A stretch of 64,000 nt of DNA from Dactylorhiza incarnata. Taxonomy: Eukaryota; Streptophyta; Magnoliopsida; Asparagales; Orchidaceae. Shown one piece after another: positions 1-64,000 of the stretch. The stretch lies in NCBI GenBank assembly GCA_033032865.1, contig JAWHQI010000099.1:6031501-6095500 (forward strand), written 5' to 3'. The notes under the pieces were generated by a model. It worked only from the letters and a program-made list of their open reading frames with translations, was not told where the DNA came from and searched no databases. Every line of letters starts with the position of its first letter. Position 1 is the first letter of the stretch. The position numbers were made by a program, and so were the translations under genes.

Positions 1-89
1 AAATTCCTTTTTCATATATATGTGTAAGTATCCATCTGCAAAAGCTTTATATATCATCGGCAATGCGATAAAAAAGGGAGCCATGCCGA

Positions 90-2025
90 CTAGGCATCAT
101 CATCTCCATCCTCGCCGTCGATATCGACGTCCTCCTCATCCTCGTCCTCGTCCTCGTCCTCGTCATCAACGTCGTCTTCATCATCGTCATCCTCATCATC
201 ATCGACGTCTTCATCATTGTTGTCCTCTTTCCCGCTTGACCGGGGAGCGGGAGCGCGAATAGGAGAGGTGGACTCCTCGACGAGCAGAGCCGGGATGATT
301 TCCATCACCGTCAGGTTCATCACCTATGGCATGAGATGGCCTTTAGCTCGCAACCTGCTCAGGACAAATTTCCCAGTTGCTCGCGCGATCTCCTGGCGAA
401 TCTGAGGCATTTCATCATCGTGCATCCAGATCTTCTTGCCTTCGCAGGGAGGATCTGTCGTGGAAGGTTGTTGCTCAGAAAGCCGAGTTTCCAGCTCGAC
501 AATCCTCACTTGGGTGGCCTCCAGAGCTGCCTGAGTGTCCTCCAGCTCCTTCTCGAGCTGCAACATCCTCTAGGATACCACCACCTCATCCTCCTGCAAG
601 CAAAGCAAATGATCGTTAGCACGATAGTCGGCAATATGCGAGCAGCGACAAAGCGACCTACGTCATGCCGATAGGCAAGTACCTTAAACTGTTGGACCTG
701 CAGACCCAGCGAGATGGCCTTCTAGCCCAACTTCTTCAGTCACTCCTCCGACTCAAGCAGACGCTTTGTCGTCTGGTGGCAGAGCTCGGTACATAGTAGG
801 AGTGAGCGCGAGCTCTGGTGAGCCAGATACTCGGCGGAGACGTCCTGCAAAGCCTCGGCATCGGCACGACCATAAAGGGCAAATGTAACATCGAATGCCT
901 CGCCCTTATCCTCCCAATCCTCCGACCAGGCGGGGAGGTTGGAGCTCAGAGTCACCTCACGGGCGCTCTCCGCCCAGGTCCCCAACGGGCGACCATAGAC
1001 ATCCTCGCTGCGGAGGCCTTCATTGAAATTTGGATGGCTTTGAGGCTCGCCAGCCTCGGAAGGATCAGCTTTCGCGTCCAGATTCCTGGTTTTGACCTCC
1101 TTCCTCTTCCTCGCAGGCTCCTGGGACTTGCCCTTGCCCTTCCATTTCTTGGATGGCCCAGGCTCCTCGCCGGTGACTACCAGGTCTTTGGCGACCTGCG
1201 ACAAGTCAGCGAGCTCGGTTGCCAAACCTACGCCTGCAGGAGGAGAAACCTCCTTCACCAAGGGGAGAGGCTCGCACGGCAGAGTGTGAGTAGCTGCAGA
1301 AGACAGAAGAAAAGGTCAGTCGGCGTTCAAAGCGAAGGGCGAGTATAGCAGAAACTCGCTTAGTAATTCACCTTCACTCGGGAAAACCTCGACGAGTACG
1401 TCTACGTGCCTTCCCCAGTAGACAACATCGAAGCGGAGACCACGGAATTGGCCAAGGAGCTTCTCGCGAGCCTCCTACAAGAAGGGAAGCACGAAGATAT
1501 GCTCGGGCGGATGGTAGGAAGTGCGAGGAATGGACTCGAAGTCGCCGCTGATGACGACCAGCTGCTCGCCCCAGCGATGGTTCTTGTTCGCCATGCCAAC
1601 CAGCGTGCAAACATGGCTGCGATGCCATCGCCGGTGGCCATGAAGCTGAAAACTCGCCTGAAGAAGGAGAGATCAAAGGCGATCTTCTCTTCTCGCAAGA
1701 AGCAAAGAAGGCCGATGATCATCATCATCCCATTCGGGTTGATCTGGGCGGGGACTATCCCGAAGTAGCGCGGAATTTGGCATAATTCTTGCCACAACGG
1801 TAGTCGCAGGCCGACCTCGAAATGGCAGATGGGGCACATGATCCCGCCATCTGGACTGCTATTGAGGCGCTCACTCTGGCGAGGAAGCCTAGCCGAGTAT
1901 CCAGGGGAAAGGTACTTGTCCGAAAAATCGTCCAAGTCCTTTTGCCCAGTGGTCTCCTTCTTGAAGTTCGTAGTCGCAAAATTCTTCGCGTGATTCGCAT
2001 CCCAAATAGCAGCTTCATCGACCAT
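90..2025 (-). pseudogene. TL1 antisense gene 2: plant 'putative gypsy-type transposon' (Transposase_28-like) protein
   Basis: The gene lies antisense to the retroelement. I place the start at 2025 (MVDEAA), matching MVGEAE in the TL2 copy. Exon 1 (2025-1372) holds the family core, with GLRLPLWQELCQ and RYFGIVPAQINPNG uninterrupted. It is followed by a GT-AG intron at 1371-1294 (78 bp, phase 1), exon 2 (1293-683), a second intron at 682-594 (89 bp, phase 0) and exon 3 (593-90). Exon phases agree throughout. The C-terminus has a heptad-rich coiled coil (LQLEKELEDTQAALEATQ) and a run of Asp/Glu. Damage seen: a frameshift near 1600-1620, TGA at 740-742 and two TAG codons near the second intron. 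The molecular function of this family is unknown. Confidence 0.7.
110..232 (-). repeat. Low-complexity acidic tail coding tract
   Basis: Near-perfect GAC/GAG/GAT codon repeats (seen on the plus strand as cctcgtc and catcatc) encode about 40 Asp/Glu residues at the C-terminus of the TL1 antisense protein. Plus-strand reading gives His/Pro/Arg-rich shadow ORFs that I do not accept as genes. Confidence 0.75.
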
Positions 2026-2138
2026 CCTGGAAGCGAGGAAGAGAATAATCGGCGAGTATATGATGCAAGAAGAAGAGAATAGTCGCACAAAGAAGGGTAT
2101 TGTCGCTGAAAGCGTAATAAATACCTACCCACCACCCC

Positions 2139-2146
2139 TATTTATA
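2139..2146 (-). promoter_or_regulatory. TATA box of TL1 antisense gene 2
   Basis: TATAAATA on the minus strand, about 115 bases before the chosen ATG at 2025. The TL2 copy has the same octamer about 125 bases before its ATG, which supports the call. Confidence 0.6.
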
Positions 2147-2605
2147 GGCGGAGGTGAGAGAAGGGAGTTTGACTACCCCAGTGCGACTAGGTAATCGGGA
2201 TGGAGAGTATTCCGAGGAAGTCGCCATTTTCGTGATATACGATCAAAAGTGCCGACCTTCAGCATGCGAGGACCTGCAAATAGAAACACAGCCACCCGCC
2301 AACAACATGCGACATTCCAAACAAGCAAATACTCGCAAGCATTGAAGAATAAAAGAAAAGAGCAGCAAATCAAACGCAAGTATTAATACTCGCCAAATAA
2401 ATATTACAAAGAGATATTGCCTTAATTACATAATCGCCAAAGGCGTCCTACTCAACATCAAGCGACAAAAAAATTATTAATAATAAAGCTACGGAGGCCC
2501 ATGTATAGTCTCATGGGGATCAAGAGTCTGAGGATGTCGCCTAACCCAGCCCAAGCTGCGTGCGCGCTTGAAGTGCTCCAAGTCCAGCGACATCGCATCC
2601 TCGCC
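2147..2605. other. Spacer between the two TL1 antisense genes
   Basis: AT-richer spacer with no supported gene. It holds scattered ACTCGC/GCGAG motifs typical of this element and would contain the upstream region of gene 2 and the 3' end of gene 1. Confidence 0.5.
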
Positions 2606-3119
2606 CTAACGCAGCTGATCCTCCATCCTCGCTAGTCGGCCGACCAAGCCCATGCTCTCCCACATTCTGACCATCTCGTCATGATGGAGTTGTTGGCGAT
2701 GCTCGATCCGCGCACCCTGGCGTTCCAAGTCGTTGATGGAGTGGAAGCAAGATTCCATGCTAGCTAGCCAAGTTTCGAACTCCTCCATCCTAGTGACTCC
2801 CACCTCTAGCCCGGCGAGGCGGTGATGTGGCTCGTTGACCATCAGGTGCTTTACCTTCGCCTCCAGCTCAAGGTATGCACGAGCGACCTTTTCTTGATAT
2901 TCGCGGGGCGGGAGTCCGATGACGTCGATCAACGCCCCCCTGGCGTAGTAACGCGAGCTGCAATCAAAGATAGAAGCGACAACGTCAAACAGCAAAACCA
3001 TCAAAAAAAGAAGCAACTATCAAAGAAAGCAATGATTACCAGTCTGAGGAACGTCGCTCCTTGCATCGCGTCGAGGGCTGCGAGAGCGTCCCCGCCGAGG
3101 ACTCTTACCTCGGCATGGG
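2606..3119 (-). pseudogene. TL1 antisense gene 1, C-terminal part
   Basis: The reading frame ending at 2606 encodes a coiled-coil segment (EYQEKVARAYLELEAKVKHL and following heptads). A GT-AG intron fits at 3039-2958 (82 bp), joining it to an upstream exon with RVLGGDALAALDAMQGATF. SIRE1 cuts that exon at 3119 (target site ATGGG at 3115-3119), and the gene resumes at 12443. The matching TL2 region is 31815-32568. No known function is recognised; it may be a dimerising protein. Confidence 0.55.
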
Positions 3120-3354
3120 TGTTAGTAATGGAATGTTCACCTAGAGGGGGGGTGTTAGGTGATCTGGGTTCTTTGTAAGTTATTTGCGCGCGATTCAAAT
3201 ATTCAAGCACAGAACAAAAATTATTGCACAGATAAGGCACACCAGGCGACACAAGATCTATAGAGGTTCCTCAAGACCGGGTGTCTTGAGTAGTCCTCTA
3301 TCCCTATGCGCCTACCCAGCAGTGTGCTAGGATGGTCAAACGCCGCCAAAAACT

Positions 3355-3690
3355 TCAGGCCCTCAAGCCTTACAACACAGACCCGCAAGTACAACAACCT
3401 AGGCCCGCAAGCCCCTACTGCCCCCGAGCCCGCAAGCTCGACACTCAGGCCCTCAAGCCCTACACAACACAGATCCGCAAGTCCTGTGCCTACAGCCTAG
3501 GCCCGCAAGCCCCTACTGCGCCTGAGCCCTCAAGCTCGACAAGATCGGACCCGCAAGTCCACTGCCCTGGCCCTCAAGCCTCACAGCTCTCCAGCCCTCA
3601 AGCTAGACGGTGTCGGACCCACAAGTCCACTGCCCTGGCCCTCAAGCCTCACAGCTCTCCAGCCCTCAAGATAGACAAATAGGCCCGCAA
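3355..3690 (-). repeat. CTCAAG/CGCAAG short-repeat array in SIRE1 3' LTR
   Basis: The plus strand shows repeated GGCCCGCAAG, GGCCCTCAAG, GACCCGCAAG and similar units about 15-40 bases apart. It lies downstream of the TATA box, so it would be transcribed. The second copy is at 10856-11190. Confidence 0.7.
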
Positions 3691-4134
3691 GCCTTTATAA
3701 GAGATTACAGTAAAAGAACTGTTTCTTCTGCCGGATGAAGATTGGCAACTTTAGTCTGTTGAAGATCGGCTTCTTAAGGTTGAAGAAGATGCTTCTGAAT
3801 CAGATCTTGAGCGCACAGTTCTTCTTCAATCTTTTGTTATCCTGATAAGGATTGACTTCTTATCAGTCGATGGAGATGACTGCTTCTTCTTTTTCACTTT
3901 TCTTTCTTGCGCCGCTTTTACTGTTCTATTTTCTGTATGCGCAAGTTCTTTCGAATTGATCGATTGATACCGCATTAGGGCAACCTCTTATCTCTTTTAT
4001 AAGACTGCGAGGTCCCCAACGGTCTTATAAAAAAGTTCCTTAAGTGTCAGACGCTCCTTTCCTTAAGAGCACGCACTGATTAGACAATCAGGCGGCGGCA
4101 TTAAATGCTGACAGCGCGTCCGCAACTTTTGAAT

Positions 4135-4830
4135 CTGTCTCGACGATATTTCCATTGTTACGACGACATAGATGATATCTCGATGATAGGACTTTGTCGA
4201 TGCCTTACGCCTTGTTAGATCTTCAATTCTTCTTGCTTCTACCTCTGATACTGGTATCTCGACGATACGAGACATTCTGACGCTTCTGCATAGACGACGA
4301 TATGCTATCTCTGACTGTGTCATCGTAATCACCTTGTTCTCTCGACGACATGAGTGATAACATATCGACAGATCATATTTTAGCAGCTGCTTATCTTCAG
4401 CTGTCCTTCTTCAGTCTTCTCGACGACATGCCTTCTTTACGACGATGTTCGATGCCATCAGTCATACTTAGCCTTTTCAGCGACAAGGCTTCTACACGAT
4501 TATGTCTGTTCTTCTCGACGACAAGGCCACTTTGGTGAAGTCGACGATACTGCATCTTCTTGACGACATTTCTTCCTTTTGTCTTCATTATTCTCTGCGT
4601 TCAACGAACGACAATCTTCGTTCGACGAACAACATTCTTCGATCGACGAGCTTTATTCTTCTGTCCCGTCTCTGCATTCGATGAACTTGCTAAGTTTCAG
4701 CGTTCGACGATCTTGCTTCTGCGTTCGTCGAACATGCCAAGTCTCAGCGGTCGTCGATCTTCCTTCCGAGTTTGACGAACTTCATTCTTCGTTCGACGAA
4801 CTTCCTTCTGCGTTCGACGAATCTTGTTCT
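4135..4830 (-). repeat. TCGACGACA and TTCGACGAAC motif arrays, SIRE1 3' LTR U3
   Basis: About eleven TCTCGACGAYA-like units (4135-4590) are followed by about ten GTTCGACGAAC-like units (4597-4830). All lie upstream of the LTR TATA box in transcript sense, as expected of enhancer-type repeats. Confidence 0.7.
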
Positions 4831-4939
4831 ACTAACTTCCTGAGATTTATAAGCTAGAGAAGTGATCAAATACAAAGTGAAGTTTTCTTGACTTGGTGAC
4901 TTCTTCAAATCAGGAATCATGTGGGCAAGATTCCCAACA

Positions 4940-5190
4940 ATCTCCCCCTATTTGAAGAAGTCAGAATCTCAATTCAAGACTACTTTCACTTGACAACAAA
5001 TATTATAATCTTAACTTTGAGCATGTAAGATTGTACTTATCTTTGCTGAACTCTCTGAGTACATCAAGCTTGTAGCTCCCCCTTGATTTGATGTCTCTTC
5101 TTTTATGGCTCCCCCTACTTCTTTTCTCCCCCTATCTTTGAGGTCTTCTGGAACTCTTCTTTTAGTAGACAATAGTCCAAGGCTCCCCCT
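4940..5190 (-). promoter_or_regulatory. Cluster of five polypurine tracts before SIRE1 3' LTR
   Basis: Minus-strand AGGGGGAG tracts at about 4941-4950, 5076-5083, 5108-5116, 5126-5133 and 5182-5190. The first abuts the LTR and is the functional PPT position. Multiplied PPTs are an established Sirevirus trait. The rest of 5191-5272 is untranslated. Confidence 0.8.
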
Positions 5191-5272
5191 TGCTCGGTCA
5201 CAGTTCATCCCAATCCTGAGAGATTTTCTAACTAAGCATCTAGAAAGGGATTAGTAAAAAATAAGTAGAGGA

Positions 5273-6940
5273 TTACTCTAAGTTTAACATCCCCAGTTGG
5301 AATTTGAAGAAATTAAACTTAGCTTCATCTAGGGGCTTTGTAAATATATCAGCCACTTGTTTGTCTGTTGGGACAAACTCAAGGGTGATATCTTCATTTT
5401 CCACATGCTCCCTGATGAAGTGATACCTGATCTCAATATGCTTAGTCCTACTGTGAGAGACAGGGTTCTTAGCAATGGAAATTGCACTTGACGAGTCATA
5501 AAATAGGGGTGTTTTGGTCATCTTTAGGTTGTAGTCTTCAAGTTGATGTTTGATCCATAGCAGTTGAGCACAGCAGCTCCCACCAGAGATATACTCTGAT
5601 TCTGCTGTTGAGATTGCCACACTAGTCTGCTTCATACTGCTCCAAGAGATCAGTCTTCCACCAAGGAATTGACATGTCCCTGATGTACTCTTCCTGTCTT
5701 CCTTGCACCCTGCATAATCTGCATCTGAATAGCCAGTTAGTTCACATCCATTGTTCCTAGGGTACCATAAGCCAAGATTTGATGTACCCTTTAGGTATCT
5801 TAAGATTCTCTTGACAGAGACATGATGAGATTCCTTAGGATTCACTTGATATCTAGCACAGACACATGCAGCAAACATTATGTCAGACATACTTGCAGTT
5901 AGATAGAGCAAAGATCCAATCATGCATCTGTACTTGGTTTCATCAAAGGGTATGCCCTTCTCATCCTTGTCCAGAGACACATTGGTTCCCATTGGAGTCT
6001 TCATTGAAGAAGCACTCTCCAATCCAAATTTCTTGACTAGCTCCCTAGTGAACTTGGTCTGGGAGATGAATATACCATCTTCAGATTGTTTCACTTGGAG
6101 ACCTAGGAAGTATTTGAGCTCACCCATACTTCTCATCTCAAACATTTCTTGCATCAAGTTGGCAAACTTTTTGCAGAGATTGTTATCTGTAAAGCCAAAA
6201 ATGATGTCATCCACATAGATCTGTACTAGCAAGATCTTGCCCTTCACTTCCCTTAGGAACAATATTTTATCAATCTTTTCCCTTGAGAACTTGTTCTCAA
6301 TTAGAAAGCTTGACAGAGTTTCATACCAGGCCCTAGGTGCCTACTTTAAGCCATAAAGAGCTTTTCTAAGAAAATAAACATAATCAGGATGAGTAGAATC
6401 TACAAAACCTGATGGCTGCTCTACATATACCTCCTCTTTGAGGTCACCATTTATAAAGGCTGACTTCACATCCATCTGGTAGACCTTGAAACCTTGGTAT
6501 GCTGCATAGGCTAGAAACAGTCTTATTGCTTCCAGTCTGGCTACTGGAGCAAATGTCTCATCAAAATCTATCCATTCCTCTTGCCTGTATCCTTTTGCCA
6601 CTAGCCTTGCTTTATTCTTAGTGATGATTCCATTTTCATCCAACTTGTTTCTGTAGACCCATTTAGTTCCTATGATGTTCTGTCCTAGGGGTCTTGAAAC
6701 CAGTTTCCAAACCTTGCATCTCTTAAACTGGTTCAGTTCCTCCTGCATTGCTGCAATCCAAAATGGATCCTGATTCGCTTCCTCAAATTTCTTGGGTTCA
6801 ATTTGAGAGAGAAAGCTCAGGTACAATGCTTCATTTGTAGCTCTGCTCCTTGTCATCACACCTTGGTTGACATTTCCAATTATCTGTTCTTGGGGATGAT
6901 CTCTTACTTGTTTCAAGGCAGTTGGTAGTATTCTGGGCAC
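5273..6940 (-). pseudogene. SIRE1 reverse transcriptase and RNase H
   Basis: 3' half of the copia pol, which converts the RNA genome to DNA. Seen: RT fingers with [33 protein letters not shown], the catalytic IYVDD motif, and RNase H with GYSDADYAGCKEDRKSTSG, STAESEY, and TKHIEIRYHFIREHVE. It ends at 5273. TAG at 6341-6343 splits it in the family's GLKQAPRAWY motif, where CAG (Gln) is expected. The two halves are otherwise in one frame and each is long and well conserved, so inactivation is probably not very old. Confidence 0.9.
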
Positions 6941-8440
6941 TTATGCATTAACAACTTCTTCAGGTTGCATTTCTTCAGCCGTTTCTGAACTTTCTGCAGG
7001 TTTTTCCTCGATTTCGACTATCACTGACTGATTCTTATCTCTGAGTGAGGTGCCAGCATTATCTTCAATGGATAACTTCTCTATTCACTCCACTGTACCT
7101 GCATTCACTAGAGAACTAGACCAGCCCTTATGTATAAGGCTAGTCTCATCAAATACCACATGAACAGATACTTCCACTGCTTGGTTATTGATGTTGTACA
7201 CTCTATAGGCTTTGTTATGAGAGTTGTAGCCAACAAAAATACCCTCACTGCTTTTCTCAGCAAACTTAGTTAGCTTGGATTTCCCATTATTAAGGACATA
7301 TCATTTGCTACCAAAGATCCTAAAGTAGGATAAGGTTGGTTTTCTTCCCTTCATTAACTCATAAGGAGTTTTCTTATGGACTTTGATGATGGAAGCCCTG
7401 TTTATCACATGACAAGCTGTATTGACAGCCTCTGCCCAGAAGTATTCTGGTAGAGAGGAGTCACTTAGCATTGTCCTACTGGACTCTATCAAGGTTCTGT
7501 TCTTCCTTTCAGCAACCCCATTCTGTTGAGGAGTTCTGGGTGAGGAGAATTCTTGGGAGATACCTAGTTCTTGGCATAATTCTGTCATGGCCCCTGACTA
7601 AAATTCTATCCCATGGTCACTTCTGTGTTTGACCACAGTACAGTCCATCTCATTCTGGATCTGTCTGACAAAAATTTTCAAGATATCTAGGGTATTTGAT
7701 TTCTTTTTGAGGAAGAATACCCAAGTGAACCTTGAATAATCATCAACAACTACAAGGGTATAGGTCTTCCCTCCTAAGCTATGAACTGACATAGGACCAA
7801 ACAAATCCAGGTGCAGTAGAAATAAACACCTAGAGGACTCTTTATTAAATATGCTTTTAAAGCTGGTCCTAGTCTGCTTTCTAAGTTGGCAAGCTTGACA
7901 TGGACCATCTTAGATGCACTTAATATCAGGTCCATTTCTAACTAGGTTTTGTGAGAAAATCTTGCCTATTGTCTTATAGTTGATATGTGCAAGTCTCTTG
8001 TGCCATTGAACATAGAGAGCCTCTTTGCCATCAGCCATAAGACATATGGGCATGGAAGAATTTGTATTGAAAAAATTTAAACAATAAATATTCCCACTCC
8101 TAGTGCCAGTTAAGGTAGCCTCAGAATCTAAGGACTTCTTAATTAGACACTTGTCTTTGTGGAAGGTAATAACAAAGCCTAAGTCACAGAGTTGACTTAT
8201 GCTTATGAGATTGTGTTTCAATCCCTCCACATAAGCCACCCTTGTGATGGTAACTAACCCATTTGAGATGCTGCCATAGCCCCTGGTCACTCCCTTTTCT
8301 GAACCTCCAAAAATCACTGTTGGTCCATTCTCCACAGGGGTGAACTCCTTCAAGTACCTTCTGACTCCAGTTATGTGCCTGGAGAAGCCACTGTACAAAT
8401 ACCAAATTGGAGATTGGTTGGCATTTGGACCTACCTGCAA
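6941..8440 (-). pseudogene. SIRE1 protease, GAG-pre-integrase and integrase
   Basis: 5' half of pol. The protease motif reads WYLYSGFSRHITG, with Tyr in place of the catalytic Asp expected in WYLDSG. GAG-pre-integrase is visible in VQWHKRLAHINYKTI. The integrase core is split over 7598-7804 and 7301-7588 (RSDHGIEF, FSSPRTPQQNGVAERKNRTL). 6941-7300 still translates into the integrase C-terminal region and linker to RT but has stops. Inactivated by the Asp-to-Tyr change, several stops and frameshifts. Confidence 0.85.
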
Positions 8441-8446
8441 GACAAA

Positions 8447-10557
8447 TTACTTCCCCTTAGGTACCCAAGATGGATTTGGTCCTCGGTTTCTGTTAGGTTG
8501 ATATAAAGGAACACTAAACCTCAGGGGGTTCTGCACACTCTTTGCATTGAGCCATGTTGGGTTGAACCAATAGTCCAAGGCAAAGTGGCCTACTTTCCCA
8601 CACCACCAGCATTCATGTATGTTGTATCTTCTCTTCTGCTTCACCATCTGAGTGGGGTGGCAGTGTTGATGAGCAGAAGAGCATGCTTCTTGCCTAACAA
8701 ATCTGGGGTGAACCTCATATGTGTGAATTTGGGGTGGAATCGGTCTCACCACATTTTGATTCACCTTCTTGGGAATAGGCTTTGTAGGAACAACCTTTCC
8801 CTTTCTCTTGATTGATGTGGCTGCAGGTTTGTGGGCTGAAGGGCTTGACACCAACACCTTCTTATAGGAAGGTCTAGCTTCAGAATCTTTGCCCGTAACT
8901 GTCTCCCTATTGAAACCAACACCAGCTCTGAACTGTCCAGAGAAGGTATCAATGATAGGCATGATATTTTGGGCATTGAGAAGCTGGATGCAAGTTTCTT
9001 CTCGGCCAACAACATTTCCTCAAGGTCCTTGAATTTGTCCACTTCTTTACTCATAGCAGCCATCTTCTCAGCTGTCTCCTGGAGCTCAGATTGAACAGGC
9101 TTCAAGGAATCTAACTCCTTGTTCTGGACTTTGAGGAGTTTCTTACAGCTTTTGAAGGCTTTCCATAGGGCTTTATATTGCCTTATTAGTTCAGATTCAA
9201 CATCATATTGGGATCTTGAGGCTGTGTTGTTGGCAGCAGACACACCCCCATCATCATGCACAAAATTTGCTACTGATTCAGAATCAGAGTCAGATAGAGG
9301 AGTTCTGTTGTTTACCTTCCCAGGAGAGATGTCATCCTGGTTCCCTTCATTGATGGCCATCAATCCAATAAGTGCCTCGTCCTCAGTCCCAGAGGAGCTT
9401 GAGTCAGAGTCACTCAATGTTCTGGTCTTCTTGGCCACGAACCCTTTTTCAGAGTTCCTCTTGCTCCTTGAGCTTCTTCTTTCTTCATGGTTCCTTGACT
9501 CCTTCTTCTTAGCCATGTGACATGTTTTCCTGTAGGAATAGCAAACAGTATTATTTAAATCATGTCTACTAGAGTTGGATCTGTACCTTCCCTCCCTGGG
9601 AGATTTGGATCTGTCACGATAGTCAGATCTTCTAGAGCTTGAGGAGGAGTTTCTGTGACTGTCCCTCCTCCTTCTGTGTATTAGCTTCCTGAATTGTTTT
9701 GAGAGGAGGGCCACCTCTCTATCAGTATCATCAGAATCAGAAGAGCTGGCTTCTGATTCTTCACTGCTCTCAGATTTTCTCTGAGTTGCAGAGGTCTTTC
9801 CCTTGGCTCTTCTGGTGCTCTCAGCCTTTAGAGCCACAAATCTCTCTCTTGATCTCACTTTTGAGCTTTCTTCTTCAACCTTCCTGGTGTTGAGCTGAAG
9901 TTCATGAGAGAGCAGCTTCCCATACAGATTTTTGGGCTCCATGACACCCAGCTGACCCATCTCTCTGATGGCGCAGATCTTGATGTCCCATTCTTTTGTG
10001 AGGGATCTGAGAAACTTGTCATTTAGATCAGAGTTGGTGAACTCTCTTTCATTGTTTCTCAGACCATTCACTATCTTGAAAAATCTCTCATAGCAGTTGG
10101 AGATTGTTTCATTCTTGCCTTGCTTGAAGGCCTCATACTCTTGGTTGAGAAGGGATTTTCTATCATCCCTTACCTCTTCAGTACCCTCCATGTATACGAT
10201 CAGGGAGTCCCACATCTCCTTGGCCATTTTGCAGTGAATTAGATTTTGGAGGGTTGAGTCATCTACGACACTTACAATGACATTTTGTGCACTCTTATCT
10301 AGGCCTGCCAAGGCTAGCTCATCCTTGGTCATGTCCTCATATTTCTTTACCACCTTCTTTGTTGGATCAACGGTGGAAGTAGTTGTAGGGATAAAGGGAC
10401 CCTGTTGGATTGTCAGATAAATTCTTGGATCAACAGCTTCCATGAACAGCCTAACCCTTTCCTTCCAGATAGGAAAGTTTTCCTTTGAGCAGATTGGAAG
10501 TTTCATGGATCTCATCTCCCGATTCTGATCTCCACCAGCCATAGTGAGTCGTTCCAC
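8447..10557 (-). pseudogene. SIRE1 gag
   Basis: Long Sirevirus-type gag. The N-terminal half is the UBN2/copia gag domain (about residues 15-220, WKERVRLFMEAVDPRIYL). It is followed by a Ser/Arg-rich segment (about 270-340), a degraded first zinc knuckle (CYSYRKTCHMAKKK, two of four ligands lost) and a coiled coil (about 455-530). A frameshift near 8980 moves the frame to 8447-8962, which holds a second knuckle, CWWCGKVGHFALDY, with Tyr for the last Cys. The stop at 8447 precedes protease in another frame. The start is the first ATG after the PBS. Confidence 0.85.
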
Positions 10558-10597
10558 GATCTATATCAGACGGTTAAGTCTTCTTTTGATCAACCTC

Positions 10598-10609
10598 GCT
10601 TTGATACCA
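10598..10609 (-). promoter_or_regulatory. SIRE1 primer-binding site (tRNA-iMet)
   Basis: Minus strand TGGTATCAAAGC, two bases inside the 5' LTR; close to the TGGTATCAGAGC complement of plant initiator-Met tRNA. Confidence 0.85.
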
Positions 10610-10611
10610 CT

Positions 10612-12437
10612 TGTTAGTAATGGAACGTTCACCTAGAGGGGGTGTTAGGTGATCTGGGTTCTTTTTAAGTTATTTGCGCGCGATTCGAATATTCAAGCAC
10701 AGAACAAAAATTATTGCACAGATAAGCACAGATAAGACACACTAGACGACACAAGATCTATAGAGGTTCCTTAAGACCGGGTGTCTTGAGTAGTCCTCTG
10801 TCCCTCTGCGCCTACCCAACAGTGTGCTAGGATCGGCAAATGCCGCCAAAAATTTCAGGCCCTCAAGGCTTAAAACACGGACCCGCAAGTCCAACAGCCT
10901 AGGCCTGCAAGCCCCTACTGCCCCCGAGCCCGCAAGCTCGACACTTAGGCCCTCAAGCCCTACACAACACAGACCCGCAAGTCCTGTGCCTACAGCCTAG
11001 GCCCGCAAGCCCTACTACGCCCGAGCCCTCAAGCTCGACAAGATCGGACCCGCAAGTCCACTACACTGGCCCTCAAGCCTCACAGCTCTTCAGCCCTCAA
11101 GCTAGACGGTGACGGACCCTCAAGTCCACTGCCCTGGCCCTCAAGCCTCACAGCTCTCCAGCCCTCAAGTTAGACAAATAGGCCAGCAAGCCCTTACAAG
11201 AGATTACAGTAAAAGAACTGTTTCTTCTGCCGGATGAAGATTGGCAACTTTAGCCCGTTGAAGATCGGCTTCTTAGGGTTGAAGAAGATGCTTCTGAATC
11301 AGATCTTGAGCACATAGTTCTTCTTTAATCTTTTCTTAGCCCGATGGGGATTGGCTTCTTATCAGTCGATGGAGATGACTGCTTCTTCTTTTTCACTTTT
11401 CTTTCTTGCCCGCTTTTACAGTTCTATTTTCTGTATGCGCAAGTTCTTTCTAATTGATTGATTGATACCGCATTAGGGCAACCTCTTATCTCTTTTATAA
11501 GACTGCGAGGTCCCCAACGGTCTTCTGAAAAAGTTCCTTAAGTGTCAGACGCTCCTTTCCTTAAGAGCACGCGCTGATTAGAAAATCAGGCGGCGACATT
11601 AAATGCTGACAGCGCGTCCGCAACTTTTGAATCTGTCTCGATGATATTTCCATTGTTACGACGACACAGATGATATCTCAACGACAGGACTTTGTCGATG
11701 CCTTACGCCTTGTTAGATCTTCAATTCTTCTTGCTTCTACCTATGATACTGGTATCTCGACGATACAAGACATTCTGGCGCTTCTGCTTATACGACGATA
11801 TGCTATCTCTGACTGTGTCATCGTAATCACCTTGTTCTCTCGACGACATGAGTGATAACATGTCGACAGATCATATTTTAGCAGCTGCTTATCTTCAACT
11901 GTCCTTCTTCAGTCTTCTCGACGACATGCCTTCTTTACGACGATGTTCGACGCCATCAGTCATACTTAGCCTTTTCAGCGACAAGGCTTCTACACGATTA
12001 TGTCTGTTCTTCTCGACGACAAGGCCACTTTGGTGAAGTCGATGATACTGCGTCTTCTTGACGACATTTCTTCCTTTTGTCTTCATTCTTCTCTGCGTTC
12101 GATGAATGACAATCTTTGTTCGACGAACATCATTCTTCGATCGATGAGCTTTATTCTTCTGTCCCGTCTCTGCGTTCGATGAACTTGTCGAGTTTCAGCG
12201 TTTGACGATCTTGCTTCTGCATTCGACGAACACGCCAAGTCTCAGCGGTCGTCGATCTTCCTTCCGAGTTCTACGAACTTCATTCTTCGTTCGACGAACT
12301 TCCTTCTGCGTTCGACGAATCTTGTTCTACTAACTTCCTGAGATTTATAAGCTAGAGAAGCGATCAAATACAAAGTGAAGTTTTCTTGTCTTGGTGACTT
12401 CTTCAAATCAGGAATCATGTGGGCAAGATTCCCAACA
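10612..12437 (-). repeat. SIRE1 5' LTR
   Basis: 1826 bp, clearly paired with 3120-4939 but with scattered substitutions and small indels. It carries the CGCAAG array (10856-11190), TATA box (11493-11499), TCGACGACA array (11636-12070) and TTCGACGAAC array (12096-12322). Confidence 0.92.
11493..11499 (-). promoter_or_regulatory. SIRE1 5' LTR TATA box
   Basis: Minus-strand TATAAAA, conserved in the 3' LTR at 3995-4001. The two CG-motif arrays lie upstream in transcript sense. Confidence 0.65.
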
Positions 12438-12442
12438 ATGGG

Positions 12443-13372
12443 AAAGGGCTGCGATGATCCCGCTGAGCCTAGGAAGAGCCTGCGAAGTGCTCCCTGCTCG
12501 GAGGCACATTCCCCCGGCCGCGACCATCCCCTGGTCGCCCTCCCCTTCTCGGGGCGAAGAAGCCCGGAGTCCCGCCGCGTCGCGAGGACTCCGCTGAGTG
12601 GACTAAGGGCGTCGTCGATGAAGATGGACGTTGATCTCTAGGTGGCGGAAGAGGAGGCGGCGGCGGAAGACCCCCTCCGGGCACCTGCGAAGAACTCGCC
12701 GGCACGGATTGTAGGGGGGCCGGCGTCGGCGTAGGTAGACTGCTCACTGGTGGGCCCCCATGCTCGCTCCCCGAAGGCCTCTGTCCCGAAGATGCCGCAA
12801 CCGAGCTGTAGAGGATCCACACCGGGCGATTCGATCGCGAACCCTTCTAAGTCTCCAGAGCGTCCATCGGAGATGATCGCAGCGGAGGGATATCTAGGTG
12901 CTCGCTCGGAGCCCCAGTAGTTGGTAGGTCTGCAAAACAGAAAAAAGCAACAGTTACAATCTCGCCGGCAGCTTCAAGATGGCGACAAATCGAGCCGCAT
13001 GAGGGAATCCCTTCTACCTCGCGCAGGGTCGGGATTTGGATGTACTTGGGTCTGGGACCCAGTGATGCTTGCCTCCGGGGTGACCTTGGACGCAGAGGGC
13101 ATGGAGCCCAGCTGCTCGCCATGATCAGACAGTCCCAGGTCATCGAGCACCTGCCGAGTGCTCGCAGAAGTCCCCGAAGGAACGACGGCAGGATCGGCGA
13201 CATCCTCTGACGGAGCAAGCTTCTTCTTCTTCTTGGCGAGCTTCTTCCTCTTCTTGGAAGCAAGGAAGTCTGCGAGATCATCCTGCTCGTAGGTTCATTT
13301 GCGAGGAGGTGTCAGCAGGACGAGAAGAGCATTCATATCCTCGGCAGCCTCGTCAGCAGTAGATCGATACAT
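12443..13372 (-). pseudogene. TL1 antisense gene 1, N-terminal part
   Basis: Putative start at 13372 (MYRSTADEAAED). After an early TGA the same frame gives a Lys-rich segment (ADFLASKKRKKLAKKKKK) and then Pro/Ser/Gly-rich low-complexity sequence down to the SIRE1 insertion at 12442. The region corresponds by position to TL2 31815-33036. Sequence similarity is weak outside the general composition, so the pairing rests mostly on position and the upstream TATA box. No function is recognised. Confidence 0.45.
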
Positions 13373-13420
13373 CTGAGGCGAGTGGAGAAATACGGTCCAA
13401 TAAAATACCCCCCCCCCCTC

Positions 13421-13428
13421 TATATATA
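13421..13428 (-). promoter_or_regulatory. TATA box of TL1 antisense gene 1
   Basis: TATATATA within TCTATATATAGAG, about 50 bases before the ATG at 13372 and between that gene and the 3' LTR. It is self-complementary, so direction is inferred from the gene. Confidence 0.45.
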
Positions 13429-13536
13429 GAGTCCCGGTGCCAGTCAGGTAGATGCCGAGTAGTCCTGATACTCGCCCAAAACAGCTTGTCGAATAAAGGG
13501 TTGGATGACTTTTTCCGAGCTACTTCGTTGCTCACA

Positions 13537-13550
13537 AAGAGCGGGGATTG
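13537..13550 (+). promoter_or_regulatory. TL1 polypurine tract
   Basis: AAAGAGCGGGGATTG directly before the 3' LTR; TL2 has the same tract before its 3' LTR. Confidence 0.75.
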
Positions 13551-14190
13551 TGTACAACCCATATTCTCCGAGGGTTGGACCCATTCAAGGCCAGGTAGAC
13601 AAAAGTCAAAGTTAAAGGTCAACCCATAGAATATGAGTCAAAGACTGAAGACAACACAACAAGCTGAGTTAGCAGAAGGCCTATACGAGTATAGGAGGGC
13701 ATGTGCAAGCTGCCCCATATACTCATCAGGGGGAAACCATAGTGGATGCTTGCCGAAGCTAGGAGAGATCCCCTCAATGTCGCGTAGTCGCCGGGCAAGG
13801 TTAGGGCTATAAATAACCCCACCTCCCCTTTGGTTTTCCTATAAATAGGACCCCAGGGGTACTTGGATTGGCACCCTTTTTTTGGCTGAGCTTTCGAAAT
13901 CCCTTTTTTCGAAGACTTGTCCCCCCGAGTTCTCGACCGTCATCCCAGATACTCACCAAGTTGGTTCCTTCATCGTACCCTGCTCTACCATCTTTGGTTG
14001 TGGAGGATAAGTCTCTTCTGATCTTCTAGGTACGTGGTTGAACCTCCCCGCCACAGCGCCTAGGGTCCTGTTGTTGCTCTTCTAGCCCTTTCATCGTTGC
14101 CAGTTAAGTCGTCTAGTCAGACCGCTGGGCGAGTAGCCTCCAGCTGCATTGATCTGAATTTTGAAGTCTAGGATTTTCGTGGCTTCAACA
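13551..14190 (+). repeat. TL1 3' LTR
   Basis: 640 bp from TGTACAACCC to GGCTTCAACA. The ends match TL2 (TGTACAAC, TTTCAACA) while the body does not. Two TATAAATA boxes occur at 13808-13815 and 13840-13847. Confidence 0.8.
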
Positions 14191-16383
14191 TATGTTGTTC
14201 GTGACATCCCAAACTTCTATCCCGAGTCTCTTTCAGGGTTGCTCCCACCGTAAGATGTTGACTTCCAAATTGAACTTATACCTGGACCTCGACCGGTGTC
14301 CCGAACACCCTATAGTATGGCCCCTAAGGAACTTGCTGAATTCAGGATTTAGATTCAAGAATTGATCGATGCTGGATTCGTTTGCCCGAGTTCCTCACCT
14401 TGGGGATCTCCGGTGCTGTTTGTTAAAAAGAAGAACGGATACCTACGCCTGTGCATCGACTATATGGAGCTAAACAGACTTACCATTCAGAACATGTATC
14501 CCCTACCAAGAATAGATGAGTTATTCTATCAACTGCATGGTGCTTCCGTCTTCTACAAGATGGACTTGCGATCAGGCTACTACCAACTCCGAATTTGGGA
14601 AGAAGACATACCCAAGACTACTTTCAACTCCTGATACAGACAGTATGAGTTTATGGTAATGCATTTTGGACTAACAAATGCACCATCTGCCTTCATGACA
14701 TTAATGAACAAGGTGTTTGAACCCTATCTGGACCACTTCATGATCGTCTTCATAGACGACATCCTCATCTACTCAAAAATAAAGGAAGATCATGTAAGAC
14801 ATCTCCCAATGGTATTGCTGAAGCTATGAGAGCATTCCCTCTATGCCAAATTCAACAAATGTGAATTTTGGCTCAAAGTGGTTGGATTCCTAGAACACAC
14901 ACACCATTAAAGACGGAGTAGCTGTGCGCCAAACCAAAGTACCAGCTGTATGGAATTGGCCGCCGCTCAAGTCTACAGCCGATATCCAAAGCTTCCTCGA
15001 ACTAGCAGGGTACTACCGAAAGTTCATATAAGGATTCTCCAAGATTACCCTACCCCTCACCACCCTCACTAAGAAGGAAACAATATTCAAGTGGACACAG
15101 AATGCGAGGTAACATTCAATGAGTTGAAGGATCGCTTAAGCTCTGCACCGATCCTTACAATTCTGTCAGGAACCGAAGGATTCCAAATCTACACTAACAC
15201 ATCTTTGAAGGGACTAGGAGTCGTGCTTATGCAACACGAAAAAATGATAGCAAATGCATCTCGACAATTAAAGCTGCACGAGCACTACTAACCGACCCAT
15301 GATTTAGAATTGGGTGCGTTAGTATTCGCCCTCAAAATTTGGAGACATTGTTTGTACGGAGTTAGATGTGAAATCTTCTCCGATCATAAGAGCTTCAAGT
15401 ATGTCTTCACCCAGAAGGAACTGAACCTCCGACAACGCCGGTGGCTGGAATTTCTTTGTGATTATAATTTCACTCTTCAATTCCACCCTGGCAAGGCCAA
15501 TTCACTGAGTCGTCTACCGATAATGGACGAAAATTGGATGGAGGAAATTAATGAATAATTGCTTCGATCGTTAGCATACATGGAAATCACCCTAATTACT
15601 CGAAGAGACCTGGTGGAATATCAAGCCCAACTATATTGGATGGAGATCCAGTGTGATATTTGGGATCGGGAGCTCGAGGCCTAGAAGACTGACCTAGAGG
15701 TGGCTATGATTATCTAGTCCCTACGAGATGGTGTACAGGAGGACTTTAACCTATATGATGGACTCCTGCAGTTTAAACATCGAGTCTTTATTCCCTCTAT
15801 TGCGGGAATCCGGGAAGAGATAATTTGAGAGGCACACAAATCCAAGTATTCTATTCACCCTAGAGTGGTCAAAATGTATACTGACCTGCGCCGTACATTA
15901 TACTGGTCGGGAATGAAGAAGAACGTAATGGACTACGTGACCCACTGCCAAACCTGTCAGATGGTCAAGGCAGAATGCAAAAATCCAGGAGGTTTGCTAC
16001 GACCTCTACCGATACCAGAGTGGAAATTCAAAGATATCTCGATGGATTTTGTCCACAGACTACCTCGATCATCTGCAAGAAACAACTTGATATGGGTCAT
16101 AGTAGATCGCCTCACCAAGGTTGCTCGATTCATACCTAATCGGCAAGGTGATGGAGTTGATATTCTCGCCAAAAATTTTATCGAGCAAGTGGTTCAATTT
16201 CATGGAGTGCCAAAGACAATTGTCTCCGACCGCGATAGACATTTCACTTCCAGGGAATGGAGAAAGGTGCAAGCTTACTTGGGCACCAAGTTAGCCTTCA
16301 GCACCGCTTTTCATCCTAAAACAAACGGTCAAATAGAAAGAACAAAGCGAACCATGGAGGATCTTCTCCATCTGTGCATAATA
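14191..16383 (+). pseudogene. Chromovirus pol relic (RT, RNase H, integrase)
   Basis: Degraded Ty3/gypsy pol in sense order. [22 protein letters not shown] (14389 on), [23 protein letters not shown] near 14750. RNase [21 protein letters not shown] (15310-15558). Integrase: zinc-binding Cys pair CQTCQ, ISMDFVHRLP, and VSDRDRHF to the Glu of NGQIERTK with the D-35-E spacing kept (15865-16380). Many stops and frameshifts separate the pieces. It ends abruptly at 16383 where an LTR starting TGTAACATCC begins, so the 3' end of integrase and the chromodomain region are missing. Confidence 0.88.
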
Positions 16384-17077
16384 TGTAACATCCCCATTCC
16401 GACCAGACCCCTAAGGTGCATTTTGTCATGAAAAGGTCATGAAATTGCTCTAAGAGGTCAAAATGGCCCTAAGAACCAAGGTGAATAGGTGAAAATCACC
16501 TTGGTGTGCGGTTAGAGAAATGTTTAAGGTTGAATTATTAAGTCTAGAAATAGGAGTGAGACGATATGAGCCACCAACAAAAATATGCTATGTTAAGTTT
16601 CCGGGATTAGTCCTAGATCGTGACCAAGTGGAGATGAGCTGAGAAGAACTCAGTCAGCAAATAACAGGCAGTGTTGAGATTCAATTGAAGATCAACACTC
16701 CCCTAAATAACTATAATCCATCTTAGGGCTCTAGAGTAATCAGAGAGATTGAGGGAGGTATGGGTGGCCACCAATAATAATGAATATCTTGAGAAAGGGA
16801 TGTTTGGGATGACACCCCATCGTACCTCCTAGTACCATTGCAAGCCCTTCATTGGGCAGACCTCGGGAAGTCCAAGATGCACCCTAAACATCTAATATTA
16901 ACAAAAGACTAGAAAGGATTTGATGGTTTAGGAATATGAATGAATCAGACACATACAACTTAGATGAATAGTCCTTTATAGAGGGAATGGAAAAGTCGGT
17001 CCATGGAGTTGTAGGCTCGGTATTTATGAAGGACGGGTTAGTCCCGAGTTGGAGGCTCGATTGATTGAGTGGATACA
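16384..17077 (+). repeat. Probable LTR (LTR-B), left half
   Basis: Begins TGTAACATCCCC directly after the pol relic and has no coding capacity. The Tekay element is inserted at its right edge (target site ATACA at 17073-17077). I take 55206-55582 as its continuation. No second copy is in the window, so the LTR call rests on the TGTAAC-type start and the interrupted context. Confidence 0.5.
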
Positions 17078-17292
17078 TGTAACGCCCCTGATTTTTCGTT
17101 AATTATTTACGTGGCCGCTGTGACGTAATTTTGGCTTTTGGGCGTTACGTCAGCTCGTCAGGTTTAGTTTTGGGCCTTAGCCTAGTTAAAGTCTGTAATT
17201 TGGATCGAGCGTGTGAGATTTCGCGTCGTTTCGAGTTATGGGAGATAATTTATGTAATTATTGCATTTGTTATAATTCCCTGGTTCTGTGTT

Positions 17293-17516
17293 CGGCGATC
17301 TGAAGAGGATCTACATTCGACGAATGACAGAGGGGTTGCGTTCGACGAACGGCAGAGGAGATGCGTTCGACGAACGAGTGGCGAGCTGCGTTCGACGAAC
17401 GAGTGGCTGAGTTCGACAAACGAGTGGTGAGCTGCGTTCGACGAATGAGTGGCTGAGTTCGACGAACGAGTGGCGAGCTGCGTTCGACAAATGAGTGGCT
17501 GAGTTCGACGAACTCC
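17293..17516 (+). repeat. TTCGACGAAC array in Tekay 5' LTR
   Basis: About nine GTTCGACGAAC-like units (some decayed to TTCGACAAA or ATTCGACGAAT), 20-27 bases apart, ending a few bases before a TATATATA box at 17528-17535. Confidence 0.8.
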
Positions 17517-17527
17517 TGGAGGCTTAA

Positions 17528-17535
17528 TATATATA
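17528..17535 (+). promoter_or_regulatory. Tekay 5' LTR TATA box
   Basis: TATATATA inside GGCTTAATATATATACATTAAG, kept in the 3' LTR at 45499-45506, directly after the motif array. Confidence 0.6.
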
Positions 17536-18029
17536 CATTAAGCTTAGGTTATATCTTTCATCTCCTTCACCTTTCGGCCGACCTAGAGTTCTGTCGGGCG
17601 AGAGTGAGAGAGCGGCGTGTCGTGGAGCTTCCGGCCGGCAATTTGAGGGCTGTAGTAGTCGGAATCGCGTTTGGAAAGTAGATTTGGAAAGCTCTCGGCG
17701 GGATCTTTGTTCTAGTGGTAAGCTTTTCACGTTTCGTGGAATTTATTTTTGGAGTTATGGTAGTGACCTAATTCCTCTTTTCGAACCGAAAGGTTTCAGG
17801 ATTTCATGCTCGGGTGATTTCTTGGCCGATCCTTAGCTTTTGGAGAAGAGGTCTTCGAGTTTAGCAAGGTTTAAGGCAAGCGGCTATCCCCTCCTTCTCG
17901 TTGTTTTCTTAAAGCACTGTTTTCTGTGGTTATGTGTTCTTGGTGTGTCTTGGCTTGTGATTTATGGTCGTGTCGTTTTGATCTCGAACCCCCCTTGAAT
18001 TCCTTCTTTTTGTTGTTTCCTCCTGCCTT

Positions 18030-18515
18030 GGATTTCTCGAGAAATTAAGGGTTCCTGCCTTGGATTTCTCGAGAAATCATTGACGCTGCCCTTTCATTTT
18101 TCGAGAAAGCATGACCCTGCCTTTAATTTCTCGAAAAATAAGCTTGACCCTACCTTTAATCTCTCGGAAAATCAGCATGACCCTACCTTGATTTCTCGAG
18201 AAATCACTTTTTCCTGCTTGGGGATTTCTCGAGAGATGGCTTCTCCTGCTTTGATTTCTCGAAAAGTTATTGTTTCCTGCTTGGGGTCTCTCGAGAGATT
18301 GCTTCTCCCGTTTGGGATTTCTCGAAAGATCATTGTTTCCTGCTTTGGGAATTCTCGAGAAACATATTCTTTGCCTTTGATCTCTCGAGAACCCTTTGAT
18401 TTTAGCCCTCGACCTCTCAAGAAATGTTTGATCGTAGCTCTTGATCTCTCGAGAACCTTTTGTTCTTAGCCTTTGATTTCTCGAGAACTTTAGGTTCTTA
18501 GCTTTTGATTCCTCG
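18030..18515 (+). repeat. TTTCTCGAGAAA palindrome array in Tekay 5' LTR
   Basis: About 16 copies of the palindrome TTTCTCGAGAAA and one- or two-base variants, about 30 bases apart, separated by CCTGCYTTKG-like spacers. It lies downstream of the TATA box and would be transcribed. Repeated in the 3' LTR at 53370-53852. Confidence 0.85.
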
Positions 18516-18767
18516 AGTTTTGCCCTTTTGTTTCTTAGTGCTTGAGTTATGCCTCCGATTACTTCTCCTCTTCGGAATCTCGTACCCATTTTGGTTAAAT
18601 AACTTATGTCTTCTCTTATGAATCGTCTTATGCAGTGTTTACTCCATTTGTGACCCTATCCTTAGGGTATCCTGGTGAGTGTTTTTCTCGGGCTTCGTCC
18701 CATGCCATAATTAAAGGAATTAATTAATAAGACCATTGTCTTTGTCCTTGCACGGTGGGTCATGTTT

Positions 18768-18792
<25 letters not shown>
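18768..18792 (+). repeat. G25 homopolymer
   Basis: Uninterrupted run of 25 G in the Tekay 5' LTR; the 3' LTR has G24 at 54105-54128 in the same context. Confidence 0.9.
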
Positions 18793-18798
<6 letters not shown>

Positions 18799-19588
18799 GG
18801 AATTGTTGTAGCCTGTAGCCTTGCACGATGGCCATTTTAGTAGTGAACCGTAGGCTTGGCCTGTGGTCCCGTGGGCCGTGTTTGGGTGGTTGGGGATAGA
18901 AACCCCCACCCATTTTTGGCTTTGGGTGGCAGTGGATAAATGACCGCCCCCGTTTAATTTGAGTTGATTAGTCTCTTTATATAAATTTAGCAAGATAAAT
19001 GAACTTTGCTTGTTCCTCTTTATGGTATTTGGTGCACTTGGTGCTTTGCTTAGTTCTTTGTTTGGAGCTTCTCTTTCGGTAAATATGGCGTGGGTTGGTA
19101 CCCCTTATGCCTTATTTACTTTTCTGCTTGTTTTCTGCCACTTGTAATTCCTTGCTGAGGCGTTCTTTGTTTTATTGCATGCCTCAAGTTCAGAGCCTTA
19201 GCTACTAGTAGTGTAGCCCGGAGTCTCTGGGAGTTTTAGTTACTATTTTACCCTGCTGCTACGAGGTAGTTGTGGTTAGTTTCTTCTTGTGTTCATACAT
19301 GCTAGTTTGGAGCCAACGGGTTAGTGTCAGGTTGTTGACGCCCGTTGTGCCCCTTTTGATACTTTATAGCTTACTTGTCAGTTGATTGCTACTACTTCTT
19401 AGATCTTGTGTATCTTGCTCTCTGGGAATGATTTATGTCTAGGTGCATTATAGTTATAAAATGGCTTTTCTTTCATCCTCATTGCATTCCTTTTAACTGA
19501 AATCCTTATCTTTAAAGTCGCATAAAAGATATTTTCTATAGTTATACTACGCCTAGATATGTGCATATCATTTACTTTATGTCATGTC

Positions 19589-20251
19589 TGTACAACCCCG
19601 ATATTCGCCTAGAGGATGGGCAAACAAAAGCGAAGCGACCCCAGTGGCTCGCAAGGAGGCGAGCGAGCCAGAGGCCCGCCGAGTGCTCGCAAGGAGGCGA
19701 GCGAGCCAGAGGCCCGCCGAGTGCTCGCAAGGAGGCGAGCGAGTCTGAAACTCGCCGAAGGGTCGCGAGAAGACTGGCGAGTCAGATTCCTCCCAGAGTC
19801 GCTAGGATCGACCAACCTACCTCTTTACCCCCGTTGGCCTGTCATTAGCCAGACCAAACAGCGGAGTTCCGCTGTTAGCAGACCCAATTGGGGTGCGGAT
19901 AGTAAAATCAAAAGGCGGGATCCTGCTATTTGCAGGCCGGACCAGAAAATCTATAAATAGGACCGTAAGGGCAACTTTGGAGAGGACTTCACTTCAGCTT
20001 CCCTCTCCTTAGGCTTTCTTAGGTTAGCATTTACTGAGCTCTCCAAGGTGCCCGAGTCTCAGCTTTGGCTTGGGAGGGGAAGCGCTCAACGATCTTCCAG
20101 GTTAGTGGAAGGACCTCCTCGCTGTGACTAAGGTCTTAGTCATTTTCCTAGTTTTCAGTCCGCCTTCTCCGAGGGATTAGTAAGGGCTAGCTGCCCCTCA
20201 TTTCGGTGAGGGCCCAGAGCTCCACAAGAGGTCAAGAAATTGGTTTCAACG
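19589..20251 (+). repeat. TL2 5' LTR
   Basis: 663 bp, TGTACAACCCCGA to TTTCAACG (the 3' copy ends TTTCAACA). It contains about 2.7 copies of a 38-bp repeat from 19647 (GCTCGCAAGGAGGCGAGC core) and a TATAAATA box at 19952-19959. The bases after it (TTTTGGTGCGGTGAGCG) are the PBS position, but I cannot name the tRNA. Confidence 0.9.
19647..19760 (+). repeat. 38-bp tandem repeat in TL2 5' LTR U3
   Basis: Units start at 19647, 19685 and 19723; each holds GCTCGC...GCGAGC inverted halves. The same array is in the 3' LTR at about 33291-33404. It lies upstream of the TATA box. Confidence 0.85.
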
Positions 20252-20414
20252 TTTTGGTGCGGTGAGCGTGGAGCGCGGATGGTCCAAGAAAGTTCCGAAG
20301 AGCAGATATGACAGGAGGCGAGGATCAAGGCGAGGGGTTTAGCGAGCCACCAGAGGTGGTGACGCCGAGGATGTTCGCGGACTTCAGGCAGGAGGTGCTC
20401 GACACCTTTGGGCT

Positions 20415-22076
20415 TGATGAGTCCTGATCATATACACTTTTATGGACTCATCTGGGCCATCTATTTAGTCTTTTCACTGCACTTTAGCCCTGTTTTAGCT
20501 CATTTTGGTCATTCTATGCTAAGTGCACTTATAGGCCCTATTTTGGTGTTTTTTCGTATCTTTCTTTGTTATTAGTTTTCTTGCGATGTTAAGTCCCACT
20601 TTCAGTGGCTAGACTGGTGCCGTACGCTGGAACAGGTGTCGTGCAGGTGTTTCCGGTACAATTCTGCACAGGAACACTGCGCACGATCACCGGTTCTATG
20701 GCGCACGACCACTGGTCGTGCGCCACTGATCATGTGCACTTAACCCTTTTATGAGTTCTGTTTGGTGCAGTGCGCACGACCATCTACGCTAGTGCGCACG
20801 ACCACCGGGCGTGCGCCACTGCTCGTGCGCACTTACCATTTAATTTCCGAGTTCTGTTTGCTGTAGTGCGCACGACCATCAACTCCAGTGCGCACGACCA
20901 CCGGTCGTGCGCCACTGGTCGTGCGAACATGTTATTTCATAATTTCTGTCTTTGCAGGTTCTGTCCAGGCAGAGCGCACGATCATCGAATTCTAGTGCGC
21001 ATGACCACTGGTCGTGCTCCACTGACCGTGCGCACTGTTTAATTCCACCGCCTATAAATTCCCTGCTCGCGATTTAGGTCGGACCCCCGATTTTCTTCCG
21101 CCGTTTTCTGCCTGGTTCCGTCCAGATTCGCCCCTCCACCGTCGCCCACCATATGGAGGTGCTCCGGGCTTGCTCTTCACGCCAATCTTGAGCCGGAGTT
21201 TCCTCTCGGCCTCCTCCTTCATCCAAGCGCTCCAAAGGAAGGTTTAGCCGCCATCGCCATCAAGCAAGAGGAAGTTTGCAACCTCTACCGGATCGTGACA
21301 CGAAGAAGACGGGCTCATTGGAGAGTAGTGACAGCTCTCTCTACCCTGGACGTAGTTGCGGACCAAGCTTGGACACGGATTGACAACCCGGTGATTCCAA
21401 CCGAGAATCTACAACGAGCCTTCGGATTCGGTCGATTTCTTGCCTTGTTCTTTTCTTATTGATGTGTGTATTGCTAGATCTAATCATGATGATGAAGTGG
21501 CACTTGAATTAGTTATATTTACATATATCTTTCATGTCTATGTGATTGTGTAATTTATCTATTTGAGTTGCTTGAGGTGCGCCGCCGTCCATTTCCATTC
21601 CGCCGTCACGTTCGTGTGCCACACTAGCAATTGCTAGTGGCGTGCTTGTCGAAGAGGTGCTTGCGACCCTCACTCCGCTAGCCTACTCGTCCATCCGCCT
21701 ACCGAAGCGTGGCATCGCGGCCCGTATTCCATCCCGCCTAACGAAGCAGTGCGCTCAAGGCCTGCACAGTTCGATTCCGCTTGCCTACTCGTCCATCCGC
21801 CCTTTCGACGCAGCGCGCTCAAGGCCTGCCTAGTCTCCATCCCGCCAAGCGAAGCATTGCATAGCGGCATTGCATAGGAGTAGTTGATAGCTTTTATTTT
21901 ATTTTCCAAAAGCCAACCCAACTCCCCCGCATTCCATCCGATTTAAGGACTTCAATCTCAAGTCCTTCCTCGAAACCTAACTCCACCTTACTGTGTTCCT
22001 CAAGAGACCGACACTCGGGGATTTTCCCCATTATTATTACTTGCGCGACCGGTGCACTTGCCGAATCTTCGCATCA
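20415..22076 (+). repeat. Solo LTR of the LARD family
   Basis: 1662 bp starting TGATGAGTCC and ending CGCATCA, with TSD GGGCT at 20410-20414 and 22077-22081. It is clearly related along its length to the LARD LTRs (38212-39905, 43097-44790) but diverged, with the last ~30 bases replaced or shortened. It keeps the GCGCACGACCA quartets (20680-21035) and TATA box (21053-21059). A solo LTR with intact TSD is the product of LTR-LTR recombination after insertion into TL2 gag. Confidence 0.93.
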
Positions 22077-22403
22077 GGGCTCGCGGTCGCGGCACTGCGA
22101 AGCGAGTTCACGACCCCGGCACCTCAGGCGACCCCTCCCCCAGCAGCGGTTGGCGAGAACGCCCCGGGGGGAAGAGCCGGAAAGGAAGTTGCAGGAAGTT
22201 CAGTGCAGGACTTAGAAGGGCGGGTGCTGTTCGCCAGCCCGGCGAGCTTCGTGCCGGCGAGCTCTGTGTCGGCAAGCTCTGTGCCGGGGAGCGCGACGCA
22301 GGCGAGCGAGCGCCCGGAAGACATAGCGACCGTGGGAGTGGTCCAGGCGAAGGCTGTTCTCGCGAGCGCGGTCCCCGTGAGCTCGAGTCTGGCGAGAGAG
22401 CTC

Positions 22404-22424
22404 GGGGGGGGGGGGGGGGGGGGG
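22404..22424 (+). repeat. G21 homopolymer in TL2 gag
   Basis: Run of 21 G; the frame read before it and the frame of the conserved gag core after it differ, so run-length slippage (or an assembly miscount) explains the frameshift. Confidence 0.9.
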
Positions 22425-23455
22425 CGAGCGGAGCGAGAAAGGGTGGTAGAAGGGGAAGCCCCTTCTGCGAGTTGGTACTTTCAGCACCTGTCCCGACAGG
22501 GTTCGGAGAGTGGGATAGGGTGTACTACAACGGCAGGGATGACCCTGTCCAGCATCTCCAGTCTTTTGAGGACTCGGTCTCCATCAGACCGATGTCGGAT
22601 GCTTTTAAGTGTCGGTTCTTCGCCGTCACTCTCAAAGAAAAGGCCAGGGACTGGTTCCATCAACTCCCTACAGGGTCAATCTACGCTTTCGAGGATTTGC
22701 GCCGGAGCTTTTTGTTGCGATTCTCCATCGCAAAGAAGAGGAAGAAGGACGCCGAGTCCCTCTTCAAAGTGAAGCAAGAGCCAAAAGAGTCGTTGGCTCG
22801 CTACGCGAACCGGTTCCAAGAGGAAGTACTACTCACGCAGGAGATGCCAGGATTTGCACTCCAGCATGCTTTCACTGTCGGGCTAAGGGACAGCTTTTTC
22901 AAAATGGCTTTGAAAAGAAAAGCCCCCGTCTCCTACGAGGAGTTGATGGAGAGGGTGGCGGAGGAGATTGAGGGCGAGGGGGCCAACCCAGAGCTCACCA
23001 GGAGGCTAGCAAAGCTCAGTGAGCCGGAGGTCAGGCAGCAAGAGGTAAGGAGAAGGGAAGAGCCCAGGGCCCCGGAGGGGGAGTGGAGGCAGCGTGCCGA
23101 AGGAATGCAAGGTCAGGGAAGAGATTACGGCCCGGGAAGGGGTAACTTTTATGGGGGTCAAGGAAGACCCCATCAGCTGGGATGGAGGAAGGGTCCGAGG
23201 CCATTGCCTCCCCCGCCTCAGCAAGCTATGGCGATCAGGAGGGGAAGAGGAAGAGGAAGGAGAGAAGTGGCGAGAAAAGAAGCGGGAGCAAGAAGGAGGA
23301 GGAATAGGGTGGCGGAAGGCGAAGCAGGGGAGGTGGCATTGCCATATTGTGACTTCCACGATGAGGAAGGTCACGCGACGGCCACCTGCCCAGAGTTCCT
23401 GGAAACCAAAAGGGGCCGAGCCCCCGCGCCAAGGCAACAGGTGAGAATTGAGTAG

Positions 23456-25935
23456 GTCGAGCCTCGAGGGGAGGAGGAAGAAAGGTGTGAAGATAGAGTT
23501 GATGTGGGGAGTAGAGGAGGGATCGGGGTGATCCATGGGGGGGTAGGGGTGGAGGCAACCCGCAAGGCTAGCCTTCATACCATCTATCGGCGGAGCGTGG
23601 CCTCAACATCCACGGCTCCACCCCCGGCGGAGAGAATTACTTTCTCCCAGAAGGACATGCCGAGCTACGAGGACCCGTTCTGCGATGCGCTGGTCATCCA
23701 GACCGCCATTGAGAACTTCACCGTCTCGCGGATTCTAGTCGATAACGGTAGCTCGGTCAACGTCGTCTTCAAGAAGGCGTTTGATGAGATGAAGGTAGAA
23801 TCCAAGAGGGTGTTGGCCTCGGATGGCCCCCTATTCGGCTTTTCAGGAGAAAGGAAGGAAGTAGAAGGTGGAGTTGGGCTCCATGTGACCCTCGGAGGAC
23901 AGTCCCGGAACTGCCGCTTCGTGATAGTGGATGCCCCAAGCAGCTACAACGCCATCTTCGGACGGCCTCTCATCAGCGCGTTTAGATGCGTCCCTTCCAC
24001 CTTCCACCAGTGTCTCAAGTTCAACACGGGTGGAGTCCAGGTCCGGATCCGAGGAGACCCCAAGATGGAGAGACACTGCTATGTGATGGCTGTCAACACC
24101 ATCACCTGGATGGGAGAGGCGGAGGAGTTCGATAAAGTGATGGAGGAAGCGGCAGGAGCCGGAGAAGAGAAAAGAGATGAGGAGAGGACGGAGGGACAAG
24201 AGGTTCATGCCCAGGAAGGGGTCGCCGAGAGGCCCGGGGCAGAAAGAGGAGAAGAAGAGAGGAAAGGAGAGGGTGCCCAGGAAGGAGGGGTGGAAGGGTT
24301 GATGATGGTAGGAGGGGCAGAGACGGAGGAAGGAGCCCAAGCGCTCGCTGGCGCTGGAGAGGAGAAAAATACTTGGGGAGAGCAATCCAGGCTGGAGGCC
24401 GTGGATGAGGTCGTGGAACTTGAAGTCACCACTCGGCTCGGGGTGGTGGAAAAGGTCCGAATCAGCGGAGAGCTCAATCCGAAGGAGCAGGCTGAGATCC
24501 TGGCCTGCGTGCAGAAGAATGTGGATGTCTTCGCTTGGAGCGCCGCGGAGATACCCGGGATCGATGCGGATGTGGCTTGCCACCGCCTCAACCTCGACCA
24601 CGGCACCCGCCCCATCCGTCAGAAGAGGAGGCCCGTGGCGGACAAGCTTGAAGAACCCATCCGAGAGGAGGTGGGTAAACTCTTGCAGGCAGGTTTTGTA
24701 TCGGAGATCCAGTATCCAGGCTGGGTCTCCAACATAGTAATGGTAAAAAAGGGAGGAGGTAAATGGCGCATGTGTATCGACTTTTCACTTCTTAATAAAT
24801 CATGCCCGAAAGATTGTTACCCCCTTCCTAGAATCGACGCGCTGGTTGACTCAGCCGTCGGTTTCTCTGTAATGTCTTTCTTAGATGCTTTTTCAGGTTA
24901 TCATCAAATCTGCATGCACCTCCCGGACATCAAAGATGTTTCCTTCATCACGGGGGATGGATGTTACTGTTATAAGATGATGCCCTTCGGGCTCAAGAAC
25001 GCACGCGCTACGTACCAAAGGATGATGGATAGGGTCTTCCGCGAGTAGAAAGGACGAAATTTAGAAGTCTATGTTGATGACCTCATGGTGAAGAGTAGGG
25101 ACCTTGGGTCTCACCACCGAGACCTTGAATAGACGTTCGGGACCCTACGGAAGTATAAAATGAAGCTTAACCCCTTGAAGTGTGTCTTCGGGGCTAGCCG
25201 GGGGAAATTCCTAGGTCACTTGCTAACCCGGGCAGGAGTAGAACCTAACCCGGACAAGGTCAAGGCGATAATGGAGTTGGGGTCGCCAAGGAACCCGAAG
25301 GAGGTTCAGAGCCTCACAGGGAAGCTGGTCGGACTCAGCAGGTTCCTCTCCAAGGCAGGGGAGAAATGTAAGCCCTTCTTTAAGGCACTAAGGGGCAACA
25401 AAAAGTTTGAATGGACTTCGGAATGCGAGGGAGCCTTCCAAGCCTTAAAAGAACAGCTCACCCGAACCCCCCTACTCCAAGGGCCGAGATCAGGAGAGGA
25501 CCTATCCCTATTCCTGGGAGTAGGGTTGGAGGCAGTGAGTGATGTGTTGGTCCGGGAGGAGGGGAGAAAACAATTCCCTGTCTACTATGTCAGTCGAGTG
25601 CTGAAGAAGGCGGAGCTCCGATACCCAATCTTGGAAAAGTTGGCTTTCGCATTGGTGGTGGCGGCGCGGAGGCTCCGACCTTACTTTCAGGCACACTCCA
25701 TCAGAGTAGTGACGGACCACCCGCTTCGCAAAATCATGGAAGGGGTGGAACACTCGGGAAGATTGGCAAAATGGTCTGTGGAGCTGAGCGAGTTCAATAT
25801 TACGTTTATACCCAGGAAATCAATCAAGGCCCAAGTGGTGGCGGACTTCATGGCCGACTACACGACCGAGGTGGGTGAACACGAATCGCCTCCCCCAGTA
25901 GCATGGAGGATGTTGGTGGATGGTGCCTCAGGAAA
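23456..25935 (+). pseudogene. TL2 protease, reverse transcriptase and RNase H
   Basis: Continues the gag frame after TAG 23453. Protease active site ILVDNGSSVNVVF near 23730. An acidic linker follows (24110-24400), then RT with KGGGKWRMCIDFSLLNK, FLDAFSGYHQICM and KMMPFGLKNA. TAG at 25046-25048 and TAG at 25130-25132 flank the catalytic VYVDDLMVKS; the frame is otherwise kept through FLGHLLTRAGVEPNPDKVKA and the gypsy RNase H (YPILEKLAFALVVAARRLRP). A frameshift near 25930 separates it from the second RNase H. All three stops are TAG where CAG (Gln) is likely ancestral. Confidence 0.9.
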
Positions 25936-27545
25936 GCACTCCTATGGGGGAGATCATCCTAGTGAGTCCTCAAGGGACAAGAATCGAGCAAGCCCTGAAC
26001 ATCCATTTCCCAATTACCAACAACCAAGCGGAGTACGAAGCAGTGATAGCAGGCCTGCGGTTAGCTCAAGAGCTGGGAGTGCAAGATGTGGAGGTCTCAA
26101 AGGACTCCATGGTGGTAGCATGCCAAGTCAAGGGAGAGCTCGAGGCAAGGGACCCGACTCTCCTACGATACTTGGAGAAGGTTAAGGGAGTCATCCGGCA
26201 ATTCCACACTTTCTCCATCAAACACGTGCCAAGGGAAGAGAGCACTCCCGCGGACCTCCTAGCCAAGTTCGGTCCTCGAGCTGGAGGGACGGTTTCAGAA
26301 CTCTTCCGGCCCTCCATCGAGGAAGGAGAGCTGATGGAAGTAGATCAGCGGGTCTCGTGGATGGATCCCTTCATCTCTTTCTTAACATCAGGAAAATTCC
26401 CCGAGGGAGACATAGACAGGCGGCGCTTCAGGTATAAGTCAGCTTATTACTCTTTGTATGTAGGGGGGCTGTACAGGAAGACTCTCTCGGGACTCCTGGC
26501 CCGTTGCGTTTCTGAGGAGGAGGTTCCGAGAGTCCTAGAAGAAATTCACTCCGGGGAGTGTGGGAGTCACTCTGGGAGCCAGACTCTGGAGGGAAGGGTG
26601 TTGAGGCAAGGCTATTTCTGGCCCACCCTCAGCAAAGATGCGGCCGAGTTTGCAAGGAGGTGTTCGAAGTGCCAACTCTATGCTCCGCTCCAACTCCTCC
26701 CAGCCCAGAGACTTCGGACCATCACAGCCCCCTGGCCTTTTGCCATATGGGGGTTAGACCTTGTCGGCCCTTTCCCTCAAGCTAGCGGCCAGAGAAGGTT
26801 CTTGCTGGTCATGATCGATTACTTTTCCAAGTGGGTAGAGGTGAAGGCGCTCGCCAAGGTAACATCTCAAATTGTAAGAAATTTTGTGTGGGGAGAGATA
26901 ATTTGTAGGCACGGGCTCCCTCTGGCCATAGTGACAGACAATGGGCCGCAGTTTGCTAGTGAGGAGTTTGTTAGCTTCTGCACCCAAATTGGCATCGACC
27001 AGGTAGAGGCGGCGAACAAGATAATCGTCAACCTGTTAAAAAATAAAGTAGAGAACCTCCGGGGGAATTGGGTGGAGAAGCTACCATCCGTTCTCTGGGC
27101 CCTGAGGACTACCCCTAACACCGCCACCGGGGAGACTTCGTTCAAACTTTCTCATGGGTCCGAAGCAGACCTTCCCATAGAGTTTGAAGTGAAGACCCCC
27201 AGGGTGATCGCCGCAGGTGAAGGGAATGAAGAGTGGTTGGTGGCCAATGGTGAGGAACAAAGGCTAACCTTGGACCTGGTGGAAGAACTCCGGGACCATG
27301 CCACCATCAGGCAGGAGGAAATCAAGCGACGAATGGCCCGATATTTTGACAAGCACATCCGAGTGAAGCACTTCCAGAAAGGAGATTTGGTCTTGAAAAA
27401 GGTCGACGCAGCCAGAAGAGGAGCCGCGGTAGGTAAGCTCGACCCCAATTGGGAGGGTCCATACATTGTAAGCGAGGTGCTCAAGACAGGGGGGTATCAC
27501 CTCCGAGATGTGGAAGGGGTACCCCTTGGCCGAGCAAGAAGCTGA
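25920..27545 (+). pseudogene. TL2 archaeal-type RNase H and integrase
   Basis: N-terminal second RNase H of the Tat type (TNNQAEYEAVIAGLRLA, with KDSMVV at the next catalytic Asp), whose first strand (MLVDGAS) is in the preceding frame. The integrase zinc-binding residues are His, His (EIHSGECGSHSG) and CSKCQ. The core has WGLDLVGPFP and VTDNGPQF, then the Glu in VEAANK. Only 22 residues separate the second Asp from this Glu instead of 35, an in-frame loss of 13 residues, so the enzyme is probably inactive. The C-terminal domain (KFQKGDLVL-like, NWEGPYIVSEV) is intact. The ORF itself is open for 541 codons. Confidence 0.9.
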
Positions 27546-27636
27546 GACGATTTGAAACGATTCTATCCTTAAAAATTTTATTATGATGTTAGTGGAATAC
27601 TTCGTCTCACTTGATAGATGTAGATGCTATGCAAAG
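27546..27636 (+). other. Spacer between TL2 integrase and tandem array
   Basis: Short non-coding join between the integrase stop and the 96-bp repeats. Confidence 0.5.
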
Positions 27637-28693
27637 GCTGGCAAGGTGATAACGATTGGTGCTGGAATGCCCCGGATCGATTCCGCTCCCGGGCTCTCAC
27701 TAGACGGGGGGTTCAGGTTGATCTCTAGAGAGGCTGGCAAGGTGACAAGTATTGGTGCTGGAATGCCCCAGATCGATTCCGCTCCCGGGCTCTCATTGGA
27801 CGGGGGGTTCAGGTTGATCTCTGGAGAGGCTGGCAAGGTGACAAGTATTGGTGCTGGAATGCCCCAGATCGATTCCGCTCCCGGGTTCTCACTAGACGGG
27901 GGGTTCAGGTTGATCTCTGGAGAGGCTGGCAAGGTGACAAGTATTGGTGCTGGAATGCCCCAGATCAATTCCGCTCCCGGGCTCTCACTAGACGGGGGGT
28001 TCAGGTTGATCTCTAGAGAGGCTGGCAAGGTGACAAGTATTGGTGCTGGAATGCCCCAGATCGATTCCGCTCTCGGGCTCTCACTAGACGGGAGGTTCAG
28101 GTTGATCTCTGGAGAGGCTGGCAAGGTGACAAGTATTGGTGCTGGAGTGCCCCAGATCGATTTCGCTCCCGGGCTCTCACTAGACGGGGGGTTCAGGTTG
28201 ATCTCTGGAGAGGCTGGGTATTGGTGCTGGAATGCCCCAGATCGATTCCGCTCCCGGGCTCTCACTAGACGGGGGATTCAGGTTGATCTCTGGAGAGGCT
28301 GGCAAGGTGACAAGTATTGGTGCTGGAATGCCCCAGATCGATTCCGCTCCCGGGCTCTCACTAGACGGGGGGTTCAGGTTGATCTCTGGAGAGGCTGGCA
28401 AGGTGACAAGTATTGATGCTGTAATGCCCCAGATCGATTCTGCTCCCAGGCTCTCACTAGACGGGGGGTTCAGGTTGATCTCTGGAGAGGCTGGCAAGGT
28501 GACAAGTATTGGTGCTGGAATGCCCCAGATCGATTTTGCTCTCGGGCTCTCACGAGACGGGGGGTTCAGGTTGATCTCTGGAGAGGCTGGCAAGGTGACA
28601 AGTAGTGGTGCTGGAATGCCCCAGATCGATTCCACTCCCGGGCTCTCACTAGACGGGGGGTTTAGGTTGATCTCTGGAGAGGCTGGCAAAGTC
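27637..28693 (+). repeat. 96-bp tandem array, 11 units plus a partial unit
   Basis: Units start at 27637, 27733, 27829, 27925, 28021, 28117, 28213, 28298, 28394, 28490, 28586 and a partial at 28682. Unit 7 lacks 11 bases. Units differ by only a few bases. Because 96 is divisible by three, several frames stay open on both strands (32-residue repeats), which I do not take as genes. Tandem arrays in the 3' region of Tat elements are known and can seed satellites. Confidence 0.95.
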
Positions 28694-29373
28694 GCAAGTG
28701 GGTTGGGCAGGTAAAATAAGCTACTCATGACAAGAGATTTTGGCTCGCAAGCAACCCCAAGACCCGGGCGAGGCGAGACTGGAGGTCCGCTCGCGCACGA
28801 GAGTCATTCGCGGCAGGGCAATAGAGCCGGCGGCTCGCAAGGTCACTCGCGAACGATATCAAAGCGAATAAGGAAGGTGAGCCGGGAGGAGTCCGTTCTC
28901 GCGGCGAACCGCGAATATCGGTGGGGGCTCGCCAGAGGCAAGTGCGAATGAGGTAGGCTAATGTGGACCCCTCCCGTAAGGCTCTCCAACGAATAACGTC
29001 CCGAATAGAGATAAGGCCCCACAACCTAAGTCCTAACGACGCCACAGAAGAAAGGTAGGCGAGAGCGACCTGGACACAACGCGACGAGGAAAAGCTGCCA
29101 GTAAAATAGAGGCGAGCGCGAACGCCGAACGAAGATCCACAGACACGAACATAAGAAGATTAGGGTCGCGCGGGCACAACAGAAAAGATCGCGTGCGAAT
29201 CGTAAATAAAACTATAACACAGAAAAAGACTGATAAAACATTCTCTTTCATTCCTCACAAAAGATTACAATTCAGCGGCGGTCTCGCCGGAAACAAAAAG
29301 AAAGGAAAACTTTTACATTATTAACAAAAAGAAAAATCAAGGCGGCTCGCCAAGCAGCTCTTCAATCGCTCTC
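28694..29373 (+). other. Non-coding spacer, TL2
   Basis: No supported gene. Rich in CTCGC/GCGAG pentamers in both orientations (GGCTCGCAAGG, CACTCGCGAAC and others). It lies just beyond the end of antisense gene 2. Confidence 0.5.
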
Positions 29374-30188
29374 TCAACCCTCCGCCTCGGAGATGGGCGC
29401 GAACAAGTCGGGAACGACTTCCTCCGCGGTGAACTCCATGGCATCGGGGATGATCATGCCCGCTCCCTTGAGAATGTCGAGGACGAGCTCCGCGATCTCC
29501 ATCGACCTCTTGTGGTCGGCTTCCTTCTCTTCCCGCGACTGACTGCGAGTCCCATCTCGCGGAGGAGGGGGAGGTAGCACCGCCGAGGCCAGGTCGTGGA
29601 CCTGGGCCTTGAGGCAAGTGTTCTCCAGCTCTAAGTCAGCAATCCGCGCGTGGAGCTGATTGACGGACTCGGCATCCTGCGAAAGGCGGGTTAGCGAGAG
29701 GAGAATGAAGCCGAACTGAAAAAGACTTCCGCAGAGCACTACTTACAGTCCGCCTTGAAGACTGGTGAGGAGGCCCTCTGACAAGGTCTCTTTCCCCTTA
29801 AGCTCCGCGACTTCATCCGCGGACTTCTGAAGCTCGACGTTGAGCTCCTTGATCTCCCTATCCGCCGTGAGGTACCGGTGACCCACCATGTGGGTTAGCT
29901 CCATCGCCCGGAACTGGGCTCGCATCGCCTCGTACACGACCCCCCTCGGCAAGAAGGATCGAAAGAGGGAGGCGTCCTCGCGACCATAGAGGCCAAAGGC
30001 GAGGGCGAACGCCTCACCCCCGGCCTTGCCGTCCTCTACCCAGGAAGGGAGCAGAGCGGAGCAGGCGATCTTGTTCTGGTCAGGATCCCACGCGAGCACT
30101 GGTTCGCCGACCGCATCCACCAACTTCATGCCGAGCCCGAAGTTAGTATGGCTCGACGGCTTGGGCCTGGCGGCCGTCTCCTTGGGCT

Positions 30189-30219
<31 letters not shown>

Positions 30220-31305
30220 TTGGGCGAGCTCTCGATCCACAACAGAAGGAGAGGGGAGATCGGGCACAGACAGGCCCACGACCTCCTTCGCCTTGGAAGC
30301 CGAAGGAGTCTTCCTGGTCTTCTTCGCAGCCCCCTGCGAGGCGGGCCGGCGTAGGGGAGGAGGGCGCTTCTTCCCCGACGAGGAGCTCGGGACATCGCGG
30401 CAGGCCTCGGCAGCCACGGGCGCGAGCGAGCTGGAGGTAAGGGAAGAGGGAGGCGCATGAGGTGGATTGAGGGGTAGTTCACACTCCCCTGCAAAGGTGA
30501 CGAGGAACGTTAGACGATCGAAGGGAGAGGGAGTAAGAAAGTTGGCGAGTGCGAGTCAAACCTTCTCCCGGAAGGACGGGTGGCAAGAGGTCCACTCGCT
30601 CTCGGAGGAAAGCGACCTCGAAGTTCTTTCCTTTGAGGAACTGGTACAGGGCCGCATCACAACCCCCTAGCGAGGTCGGAGGGCAGTAGGCGGCCTCGTC
30701 TCGCTGGGTAGGGGCGTAGGAGACGTTGCCGAAGGGACCCTTCACCAGGACGAACATCTGCGTCCAATAATGAGATTTATTCACCGTCTCGCAGACGGTG
30801 ACATGCTGGCTCGTGAAGTGGGACGTCCCGTCCCTATACGCGCGGAACAAGAAGACCTTGCGGAAGACGAGCAGGCTGAACTCGATCCTCTCCGCCCTGA
30901 GATAACTGGCGAATGCGACCACCACGGCGATCGCGTTCGGCGTTAGTTGGCTCGGCAGGACGCCAAAGTACTTGAGCACCTAGAAAGGCCGACGAAGTTT
31001 AAACGCCATTCGCAAAGCAAGTCAAGGATATCAGGGATGAGAAATAAATGTACCTGACGCACTTCTTGCCAGAGTGGGAGTCGCAACCCATTTTTGAAGT
31101 GGGCAACGGGAATCGCGAGCTCGTCTGAATGTGGGTCGCTGATGGTATCCTTATCGGTAGGGCAGCGAGCCACGAAACCAGAGTGGATGAACTGGTCTAC
31201 GGCGGCGTGGTACTCCTCCTTCGTGAGGTTGGCGCAGTAGAAAATGCCGTCGAGGAAGGCCCTGGCACACTTGGCTCGCCCCTCAGTTTCCGCCTCGCCG
31301 ACCAT
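29374..31305 (-). pseudogene. TL2 antisense gene 2: Transposase_28-like protein
   Basis: Antisense gene starting MVGEAETEGR at 31305. Exon 1 (31305-31054) ends at GLRLPLWQEVRQ. Intron 1 is GT-AG at 31053-30980 (74 bp, phase 0). Exon 2 (30979-30562) begins YFGVLPSQLTPN after two residues. Intron 2 is GT-AG at 30561-30489 (73 bp, phase 1). Exon 3 (30488-about 29750) has a basic Ser/Pro region, a Gly run from the C29 tract and a coiled coil. A third GTAAGT...CGCAG intron fits at about 29745-29677 but is one base out of phase, so a small indel is likely. The last exon (DAESVNQLHARIADLELE) ends at 29374. Function unknown. Confidence 0.7.
30189..30217 (+). repeat. C29 homopolymer
   Basis: Uninterrupted 29 C in exon 3 of the antisense gene, read as poly-Gly on the minus strand. 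Length uncertainty here would change the frame. Confidence 0.9.
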
Positions 31306-31429
31306 GGTGTCTGTGATCCGCTGAATCGCAAAGGTCGCGAGGATGAGCTAGATCTGCGAGAGAAACAGAAGGAGAAAGAGCGCGAGGAAGTAACAGTAAA
31401 TGCGGTGGTTGAAAGGAAAAAAGGTCGGC

Positions 31430-31437
31430 TATTTATA
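31430..31437 (-). promoter_or_regulatory. TATA box of TL2 antisense gene 2
   Basis: Minus-strand TATAAATA within CCTATAAATAGCC, about 125 bases before the ATG at 31305; TL1 has the same box at the same distance. Confidence 0.6.
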
Positions 31438-31814
31438 GGAATAGGAAAGGCGGGAAGAAGTCGAAGCGTCGATATCTGCGGATAGCGGATTCACGCGGTA
31501 CTCTTCTGCCTCCAGGGATCCAATTCGCTCCCTGCGAGTCGACAACCTGTCAAAAGCTTTTCTCCATTGGCGAGCTAACACAAAATAATGAATCATAAGG
31601 GAAAAAGCAAGGGAGGTGCACGAGTGCGAGTAAAAGAGATGTAATTTGCGCAAGAGCGAACCAAGCAAGGTACAAGAACGAGATAAAAACCGAAAAATAA
31701 GAGGCTCGCAAGCGAGTCAAAGCATTGTTATTACATAGTCATAAAGATTGTTCACGGCCCCTCCTATTGAAGAGGAGGGGGAAGAAAAACAATAAAAAAG
31801 CAATACTAGGGTCC
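31438..31814. other. Spacer between TL2 antisense genes
   Basis: No supported gene; carries GCGAG/CTCGC motifs in both orientations and would hold the upstream region of antisense gene 2. Confidence 0.5.
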
Positions 31815-33036
31815 TCAGTATCGTAGCCATTTCCAGCGACCGCGACCTCGGACACCAGAGCGAGGGGGGACTCGCGGGTAATGATACTCGCGGAGTGACC
31901 GATTTGCCTGGCTCGTCAGTCGCATGTAATCATCGATGCGAGCAATGTACACCCCGGGGGAGGTCGCGTCACCATGATCGGATGGTCGTATCTCAGTGAG
32001 AATGCGCGCATTCGCATCCTCCATCGCGGAGAATCTTTCTTCATTGGCGAGCTGGTCCAGCCGATTCTGCTCGTAAAGATCCCTCAGCAGGGTGGTATGC
32101 TTCTAAAATATCTCCGTGACCCGCCTCTGTATTCGCTCCGGATCGCTGGGATCCCCCAGAAAGTCAGCAACCTGGCTCGGCAAGGGAGGTGGAGATATCT
32201 CCAACGCTCCAGACTCTGACTCGGAGAGAGGGGTCGTCAGGTCACCTGCGAAGTAGTAATCAGCGACAAAGTGAAAAACAACACTCAATAGTGACAGCCT
32301 AACCTAGCGGGGGAATTCGGGTACTGTGTCGCTGGCGGGAGGTGCCCGGCATGCCTCGGAATGCTTCAACAACGGCAGGGGTGAAGGCCTTACCCAGACC
32401 GGAGGCGAGCGCGGGTCTGGAGCCAGGTCCAGACTCGGCAATCAACGTCCCTCCTGGGCTCTTCTGACCCAGTAAGCCGAATCCGGGAGTTGGGATAGTT
32501 TGATTCGGCATGACGGGCGAGTTCGCCGGAGGAGGAGCTTGATCCTCTGGGCCCGCGAGAGAAGACACTGCATGAAGAAGTAAGCACGATTTAGCGAGTC
32601 AAGGAACATGAGGGAAAACGAGGTAAGTCACTCACCTCATTGCGAAGGCAAGTCCTGTCGACCAATGACCCTCGTATCCACAAGAAGAACGTCACCCCCA
32701 CCCGTAGAGGGGGGATGGATCTCCGTGTTTGGCCTTCCCGATTCGCTCTCATCCGAAGGGTCATTCTGCGAATGTGATAAATAAGGACGAAAAGGACTAA
32801 CATCAAATAAGCGAGCCTGGCGATAATATCTGCGAGGCACGCCCGTCATTCGGAGAGTGCGGCGAAGAGGAAGATCCTCCCCCACCAGCCGCGCGTCGAA
32901 TGGCCTTCACCGTCCTTAGGGAAGGAGGAGGCGGAGAGCGTCGCGGAGAATTCCAGGAGGCAATGACAGCGGTCTTCCCCTTCTGGGCCGCTTGCGAGGC
33001 CATTAGGCGGGCCAACATCTCATCCTTTTTCGACAT
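31815..33036 (-). pseudogene. TL2 antisense gene 1
   Basis: Probable start at 33036 (MSKKDEMLARLMASQ), followed by a basic, Pro/Ser-rich segment. GT-AG introns fit at 32635-32568 (68 bp) and 32303-32246 (58 bp, weak GTTAGG donor). Coding-like exons between and after them include RRYYRQARLFDVSPF, and a C-terminal heptad segment (LYEQNRLDQLANEERFSAM) ending with RGRGRWKWLRY. A TGA just before the first donor and one at 32103 break the frame. No family recognised. By position it is the counterpart of TL1 2606-3119 plus 12443-13372. Confidence 0.45.
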
Positions 33037-33109
33037 CGCGTTGGGGCCCGCGGCGAGCAAGAAAAGATAAAGAAAAATGAAAAGTTCAGATGATGGCCAG
33101 GGAGAGTGG

Positions 33110-33117
33110 TATTTATA
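33110..33117 (-). promoter_or_regulatory. TATA box of TL2 antisense gene 1
   Basis: Minus-strand TATAAATA about 75 bases before the ATG at 33036. Confidence 0.55.
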
Positions 33118-33218
33118 GTGATGGGCATGGGACCCACCGAAAGATTCTCGCCACGTCACCGAGGGGCCGGCGAATATCAAGGGTTGGATGATTCTTCGCG
33201 AGCCTAGATAGCCTCACG

Positions 33219-33232
33219 AAGAGCGGGGATTG
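33219..33232 (+). promoter_or_regulatory. TL2 polypurine tract
   Basis: AAGAGCGGGGATTG immediately before the 3' LTR. Confidence 0.75.
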
Positions 33233-33895
33233 TGTACAACCACGATATTCACCTAGAGGATGGGCAAACAAAAGCGAAGCGACCCCGGTGGCTCGCAAGG
33301 AGGCGAGCGAGCCAGAGGCCCGCCGAGTGCTCGCAAGGAGGCGAGCGAGCCAGAGGCCCGCCGAGTGCTCGCAAGCAGGCGAGCGAGTCTGAAACTCGCC
33401 GAAGGGTCGCGAGAAAATTGGCGAGTCAGATTCCTCCCAGAGTCGCCAGGATCGACCAACCTACCTCTTTACCCCCGTTGGCCTGTCATTAGCCGGACCA
33501 AATAGCGGAGTTCCGCTGTTAGCAGACCCAATTGGGGTGCGGATAGTAAAATCAAAAGGCGGGATCCTGCTATTTGCAGGCCGGACCATAAAATCTATAA
33601 ATAGGACCGTAAGGGCACCTTTGGAGAGGACTTCACTTCAGTTTCCCTCTCCTGAGGCTTTCTTTGGTTAGCATTTCCTGAGCTCTCCAAGGTGCCCGAG
33701 TCTCAGCTTTGGCTTGGGAGGGGAAGCGCTCAACGATCTTCCGGGTTAGTGGAGGGACCTCCTCGCTGTGACTAAGGTCTTAGTCATTTTCCTAGTTTTC
33801 AGTCCGCCTTCTCCGAGGGAGTAGTAAGGGTTAGCTGCCCCTCATTTCGGTGAGGGCCCCGAGCTCCACATGAGATCGAGAAATCGGTTTCAACA
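33233..33895 (+). repeat. TL2 3' LTR
   Basis: 663 bp, same length as the 5' LTR and differing at a modest number of sites. It keeps the 38-bp repeat array and the TATAAATA box (33596-33603). Confidence 0.92.
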
Positions 33896-33900
33896 CTGTC

Positions 33901-34188
33901 ATCACGTGCATTTAGGACCTTAAGTGAACTAAATCAAGTATTTTTCGCTGCAATTACGTATATTTTCTCTGTGGACTAGTTGATCCACGAACTAAGTGAC
34001 ACAGTTCTTACCCCAAACCCTCATACATGATTTCAAATGATGATCTATCATGTAAACATGTTTTGATTAAATAAGTAATAGGTTCCCGCTTGAGCGTCTA
34101 CAGTTGTCTCCTGCATGACGTGGCATCATGACGCGTATTTTCTCTTACTCTAATATTCCCAAATTCGGAGAAAATGCAGGTTATGACA
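33901..34188 (+). repeat. Tekay 5' LTR, part 2
   Basis: Resumes after TL2 and matches 54918-55205 in the 3' LTR. Ends TATGACA just before the PBS. Confidence 0.9.
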
Positions 34189-34189
34189 G

Positions 34190-34200
34190 TTGGTATCAGA
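34190..34200 (+). promoter_or_regulatory. Tekay primer-binding site (tRNA-iMet)
   Basis: TTGGTATCAGA two bases after the 5' LTR, matching the complement of plant initiator-Met tRNA. Confidence 0.85.
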
Positions 34201-34740
34201 GGGAGGTTGTTCGACAAGTCGGTCGAGCAACAAATTCTGATATAGTATAGTTGTTTTGGTTTCATTGCATACACACAACGATGTGTCATCAGTACGTCTT
34301 GGCCGAAGAATGAACACTACACTCATAGCATGATAAGAAGTATATGAGGCATATTATGTAGTATGGGATGCATAATATGTGTTTGTATATGGATCCACCA
34401 TAGGTGGCAACATGTGATGGTTATGTAGTATGGGATGCATAACCATCATCACATGGATGCCCATTAGCACGTTTTTCTTTTTCGTTACATGCAATATTAT
34501 GTAGTATGGGATGCATAATATTTCATGTGTACGCCTCTCATAATATGCATTAAGGTTTTTATTAGAATGCATAGCACAACATACATTACATAGCATTGCA
34601 TAAGCACACGTGCGAAATTAAAGACTTATATGATGACACATGTACACCCATGATTTCAATATGAACAGAAAATTCGTGCATTCATGACCCTTGCACATGA
34701 GTTAAGAGGGGTGATGTAGCATAATCCCAAAATTTAGCAT
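34201..34740 (+). other. Tekay leader with three same-loop stem-loops; gag absent
   Basis: About 540 bases between PBS and the gag-pro boundary where a ~1.3-kb gag would be expected, with no gag-like reading. It contains three inverted repeats around the same 12-base loop TAGTATGGGATG: 34355-34375, 34422-34442 and 34498-34518, each inside a longer stem. The stems differ between copies but each is self-complementary. Confidence 0.75.
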
Positions 34741-35567
34741 TGCACCGTGATAACCCAGGAGCAAGCACAGTCTTCGACCCAAGTGATTGCAGGTTAGACC
34801 TTAAGCCAGTTGTTTAGTCTTGATTCCTTTTAGTTTCGCTGTATTATACTAGTTTCTTTTTCACGCTTATAGGGAGATTTAAGGTAAAGAATCGTTGGGC
34901 GCGTGTTCTGTTCGATTCGGGTGCTATCCATTCGTTCGTAGCACGGGCTTTCGTTGAGCGTCAACATTTGACCCCTGAGCTGGGCAATGATTCGTTCCTC
35001 GTTAAGTTCCCTTCTGGTGATTTGGTATCCTCGAACCAGTGCGTCCGAAGTTTCCCCATTCTCTTAGGAGATTTCTTGGTTGTTGCTGATCTCAAGGTGT
35101 TGGACCTAGAAGACTTTGACGTGATATTGGGTATGGACTGGTTGTCCAGTTATGATGCGGTCATCCGATGCAAGGAAAAGCGTCTGGACTTTGTGATGGA
35201 CAACGGTCATCCCATGAGCATTTTTGGGTCTCCGTGCCAGTGTTCCCCGATAATTTCTGTGGTATGTGCTCGGAAACTGGTAATTTATGGTTGTTTAGCT
35301 TACCTTGTTTCTGTAGTAGAAATTGTAACTGGTTCGCCGTGTATTGAGGGTGCTCCAGTGGTGCGAGAGTTTCCTGATGTCTTTCCCGTCAGTCTTCCTG
35401 GCCTTCTGCCTGATAGAGATGTGGAGTTCGTTATTGATCTTGAGCCTGGTACTCATCATATCGCTAAGGCACCGTACCATATGGCCCCGCGCGAGTTAGA
35501 AGAGATGCGAACTCAGTTAGATGAACTGTTGCAGTGTGCATTCATTAGGCCAAGTTCTTCGCCCTAG
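34741..35567 (+). pseudogene. Tekay gag-pro boundary, protease and start of RT
   Basis: The gag end reads VITQEQAQSSTQVIAG (34744-34791). An 80-bp GT-AG segment (34793-34872) follows, containing stops. After it the protease continues in phase with ARVLFDSGAIHSFVARAF and GMDWLSSYDAVIRC. The RT N-terminus follows (EFPDVFPVSLPGLLPDRDVE, MAPRELEEMRTQLDELLQ). TAG at 35565-35567 replaces the Trp of the family motif SSSPWG. Protease cleaves the polyprotein. Confidence 0.85.
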
Positions 35568-36337
35568 GGTGCTCCAGTGTTGTTTGTGAAAAAGAAGGAC
35601 GGTTCTAAAAGGTTGTCATAGATTATAGAGAATTAAACAAAGTGACAATCAAGAACAGGTATCCGTTGTCGAGGATAGATGATCTATTTGATCAGTTGCG
35701 TGGTAGCGCGGTGTTTTTGAAGATTGACCTTCGATCAGGCTACCATCAGTTGAGGATCAGTGAGTTGGACGTTCCCCGGACTGCCTTTCATTCCCGTTAT
35801 GGTCATTTTGAGTTTCTGATTATGTCTTTTGGCTTGACGAATGCACCCTCTGCGTTTATGGACATGATGAACGGCGTGTTTAAGGATTTTCTGGATCATT
35901 TTATTGTGGTATTCATCGATGATGTGTTGGTATATTCCAGAAGTGCTGAGGAGCATGCGACGCATTTGCGCTTAGTATTGTCTACTCTTAAAGAGCACAA
36001 GCTGTATGCAAAGCTGAGTAAGTGTGAGTTCTGGCTTTCTCAGGTATCCTTTCTGGGTCGTGTGGTGAACAAGGATGGAATTACTGTAGACCCCGCTAAG
36101 ATTTCTGCTGTGTTGGATTGGAAGACGCCTTCAACGCCTAAGGAAATAAGGAGTTTTTTAGGGTTGGCTGGGTACTACAGGAGATTTGTTCAAGGATTCT
36201 CAGTGTTGTCGGCACCTTTAACTAAGCTTACCCAGAAGAATACCGCTTTTGTTTGGAGCGATAAGTGCGAAGAAGCCTTTCAGAAATTAAAGAGGCGTTT
36301 GTGCAGTGCTCCTGTGTTGGTCTTGCCGATCGAATGA
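35568..36337 (+). pseudogene. Tekay reverse transcriptase
   Basis: A frameshift near 35610 (KKKDGS followed by RL) separates it from protease. From 35642 the RT is open: [32 protein letters not shown], the catalytic [10 protein letters not shown], and the thumb region [20 protein letters not shown] at 36335-36337 ends it just before RNase H. The domain is well preserved. Confidence 0.9.
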
Positions 36338-36720
36338 ATAGAGTATGCTATTTATGTGGACGCATCTCACATTGGACTAGGGTGTGTTTTGATGCAAGAA
36401 GGAAAGGTGATTGCCTATGGGTCTAGACAATTAAAGGTTCATGAAAAGAATTACCCTACGATGACTTAGAATTTGCTGCAGTGATTTATGCTTTAAAGCT
36501 TTGGAGACATCTATTATATGGAGCGTCATGCAAGATTTATACGGATCACAAGAGTCTGAAGTACATCTTTACCCAGAAAGAGCTGAATTTGCACCAGCGC
36601 AGGTGGTTGGAGTATGTTGCGAATTATGAGGTTGATATGCTGTATCATCTGGGTAAGGCTAATGTGGTGGCCGATGCCCTGAGCAGAAAGACCGCGCATG
36701 TCTTCAATCTTTCTGTGTAG
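36338..36720 (+). pseudogene. Tekay RNase H
   Basis: The first strand ([16 protein letters not shown]) follows the TGA. A one-base deletion near 36450 shifts to the frame 36481-36720, with [20 protein letters not shown] and the tail [13 protein letters not shown]. It removes RNA from the RNA-DNA hybrid during reverse transcription. Confidence 0.88.
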
Positions 36721-38211
36721 TCCTTAGTAGAGGAGTTTATGCTGATGGATATCTCAGTCGGTAGTAGTACCGCACCTTCGAGTCTTGAAGCTGAAGAGCC
36801 TTCTTGGATTACCCTTACGAGATTGCACCAGAAGGAAGATCCTGACTTACAGCACCTCCGGAATAGGACCGGGAAGGGAGAATTACCAGATTTTACGATC
36901 GATGATAAAGATACTTTGAAGTACTGAGGTAGGTATTGTATCCCCACGTTGGATGATATTCAGGCAAAGATCTGTAGTGAAGTGCATGACTCTAGTGTTT
37001 CCTATCATCCTGGTTCCACGAAAATGTACAAAGACCTGAAGCAGATCGTTTGGTGGTCAGGTATGAAGAATGATATAGCCAGATATGTTTCTGAATGTTT
37101 AACTTGTCAGCGCATGAAGGCGGATCATAAGAGGCATGTAGGTAAGTTGAACCCGTTGGATGTTCCAAGCTGGAAGTGGGAGAGTATTTCAATGGACTTC
37201 ATTACCGATTTGCCGATGTCTCCCGGAGGACATGATTCTGTGTGGGTTATAGTTGACAGATTAACAAAGTGTGCTCACTTTGTGACTTTTAAGATCGGTT
37301 ACTCTATGGAGAAAATAGCAGAACTTTATTTGAATGAAGTTATCAGATTGCATGGTGTGCCCGTGAGCATTGTGTCAGACCAAGATTTTAGGTATATGTC
37401 TCGCTTCTGGAGGAGTTTGCAAGGAGCTTTGGGTACTGACCTTAGATGCTCTACCGCTTACCATCCTCAGACCAATGGTCAGACAGAGAGAGTAAATCAA
37501 ATTTTGGAGGATATGATAAGGTGCTATATTCTAGATCATGGTGGGGCTTGGGATAAGCGTCTTGGATTGATGGAATTTGCCTACAATAATAGTTATCAGG
37601 AGAGTTTGCAAAAGGCCCCCTTTGAGGCTCTGTTTGGGAGGTGTTGCCGAACTCCCTTGTTTTGGGCCGAGGTTGGTGAGAGTCCGTTGTTAGGCCCAGA
37701 AGCTTTGGAAGAGATGAGCATTGTCGTGACTCATATCCGCGAGAAGCTTCGTATCGCTCAGGAGCAGTATGAGAAGTATGCCAATCAGAGAAGGGTGGAT
37801 CTTGAGTTTGCCTTTGGATACTTGGTGTTCTTGAAAGTTTCTCTGATGCCGGGCGTTACGAGATTTGGAAGGAACCACAAGTTGGACCCCCGGTATGTGG
37901 GACCTTTCCAGATTGTTGAGCGCATCGGAGCGTCAGCTTATAGATTGGATTTGCCTGCTTCTTTCCCAAATGTTCACGATGTGTTTCATGTGAGCCAGCT
38001 GAGGAAGTGTCTGCGTAGTGATCGGCTTGTTCTTGATTCAGTGCCCGTATTGCAGCCCAATCTTTCGTATGTTGAAGAGCCTATCCGAATCTTGGAGACT
38101 CAGGAGCGTGTGTTTCGGAGGAAGACGATCCCGATGGTTAAGGTTCTTTGGAAGAATCAGGGTGTCGAAAGCGCAACATGGGAGTTGGAGTCTGCCATGA
38201 GAGAGACTCAT
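36721..38211 (+). pseudogene. Tekay integrase with chromodomain-type C-terminus
   Basis: A TGA near 36925 breaks the start; 36949-38211 is open. Zinc-binding His/His and CLTCQ, ISMDFITDLP, VSDQDFRY and NGQTERVNQ with D-35-E spacing intact. The C-terminal GPFQIVERIGASAYRLDLP domain and chromodomain-like tail VKVLWKNQGVESATWELE direct integration in chromoviruses. The LARD is inserted four codons from the end; its first bases supply the TGA now closing the ORF. The natural end continues at 44796. Confidence 0.9.
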
Positions 38212-38473
38212 TGATGAGTCCTGATCATATACACTTTTATGGACTCATCTGGGCCGTTTAGTTAGTCATTTCACTGCACTTTAGCCCTGTTTTAGTTCAT
38301 ATTTGTTAATCCATGCTAGGTGCACCTTTTGGCCCATTTTGGTGTGATTTCATGTATATTTTCATTAGTGGTTTTCATGCACTGTTAGGTGCCACTTTTA
38401 GTGGCTGGATTTGTGGTTGTGCGCTAGAACAGGAGTCGTGCAGGTGTTTCCGGTGCAATTCTGCACAGGAACA

Positions 38474-38838
38474 CTGCGCACGATCACAGGTTCTATTGCG
38501 CACGACCACTGGTCGTGCGCCACTGATCGTGTGCACTTAACGCCTTTTTCACGAGTTCTGTTTGGTGCAGTGCGCACGACCACTAATGCCAGTGCGCACG
38601 ACCACCGGTCGTGCGCCACTGCTCGTGCGCACTGACCATTAATTTTTAAGTTCTGTTTCATCTATTGCGCACGACCACTGACGCTAGTGCGCACGACCAC
38701 CGGTCGTGCGCCACTGGTCGTGCGAACATGTTATTTTGTAATTTCTGTCTTTGCAGGTTCTGTCCAGGCAGAGCGCACGATCACAGGATTCCAGTGCGCA
38801 CGACCACTGATCGTGCGCCACTGACCGTGCGCACTGTT
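38474..38838 (+). repeat. GCGCACGACCA/TGGTCGTGCGC quartet array
   Basis: About 16 sites in four modules of about 105 bp. Each module has two forward sites (GCGCACGAYCA) then two reverse sites (TGRTCGTGCGC), the inner pair forming a near-perfect 23-bp inverted repeat. The last site ends 14 bases before the TATA box. Copy at 43359-43723. Confidence 0.9.
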
Positions 38839-38851
38839 TAATTCCAGCGCC

Positions 38852-38858
38852 TATAAAT
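38852..38858 (+). promoter_or_regulatory. LARD 5' LTR TATA box
   Basis: TATAAAT in GCGCCTATAAATTCC, directly after the quartet array; also at 43737-43743 in the 3' LTR and 21053-21059 in the solo LTR. Confidence 0.7.
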
Positions 38859-39911
38859 TCCCTGCTCGCGATTTTAGGTCGGACGCTCGCCCGACTCCGC
38901 CGTTTTCTGCTCCCGTTCGCCCAGTTTCGCCCCTCCATCGCCGCCCACCTTAGGGAGGATCTCCGGGCAAGCTTTCAACGCCAAATCTTTGCCGGAGTTT
39001 CCTCTCGGCCTCCTCCTTCATCCAAGAGCTCCAAAGGAAGACCTAGCCGCTATCTCCATCGAGCAAGAGGAAGTTGGCAACCTCCACCGGATCGTGACAC
39101 GAAGAAGACGGGTCCATTGGAGAGTAGTGACAGCTCTCTCTACCCCGGACGTAGTTGTGGACCGAGCTTGGACGCGGATTGACAACCCGGCGATTCCAAC
39201 CGTGAATCTTCAACGAGCCTTCGGATTCGGTCGATTTCTTGCCTTGTTCTCCTCTTATTGATGTATTTGCAACTAGATCTAACATTATGATGAAGTGTAT
39301 TTTGATTAAATAGCATTTTTACTTGATTATGTCTATGTGATTGAGTATTTTTGTTTATATTATTGAGGTGCGCCTTGTGGTGTGGTTTGTTGGTTGTCCG
39401 GTGCCGCACTAGCAATTGCTAGTGGCGTGCTTGTCGAAGAGGTGCTTGCGACCCTCATTCCGCTAGCCCACTCGCCCATCCGCCTACCGAAGCGTGGCAT
39501 AGCGGCCCGTACTCCATCCCGCCTAACGAAGCAGCGCGCTCAAGGCCTGCATAGTTCGATTCCGTTAGCCTACTCGTCCATCCGCCCTTGCGACGCAGCG
39601 CGCTCAAGGCCTGCCTAGTATCCATTCCGCCAAGCGAAGCCTTGCATAGCGGCATTGCATAGGAGTAGTTGTAGTGTTTTCTTTTATTTTCCAAAAGCCA
39701 ACCCAACTCTCCCGCAATCCATTCGACCTAAAGGACTTCGATCTCAAGTCCTTCCTCGACATTTAACTCCACCTTACTGTGTTCCTCAAGAGACCGACAC
39801 TCGGGGATTTATTCCCAATTTTTATTACTTGAACGATCGGTACACTGCCGTTTCGTGTCGCAGTCGAGCTACCGCCTATAGCGGTGTGTGAGATTTGCGC
39901 CATCAAGTTTT

Positions 39912-39928
39912 TGGCGCCGTTGCCGGGG
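39912..39928 (+). promoter_or_regulatory. LARD primer-binding site (tRNA-Asp)
   Basis: TGGCGCCGTTGCCGGGG six bases after the 5' LTR, complementary to the 3' end of plant tRNA-Asp including CCA. Confidence 0.88.
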
Positions 39929-40129
39929 AACACAGTCGTGTGAGTTTTCTGGAGAGGGAGAACCTGAGAGAAAAGCCCTTCCATTTGTAAATTGCATTTT
40001 CTGTTATTTTATTTCTGTTCTTTTTATTCCATTTTCTTGTTTTATAGTAGGTTGCTTTAGTAAATTTTTGTTAGGTGTAGTATTTCGCACAATAGTGTTT
40101 GTCTTTTTGAATCGTTTTATCTTCACACT

Positions 40130-41371
40130 ATGTGGGCACATCTAAATTTCCGTTGCCGTTGGTGTGGAGCTACTTCCCACTCTAGTGTTGAATGCCCTAC
40201 GGAGAATAGTAGGCATAATTCCTCTCGCCCAGCATATAGAGCATCGACTCCGTCTGATACTCCATATGGTGCGCGTAAGTCTTATGGCTACTCTGCTGAG
40301 CCATTACTGTCATACTTCTTTTCGGCTCCAGCCCCCGCTGTGCCAAAGAAGCCTGCTAGGCAGTGCCAGTTTTGTCGGGGCACAGATCATGCCCTGAAGG
40401 ATTGTGTTGCTTATCTTCGCCAATTGGATGAGGATGACGAGCCGGATATTCGGATCGTCCCAACTCCTAGCTCTGGCGGCACACCTTCAACATCCGGCTA
40501 TGTGTCTTTGTCACCTTCACATTTTGAAGGGTATGGCATGGATACGGTCACCGGATGTGCGGCTGATCTATGCACCGACATTGCTGAGCCCATTCTCCCA
40601 GTGCATCCACCACCTCTAGTGGATTCGATTCTTTGTGAGGAATCGGTGCTCGACTTTTATCCGAGCACTATTCCTCTCCCTGTTGTGCATACTACACTCG
40701 TCTCAGACGACATTGTTGATGATGTGTCGCAGGAGGAGGCGGTTGATCTGAGTGTTGTGCCTATTCCTATGGAGGAGGACAACCTTCTAGGTGAAGAGGA
40801 ATTTTCCTCAGCACCGGTGGAGGAAGTCCAAATCCTAAGCCTGGCCACCGTTGATCCCGTCGAATCTTGTAGCATTGATGACAATGCAAACATTATTTTA
40901 CTTCCCCAACCTAATGGGAGTGAGACCGGGACCACTCCCCCGATTTTGGATTATTTATGTCATTCTTCTCTTTTATTTCCTGACCCCCCTTCTTCATCTG
41001 AGCCTGTGCAGGATGAGTCTTCACAGGTACATCAGGAGGACTTGGAGCTATGTGCTCAAGTCAATGATGCGAGCATCCTCTCATGTGAGGAGGTTGATCC
41101 TCCCTCCGTAGAGGAAGCCCCACTCATTGCCTTTGCCTCCTGCTGCCCCCCTGTTGACGATACCTTGCTAGGCAAGGATGTGTTTTGTGAGATGAGTGAG
41201 GACCAGGCCTCCTCCTCTTCTTACTTTCTTTTCCCTCTACCTGTGAGGAGCAGGTATTATTTATATTCAGGTAGAGGCGTGACTGTTCTTTCGCCGTATC
41301 GGTACCCGCTACCGACACGCATATTAGAACAGTTACCGGTGCACTTTTCTTTTCATAGGCCCATTAGCTAG
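40130..41371 (+). CDS. LARD protein with two zinc knuckles
   Basis: Intact 413-codon ORF, the only one in the LARD interior. Two perfect CX2CX4HX4C knuckles at residues 9-22 (CRWCGATSHSSVEC) and 79-92 (CQFCRGTDHALKDC) suggest RNA or DNA binding. Residues about 95-350 are acidic and Pro/Ser-rich (for example PIPMEEDNLLGEEEF). No gag core, protease or RT is seen and no signal peptide. Its intactness fits the very recent insertion. It may help package the element's RNA into particles supplied in trans; that role is inference. The start is the first ATG of the frame, about 200 bases after the PBS. Confidence 0.75.
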   Translation: MWAHLNFRCRWCGATSHSSVECPTENSRHNSSRPAYRASTPSDTPYGARKSYGYSAEPLLSYFFSAPAPAVPKKPARQCQFCRGTDHALKDCVAYLRQLDEDDEPDIRIVPTPSSGGTPSTSGYVSLSPSHFEGYGMDTVTGCAADLCTDIAEPILPVHPPPLVDSILCEESVLDFYPSTIPLPVVHTTLVSDDIVDDVSQEEAVDLSVVPIPMEEDNLLGEEEFSSAPVEEVQILSLATVDPVESCSIDDNANIILLPQPNGSETGTTPPILDYLCHSSLLFPDPPSSSEPVQDESSQVHQEDLELCAQVNDASILSCEEVDPPSVEEAPLIAFASCCPPVDDTLLGKDVFCEMSEDQASSSSYFLFPLPVRSRYYLYSGRGVTVLSPYRYPLPTRILEQLPVHFSFHRPIS

Positions 41372-43083
41372 AACCGTTTTTATTTAGAATAAGTCGTGCT
41401 GGGATGACAATAACCCCAGTAGTTATCTTTCTTTTCTGCATTTTTAATTTATCTAATCATATTTAGTTAGTTGTTTTTCTTTTCAGTTTTCTTTTGTCTT
41501 TTGTTTTTGCGGAGCTGACCCTTGCAGGTATCTTTTCTGGATGGCGGATGCTGCAGCTTAGTCTGGGTTTAAACGCCAATCTTCTGGTGCTCATTTCTGA
41601 GCACTGGGTACTCTCTTTCCCTAGCTCTTCCTGATTTTCATGTCATATATTCTGTGGATTGTTTAGTTTAAGTCTGGGGGAAAGTAGTTTTGTTTACCCG
41701 CTCACGTGCACTATTGCACTGCATACTAGAAGATTTCATTTAAATTGTTGTTCATCTTCATTGCACACCACATCACCCACTTGAGCGCGTACTCATCTGT
41801 TTGCTTGCTCTGTTGTGAATTTAATTCTTCTGCTTATTTGGAAAAGTCTAGGTGATGGCTTAGGACTATGTAGCAGAGTAAAATGTTGACTCTAGTAGTG
41901 CTCCTAGTCGAGTGCTCGGTTGCATAGAAATTTGTGTAGATTAGACTTCTCTTTATGCTTATGGTTTTATATTTTTTCTTATTAGTGTAAATGTTGTTTA
42001 TTCTACTCAAATGGTGAATTCGGTGGAATCAAACGGTAGCATAGGGATGTGTGTAAACGATCGTTAGATTCGTATTGCTTGAGTCGGGAGAAAGGAGAAT
42101 CTTTCTCGGTGGCTAGAACTTGCCCCAAGCGATTCTTGAAGCATGGGTATACGGTTAGACAATTGTGTGAATGTGATATAGGCCATCATTTTGGCCCGGT
42201 TGAGCCTTTGTGCCTATCCCTACCGCTATATCCTCGCTAGCCCAGTTGTGCCTACCCGTTCTTTGATTCAGCCCCACTTTTAGTTCACCAAAGCCTAAAA
42301 GCCAATCCTAGTCGCACACCCAAATCTGAGCTTTAGCTGTTATTATTTTCATGAGTTGGGTTGTTGATGTGGTACTATGTTTGTGATGATGTGGATGTGT
42401 TTTATTGATTAGATGCTGAAAATGAAAAGAAAAGAAAAGAAAATGAGAAAAAGAAGAGAAGTGAAAAGAAAAGAAAAAGATGTGCTTTAATGAAAAATTT
42501 ATGTATAAATATATGTTTGGGAGTAGGCGGTGCACACACCCATGTTGTTAAGTTCAAGTCTGGGGGTGTTGTGTACCCGCGTGTTTGTGTGGCGAATGAG
42601 GATAGTTTCCTGCATTAGCTCATTTGGGTTTAGTGCTTGAGACGTCGTTTTTATCTTTGTTTATCCTCACCTAAACCCAAGCCCCAATTAAAACCTAAAG
42701 TCCTATTGATTCACGCAATTGAGTCAAACCAGTGCCGTGGAGAGAATGTGACCGGGCAAGCTTATGGTCACCGACACTGATGGATTTCAGTGGAGTTTGT
42801 CCCGTACCCCGATCTTGAGCAATGCTCGTCTCAGCGCTTAGTTTACTTTCTCCGTATGCACGACCGAATGATTCACCGTTGTTCACCATTTTGAGTAGTT
42901 GTAATATGCTTTTACTCTTTTAGAAATATATAGACTGTTTATATAATCAGTAGTCTTTTCTACTAATTTTCTTATGCACATGAGCATGCGACTTCGCATG
43001 GTACTCTGCATTGTAATGTTAAGCCATCTACTTTTCTTTCCCTGTTCGCTTAGAATTCGTTTGCTCGGGACGCGCAAACAGTT
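41372..43083 (+). other. LARD 3' non-coding region shared with the Athila-like element
   Basis: 1.7 kb without a supported gene. Several blocks (for example around 41745-41800 and 42030-42200) match the reverse complement of 48345-48400 and 47960-48110. Two extra PPT-like motifs occur, at 41671-41680 and 42556-42568, at positions matched in the other element. A purine-rich AAAGAAAAG stretch lies at 42420-42480. Confidence 0.8.
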
Positions 43084-43096
43084 AAGTCTGGGGGTG
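43084..43096 (+). promoter_or_regulatory. LARD polypurine tract
   Basis: AAGTCTGGGGGTG directly before the 3' LTR. Confidence 0.82.
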
Positions 43097-44790
43097 TGAT
43101 GAGTCCTGATCATATACACTTTTATGGACTCATCTGGGCCGTTTAGTTAGTCATTTCACTGCACTTTAGCCCTGTTTTAGTTCATATTTGTTAATCCATG
43201 CTAGGTGCACCTTTTGGCCCATTTTGGTGTGATTTCATGTATATTTTCATTAGTGGTTTTCATGCACTGTTAGGTGCCACTTTTAGTGGCTGGATTTGTG
43301 GTTGTGCGCTAGAACAGGAGTCGTGCAGGTGTTTCCGGTGCAATTCTGCACAGGAACACTGCGCACGATCACAGGTTCTATTGCGCACGACCACTGGTCG
43401 TGCGCCACTGATCGTGTGCACTTAACGCCTTTTTCACGAGTTCTGTTTGGTGCAGTGCGCACGACCACTAATGCCAGTGCGCACGACCACCGGTCGTGCG
43501 CCACTGCTCGTGCGCACTGACCATTAATTTTTAAGTTCTGTTTCATCTATTGCGCACGACCACTGACGCTAGTGCGCACGACCACCGGTCGTGCGCCACT
43601 GGTCGTGCGAACATGTTATTTTGTAATTTCTGTCTTTGCAGGTTCTGTCCAGGCAGAGCGCACGATCACAGGATTCCAGTGCGCACGACCACTGATCGTG
43701 CGCCACTGACCGTGCGCACTGTTTAATTCCAGCGCCTATAAATTCCCTGCTCGCGATTTTAGGTCGGACGCTCGCCCGACTCCGCCGTTTTCTGCTCCCG
43801 TTCGCCCAGTTTCGCCCCTCCATCGCCGCCCACCTTAGGGAGGATCTCCGGGCAAGCTTTCAACGCCAAATCTTTGCCGGAGTTTCCTCTCGGCCTCCTC
43901 CTTCATCCAAGAGCTCCAAAGGAAGACCTAGCCGCTATCTCCATCGAGCAAGAGGAAGTTGGCAACCTCCACCGGATCGTGACACGAAGAAGACGGGTCC
44001 ATTGGAGAGTAGTGACAGCTCTCTCTACCCCGGACGTAGTTGTGGACCGAGCTTGGACGCGGATTGACAACCCGGCGATTCCAACCGTGAATCTTCAACG
44101 AGCCTTCGGATTCGGTCGATTTCTTGCCTTGTTCTCCTCTTATTGATGTATTTGCAACTAGATCTAACATTATGATGAAGTGTATTTTGATTAAATAGCA
44201 TTTTTACTTGATTATGTCTATGTGATTGAGTATTTTTGTTTATATTATTGAGGTGCGCCTTGTGGTGTGGTTTGTTGGTTGTCCGGTGCCGCACTAGCAA
44301 TTGCTAGTGGCGTGCTTGTCGAAGAGGTGCTTGCGACCCTCATTCCGCTAGCCCACTCGCCCATCCGCCTACCGAAGCGTGGCATAGCGGCCCGTACTCC
44401 ATCCCGCCTAACGAAGCAGCGCGCTCAAGGCCTGCATAGTTCGATTCCGTTAGCCTACTCGTCCATCCGCCCTTGCGACGCAGCGCGCTCAAGGCCTGCC
44501 TAGTATCCATTCCGCCAAGCGAAGCCTTGCATAGCGGCATTGCATAGGAGTAGTTGTAGTGTTTTCTTTTATTTTCCAAAAGCCAACCCAACTCTCCCGC
44601 AATCCATTCGACCTAAAGGACTTCGATCTCAAGTCCTTCCTCGACATTTAACTCCACCTTACTGTGTTCCTCAAGAGACCGACACTCGGGGATTTATTCC
44701 CAATTTTTATTACTTGAACGATCGGTACACTGCCGTTTCGTGTCGCAGTCGAGCTACCGCCTATAGCGGTGTGTGAGATTTGCGCCATCA
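43097..44790 (+). repeat. LARD 3' LTR
   Basis: 1694 bp, appears identical to 38212-39905 (offset 4885). Confidence 0.95.
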
Positions 44791-44795
44791 CTCAT

Positions 44796-44919
44796 CCTAG
44801 CCTCTTCTCTTAGATTTCGGGTAAATCTTCTGTCAGGTAACCTTTGGATTTGATTCTGTATCTTTCTTGATCTTTGGATTTCAAGTTTCGGGACGAAACT
44901 TCTTTTTAGGGGGAGTGAC
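44796..44919 (+). other. Tekay internal 3' end and polypurine tract
   Basis: Last codons of the chromovirus polyprotein (HPSLFS then stop) and untranslated sequence, ending in the PPT TTTTTAGGGGGAGTGAC at 44903-44919, adjoining the 3' LTR. Confidence 0.8.
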
Positions 44920-45554
44920 TGTAACGCCCCTGATTTTTCGTTAATTATTTGCGTGGCCGCTGTGACGTAATTTTGGCGTTTGGGGGTTACGTCAACTCGT
45001 CAGGTTTAGTTTTGGGCCTTAGCCTAGTTAAAGTGTGTAATTTGGATCGAACGTGTGAGATTTCGCGTCGTTTCGAGTTATGGGAGATTATTTATGTAAT
45101 TATTGCATTTATTATAATTCCTTGGCTCTGTGTTCGGTGATCTGAAGAGGAGCTGCGTTTGACGAACGACAGAGGAGCTGCGTTCGACGAATGACAGAGG
45201 GGCTGCGTTCGACGAACGGTAGAGGGGCTGCGTTCGACGAACGACAGAGGGGCTGCGTTGGATGAACGGCAGAGGAGATGCGTTCGACGAACGACAGAGG
45301 GGATGTGTTTGACGAACGGCAGAGGGGCTGCGTTCGACGAACGGCAGAGGCGCTGCATTCGACGAATGAGTGGCGAGCTGTGTTCGACGAACGAGTGGCG
45401 AGCTGTGTTCGACGAATGAGTGGCTGAGTTCGACGAATGAGTGGTGAGCTGCGTTCGACGAATGAGTGGCTGAGTTCGACGAACTCCTGGAGGCTTAATA
45501 TATATACATTAAGCTTAGGTTTTATCTTTTCATCTCCTTCCCCTTTCGGCCGAC
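44920..45554 (+). repeat. Tekay 3' LTR, part 1
   Basis: TGTAACGCCCC start; contains a 25-bp repeat array at 45149-45486 and a TATATATA box at 45499-45506. Cut by the Athila-like element after CCGAC (45550-45554). Confidence 0.92.
45149..45486 (+). repeat. TTCGACGAAC array (25-bp units), Tekay 3' LTR
   Basis: About nine 25-bp units (GCTGCGTTCGACGAACGRCAGAGG type) followed by five more of the GAGTGGC type. The 5' LTR has markedly fewer units, which explains most of the 0.12-kb length difference between the LTRs. Confidence 0.85.
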
Positions 45555-47046
45555 TGGCGCGCAATTTCAGCACCGCTAATTAGCAAGCGCGAAATGCGGT
45601 ATGACGGCAGTGCACCGGTCGTTGACAAGTAATAAAAGTAGGGAGTAATTCCCCGAATATCGTTCTCAAAGGACCGCAAGTTGGGTAGTATGATTTGCTT
45701 ATTAGGAAATTAATTTTGAGGATTACTAAGTTAACAAAAGGGAGTTTGGTTGGTTTTGTAGAGACAAGAAGTACTAAAACTATATTAACTATACGGGTCG
45801 CAATCACCGCTTCGCTTGGTGGATGAGGTTAGCAAGCCGCGATGTCGTTCTTCATTTAGCGGATGGACGATGAGCAAATGGAGGAAGTGAGTGCTAATGG
45901 TGTTTGAGGGTCGAAGGCACCTCTTCACTCTCACCTCTAGCTTTTGCTAGAGTGAGTTAGCTAGAACGTGTGTATGGAAGTGGAGTGGGGGCAGAGCGCA
46001 TCACAGCAAAGCATCAAGTGAAGAATAAAACAAGAGTAAGCTTCCATTCATAGACAAATAGAGGTTAATCCAGTTCATTACAACACTTAAGAGTACATTT
46101 CCAAAAAGAGAGAGGGTAGAGGAAACCACGAGATGAGAAGCCTCGCCGTAGATCTTGGCTGGAATGGGGGGTTGTCACGCCTCCTCCGAGCTCAGTCCTT
46201 GGTTGCTTCCGGGGTTCAGAGGCTGGCACTACCTCCAAACGTCATCCGTCTTCTTCTCAGAGCTGGGTCTCTTCCACTTAGCCCAATGGAGATGCCACAC
46301 CTTGAAATACTTGCTGTAGATGGCGGGTAATTCTTCAGGGACCCTTGATGGAGCTTAGGTTCGATGGATGAAGCTTTCCCAAGGAAGGAGATGGATGGAT
46401 GGAGCTTGGAGAGGGAAACTGTGGAAGCTTGCGGAAGAACTCGCGCCCAAACTATGTTGACTGCCCTAAAATCGCGGAGCCGGCCTTTAAATACGGAGCA
46501 GAGTAAACACGGTGCACGATCAGTGGCGCACGACCAGTGGTCGTGTGTGAAGGAATGCTTGTGATCGTGCGCGGTCAACCTGCAGCAGAGGGAAAAGATA
46601 GGAAATTAACGCACGGTCAGTGGCGCACAATCAGTGGTCGTGCGCAAAGAAGTCCTATGATCGTGCGCAGTCAACCTGCAACAGAGGGGAAGATAGGGAA
46701 TTAACGCACGACCAATGGTTGTGTGCCTGATCGTGCGCGAAGGAAAACGCACGATCAGTGGTTTTTAAGGCCAAACTTCACCCCAATCCATTCCGAGCGT
46801 TCACATGATCCTTGTACCTGCATTGAAAAACATGCTAGACCACTAATCCGTGCATACCACAGGATCCACAGAACAGGCATAAAGTAATATATAACGAAAT
46901 CACACCACGAAGAGGGTAGGGAATGCACTATAGTTGAGAATATGAAATGCTATCAATATAAGCATAGATGAGCAGTAAATGAAGTGCAAAGGACAGATAA
47001 ACAACCAAGATGAGCCCGGATATCACTATATAAACCGGACTCATCA
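45555..47046 (-). repeat. Athila-like 3' LTR
   Basis: 1492 bp, minus strand TGATGAGTCC to GCGCGCCA. Has the GCACGAYCA quartet array (46508-46765), and in transcript sense a TATTTAAA box follows it at about 46488-46495. Confidence 0.9.
46508..46765 (-). repeat. GCACGACCA quartet array in Athila-like 3' LTR
   Basis: About ten GCGCACGAYCA/TGRTCGTGCGC sites in forward-forward-reverse-reverse order, as in the LARD LTR. Copy at 52380-52630 in the 5' LTR. Confidence 0.85.
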
Positions 47047-49013
47047 CACCCCCAGACTTACCTGTTTGTGCATCCCGAGCAAACAAGTCCGAGGGAGTGA
47101 GAAACAGCATAGTTGGTCTAGAAACTGTGAGGGCGGAGAAATATGCGAAGTCGCATACTCATGAGCATAGAAATCTAGTAGAAAGAATTTTTAGTTATAC
47201 AAAAATGGTTTACACAATTCTAGGAGCGTAAAGTTATATTATTTCTACTCAAGAGTTTAATCACGGGGAATCACCCGGTCACGCGTAGGAAGAAAGTAGA
47301 ATGAATGTTAAGTCGAACATTACTCAAGACTGGGGTTCGGAACAACCTCCACTAAAATCCATCAATGTCGGTGACCATAAGCTCACCCGTTCGCACTCTC
47401 TCCACGGTATTCGTCAGGTTCGAAGCGTAAGTCGGTAGGACTTTTGGTTGAGATAAGGCTTGGGTTTAGGTGCGGTATACAATGATAAAAATGAAGGCTA
47501 CACACAACCCAATTGAGCTGATACCAAATATTTGATCCAAGCAGTCACTACGAGCGCAGGTGCGTTACACCCCCAGACTTGAACTTTTAACACACGGGCG
47601 TGTGCACCGCCTACTCACGGATATCAATTTCAAACATATTTCTTTTCAATTGACTACTTTTCATCATTTCTTTTTCATTTAAATTCTCTTTTCTTTTTCT
47701 CTTTTTTTTTCAAATTTTCTTTTTCACTTTCAGCAAATGTGCAAGGAAGCATAACCACATTTTAATTTTGCACCACATCAACACCCACAAACTGAAAATA
47801 ATTAAACTCGAGCTTGGGTTTGGGTGTGCGATTAGGATCAGCTGTTTGGCTTTGGTGGAATGAAAGTGGAGCTGAATCAATATGATCAGGTAGGCACGAA
47901 GGGCTAGCAAGGATTATATGATAGGACCGGTATAAAAATCTCAAGCTGGCCAACATGATGGCCCACGCCATACTCACGCAGTGGACCAAGTCATACCTAT
48001 GCTTCGATACTCGCTTGGGGCAAGTTCTTAGCCACCGAGAAAGATAATTCTTCCTCCCTACTCAAGCAATACGAGTCTAGCACCCATCTACACACATCCC
48101 TACACTACCATTTGGTTCGCACCGAATTCGCCATTTTTGAGTAGAATAAACTAAAATTACGCCGAAAGAATAAAATGTACAACCAAAAGCATAAAGAAAA
48201 ATTTATTCTACACCGATTTCTATGCGAGACATGAATAATTGACTAGAGCACTACACGAGTCAACAGAGTACTCCGTTTCGCAATCCTAACCCAACACCGT
48301 AATTTCCCATTCACAAAACCGAGACGAGTTAGACTCATCGCGCGCCTACAGTCAAGTGCGCGCTCAAGTGGGTTTCGTGGTGTGCCATGAAGATGAACAA
48401 TACTCCAATACATGAATTAATTTGTAAATCCTAGTATGTTGTGCACTATGCATGTGCACGTGGTAACGACACTCACATCCCCCCAGATTTAATCTAAGCG
48501 CAAAATATGTTTTTGTAGCGGCATACGCTTAAGAAGGCTAGGGTGAGAGGTTACCCCATGCTCAGAAATGAGCATACCAGAAGATATGGCGTTTTGTCCT
48601 GAATGCGGTTGTTCCGCCTTGCTCCAAAAAATACGGACCTGCGATTAAAGAATTCCCCAGGCACAACAAAAATATAATAAAGAAAATAAAGAAGAACGAT
48701 TGAACGGAACCAAGCGGTCCCAATGGGTTGTCTCCCAATAGCCCTTTTGTTTAACGTCCTTAAAGGTGGACCAAATACCTGTATTAAAGTCTGAAAGCAA
48801 TAGTTATAATGATTGTTCAAAACTAGTTAAGATGGTGCGGCACAGCATAGCAAAATAAAGAGGTACAATATCAGAACAGATGACACAACACAACAAAACC
48901 TGGAGACCCCATCACACATCAAATATATGCTGATTTGTGGTGGTTCTCCCCAGTTACGCGAGATGGGTAGGAGGTGAAGGCTTGGACCCAAGGACGATGT
49001 CTCCCCCTTGCCC
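47047..49013 (-). other. Athila-like 3' non-coding region with three PPT-like motifs
   Basis: About 2 kb without a supported gene, homologous in blocks to LARD 41372-43083. Minus-strand AAGTCTGGGGG-type motifs at 47047-47060 (the PPT), 47568-47581 and 48477-48490. Confidence 0.75.
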
Positions 49014-49979
49014 CTAACCTCCTCCTTCTCGCGCCGGAGGGCAGCAAAGCGCGTCGCGTGGATGATTCTTTCCTGTTTCAGCCTTTCTACGGAGGGAGAG
49101 CGCCAATTGTGCAGGTTGGGTGTTAGAGTTTGTCGGATTGGGATCAGTCGAGGGCTTCATTTCTGCACCCTCAAAAGGGGGTAGATCAGCCCAATGAACC
49201 TGTTTAGATTGTTTACATTTCCCATTAAGAATAACGAGACCGTTTGTAAGGCTCATTGCTCCGCCTTCTCCCTTATCTTTCCACACTTCGGTCTCGCTGC
49301 TTTCCTTCACTATCTCCATCTCTTTATTCATAATCTGCTTTGCCCCTTCTTCCTTCAGAGCGATGTTTTCCTCCTCCCTTGGATTCTCCACATCCATGGC
49401 TGATTTCACGTCACTGGACCTGCACTTACTCTTACTCACAGAGATGTTAGAAAGACTGGTGATACAGCACAAATCGTCGGTAGCTACGGATGACCCTGGA
49501 AGGTCTGTCCCGTTGGAAGGTAGGGTGACGCAACCCTTGGCGATGTAGAGGATTGCGCCACTCTCTTTCAGGAAAGGGACCCCCAGAATCAGCATGGAAT
49601 CATTTTCCAATGGGCCTAGAACCTGAAAGTCGGTGACCACAGACGTCCCATTAAGGTTGACCTTGACCTCACGGATCTTGCCCTCAGTTTTGACTATTAT
49701 ACCATTAGCCAACACTAGCGACTTCCGGTCCTCAGAGTTCATTGTCAGGTGCAATCTCTCAGCATCTTGCAGTGCAAGAATGTTGCGGGATGCCCTAGAG
49801 TCGCATAGTGCGGAAACATCATTATTATTAATTGTACATCCAACAATACATGGGCTCACTTCGCCATCATCAGCATCTGCAATGCGTTTAACCTGCTCCC
49901 GCGGGTTCTTTTCTGTATTGCTTGGGAGAGCGCCTTGCGTACGCTCGGAGAGCACCTGGGCCGTGTCTCCAAGTTTCAC
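49014..49979 (-). pseudogene. Athila-like protease region
   Basis: Open for 321 codons and follows gag after a frameshift near 49975. LSERTQGALPSNTEKNPREQ is the typical Athila/Tat gag-pro link. The active-site region reads SALCDSRASRNILAL: the Asp is kept but the Gly of the usual D-x-G-A is Arg, so activity is doubtful. VLGPLENDSMLILGVPFLKE is the second protease strand. The rest is a variable acidic tail. No RT follows. Confidence 0.8.
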
Positions 49980-51319
49980 ATTGAAGCAGTTTGATTGGCC
50001 ATATTTGTTTGAGCCAAATCAACAAACTTCTCCATCATTTCTTCCAATGCGCTCTTCCTTTGCGGTGGCGCATTTTGCGTATAACCCGGTTGTGGTGTCC
50101 GCGGTTGGCTACCGGAGGCTTGAACATTGAATTGATGCGAGCCTCCTTGCCATCGTTGGCCAGGAACGTTTTGTTTCCACGAGAAGTTTGGGTGACTCCT
50201 CCCACCCGGGTTATAAGCATTATTCAATGGTGCTCCACGATTTTGATCATTCATATAATTTATACTTTCATCATAAGATAATTCGGTAGGTTGCTCACCT
50301 GTGGGACACTCATATGCATGATGCCCCGGGCTTCCACAACCTTAACATGAGATGGCCATTACTGGGGCAGGAGGAAGGGCAGGTCTCTTAAGCAGCATGA
50401 CATTTTCATAAGGTGCTGATGCCATCTCAGCAGATGCACCAGATGTGTTCACCTCAAAGAGTCCCCGAGCATTCCTTTGAGCGTTTCTTCCAGCAGTCCA
50501 GAATGAACTATGAATGGCAGTGTCCTGGAGAATCTGCAATGCGTCTTTGGGGGTGTGGTTCATCAGAGCTCCGCCTGCAGCTGCATCTATCATGGCCTTG
50601 TAGTTAGGCTCGATTGCAAAGTAAAACTTCTCCACTAGGTTCCATGGTTGCAGCTCATGCTGGGGGCATTTCCGGAGAAGTTCCATGAACCTTTCCCATG
50701 CTTCTGCGAGAGTCTCCTGATCGTGTTGTCGGAAGGTTGTGATTTCCCTCCTCAAGTTTACAACCTTGTCAACAGGGTGGAACTTTGCCAGAAATTTTGT
50801 TTGCAGAGCGTCCCAAGTGGTAGCTGTGCCAGGTGGTATTGTGTGGATCCATGCTTTCGCCTTGTCGCGGAGGGAGAATGGAAACAACTTGAGTTTCACC
50901 GTCTCATCAGCAATCCCAGCGTACCGAAATGTTCCGCATATTTCTGTGAATTCAGCCAAGTGAAGATGGGGGTCTTCACTGACTAACCCAGAGAATTGGG
51001 CATTGTTGCGGATCATATTCAGGATGGTCGGCTTTATCTCGAAATTGTTGTTAGTGATGGTCGGGCCAAATCCAGGGTACACACTCCCAACAGTGGGCGT
51101 AGTGTAGTCTCTCATGGTCCTGGGTCTCGGCCTAGCCACTTCATTTTCGTCGGCTACCTGACCACCGGCTGGTGCATTTCCCATCCTGGGATTGATCTGA
51201 TTTTCATTGACATCCATGGTGGCAGCAGCACGGAGACGCACCCGCAGGGTACGCTCTATTTCAGGGTCAAATGCTGCAATGTCACCGGGGTCTCGTCTAT
51301 GCATACACACACTACACAT
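49980..51319 (-). pseudogene. Athila-like gag
   Basis: Starts at or near 51319. The retrotransposon gag core lies at about residues 125-235 (LFPFSLRDKAKAWIHTIPPG, RREITTFRQHDQETLAEAWE). A TAA at 50342-50344 falls inside a zinc knuckle, whose other residues are in frame on both sides (C, then GCGSPGHHAYEC). The frame continues to 49976, with a Gln/Asn-rich segment and the coiled ALEEMMEKFVDLAQTNMANQ. A frameshift there leads to protease. Confidence 0.85.
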
Positions 51320-51392
51320 AAAAGAAAAAGCTCAAAACACAAATACCTTTAAACTAATTTCCCGAGATGGACGAATCATACACGCTTGCAGT

Positions 51393-51409
51393 CCCCGGCA
51401 ACGGCGCCA
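51393..51409 (-). promoter_or_regulatory. Athila-like primer-binding site (tRNA-Asp)
   Basis: Minus strand TGGCGCCGTTGCCGGGG, six bases from the 5' LTR; identical to the LARD PBS. Confidence 0.88.
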
Positions 51410-51415
51410 AAAACT

Positions 51416-52915
51416 TGACGCGCTATTTCAGCACCGCTAATTAGCAAGCGCGAAATGCGGTACGACGGCAGTGCACCGGTCGTTGACAAGTAATAAAAGT
51501 AGGGAGAAATTCCCTGAATATTGTTCTCAAAGGACCGCAAGTTGGGTAGTATGATTTTCTTATTAGGAAATTAATTATGAGGATTACTAAGTTAACAAAA
51601 GGGAGTTTGGTTGGTTTTGTAGAGACAAGAAGAAGTAAAACTATATTAACTATGCGGGTCGCAATCACCGCTTCACTTGGTGGATGAGGTTATTGCAGGC
51701 CACGATGTCGTTCTTCATTTAGCGGATGGACGGTGAGCAAATGGAGGAAGTGAGTGATAATGGTGTTTGAGGGTCGAAGGCACCTCTTCACTCTCACCTC
51801 TAGTTTTTGCTAGATTGAGTTAGCTAGAACGTGTGTATGGAAGTGGAGTGGGGGCGGAGCGCATCACAGCAAAGCATCAAGTGAAGAATAAAACAAGAGT
51901 AAGCTTCCATTCATAAACAAATAGAGGTTAATCCAGTTCATTACAACACTTAAGAGTACATTTCCAAAGAGAGAGAGAGAGAGAGTAGAGGAAACCACGA
52001 GATGAGAAGCCTCGTCGTAGATCTTGGCCGGAATGGGGGGTTGTCACGCATCCTCCTAGCTCAGTCCTTGGTTGCTTCCGGGGTTCAGAGGCTGTCACTA
52101 CCTCCAAATGTCATCCGTCTTCTTCTCAGAGCTGGGTCTCTTCCACTTAGCCCAATGGAGATGCCACACATTGAAATACTTGCTGTAGATGGCGGGGAAT
52201 ACTTCCGGCACCCTTGATGGAGCTTAGGATCGATGGATGAAGCTTTCCCAAGGAAGGAGATGGATGGATGGAGCTTGGAGAGGGAAAACGGCGGAAGCTT
52301 GCGGAAGAACTCGCGCCCAAACTGTGCTGACTGCCCTAAAATTGCGGAGCTGGCCTTTAAATACGGAGCAGAGTAAACACTGTGCACAATCAGTGGCGCA
52401 CAACCAGTGGTCGTGCACAAAGGAATGCTTGTGATCGTGCGCGGTCAACTTGCAGCAGAGGGAAAAGATAGGAAATTAACGCACGGTCAGTGGCGCACAA
52501 TCAGTGGTCGTGCGCAAAGAAGTCATATGACCGTGGGCAGTCAACCTGCAGCAGGGGGAAGATAGGGAATTAACGCACGACCAGTGGTCGTGCGCCTGAT
52601 CGTGCGCGAAGGAAAACGCACGATCAGTGGTTTTTTAGGCCAAAATTCAACCCAATCCAATCCGAGCGTTCACATGATCCTTGTACCTGCATTGAAAAAC
52701 ACGCTAGACCACTGATCCGTGCATACCACAGTATCCACAAAACAGGCATAAAGTAATATATAATGAAATCACGCCACGAAGAGGGTAGGGAATGCACTAT
52801 AGTTGAGAATATGAAATGCTATCAATATAAGCATAGATGAGCAGTAAATGAAGTGCAAAGGACAGATAAACAACCCAGATGAGCCCAGAAATCACTATAT
52901 AAACCAGACTCATCA
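51416..52915 (-). repeat. Athila-like 5' LTR
   Basis: 1500 bp, minus strand TGATGAGTCTGG to GCGCGTCA; quartet array at 52380-52630 followed by a TATTTAAA box. Confidence 0.9.
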
Positions 52916-53369
52916 CCGACCTAGAGTTCTGTCGGGCGAGAAGCGAGAGCGGCGTGTCGTGGAGCTTCTGGCCGGCGATTCGAGGGCTGTTGTAGTTGAA
53001 ATCGCGTTTGGAGAGTAGATTTGGAAAGCTCTCGACGGGATCTTCGTTCTAGTAGTAAGCTTTTCACGTTTCGTGGAATGTTTTTTTGGAGTTATGGTAG
53101 TGACCTAATTCCTCTTTTCGATCCGAAAGGTTTCAGGATTTCGTGCTCGGGTGAGTTCTTGGCCGATCCTTAGCTTTTGGAGTGGAGGTCTTCGAGTTTA
53201 GCAAGGTTTAAGGCAAGTGGCTATCCCATCCTTCTCGTTGTTTTCCTAAAGCACTGTTTTCTGTGGTTATGCATTCTTGGTGTGTCTTGGCTTGTGATTT
53301 ATGGTCGTGTCGTTTTGATCACGAACCCCCCTTTAATTCCTTCTTTTTTTTGTTTCCTCCTGCCTTGGA

Positions 53370-53852
53370 TTTCTCGAGAAATCAAGGGTTCCTGCCTTGG
53401 GTTTCTCGAGAAATCATTGACCTTGCCCTTTCATTTTTTGAGAAAGCATGACCCTGCCTTTAATTTCTCGGAAAATAAGCTTGACCCTGCCTTTAATCTC
53501 TCAAAAAATCAGCATGACCCTACCTTGATTTCTCGAGAAATCACTTTTTCCTGCTTGGGGATTTCTCGAGAGATGGCTTCTCCTGCTTTGATTTCTCAAA
53601 AAGTTACTGTTTCCTGCTTGGGGTCTCTCGAGAGATTGCTTCTCCCGTTTTGGGTTTCTCGAAAGATCATTGTTTCCTGCTTTGGGAATTCTCGAGAAAC
53701 CTATTCTTTGCCTTTGATCTCTCGATAACCCTTTGATCTTAGCCCTCGGCCTCTCGAGAAATGTTTGATCTTAGCTCTTGATCTCTCGAGAACCTTTTGT
53801 TCTTAGTCTTTGATTTCTCGAGAACTTTAGGTTCTTAGCTTTTGATTCCTCA
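53370..53852 (+). repeat. TTTCTCGAGAAA palindrome array in Tekay 3' LTR
   Basis: About 16 units at about 30-base spacing, matching 18030-18515 with independent substitutions in single units. Confidence 0.85.
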
Positions 53853-54104
53853 AGTATTGCCCTTTTGTTTCTTAGTGCTTGAGTTATGCCTCCGATTACT
53901 TCTCCTCTTCGGAATCTCATACCCGTTGTGGTTAAATAACTTATGTCTTCTCTTATGAATCGTCTTATGTAGTATTTACTCCATTTGTGACCCTATCCTT
54001 AGGGTATCCTGGTGAGTGTTTTTCTCGGGCTTCGTCCTATGCCATAATTAAAGGAATTAATTAATAAGACCATTGCCTTTGTCCTTGCACGGTGGGTCAT
54101 GTTT

Positions 54105-54128
54105 GGGGGGGGGGGGGGGGGGGGGGGG
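54105..54128 (+). repeat. G24 homopolymer
   Basis: Counterpart of G25 at 18768-18792 in the other LTR. Confidence 0.9.
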
Positions 54129-55205
54129 CAGTGGGGAGTTGTTGTAGCCTTGCACTATGGCCATTTTAGTGGTGAACCGCAGGCTTAGCCTGTGGTCCCG
54201 TGGGCCGTGTTTGGGTGGTTGGGGATAGAAACCACCACCCATTTTTGGCTTTGGGTGGCAGTGGATAAAGGACCGCCCCCGTTTAATTTGAGCTGATCAG
54301 TCTCTTTAAATAAATTTAACAAGATAAATGAACTTTGCTTGTTCCTCTTTATGGTATTTGGTGCACTTGGTGCTTTGCTTAGTTCTTTGTTTGGAGCTTC
54401 TCTTTCGGTAAATATGGCTTGGGTTGGTACCCCTTAGGCCTTATTTATTTTTCTGCTTGTTTTCTGCCACTTGTAAATCCTTGCTGAGGCGTTCTTTGTT
54501 TTATTGAATGCCTCGGGTTCAGAGCCTTAACTGCTAGTGGTGTAGCCCGAAGTCTCCGGGAGTTTTAGTTGTTGTTTTACCCCGCCGCTGCGAGGTAGTT
54601 GTGGTTAGTTTCTTCTTGTGTTCAGACATGCTAGTTTGGAGCCAATGGGTTAGTGTCAGGTTGTTGACGCCCATTGTGCCCCTTTTGATACTTTATATCT
54701 TACTTGCCAGTTGATTGCTACTACTTTTTAGATCTTGTGTATCTTGCTCTCTGGGAATGATTTATGTCTAGGTGCATTATAGTTATAAAATGGCTTTTCT
54801 TTCATCCTCATTGCATTCCTTTTAACTGAAATCCTTATCTTTAAAGTCGCCTAAAAGATATTTTCTATACTTATACTACGCCTAGATATGTGCATATCAT
54901 TTACTTTATGTCCTGTCATCACATGCATTTAGGACCTTAAGTGAACTAAATCAAGTATTTTACGCTGCAATTACGCATATTTTCTCGGTGGACTAGTTGA
55001 TCCACGAACTGAGAGACACAGTTCTTACCCCAAACCCTCATAAATGATTTCAAATGATGATCTATCATGTAAACATGTTTTGATTAAATAAGTAATAGGT
55101 TCCCGCCTGAGCGTCTGCAGTTGTCTCCTGCATGATGTGGCATCATGACGCGTATTTTCTCTTACTTTGATATTCCTCAATTCGGAGAAAATGCGGGTTG
55201 TGACA

Positions 55206-55582
55206 ATACATAAGTACATGTGCATTGAATATGGTGGGTCTTCAGTACTAGCCTAGTCGACACACCGACGGAAGTACGATGACTCAGCAAGTGGTAGGTG
55301 TTTAGAGGGCCAGTTTGTTTTACTGCGCGACCGGAAGGTCACATTCCCTAATAACCCTACACTTGGCCTTATAAAAGGTCTGGTCACGATGGATCCAACA
55401 AGAGTACGTAGGAGCTCATGAGTACTGAGGACATGTGTCATAGCGTACGTTAGGGCCTAGGTCTGGTAGTGTGTTATACCCACCTAGGTGAGGAGACGCA
55501 CACTCCTCTGCCACCGTTTGACCATGACGGGAGGTGCCCGAGAGGTTAGCTACCTCCAAAAAGTGGTGATAGTTTATTAGGA
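55206..55582 (+). repeat. Probable LTR-B, right half
   Basis: Sequence after the Tekay TSD, non-coding, with a TATAAAAG box near 55371. Probably continues the LTR that starts at 16384. SIRE2 interrupts it at 55582; the other SIRE2 end is outside the window. Confidence 0.45.
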
Positions 55583-56342
55583 TGTAGTCTTAATCACCTA
55601 GAGTGGGGTGAATAGCTCTCTTTTTAATTTATGCTTTAGCCTAGCTGTTTTCTGAGTTAGTATTAGTAAATCAAGCATACAAAAAACACACAAGCCTTTA
55701 TAGAGGTTCCTCAAGATAGGGTGTCTTGAGTAGTCCTCTTTCCCCCTTCACCTTACTAACAATGAGTTAGACAAGGCCAACACCTCTAATCTCAGCTCCA
55801 AGAGCTTACAACACAGATCCCTCAGGATCTCTCAGGTTTTCCCAAACCCTACCTTAGGCTCAACCGCCCTACCTCAGGCACAGCTGCCCTACACGCTCAG
55901 ACCTATCAAGAAGTTCTACCTCAGATCTCCACAGAGATCCTACTCTCAAGCTGAACTCTTAGCTCTACACTCAGGCACAAACAACCCTACACCCTCGGGC
56001 AAAAGCCCTACAAACTCAGAAAAAATGATGTTCATATAGAAGGTAATGAAGGTAATGCTTACAACATAAGACAAAACAGTTACTCTTTTATTCCTTGATC
56101 TTCTGTTGCTGACTTGAAGCTGTGAAGAGAACAACAGCTTCAATCTAGCCTTTCTCTGATCCTTATCTTTAGTAGATGAGTATGGATCAACTTGCTCTTC
56201 TTCAATCACACATGAAGAGCAATCTTTCTCTCCTTTTCATCTTCAGGAAGCAGAAGGAGAGAACTTCTTAGCAGCCGTCAATGTAATAGTAGAACTGTAT
56301 TCTTTTTGCCAAAGCTGTCTCTTTAAGAGACCTAAAATGTTC

Positions 56343-56349
56343 TTTTATA
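56343..56349 (-). promoter_or_regulatory. SIRE2 LTR TATA box
   Basis: Minus-strand TATAAAA, 121 bases downstream of the motif array in transcript sense. Confidence 0.65.
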
Positions 56350-56469
56350 CATCTCCAATCTTCAACGGCTATCAGATGTCCCCTGACACTGCATGAAGGA
56401 GATTGGAGTACTATATCTTGCTTTTCTGCAACTGGCACTAAAAGCAAAAACCGCCAGCACATTTGAATC

Positions 56470-56665
56470 TGTCTCAGCGGTTGGGCTGAGACAGCTTCCA
56501 GTCTCAATGGCTACTTCTATCCCGTCCCAGCGGATCCGCTGAGACAGACAGTTGTCTCAGCGGTTTTCCTCTATCTGCAGCTCAGCTGGCCCAGACACCT
56601 TCTCAGCGGCTCCTGGCCTTGTCTCAGCGGTTCAGCTGAGACTGAGAACTTGTCTCAACGGTTTT
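56470..56665 (-). repeat. GTCTCAGCGG/CCGCTGAGAC inverted-motif array, SIRE2 LTR
   Basis: About ten sites in both orientations, several paired head-to-head (for example CCCAGCGGATCCGCTGAGA). Confidence 0.85.
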
Positions 56666-56818
56666 GGCAGTAAACCACTGAACTTACTCCACACCTTGGA
56701 ATAACCTAACCCTGCATAGTCATGAGATGAAATAGGGTTTATCAAATACAACTTGTACTTAGCATTGAGTGTGAAGCTTCTTCAAATCAAGGGAACATTG
56801 AGGGTAATATTCCCAACA

Positions 56819-56833
56819 ATCTCCCCCCATTTG
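56819..56833 (-). promoter_or_regulatory. SIRE2 polypurine tract
   Basis: Minus strand CAAATGGGGGGAGAT adjoining the 3' LTR. Confidence 0.8.
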
Positions 56834-57333
56834 AAGAAGGCAGAATACCCTCAATGCTAAGGTACATAACATATAAATACTTATCATGTAACTTCACTAC
56901 ATGGTATTCATCATATCATACTCATGTAAACATTAATATGACATCAAAGATAATATTATAATAGATAATATTTATGAAAGGCATATTACCACAGAGTTTA
57001 TCAACCCAATAATATGATTAGATAATCATGACAATGCATCACAGATTAATTTAAACAGTGGCATAGAGTAAAATTAAGCTATGGCTCAGATTAGGTTACA
57101 ACATAAAGTAATTAATTCAACAATTCATTCATTTTCATTTCAAATAAAGCACTGAGACATTGTTCAATATACATTTAGAAACCCATAACACTTAAATACA
57201 TTCATTTAAAATTTTCTTTTCTTAGAAGAAGTTGAGCACTCAGCAATGTCAGCGGCAACTTCTTTTCCTTTAGCTGAGGCCTCTTGGTCTGCTGCAACAG
57301 CCACATTTTCAGCATTAGCTGCCTCTATTTCTG
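56834..57333 (-). other. SIRE2 3' untranslated region
   Basis: AT-rich, no supported gene; lies between the third-ORF stop and the PPT. Confidence 0.6.
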
Positions 57334-60066
57334 CTATCTTCCTCTATTTTCTTGCCTTTTGAAATATAAGAATGGCTTAGGAATGTACTTTGAAGGCATC
57401 CTTCTTGGGTTGTCCTTCCTTACCAGATTGGCTTTGAATATCCTATCTCTTTTAGTGTTTCTTTCTAAGTGCTTTATGCACTCTTCAGATGGATAGGCCT
57501 TATCAATGTCTTTGCATATTTGACCATGGCTTAGCCAGGCATTTAATATTATACTTTTGGAGTCTTCACTCCAATACTCATAATCTGGATCCTTAGACTA
57601 CTCATCCCTTTGTTTTGCCATAAATTCTTCCACTAGCATTATATGCTCTCTTTCTCTTCTTTTTGCCAGTATGACATTTTGAGCAATCTGCTCCTGTCTT
57701 GGGAAGTTCCAATCTTCTTCCCTCTTTCTGTCCAGGAGAGGAAGGTTTAAGGATAACCTTGTTCCTTGTAGAACCTTGATGGCTAGCTCAGAATTTGTTA
57801 CAGCATTGTTATCCTCCCCCTTTCTGGCTTTTTCAAATATTGTTTGACTTATCTCCTGCTTAGCAGCAGTTATTGTGCAAGAGATTGTTTGGAAAATATT
57901 TTCTATATCAAATTTTAGCTCATCCTTGTTCCTCTCAATATCAGCCTTGAGCTCATCCTTGTTTCTGTCAGCCTCACCATTCAACTGCAGAGCAGTGGAG
58001 TATACATATTCTTGGATATGATGTGAGGATTTCTCAATCACTTCATCTGTCTTGCTGTCATAATTTTTTACATATGACATATCCCGTTCAGAGAGTTGTA
58101 GGTGTTTGTCCATTGATCTGAGAATAGTATTTTGAGATACCACTGATTTCTCTGCCAGATCAAACCACTTGGTCATTTGTTTATTCAGGATGGCGGTGTC
58201 TTCCTTGATTTCCTTGACCTCGGCCCTTACTTCAAATTTTACATTGAGGATGGACTGATCAATGTATGCTTTAACTATTGAAGTTGACTTGTCTACATAG
58301 TCCTTCATAGATGGTAGATGAGTCTCTAACATAGTTTGAATAACATTTAGAATGCTCTCATTGGACTGTGAGGAAGTGGAAAGTTGCTGATCAACAATCA
58401 TTTGTGCTTTGAGTATTTATGGAGGACTAAGAGGAGGGACTGATTCCTGAGGACGTATAATCTGCTCTTGTGTTGCAGGTAGCACCTGTTCTGGATTTAT
58501 GACTGTAGCATTATCTCTTTTGCCTTGATCAGCCACCGGATCAGCAAAGGATGCTGGATCATCAATTTGATCATGGTGGACTCCATCATTATCAGCAACA
58601 TTATTATCATCAGATTTTTCTGGCTCCTCCCCCTCAGATAGATCATCTTGATCTGATGAGTCCAAGAAATCTGGGACAATTATTTAGAGTTAGATTTAAT
58701 GACTTAGCAATACTAAGGATGGGTTAATTAGTCTTACCAAGAACATCATCTTGACCAACTGATGGCTCTTTGGGCTTCTCCCCCTTAGATGGGGCATCAG
58801 ATTGTCCTGGTGTAGGTAAATTCCAGAGAGCTGGTTTATTATCAGGATTAAGCCTAATTCTTTCTTGAAGATTGAAAATAAGTCTGTCAATCTGACCTTG
58901 CAAATCCTGAGGTGAAGGCACTGTGTCCTCATTAATCTTGTGAGAGACAGCCTCACCATTATCATTAATATTAGCAACATCCAAGGAAGATGGTTCTTGT
59001 TGTTGCTCCCCCTCAGATAGAGCATTCATCTGGCCTTGAGGAGCTGTGGTCCACATTATTTAAGTGTCATTATAGACTAACTAGTTGATTGGCTATGATT
59101 AAATAACATTATGTGTAATGTGGAGTGTAAGGATTAATTACCAGGAGTGCTATCTATGTCCAGATCCTGTGGATGGACATTATCAGTAGGCATGTCATCC
59201 AGTGGAGCATCCTTGTCAGGAATACTGTGTGATCCAATATCAGCACCAGCATCTTCATTCTTATCTGAGTGGTCTGACTCGGAGCTTGATATGATCATTC
59301 TAGGCTTCTTTATTGATTTGGATTTATTTTTCCCTTTCTCCTTTGCCTCAGTGGGCTGGCTCATGGGGAGCACCCTGGTGAACCTATCTAAGGTCTTTAT
59401 ATCCATCCTTTTCAGGTAATGTATATTTGATCCTTTTAAACCTTTAAACTTCTCAGGATAGGTCTGAATTAGATATAGGGATAGAATTCTACCCATATTT
59501 GGTGCCTGCAGACATTCCTTAAGTCTCTGAAATATGACTTCTCCCCAGGAGGTTTTCTTAGTCAGAATGATCCTTGTCATAATGTCAAACATAGATTGGG
59601 AAATTGTATCATGAGACCCGGGCTTGCATAGGATTTCTTTTCCCACAATGTCTGATAGAAGCTTGCCTCTTTGATTGAAGAATTTCCTTTTCAAAGATCC
59701 AATCTTGTTATCACAATAGTCAGCCCACTTCAGAGCTTTCTTCTTATCCTTATCAGAAATTTCTTCCTCCTCATTTTGGCTGCATGAGGGAATGTGGAAA
59801 GCTTGTTCAATTCTTGCTGAGGAGATTTTCACTCTGTCTCCTCCTATTTTAGACTTCAAAGAGGACTTGGAGGAGGATAATTTGGCATTACTGAACCATT
59901 CCAGAACTTCAGTTCTGAGAATGACTGTGGGTTCAGATAGAATGTACTCCAGACCTTGTGCTTCCAGTAGTTGAATCACTCCCTTTATGTCTTCTGGAGC
60001 ATGGGAAAATCCATTTCTCACAATTTCATACCCTTCCAGAAGATCCATTGAACTCTTGGGTGCCAT
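57334..60066 (-). pseudogene. SIRE2 third ORF, three exons, coiled-coil protein
   Basis: Start chosen at 60066 (MAPKSSMDLLEGYE), the ATG after the internal TATA box with family-like sequence. Exon 1 (60066-59142) has a globular region (FDIMTRIILTKKTSWGEVIF) and a Lys/Ser/Asp-rich tail. GT-AG introns fit at 59141-59044 (98 bp) and 58737-58671 (67 bp), both phase 1; exons total 2568 nt, divisible by three. Exons 2 and 3 repeat an LSEGE-EP motif. Exon 3 has a long heptad coiled coil (58400-57700), then continues in frame past TAG 57598-57600 (DPDYEYWSEDSKSIILNAWL) to TAG 57334. A TAA near 58417 also interrupts it. It sits where Sireviruses carry an env-like gene, but I see no signal peptide or membrane segment. 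Confidence 0.72.
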
Positions 60067-60164
60067 TGTTGTTGTAGAATAAGGCATTGGGATGGAAGAG
60101 AATATGATTCGTCTCAGCGGCTGGGAGGGAAAGGTTGTGTAGCTTTCATTAATTAACAATTGTC

Positions 60165-60172
60165 TATTTATA
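60165..60172 (-). promoter_or_regulatory. Internal TATA box for the SIRE2 third ORF
   Basis: Minus-strand TATAAATA, about 100 bases before the ATG at 60066 and 114 bases downstream of the internal motif array. A short upstream ORF of 11 codons (MKATQPF...) starts just after it. Confidence 0.6.
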
Positions 60173-60285
60173 TGGCTTGAATCTGTGGTTTGATTAGCCC
60201 AAATAGTTAGAGTCAAGTGAACTTATAGTTGTAATGAGAATTAGGTCAAATGGGGTTGCATTTAGACAGACTGTAATGGGACCAT

Positions 60286-60414
60286 CCCGTCTCAGCGGAA
60301 CCGCTGAGATAGTGACCTAAATCGCTGGGACAGAGCACTGTCAACCGCTGGGACAGTTTAGCAGTCTCAGCGGCTCAACTGAGATTTTTCCTAGCTGTCT
60401 CAGCGGCTCAACTG
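60286..60414 (-). repeat. Internal CAGCGG/CCGCTG array, SIRE2
   Basis: About seven sites of the LTR motif (GTCTCAGCGG, CCGCTGAGA, CCGCTGGGACAG), including the head-to-head pair GTCTCAGCGGAACCGCTGAG. It lies between pol and the third ORF. 60415-60583 holds nothing further that I recognise. Confidence 0.85.
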
Positions 60415-60583
60415 AAATAATCATTTCTGTTTTAGCTGACCTTACTATTTAAACAATAATCCTTTTGAGATATGATTGTGTTATGACCTAACCAAGTCAC
60501 TAGGAGTTGATGTGATAACATTTTTTAATCATAACATAACAAGCATAATATCATAGATGATTGAAAGAAGGAAATAATTGACA

Positions 60584-63500
60584 CTATTCAATATTTAACA
60601 TTCCAAGATCAATCTTGAAAGCATTAAATTTTGCCTCATCGAATGGCTTTGTAAAAATATCAGCAACTTGATTGTCAATGAGGACAAATTCAAGGCAGAT
60701 ATCTTTTCATTCAATATGTTCTCTTATAAAATGATATCTAATCTCTATGTGCTTAGTCCTGCTATGAGAGACGGGATTCTTAGCAATAAAGATAGCACTG
60801 GATGAGTCACAATAAAGAGGAGACTCACTTACCTTGAGGTTGTAGTCCTCTAACTGATGTTGTATCCATAATAGTTGGGCACAACAACTTCCTGTAGCGA
60901 TATATTCAGACTCGGCAGTGGATATTGCCACACTTGTCTGTTTTTTGCTGCTCCAAGATATCAGTCTCCTTCCTAGGAATTGATAAGTACAACTAGTGCT
61001 TTTCCTGTCTTCTTTGCATCCTGCAAAATCTGCATCTAAAAATCCAGTTAGTTCAAAGTCATTGTTCTTAGGGTACCAATGGCCAAGATGTAGGCTGCCT
61101 TTAAGGTATCTCAAAATCTTTTTTGCAGCTGAATAGTGAGATTCCATAGGGCATGCTTGGTACCTAGCACAAACACATATAACATACATAATGTCTGGTC
61201 TACTAGCAGTTAGATATAATAGGGATCCAATAATACACCTGTACATGGATTCATCAAAGGCCTTGCCCTTCTCTTCCTTGTCCAAGGAAATGTTGGACAC
61301 CATGGGATTTTTCATGGTGGAAGCTGATTCCATCCCAAATTTCTTTATAAGCTCCCTAGTGTACTTAGTCTGAGAGATGAATATCCCCTACTCAGACTGT
61401 TTCACTTGGAGGCCTAAGAAGTATTTGAGCTCTCCCATACTACTCATCTCAAACTCCCCCTGCATAGGGTTGGCAAACCTTTTGCAGAGGTTGTCATCAG
61501 TAGACCCATATATTATGTCATCAACATATATTTGGACTATGAGACACTTGCCCCTTATTTCCCTAAGAAACAATGTACTATCTATCTTTCCCCTCAAGAA
61601 CTTGTTCTTGATGAGAAAGCTAGACAAGGTCTCATACCAAGCCCTAGGGGCTTGCTTGGACCACATTGAGATTTTCTAAGTAAATACACATGGGAAAAGA
61701 GGGTTGGATTCACAAAACCTGATGGTTGTTCAACATATACCTCTTCCTTCAAGTCACCATTGAGGAAGGCTTATTTGACATCCATTTGATATACTTTGAA
61801 CCCCTTGTGGGCAGCATAGGCAAGGAATAGCCTAATTGCTTCTAACCTTGCAATAGGGGCAAAGGTTTGATCAAAGTTTATTCCCTCTTCTTGTCTATAG
61901 CCCTTGGCTACCAATTTAGCCTTGTTTTTTATTATTATTCCATTTTCATCCAACTTGTTCCTATAAATCCATTTGGTGCCAATACTGTTGTGTCCTTGAG
62001 GTTTTGGCACCAACTTCCATACCTTGCATCTTTTGAATTGAAGAAGTTCTTTTTGCATGTCTTAAATTCAAAATAAGTCTTGGTTGGCTTCTTCAAACTT
62101 CTTGGGCTCCATTTGTGATAAGAAGCTCAGGAATAGGGCTTCATTGTGAGCCCTGCTTCTGGTTAGTACACCTTGGTTCTGATCTCCAATAATTTGTTCC
62201 CTTGGATGATCCCTTAGGTTTCTTGTAGCTGCAGGCAATATGTCATCAACTGGCTGTATTTCTTCTACTAGTTCAATAGTGTCTTCAGCACCCTACACCT
62301 CTTCATCTTCTAGAATTGCAGCATCTGTATAGGCTTTGCTGCTACTGGGTATGTCTTGTTCAGACATCTTTTCCATCTCCTTTTCACTTCCTGTCAAAAC
62401 AGAAAAACTAGACCATCCCTTATAGATTAGGCTGGTCTTATCAAATACCACATGCATAGACTCTTCTACAACATGAGTTTTCTTGTTATAAACTCTATAA
62501 GATCTACTATGTGAGCTATAGCCAACAAGAACCCCCACATTGCATTTCTCTGCAAACTTTGTTAACTGAGATTTTCCATTGTTTAAGATGTAGCATTTTG
62601 AACCAAAGATTCTAAAGTATGAAATTGTTGGTTGTATGCCTTTCAGAATCTCATAGGGGGTAATTACATGAACCTTATTGATGGAAGCCCTATTGAGAAC
62701 ATAATATGCAGTATTGACTGCCTCAGCCCAGAAGTATTCTGGGAGTGAGGAGTCACTAAGCAATGTTCTCCCAGCTTCTATCAAGGTTCTATTCCTCCTC
62801 TCAGCCACCCAATTTTGTTGTGGAGTCCTTATGGAGGAGAACTCTTGGGTGATACCAAATTCTTGACAAAACCTTGTCATGGCTTCAGGTTGAAATTCTG
62901 TGCCATGGTCAGTCCTAGTCCTGACCACAGAACATTGCAAGTCATTCTGAATTGCCTTGACATAGTTTATAAAGATATTTAAAGTATCTGACTTCTTTTA
63001 AGGAAGAATGCCCATGTATATTTTGAGTGATCATCAATAGTCACCAAAGTATACAACTTCCCACCTAGGCTCTGAATTGGCAAAGGACCAAACAAGTCCA
63101 TGTGCAATAGATATAGACATCTTTCAATGTCTTTGGAGCCAATACTTTTAACGGTGGCCCTTGTTTGCTTACCCATCTGGCAAGCATGACAGGGACCACT
63201 TTTAATACATTTTAAGTTTGGACTATTCCTAACAAGGTTTTTAGAGAATAGTCTATACATTGTCTTGTAGTTAATATGGGCAAGTCTCTTGTGCCATTGA
63301 ACACAAAGAGACTCACTTTCATTGGCCATAAGACATATAGATGATAGAGAATTATTGCATATAAAATCTAAACAATAAACATTCCCACTCCTAGTGCCTG
63401 AGAGAATGGTCTCTAAGTCATTAGACTTTTTGATCAAGCACTTGTCATTGTGGAATTCAATGACATAGCCTAAATCACATAGTTGACTTATGCTTACAAG

Positions 63501-63738
63501 GTTGTGTTGCAAACCTTCAACATAAGCTACCCTTTTGATTGAAACTATGCCATTGGAGATCATACCATATCCTTTGGTGATTCCCCTTTCAGATCCACCA
63601 AAGATGACTTTAGGTCCATTCTTCACAGTTGTGTAGTCCTGTAGAGACTCCTAGTACCTGTCATGTGCCTTGAGCACCCACTGTCCAAGTACCATATTTG
63701 TTTAAGATTGGTACTTGAACTCACCTGCAAGAAGGAGT
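60584..63738 (-). pseudogene. SIRE2 pol
   Basis: Copia pol with frames broken several times. GAG-pre-integrase VQWHKRLAHINYKTM and integrase start in 62979-63626; integrase core with RTRTDHGTEF and FSSIRTPQQNWVAERRNRTL (62293-62940). [16 protein letters not shown] and MDVK (61771-62058), then a stop where Ser is expected. IYVDDIIYGSTDDNL (61388-61666), RNase H with LTGFLDADFAGCKEDRKS and STAESEYIATGS (60707-61333). The frame continues after TGA at 60707 through VADIFTKPFDEAKF to a stop at 60584-60586. The protease active site near 63680 is too degraded to read with confidence. Confidence 0.88.
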
Positions 63739-64000
63739 TTAGTTACCCTTAGGAGCCCAAATAATTTTGGGTCCTAGGTCCTTGTAAGCATGATAAGCTG
63801 ATCTCACACCTGCTGCACCCTTTGCAGAAAGGCTCTTCTTTGCACTTGGCACGTTGGGATTGTGCCAACAGTCTATGGCAAAGTGTCCCACCTTACCACA
63901 ATACCAACATTCATGAATATTGTATCTCCTCTTCTGAACATATCTTGAGGAGAGAGCATCAATATGCTTGTGTTCAGGAGAGGAGACAATAACATTTTTC
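63739..64000 (-). pseudogene. SIRE2 gag, C-terminal end
   Basis: Partial at the window edge. Contains an intact zinc knuckle CWYCGKVGHFAIDC (SIRE1 has Tyr for the last Cys) and the end GPKIIWAPKGN with stop at 63739-63741. Confidence 0.8.

Follow-up and report, generated by a model that had tools for sequence, protein, structure and literature searches.

Two introns and a candidate internal promoter in the env-like gene of a decayed orchid Sirevirus

An internal promoter was proposed for the env-like gene of Sireviruses and not found, and the question of how that gene is expressed has stood open since then (PMC2829016, in the accessible part of its text). In a preliminary description of a 64,000-nucleotide stretch of Dactylorhiza incarnata DNA (hereafter, the window), the third ORF of such an element was read as a gene with two introns and a promoter of its own, copied from the LTR and giving rise to a spliced subgenomic mRNA, and this was offered as the explanation of how sense-strand introns survive retrotransposition. 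The locus therefore raises the questions of whether these introns are real, from where the gene is transcribed, and how the introns persist in an element that replicates through RNA.

The element and its env-like gene

A decayed Sirevirus of the SIRE lineage (Ty1/copia) is represented at 55.6–64 kb of the window, on the minus strand, by its 3′ part, in the order pol, linker, env-like gene, PPT and 3′ LTR; gag and the 5′ LTR lie beyond the window. Its features are as follows:

60590–64000, minus strand: pol (3′ part) of the Sirevirus, broken; ORFs judged by eye and by 73–75% DNA identity
59142–60066, minus strand: exon 1, with the ATG at 60066; weakly like PF20167
59044–59141, minus strand: intron 1, 98 bp, GT-AG, phase 1; exactly missing in copies L058/L059 and L075
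58738–59043, minus strand: exon 2, a variable linker with PPT-like octamers
58671–58737, minus strand: intron 2, 67 bp, GT-AG, phase 1, with a branch-like CTAAC; exactly missing in copies L014, L045, L058/L059 and further lineages
57334–58670, minus strand: exon 3, the later part weakly resembling the C-terminal part of protein P0001; two rare stops in the window copy
55600–56812, minus strand: 3′ LTR, with an RM array at 56661–56471 and a TATA box at 56349; 3′ end approximate

In the window copy, pol is divided among several ORFs, which correspond in order and at 73–75% DNA identity to ORFs at 5283–8638 of a second element; a Pfam scan of one pol piece (60707–61333) returned no family. This second, Sirevirus-like element (3120–12439, minus strand) has no space for an env-like gene; its repeats (10612–12439 and 3120–4941) are 94% alike, and the motif CCGCTGAGAC occurs once in each of them and nowhere between them (0–1 mismatch). 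Elsewhere in the window, direct repeats of 1694 bp (38212–39905 and 43097–44790) are 100% identical and probably flank a very young element as its LTRs, and an array of 96-bp tandem repeats with several open frames (27583–28728) lies behind a Ty3/gypsy-like pol recognised by eye.

Several Sirevirus characters were found. At the 3′ LTR, GGGGGGAG-AT-TG was read directly, i.e. a PPT followed by AT/TG, and the linker holds multiple octamers AGGGGGAG (minus strand, 59013, 58785, 58634 and 57821); a further AGGGGGAG lies in pol at 61461, and the terminal copy by the LTR is one base off. Three of the octamers (58634–59013) belong to a 32-base repeat and are situated within the env-like gene, in its exons 2 and 3; the fourth is that at 57821. 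Upstream of the LTR TATA box, which reads TATAAA(A/T) in 20 of the 28 copies having that part of the LTR, there is an array of CGG-CCG palindromes. Since such RM boxes were found in 13 of 21 Sireviruses (Bousios et al. 2010, PMC2829016, accessible text), this array supports membership of the group and does not define it. Finally, an ORF lies on the sense strand between pol and the 3′ LTR, as is characteristic of the Sirevirus env-like gene (eORF-3′F).

As the preliminary description had it, two GT-AG introns, both in phase 1, rejoin one frame (intron 1 with GT at 59141 and AG at 59045–59044; intron 2 with GT at 58737 and AG at 58672–58671), and the exons (925 + 306 + 1337 = 2568 bp, from the ATG at 60066 to the stop at 57336–57334) add up to a length divisible by three. 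A GT-AG pair that rejoins a frame is easily found by chance, and it is the other copies of the element that lift this model above chance. These were collected from the plant's own genome (3.27 Gb) with exon 1 as a probe; the best 40 of 4842 candidates, the window copy included, were retained, the other 39 being taken from ~60800 to ~56300 and aligned with the window. Selection by score biases this sample towards close copies.

The ATG at 60066 was kept in 32 of the 40 aligned copies, and an alternative start at 60087 was rejected, being an ATG in only 3 of 40; out-of-frame ATGs precede the start at 60112 (17/40) and 60149 (28/40). Within the predicted exon frames, no stop was common to more than eight copies (58488, 8/33), and stops made up 0.5–1.1% of codons vs 2.5–16.7% in the other frames. 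The introns carried on average 1.3–4.9 stops in each frame, one frame of intron 2 being open in 8 of 29 copies. Shared variants, defined as a minor letter present in at least three copies, were in excess at third codon positions in exon 1 (57/46/113 at positions one to three) and late exon 3 (53/42/97), with no clear excess in exon 2 (36/22/34) and early exon 3 (20/15/16); singletons showed none. Indel runs were multiples of three in 18 of 31 cases in exon 2 and 28 of 41 in early exon 3, as against 1 of 18 in both introns and 9 of 124 in the flanking non-coding sequence. The introns are T-rich and G-poor (T 0.32–0.33, G 0.10; in exons 1 to 3a, T 0.25–0.26, G 0.21–0.22). Most copies are decayed, with an open frame left in 6/40 for exon 1, 18/36 for exon 2, 13/20 for early exon 3 and 4/31 for late exon 3. 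The window copy is itself a relic, and its two exon-3 stops are rare, recurring in 3/26 and 2/31 aligned copies. Annotation of the env-like ORF as intronless would end the gene model directly after exon 1.

Exon 1 resembles PF20167 (Transposase_32, putative plant transposon protein) at 22 bits (E 1.6e-4), below the Pfam cut-off of 45 bits. The sole database relative in protein searches was P0001, a single uninterrupted ORF of 527 residues that carries PF20167 and is 45% identical over 78% of the query. Searches of viral contigs, plasmids and the PDB gave no relative outside the plant's own genome. As to kinship with a true retroviral Env, the PDB contained no sequence match to exon 1, and a structure model of exon 1 was unusable (pLDDT 34.6).

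Presence and precise absence of the introns

Among the first-set copies with both flanks, intron 1 was present in 36 of 37; intron 2 was present in 29 of 31, or 29 of 35 if four copies with an altered exon-2 end, judged by eye, are counted. The GT was kept in 32/37 and the AG in 24/36 copies of intron 1, and in 28/29 and 25/32, respectively, of intron 2. It should be noted that both AGs fall below the mean conservation of dinucleotides in their introns (0.67 vs 0.79 in intron 1, 0.78 vs 0.86 in intron 2); 13 of the 19 AG changes are from AG to AA, which we tentatively take to be decay of methylated sites.

The strongest evidence for the introns comes from natural copies that lack them precisely. 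Both are gone at exactly the predicted positions in L058 and L059, which resemble the window at 83–84% along most of their extent; these two copies lie ~7.1 kb apart on G000:C1362 and are 99.9% alike, as a tandem or duplicated element. L045 has exactly lost intron 2 and kept intron 1, whilst L014 has exactly lost intron 2 and has lost intron 1 along with seven further bases; L075 lacks exactly intron 1 and has unrelated sequence at the intron-2 site, and C3039 combines the intron-1 junction with the intron-2 donor. Four further copies (L018, L037, L041 and L046), with an intron-2-free junction and the altered exon-2 end, form one well-supported group on the tree.

With at most three mismatches, the genome has 111 places that match the exon 2–exon 3 junction and 199 that match the intron-2 donor (control, 0 in each case), numbers that do not form a clean ratio because the two patterns reach different lineages. 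The exon 1–exon 2 junction pattern matched at 24 places, of which most with three mismatches are unspliced acceptors; four were accepted as junctions (C1362 twice, C3039 and C2139). All four of the copies chosen by their intron-2-free junction (L067–L070) contain intron 1 with GT-AG, and L069 and L070 show intron 1 kept and intron 2 missing.

L070 belongs to a clade ~72% alike to the window. Ten of its 40 scored copies were read irrespective of introns; in nine, intron 1 and intron 2 both occupy the same sites and carry GT-AG, the tenth being L075. Between the clades, similarity is 0.67–0.68 in the intron bodies and 0.82–0.88 in the splice ends, which measure 6 to 22 bases each. As both introns are shared by the two clades, they predate the clade split and have since been lost on repeated occasions; the absence of intron 2 takes three changes on the exon-1 tree. 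A gain of intron 2 in the window clade, which a tree rooted with lineages chosen for lacking it had favoured by one step, was rejected, since the intron is present in 9/9 informative copies among the ten read from that outgroup clade.

The two introns are thus strongly supported by intron-free copies with the predicted junctions and by their presence in the more distant clade, and a comparison of copies leaves them almost certainly real. Copies without introns at the predicted junctions indicate that the introns are spliced and that spliced RNA has re-entered elements.

The source of the env-like messenger

Upstream of the ATG, the following features may be relevant to transcription:

60286–60414, minus strand: RM palindrome array (CAGCGG/CCGCTG), resembling the LTR array; 0.89 identity between clades
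60244–60267, minus strand: conserved non-coding block TCTAAATGCAACC..., between array and TATA; every 11-base window fully conserved between clades
60165–60172, minus strand: TATA box TATAAATA of the presumed internal promoter; exact in 27/33 copies
60121–60136, minus strand: pyrimidine-rich stretch ending in AG (CTTTCCCTCCCAG), a candidate promoter Y-patch or 3′ splice site

The positions of the array and of the TATA box, and a spacing between them (~113–116 bases) close to that in the LTR (~121), agree with the preliminary description, and alignment of other family copies, the check it had suggested, found introns, array and TATA conserved. CCGCTG/CAGCGG occurs at 60406, 60373, 60350, 60306 and 60298. 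With at most one mismatch, CCGCTGAGAC has 20 matches in the window vs 3.4 expected, a number reached in none of 100 shuffles; eight lie in the LTR array and six ahead of the third ORF, one of these six (60120–60111, after the TATA box) being an addition to those first listed. On the minus strand above 55600, TATAWAW is represented only by TATAAATA at 60172 and by TATAAAA at 56349 in the LTR.

Conservation of the TATA box among the close copies is moderate (TATAAATA ranks 13th of 198 8-mers). Between clades, the TATA 11-mer CATATAAATAG is identical at 11/11 positions and its flanks at 0.68–0.71; of 350 windows of 11 bases, 57 show no difference between the clades, and the array and the 60244–60267 block account for 54 of these. 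(A between-clade value of 0.21 for the exon-1 tail is an artefact, as the fetched pieces start inside it.) Array and TATA stand in register in seven of nine upstream pieces from the second clade, with the TATA one base short in L082; L089 has the TATA and pol instead of the array, and L081 has neither. In L021 and L089, pol appears by eye to have been joined by an internal deletion just upstream of the TATA box (~60190–60198). The block TCTAAATGCAACCC...TTGACC (60244–60267), 8-mers of which are exact in up to 31/33 copies, outdoes the TATA box in conservation both within and between clades and is a possible further promoter element.

Of the proposal that the promoter was copied from the LTR, the palindromic part stands: the region upstream of the env-like gene and the LTR have the RM palindromes alone in common (29 bp, matched by 0 of 300 shuffles). 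The TATA and core parts, on the other hand, are unlike (score 15, 277/300 shuffles as good), and the core matches the whole LTR (score 28, 2/200 shuffles as good) solely through the RM unit at 60120.

An own promoter for the gene is favoured by the conservation of array and TATA in both clades, whereas the acceptor-like AG at 60121 offers a rival route. In the latter, the env-like mRNA would come from the LTR promoter, a leader donor being spliced in retrovirus-like fashion to the acceptor at 60121 and the internal introns removed as well, with the array and TATA left as relics or serving another role. The stretch at 60136–60121 (CAACCTTTCCCTCCCAG) has 13 pyrimidines in the 15 positions before the AG, lies 55 bases ahead of the ATG, and keeps its AG in 32/34 copies (local mean dinucleotide conservation 0.79, other AGs being equally kept); spliced env RNA has been reported for Bagy2 (PMC3735527, accessible text), and L014 and L058 reveal that templates extending beyond the internal transcript have been spliced. 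Against this, the stretch is less conserved between clades (0.75) than the TATA (1.00) or the array (0.89), and a leader, whose own site is outside the window, was joined to 60120 in none of nine truncated copies examined over 3.5 kb upstream each. The upstream stretches of these nine copies, including an LTR-like match in L015 and pol in L021, show no common origin. For that reason, and as the other breakpoints scatter widely, the 5′ end of L013 at 60140 was treated as chance and not as evidence of a start site. L070, in which env begins directly at the ATG, was likewise rejected as a leader-spliced copy; the stretch before its ATG weakly matches the LTR reversed (67.5%, E 5e-5), and we regard it as a rearrangement. 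On balance, we consider this LTR-derived, leader-spliced mRNA unlikely. An internal promoter is plausible, supported by these comparisons and unproven, and would be the more likely of the two routes; we do not call it shown, mainly because of the pyrimidine-rich AG at 60121.

Another possible explanation, which we hold to be clearly less probable still, is that the introns are real and env RNA arises from both LTR and internal sources, a fraction of all RNA being spliced in the manner of BARE1 or Ogre and the internal promoter being minor. Precise losses in elements that retain the pol end, array and TATA are in keeping with it, as are the partial states of L045, L069 and L070 (intron 1 only) and of C3039 (intron-1 junction with intron-2 donor). 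However, most close copies retain both introns (36/37; 29/31 or 29/35), which makes routine splicing of the replicating RNA unlikely. Hardly credible is the reading of the introns as decay, i.e. frameshifts and stops bridged by chance GT-AG pairs, since, for all the rare exon-3 stops of the window copy, the decay of most copies and the ubiquity of GT-AG pairs, the same introns occur in both clades and are exactly absent from several lineages, a coding signal flanks them with none inside, and L058/L059, L045 and L075 contradict it.

Messenger, genome and known systems

We consider it probable, from comparison of genomic copies, that the third ORF is a three-exon Sirevirus env-like gene that is spliced and most likely transcribed from the internal TATA box, and that the genomic RNA normally remains unspliced. 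The internal TATA promoter, under the same palindromic boxes as the LTR, would drive the gene; the subgenomic mRNA would start ~30 bases after the TATA box and be separate from the genomic RNA, two spliceosomal introns would be removed from it, and a role is presumed for its protein. The genomic RNA would normally escape splicing at both introns and so keep them. Failure of this escape, or recombination with spliced RNA, would yield precisely intron-free elements, some of which became multi-copy lineages.

The suggestion that an internal promoter explains the survival of the introns holds in part, the difficulty being the precise losses in copies that have the promoter region and the pol end. 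L014 and L058 retain about the same identity upstream, past the internal TATA and into the end of pol, and downstream towards the LTR, so that a plain copy of the internal mRNA cannot explain their losses. These call for splicing of genome-length RNA or for a switch of reverse transcriptase between genomic and spliced RNA templates; in other words, RNA extending above the retained promoter at times undergoes splicing and reverse transcription, or recombination with spliced RNA. These losses set a limit on the explanation.

More tentatively, the introns in this Sirevirus clade may tag messenger against genome, with an internal promoter regulated like the LTR giving a spliced env mRNA and the genomic RNA staying unspliced. 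If true, precisely intron-free copies would be a natural record of failures of this separation. A defined TATA box, two introns and intron-free copies allow exact RT-PCR, CAGE and reporter tests of env-like expression, and the presence or absence of introns can serve across the genome to mark when spliced RNA returned to the replication cycle.

A likeness is seen in Grande, whose accessory gene, an extra one in the 3′ internal region, is said to be 'transcribed from its own promoter'. Grande is reportedly a Ty3/gypsy element with the gene in antisense.

The following comparisons draw on the accessible parts of the papers cited. According to a review (PMC12786077), plant LTR elements generally lack introns, with Ogre and EVADE as named exceptions. 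Ogre (Ty3/gypsy) resembles the present element in being a plant LTR retrotransposon with an intron removed from part of its transcripts (PMC6317226, PMC12786077), and BARE1 and EVADE (Ty1/copia) in having facultative introns and a spliced subgenomic RNA (PMC3735527, PMC8892269); the introns of the latter two differ in serving Gag production. Separate RNA pools are said to serve the translation and the replication of BARE (PMC3735527, PMC8892269). Bagy2 and Athila (Ty3/gypsy) share an env-like gene behind pol, with splicing reported (Bagy2) or acceptors predicted, and differ in that the accessible text mentions no intron inside the env ORF (PMC3735527, PMC2829016).

For Sireviruses themselves, RM clusters upstream of ENV and the idea of an internal promoter are already published. 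Bousios et al. (2010, PMC2829016) described RM clusters upstream of ENV in nine Sireviruses, with a TATA box after the LTR cluster; an internal promoter was supported and not conclusively identified, the idea being credited to Peterson-Burch and Voytas (2002). The word intron is not used in the accessible part of that paper, nor does it appear in that of MASiVEdb (PMC3414828), where the gene is described as expressed via stop-codon suppression and an internal promoter. A literature search, with most subscription journals outside its reach, brought up no account of an intron inside the env-like gene of a Sirevirus. The Sireviruses of PMC2829016, as far as its accessible text goes, share with the element described here the CGG-CCG boxes before the LTR TATA and before ENV and the multiple AGGGGGAG octamers, which there lie mostly after ENV, whereas here four are inside the env-like gene; what the present element adds to them is a conserved TATA box at LTR-like spacing and two introns.
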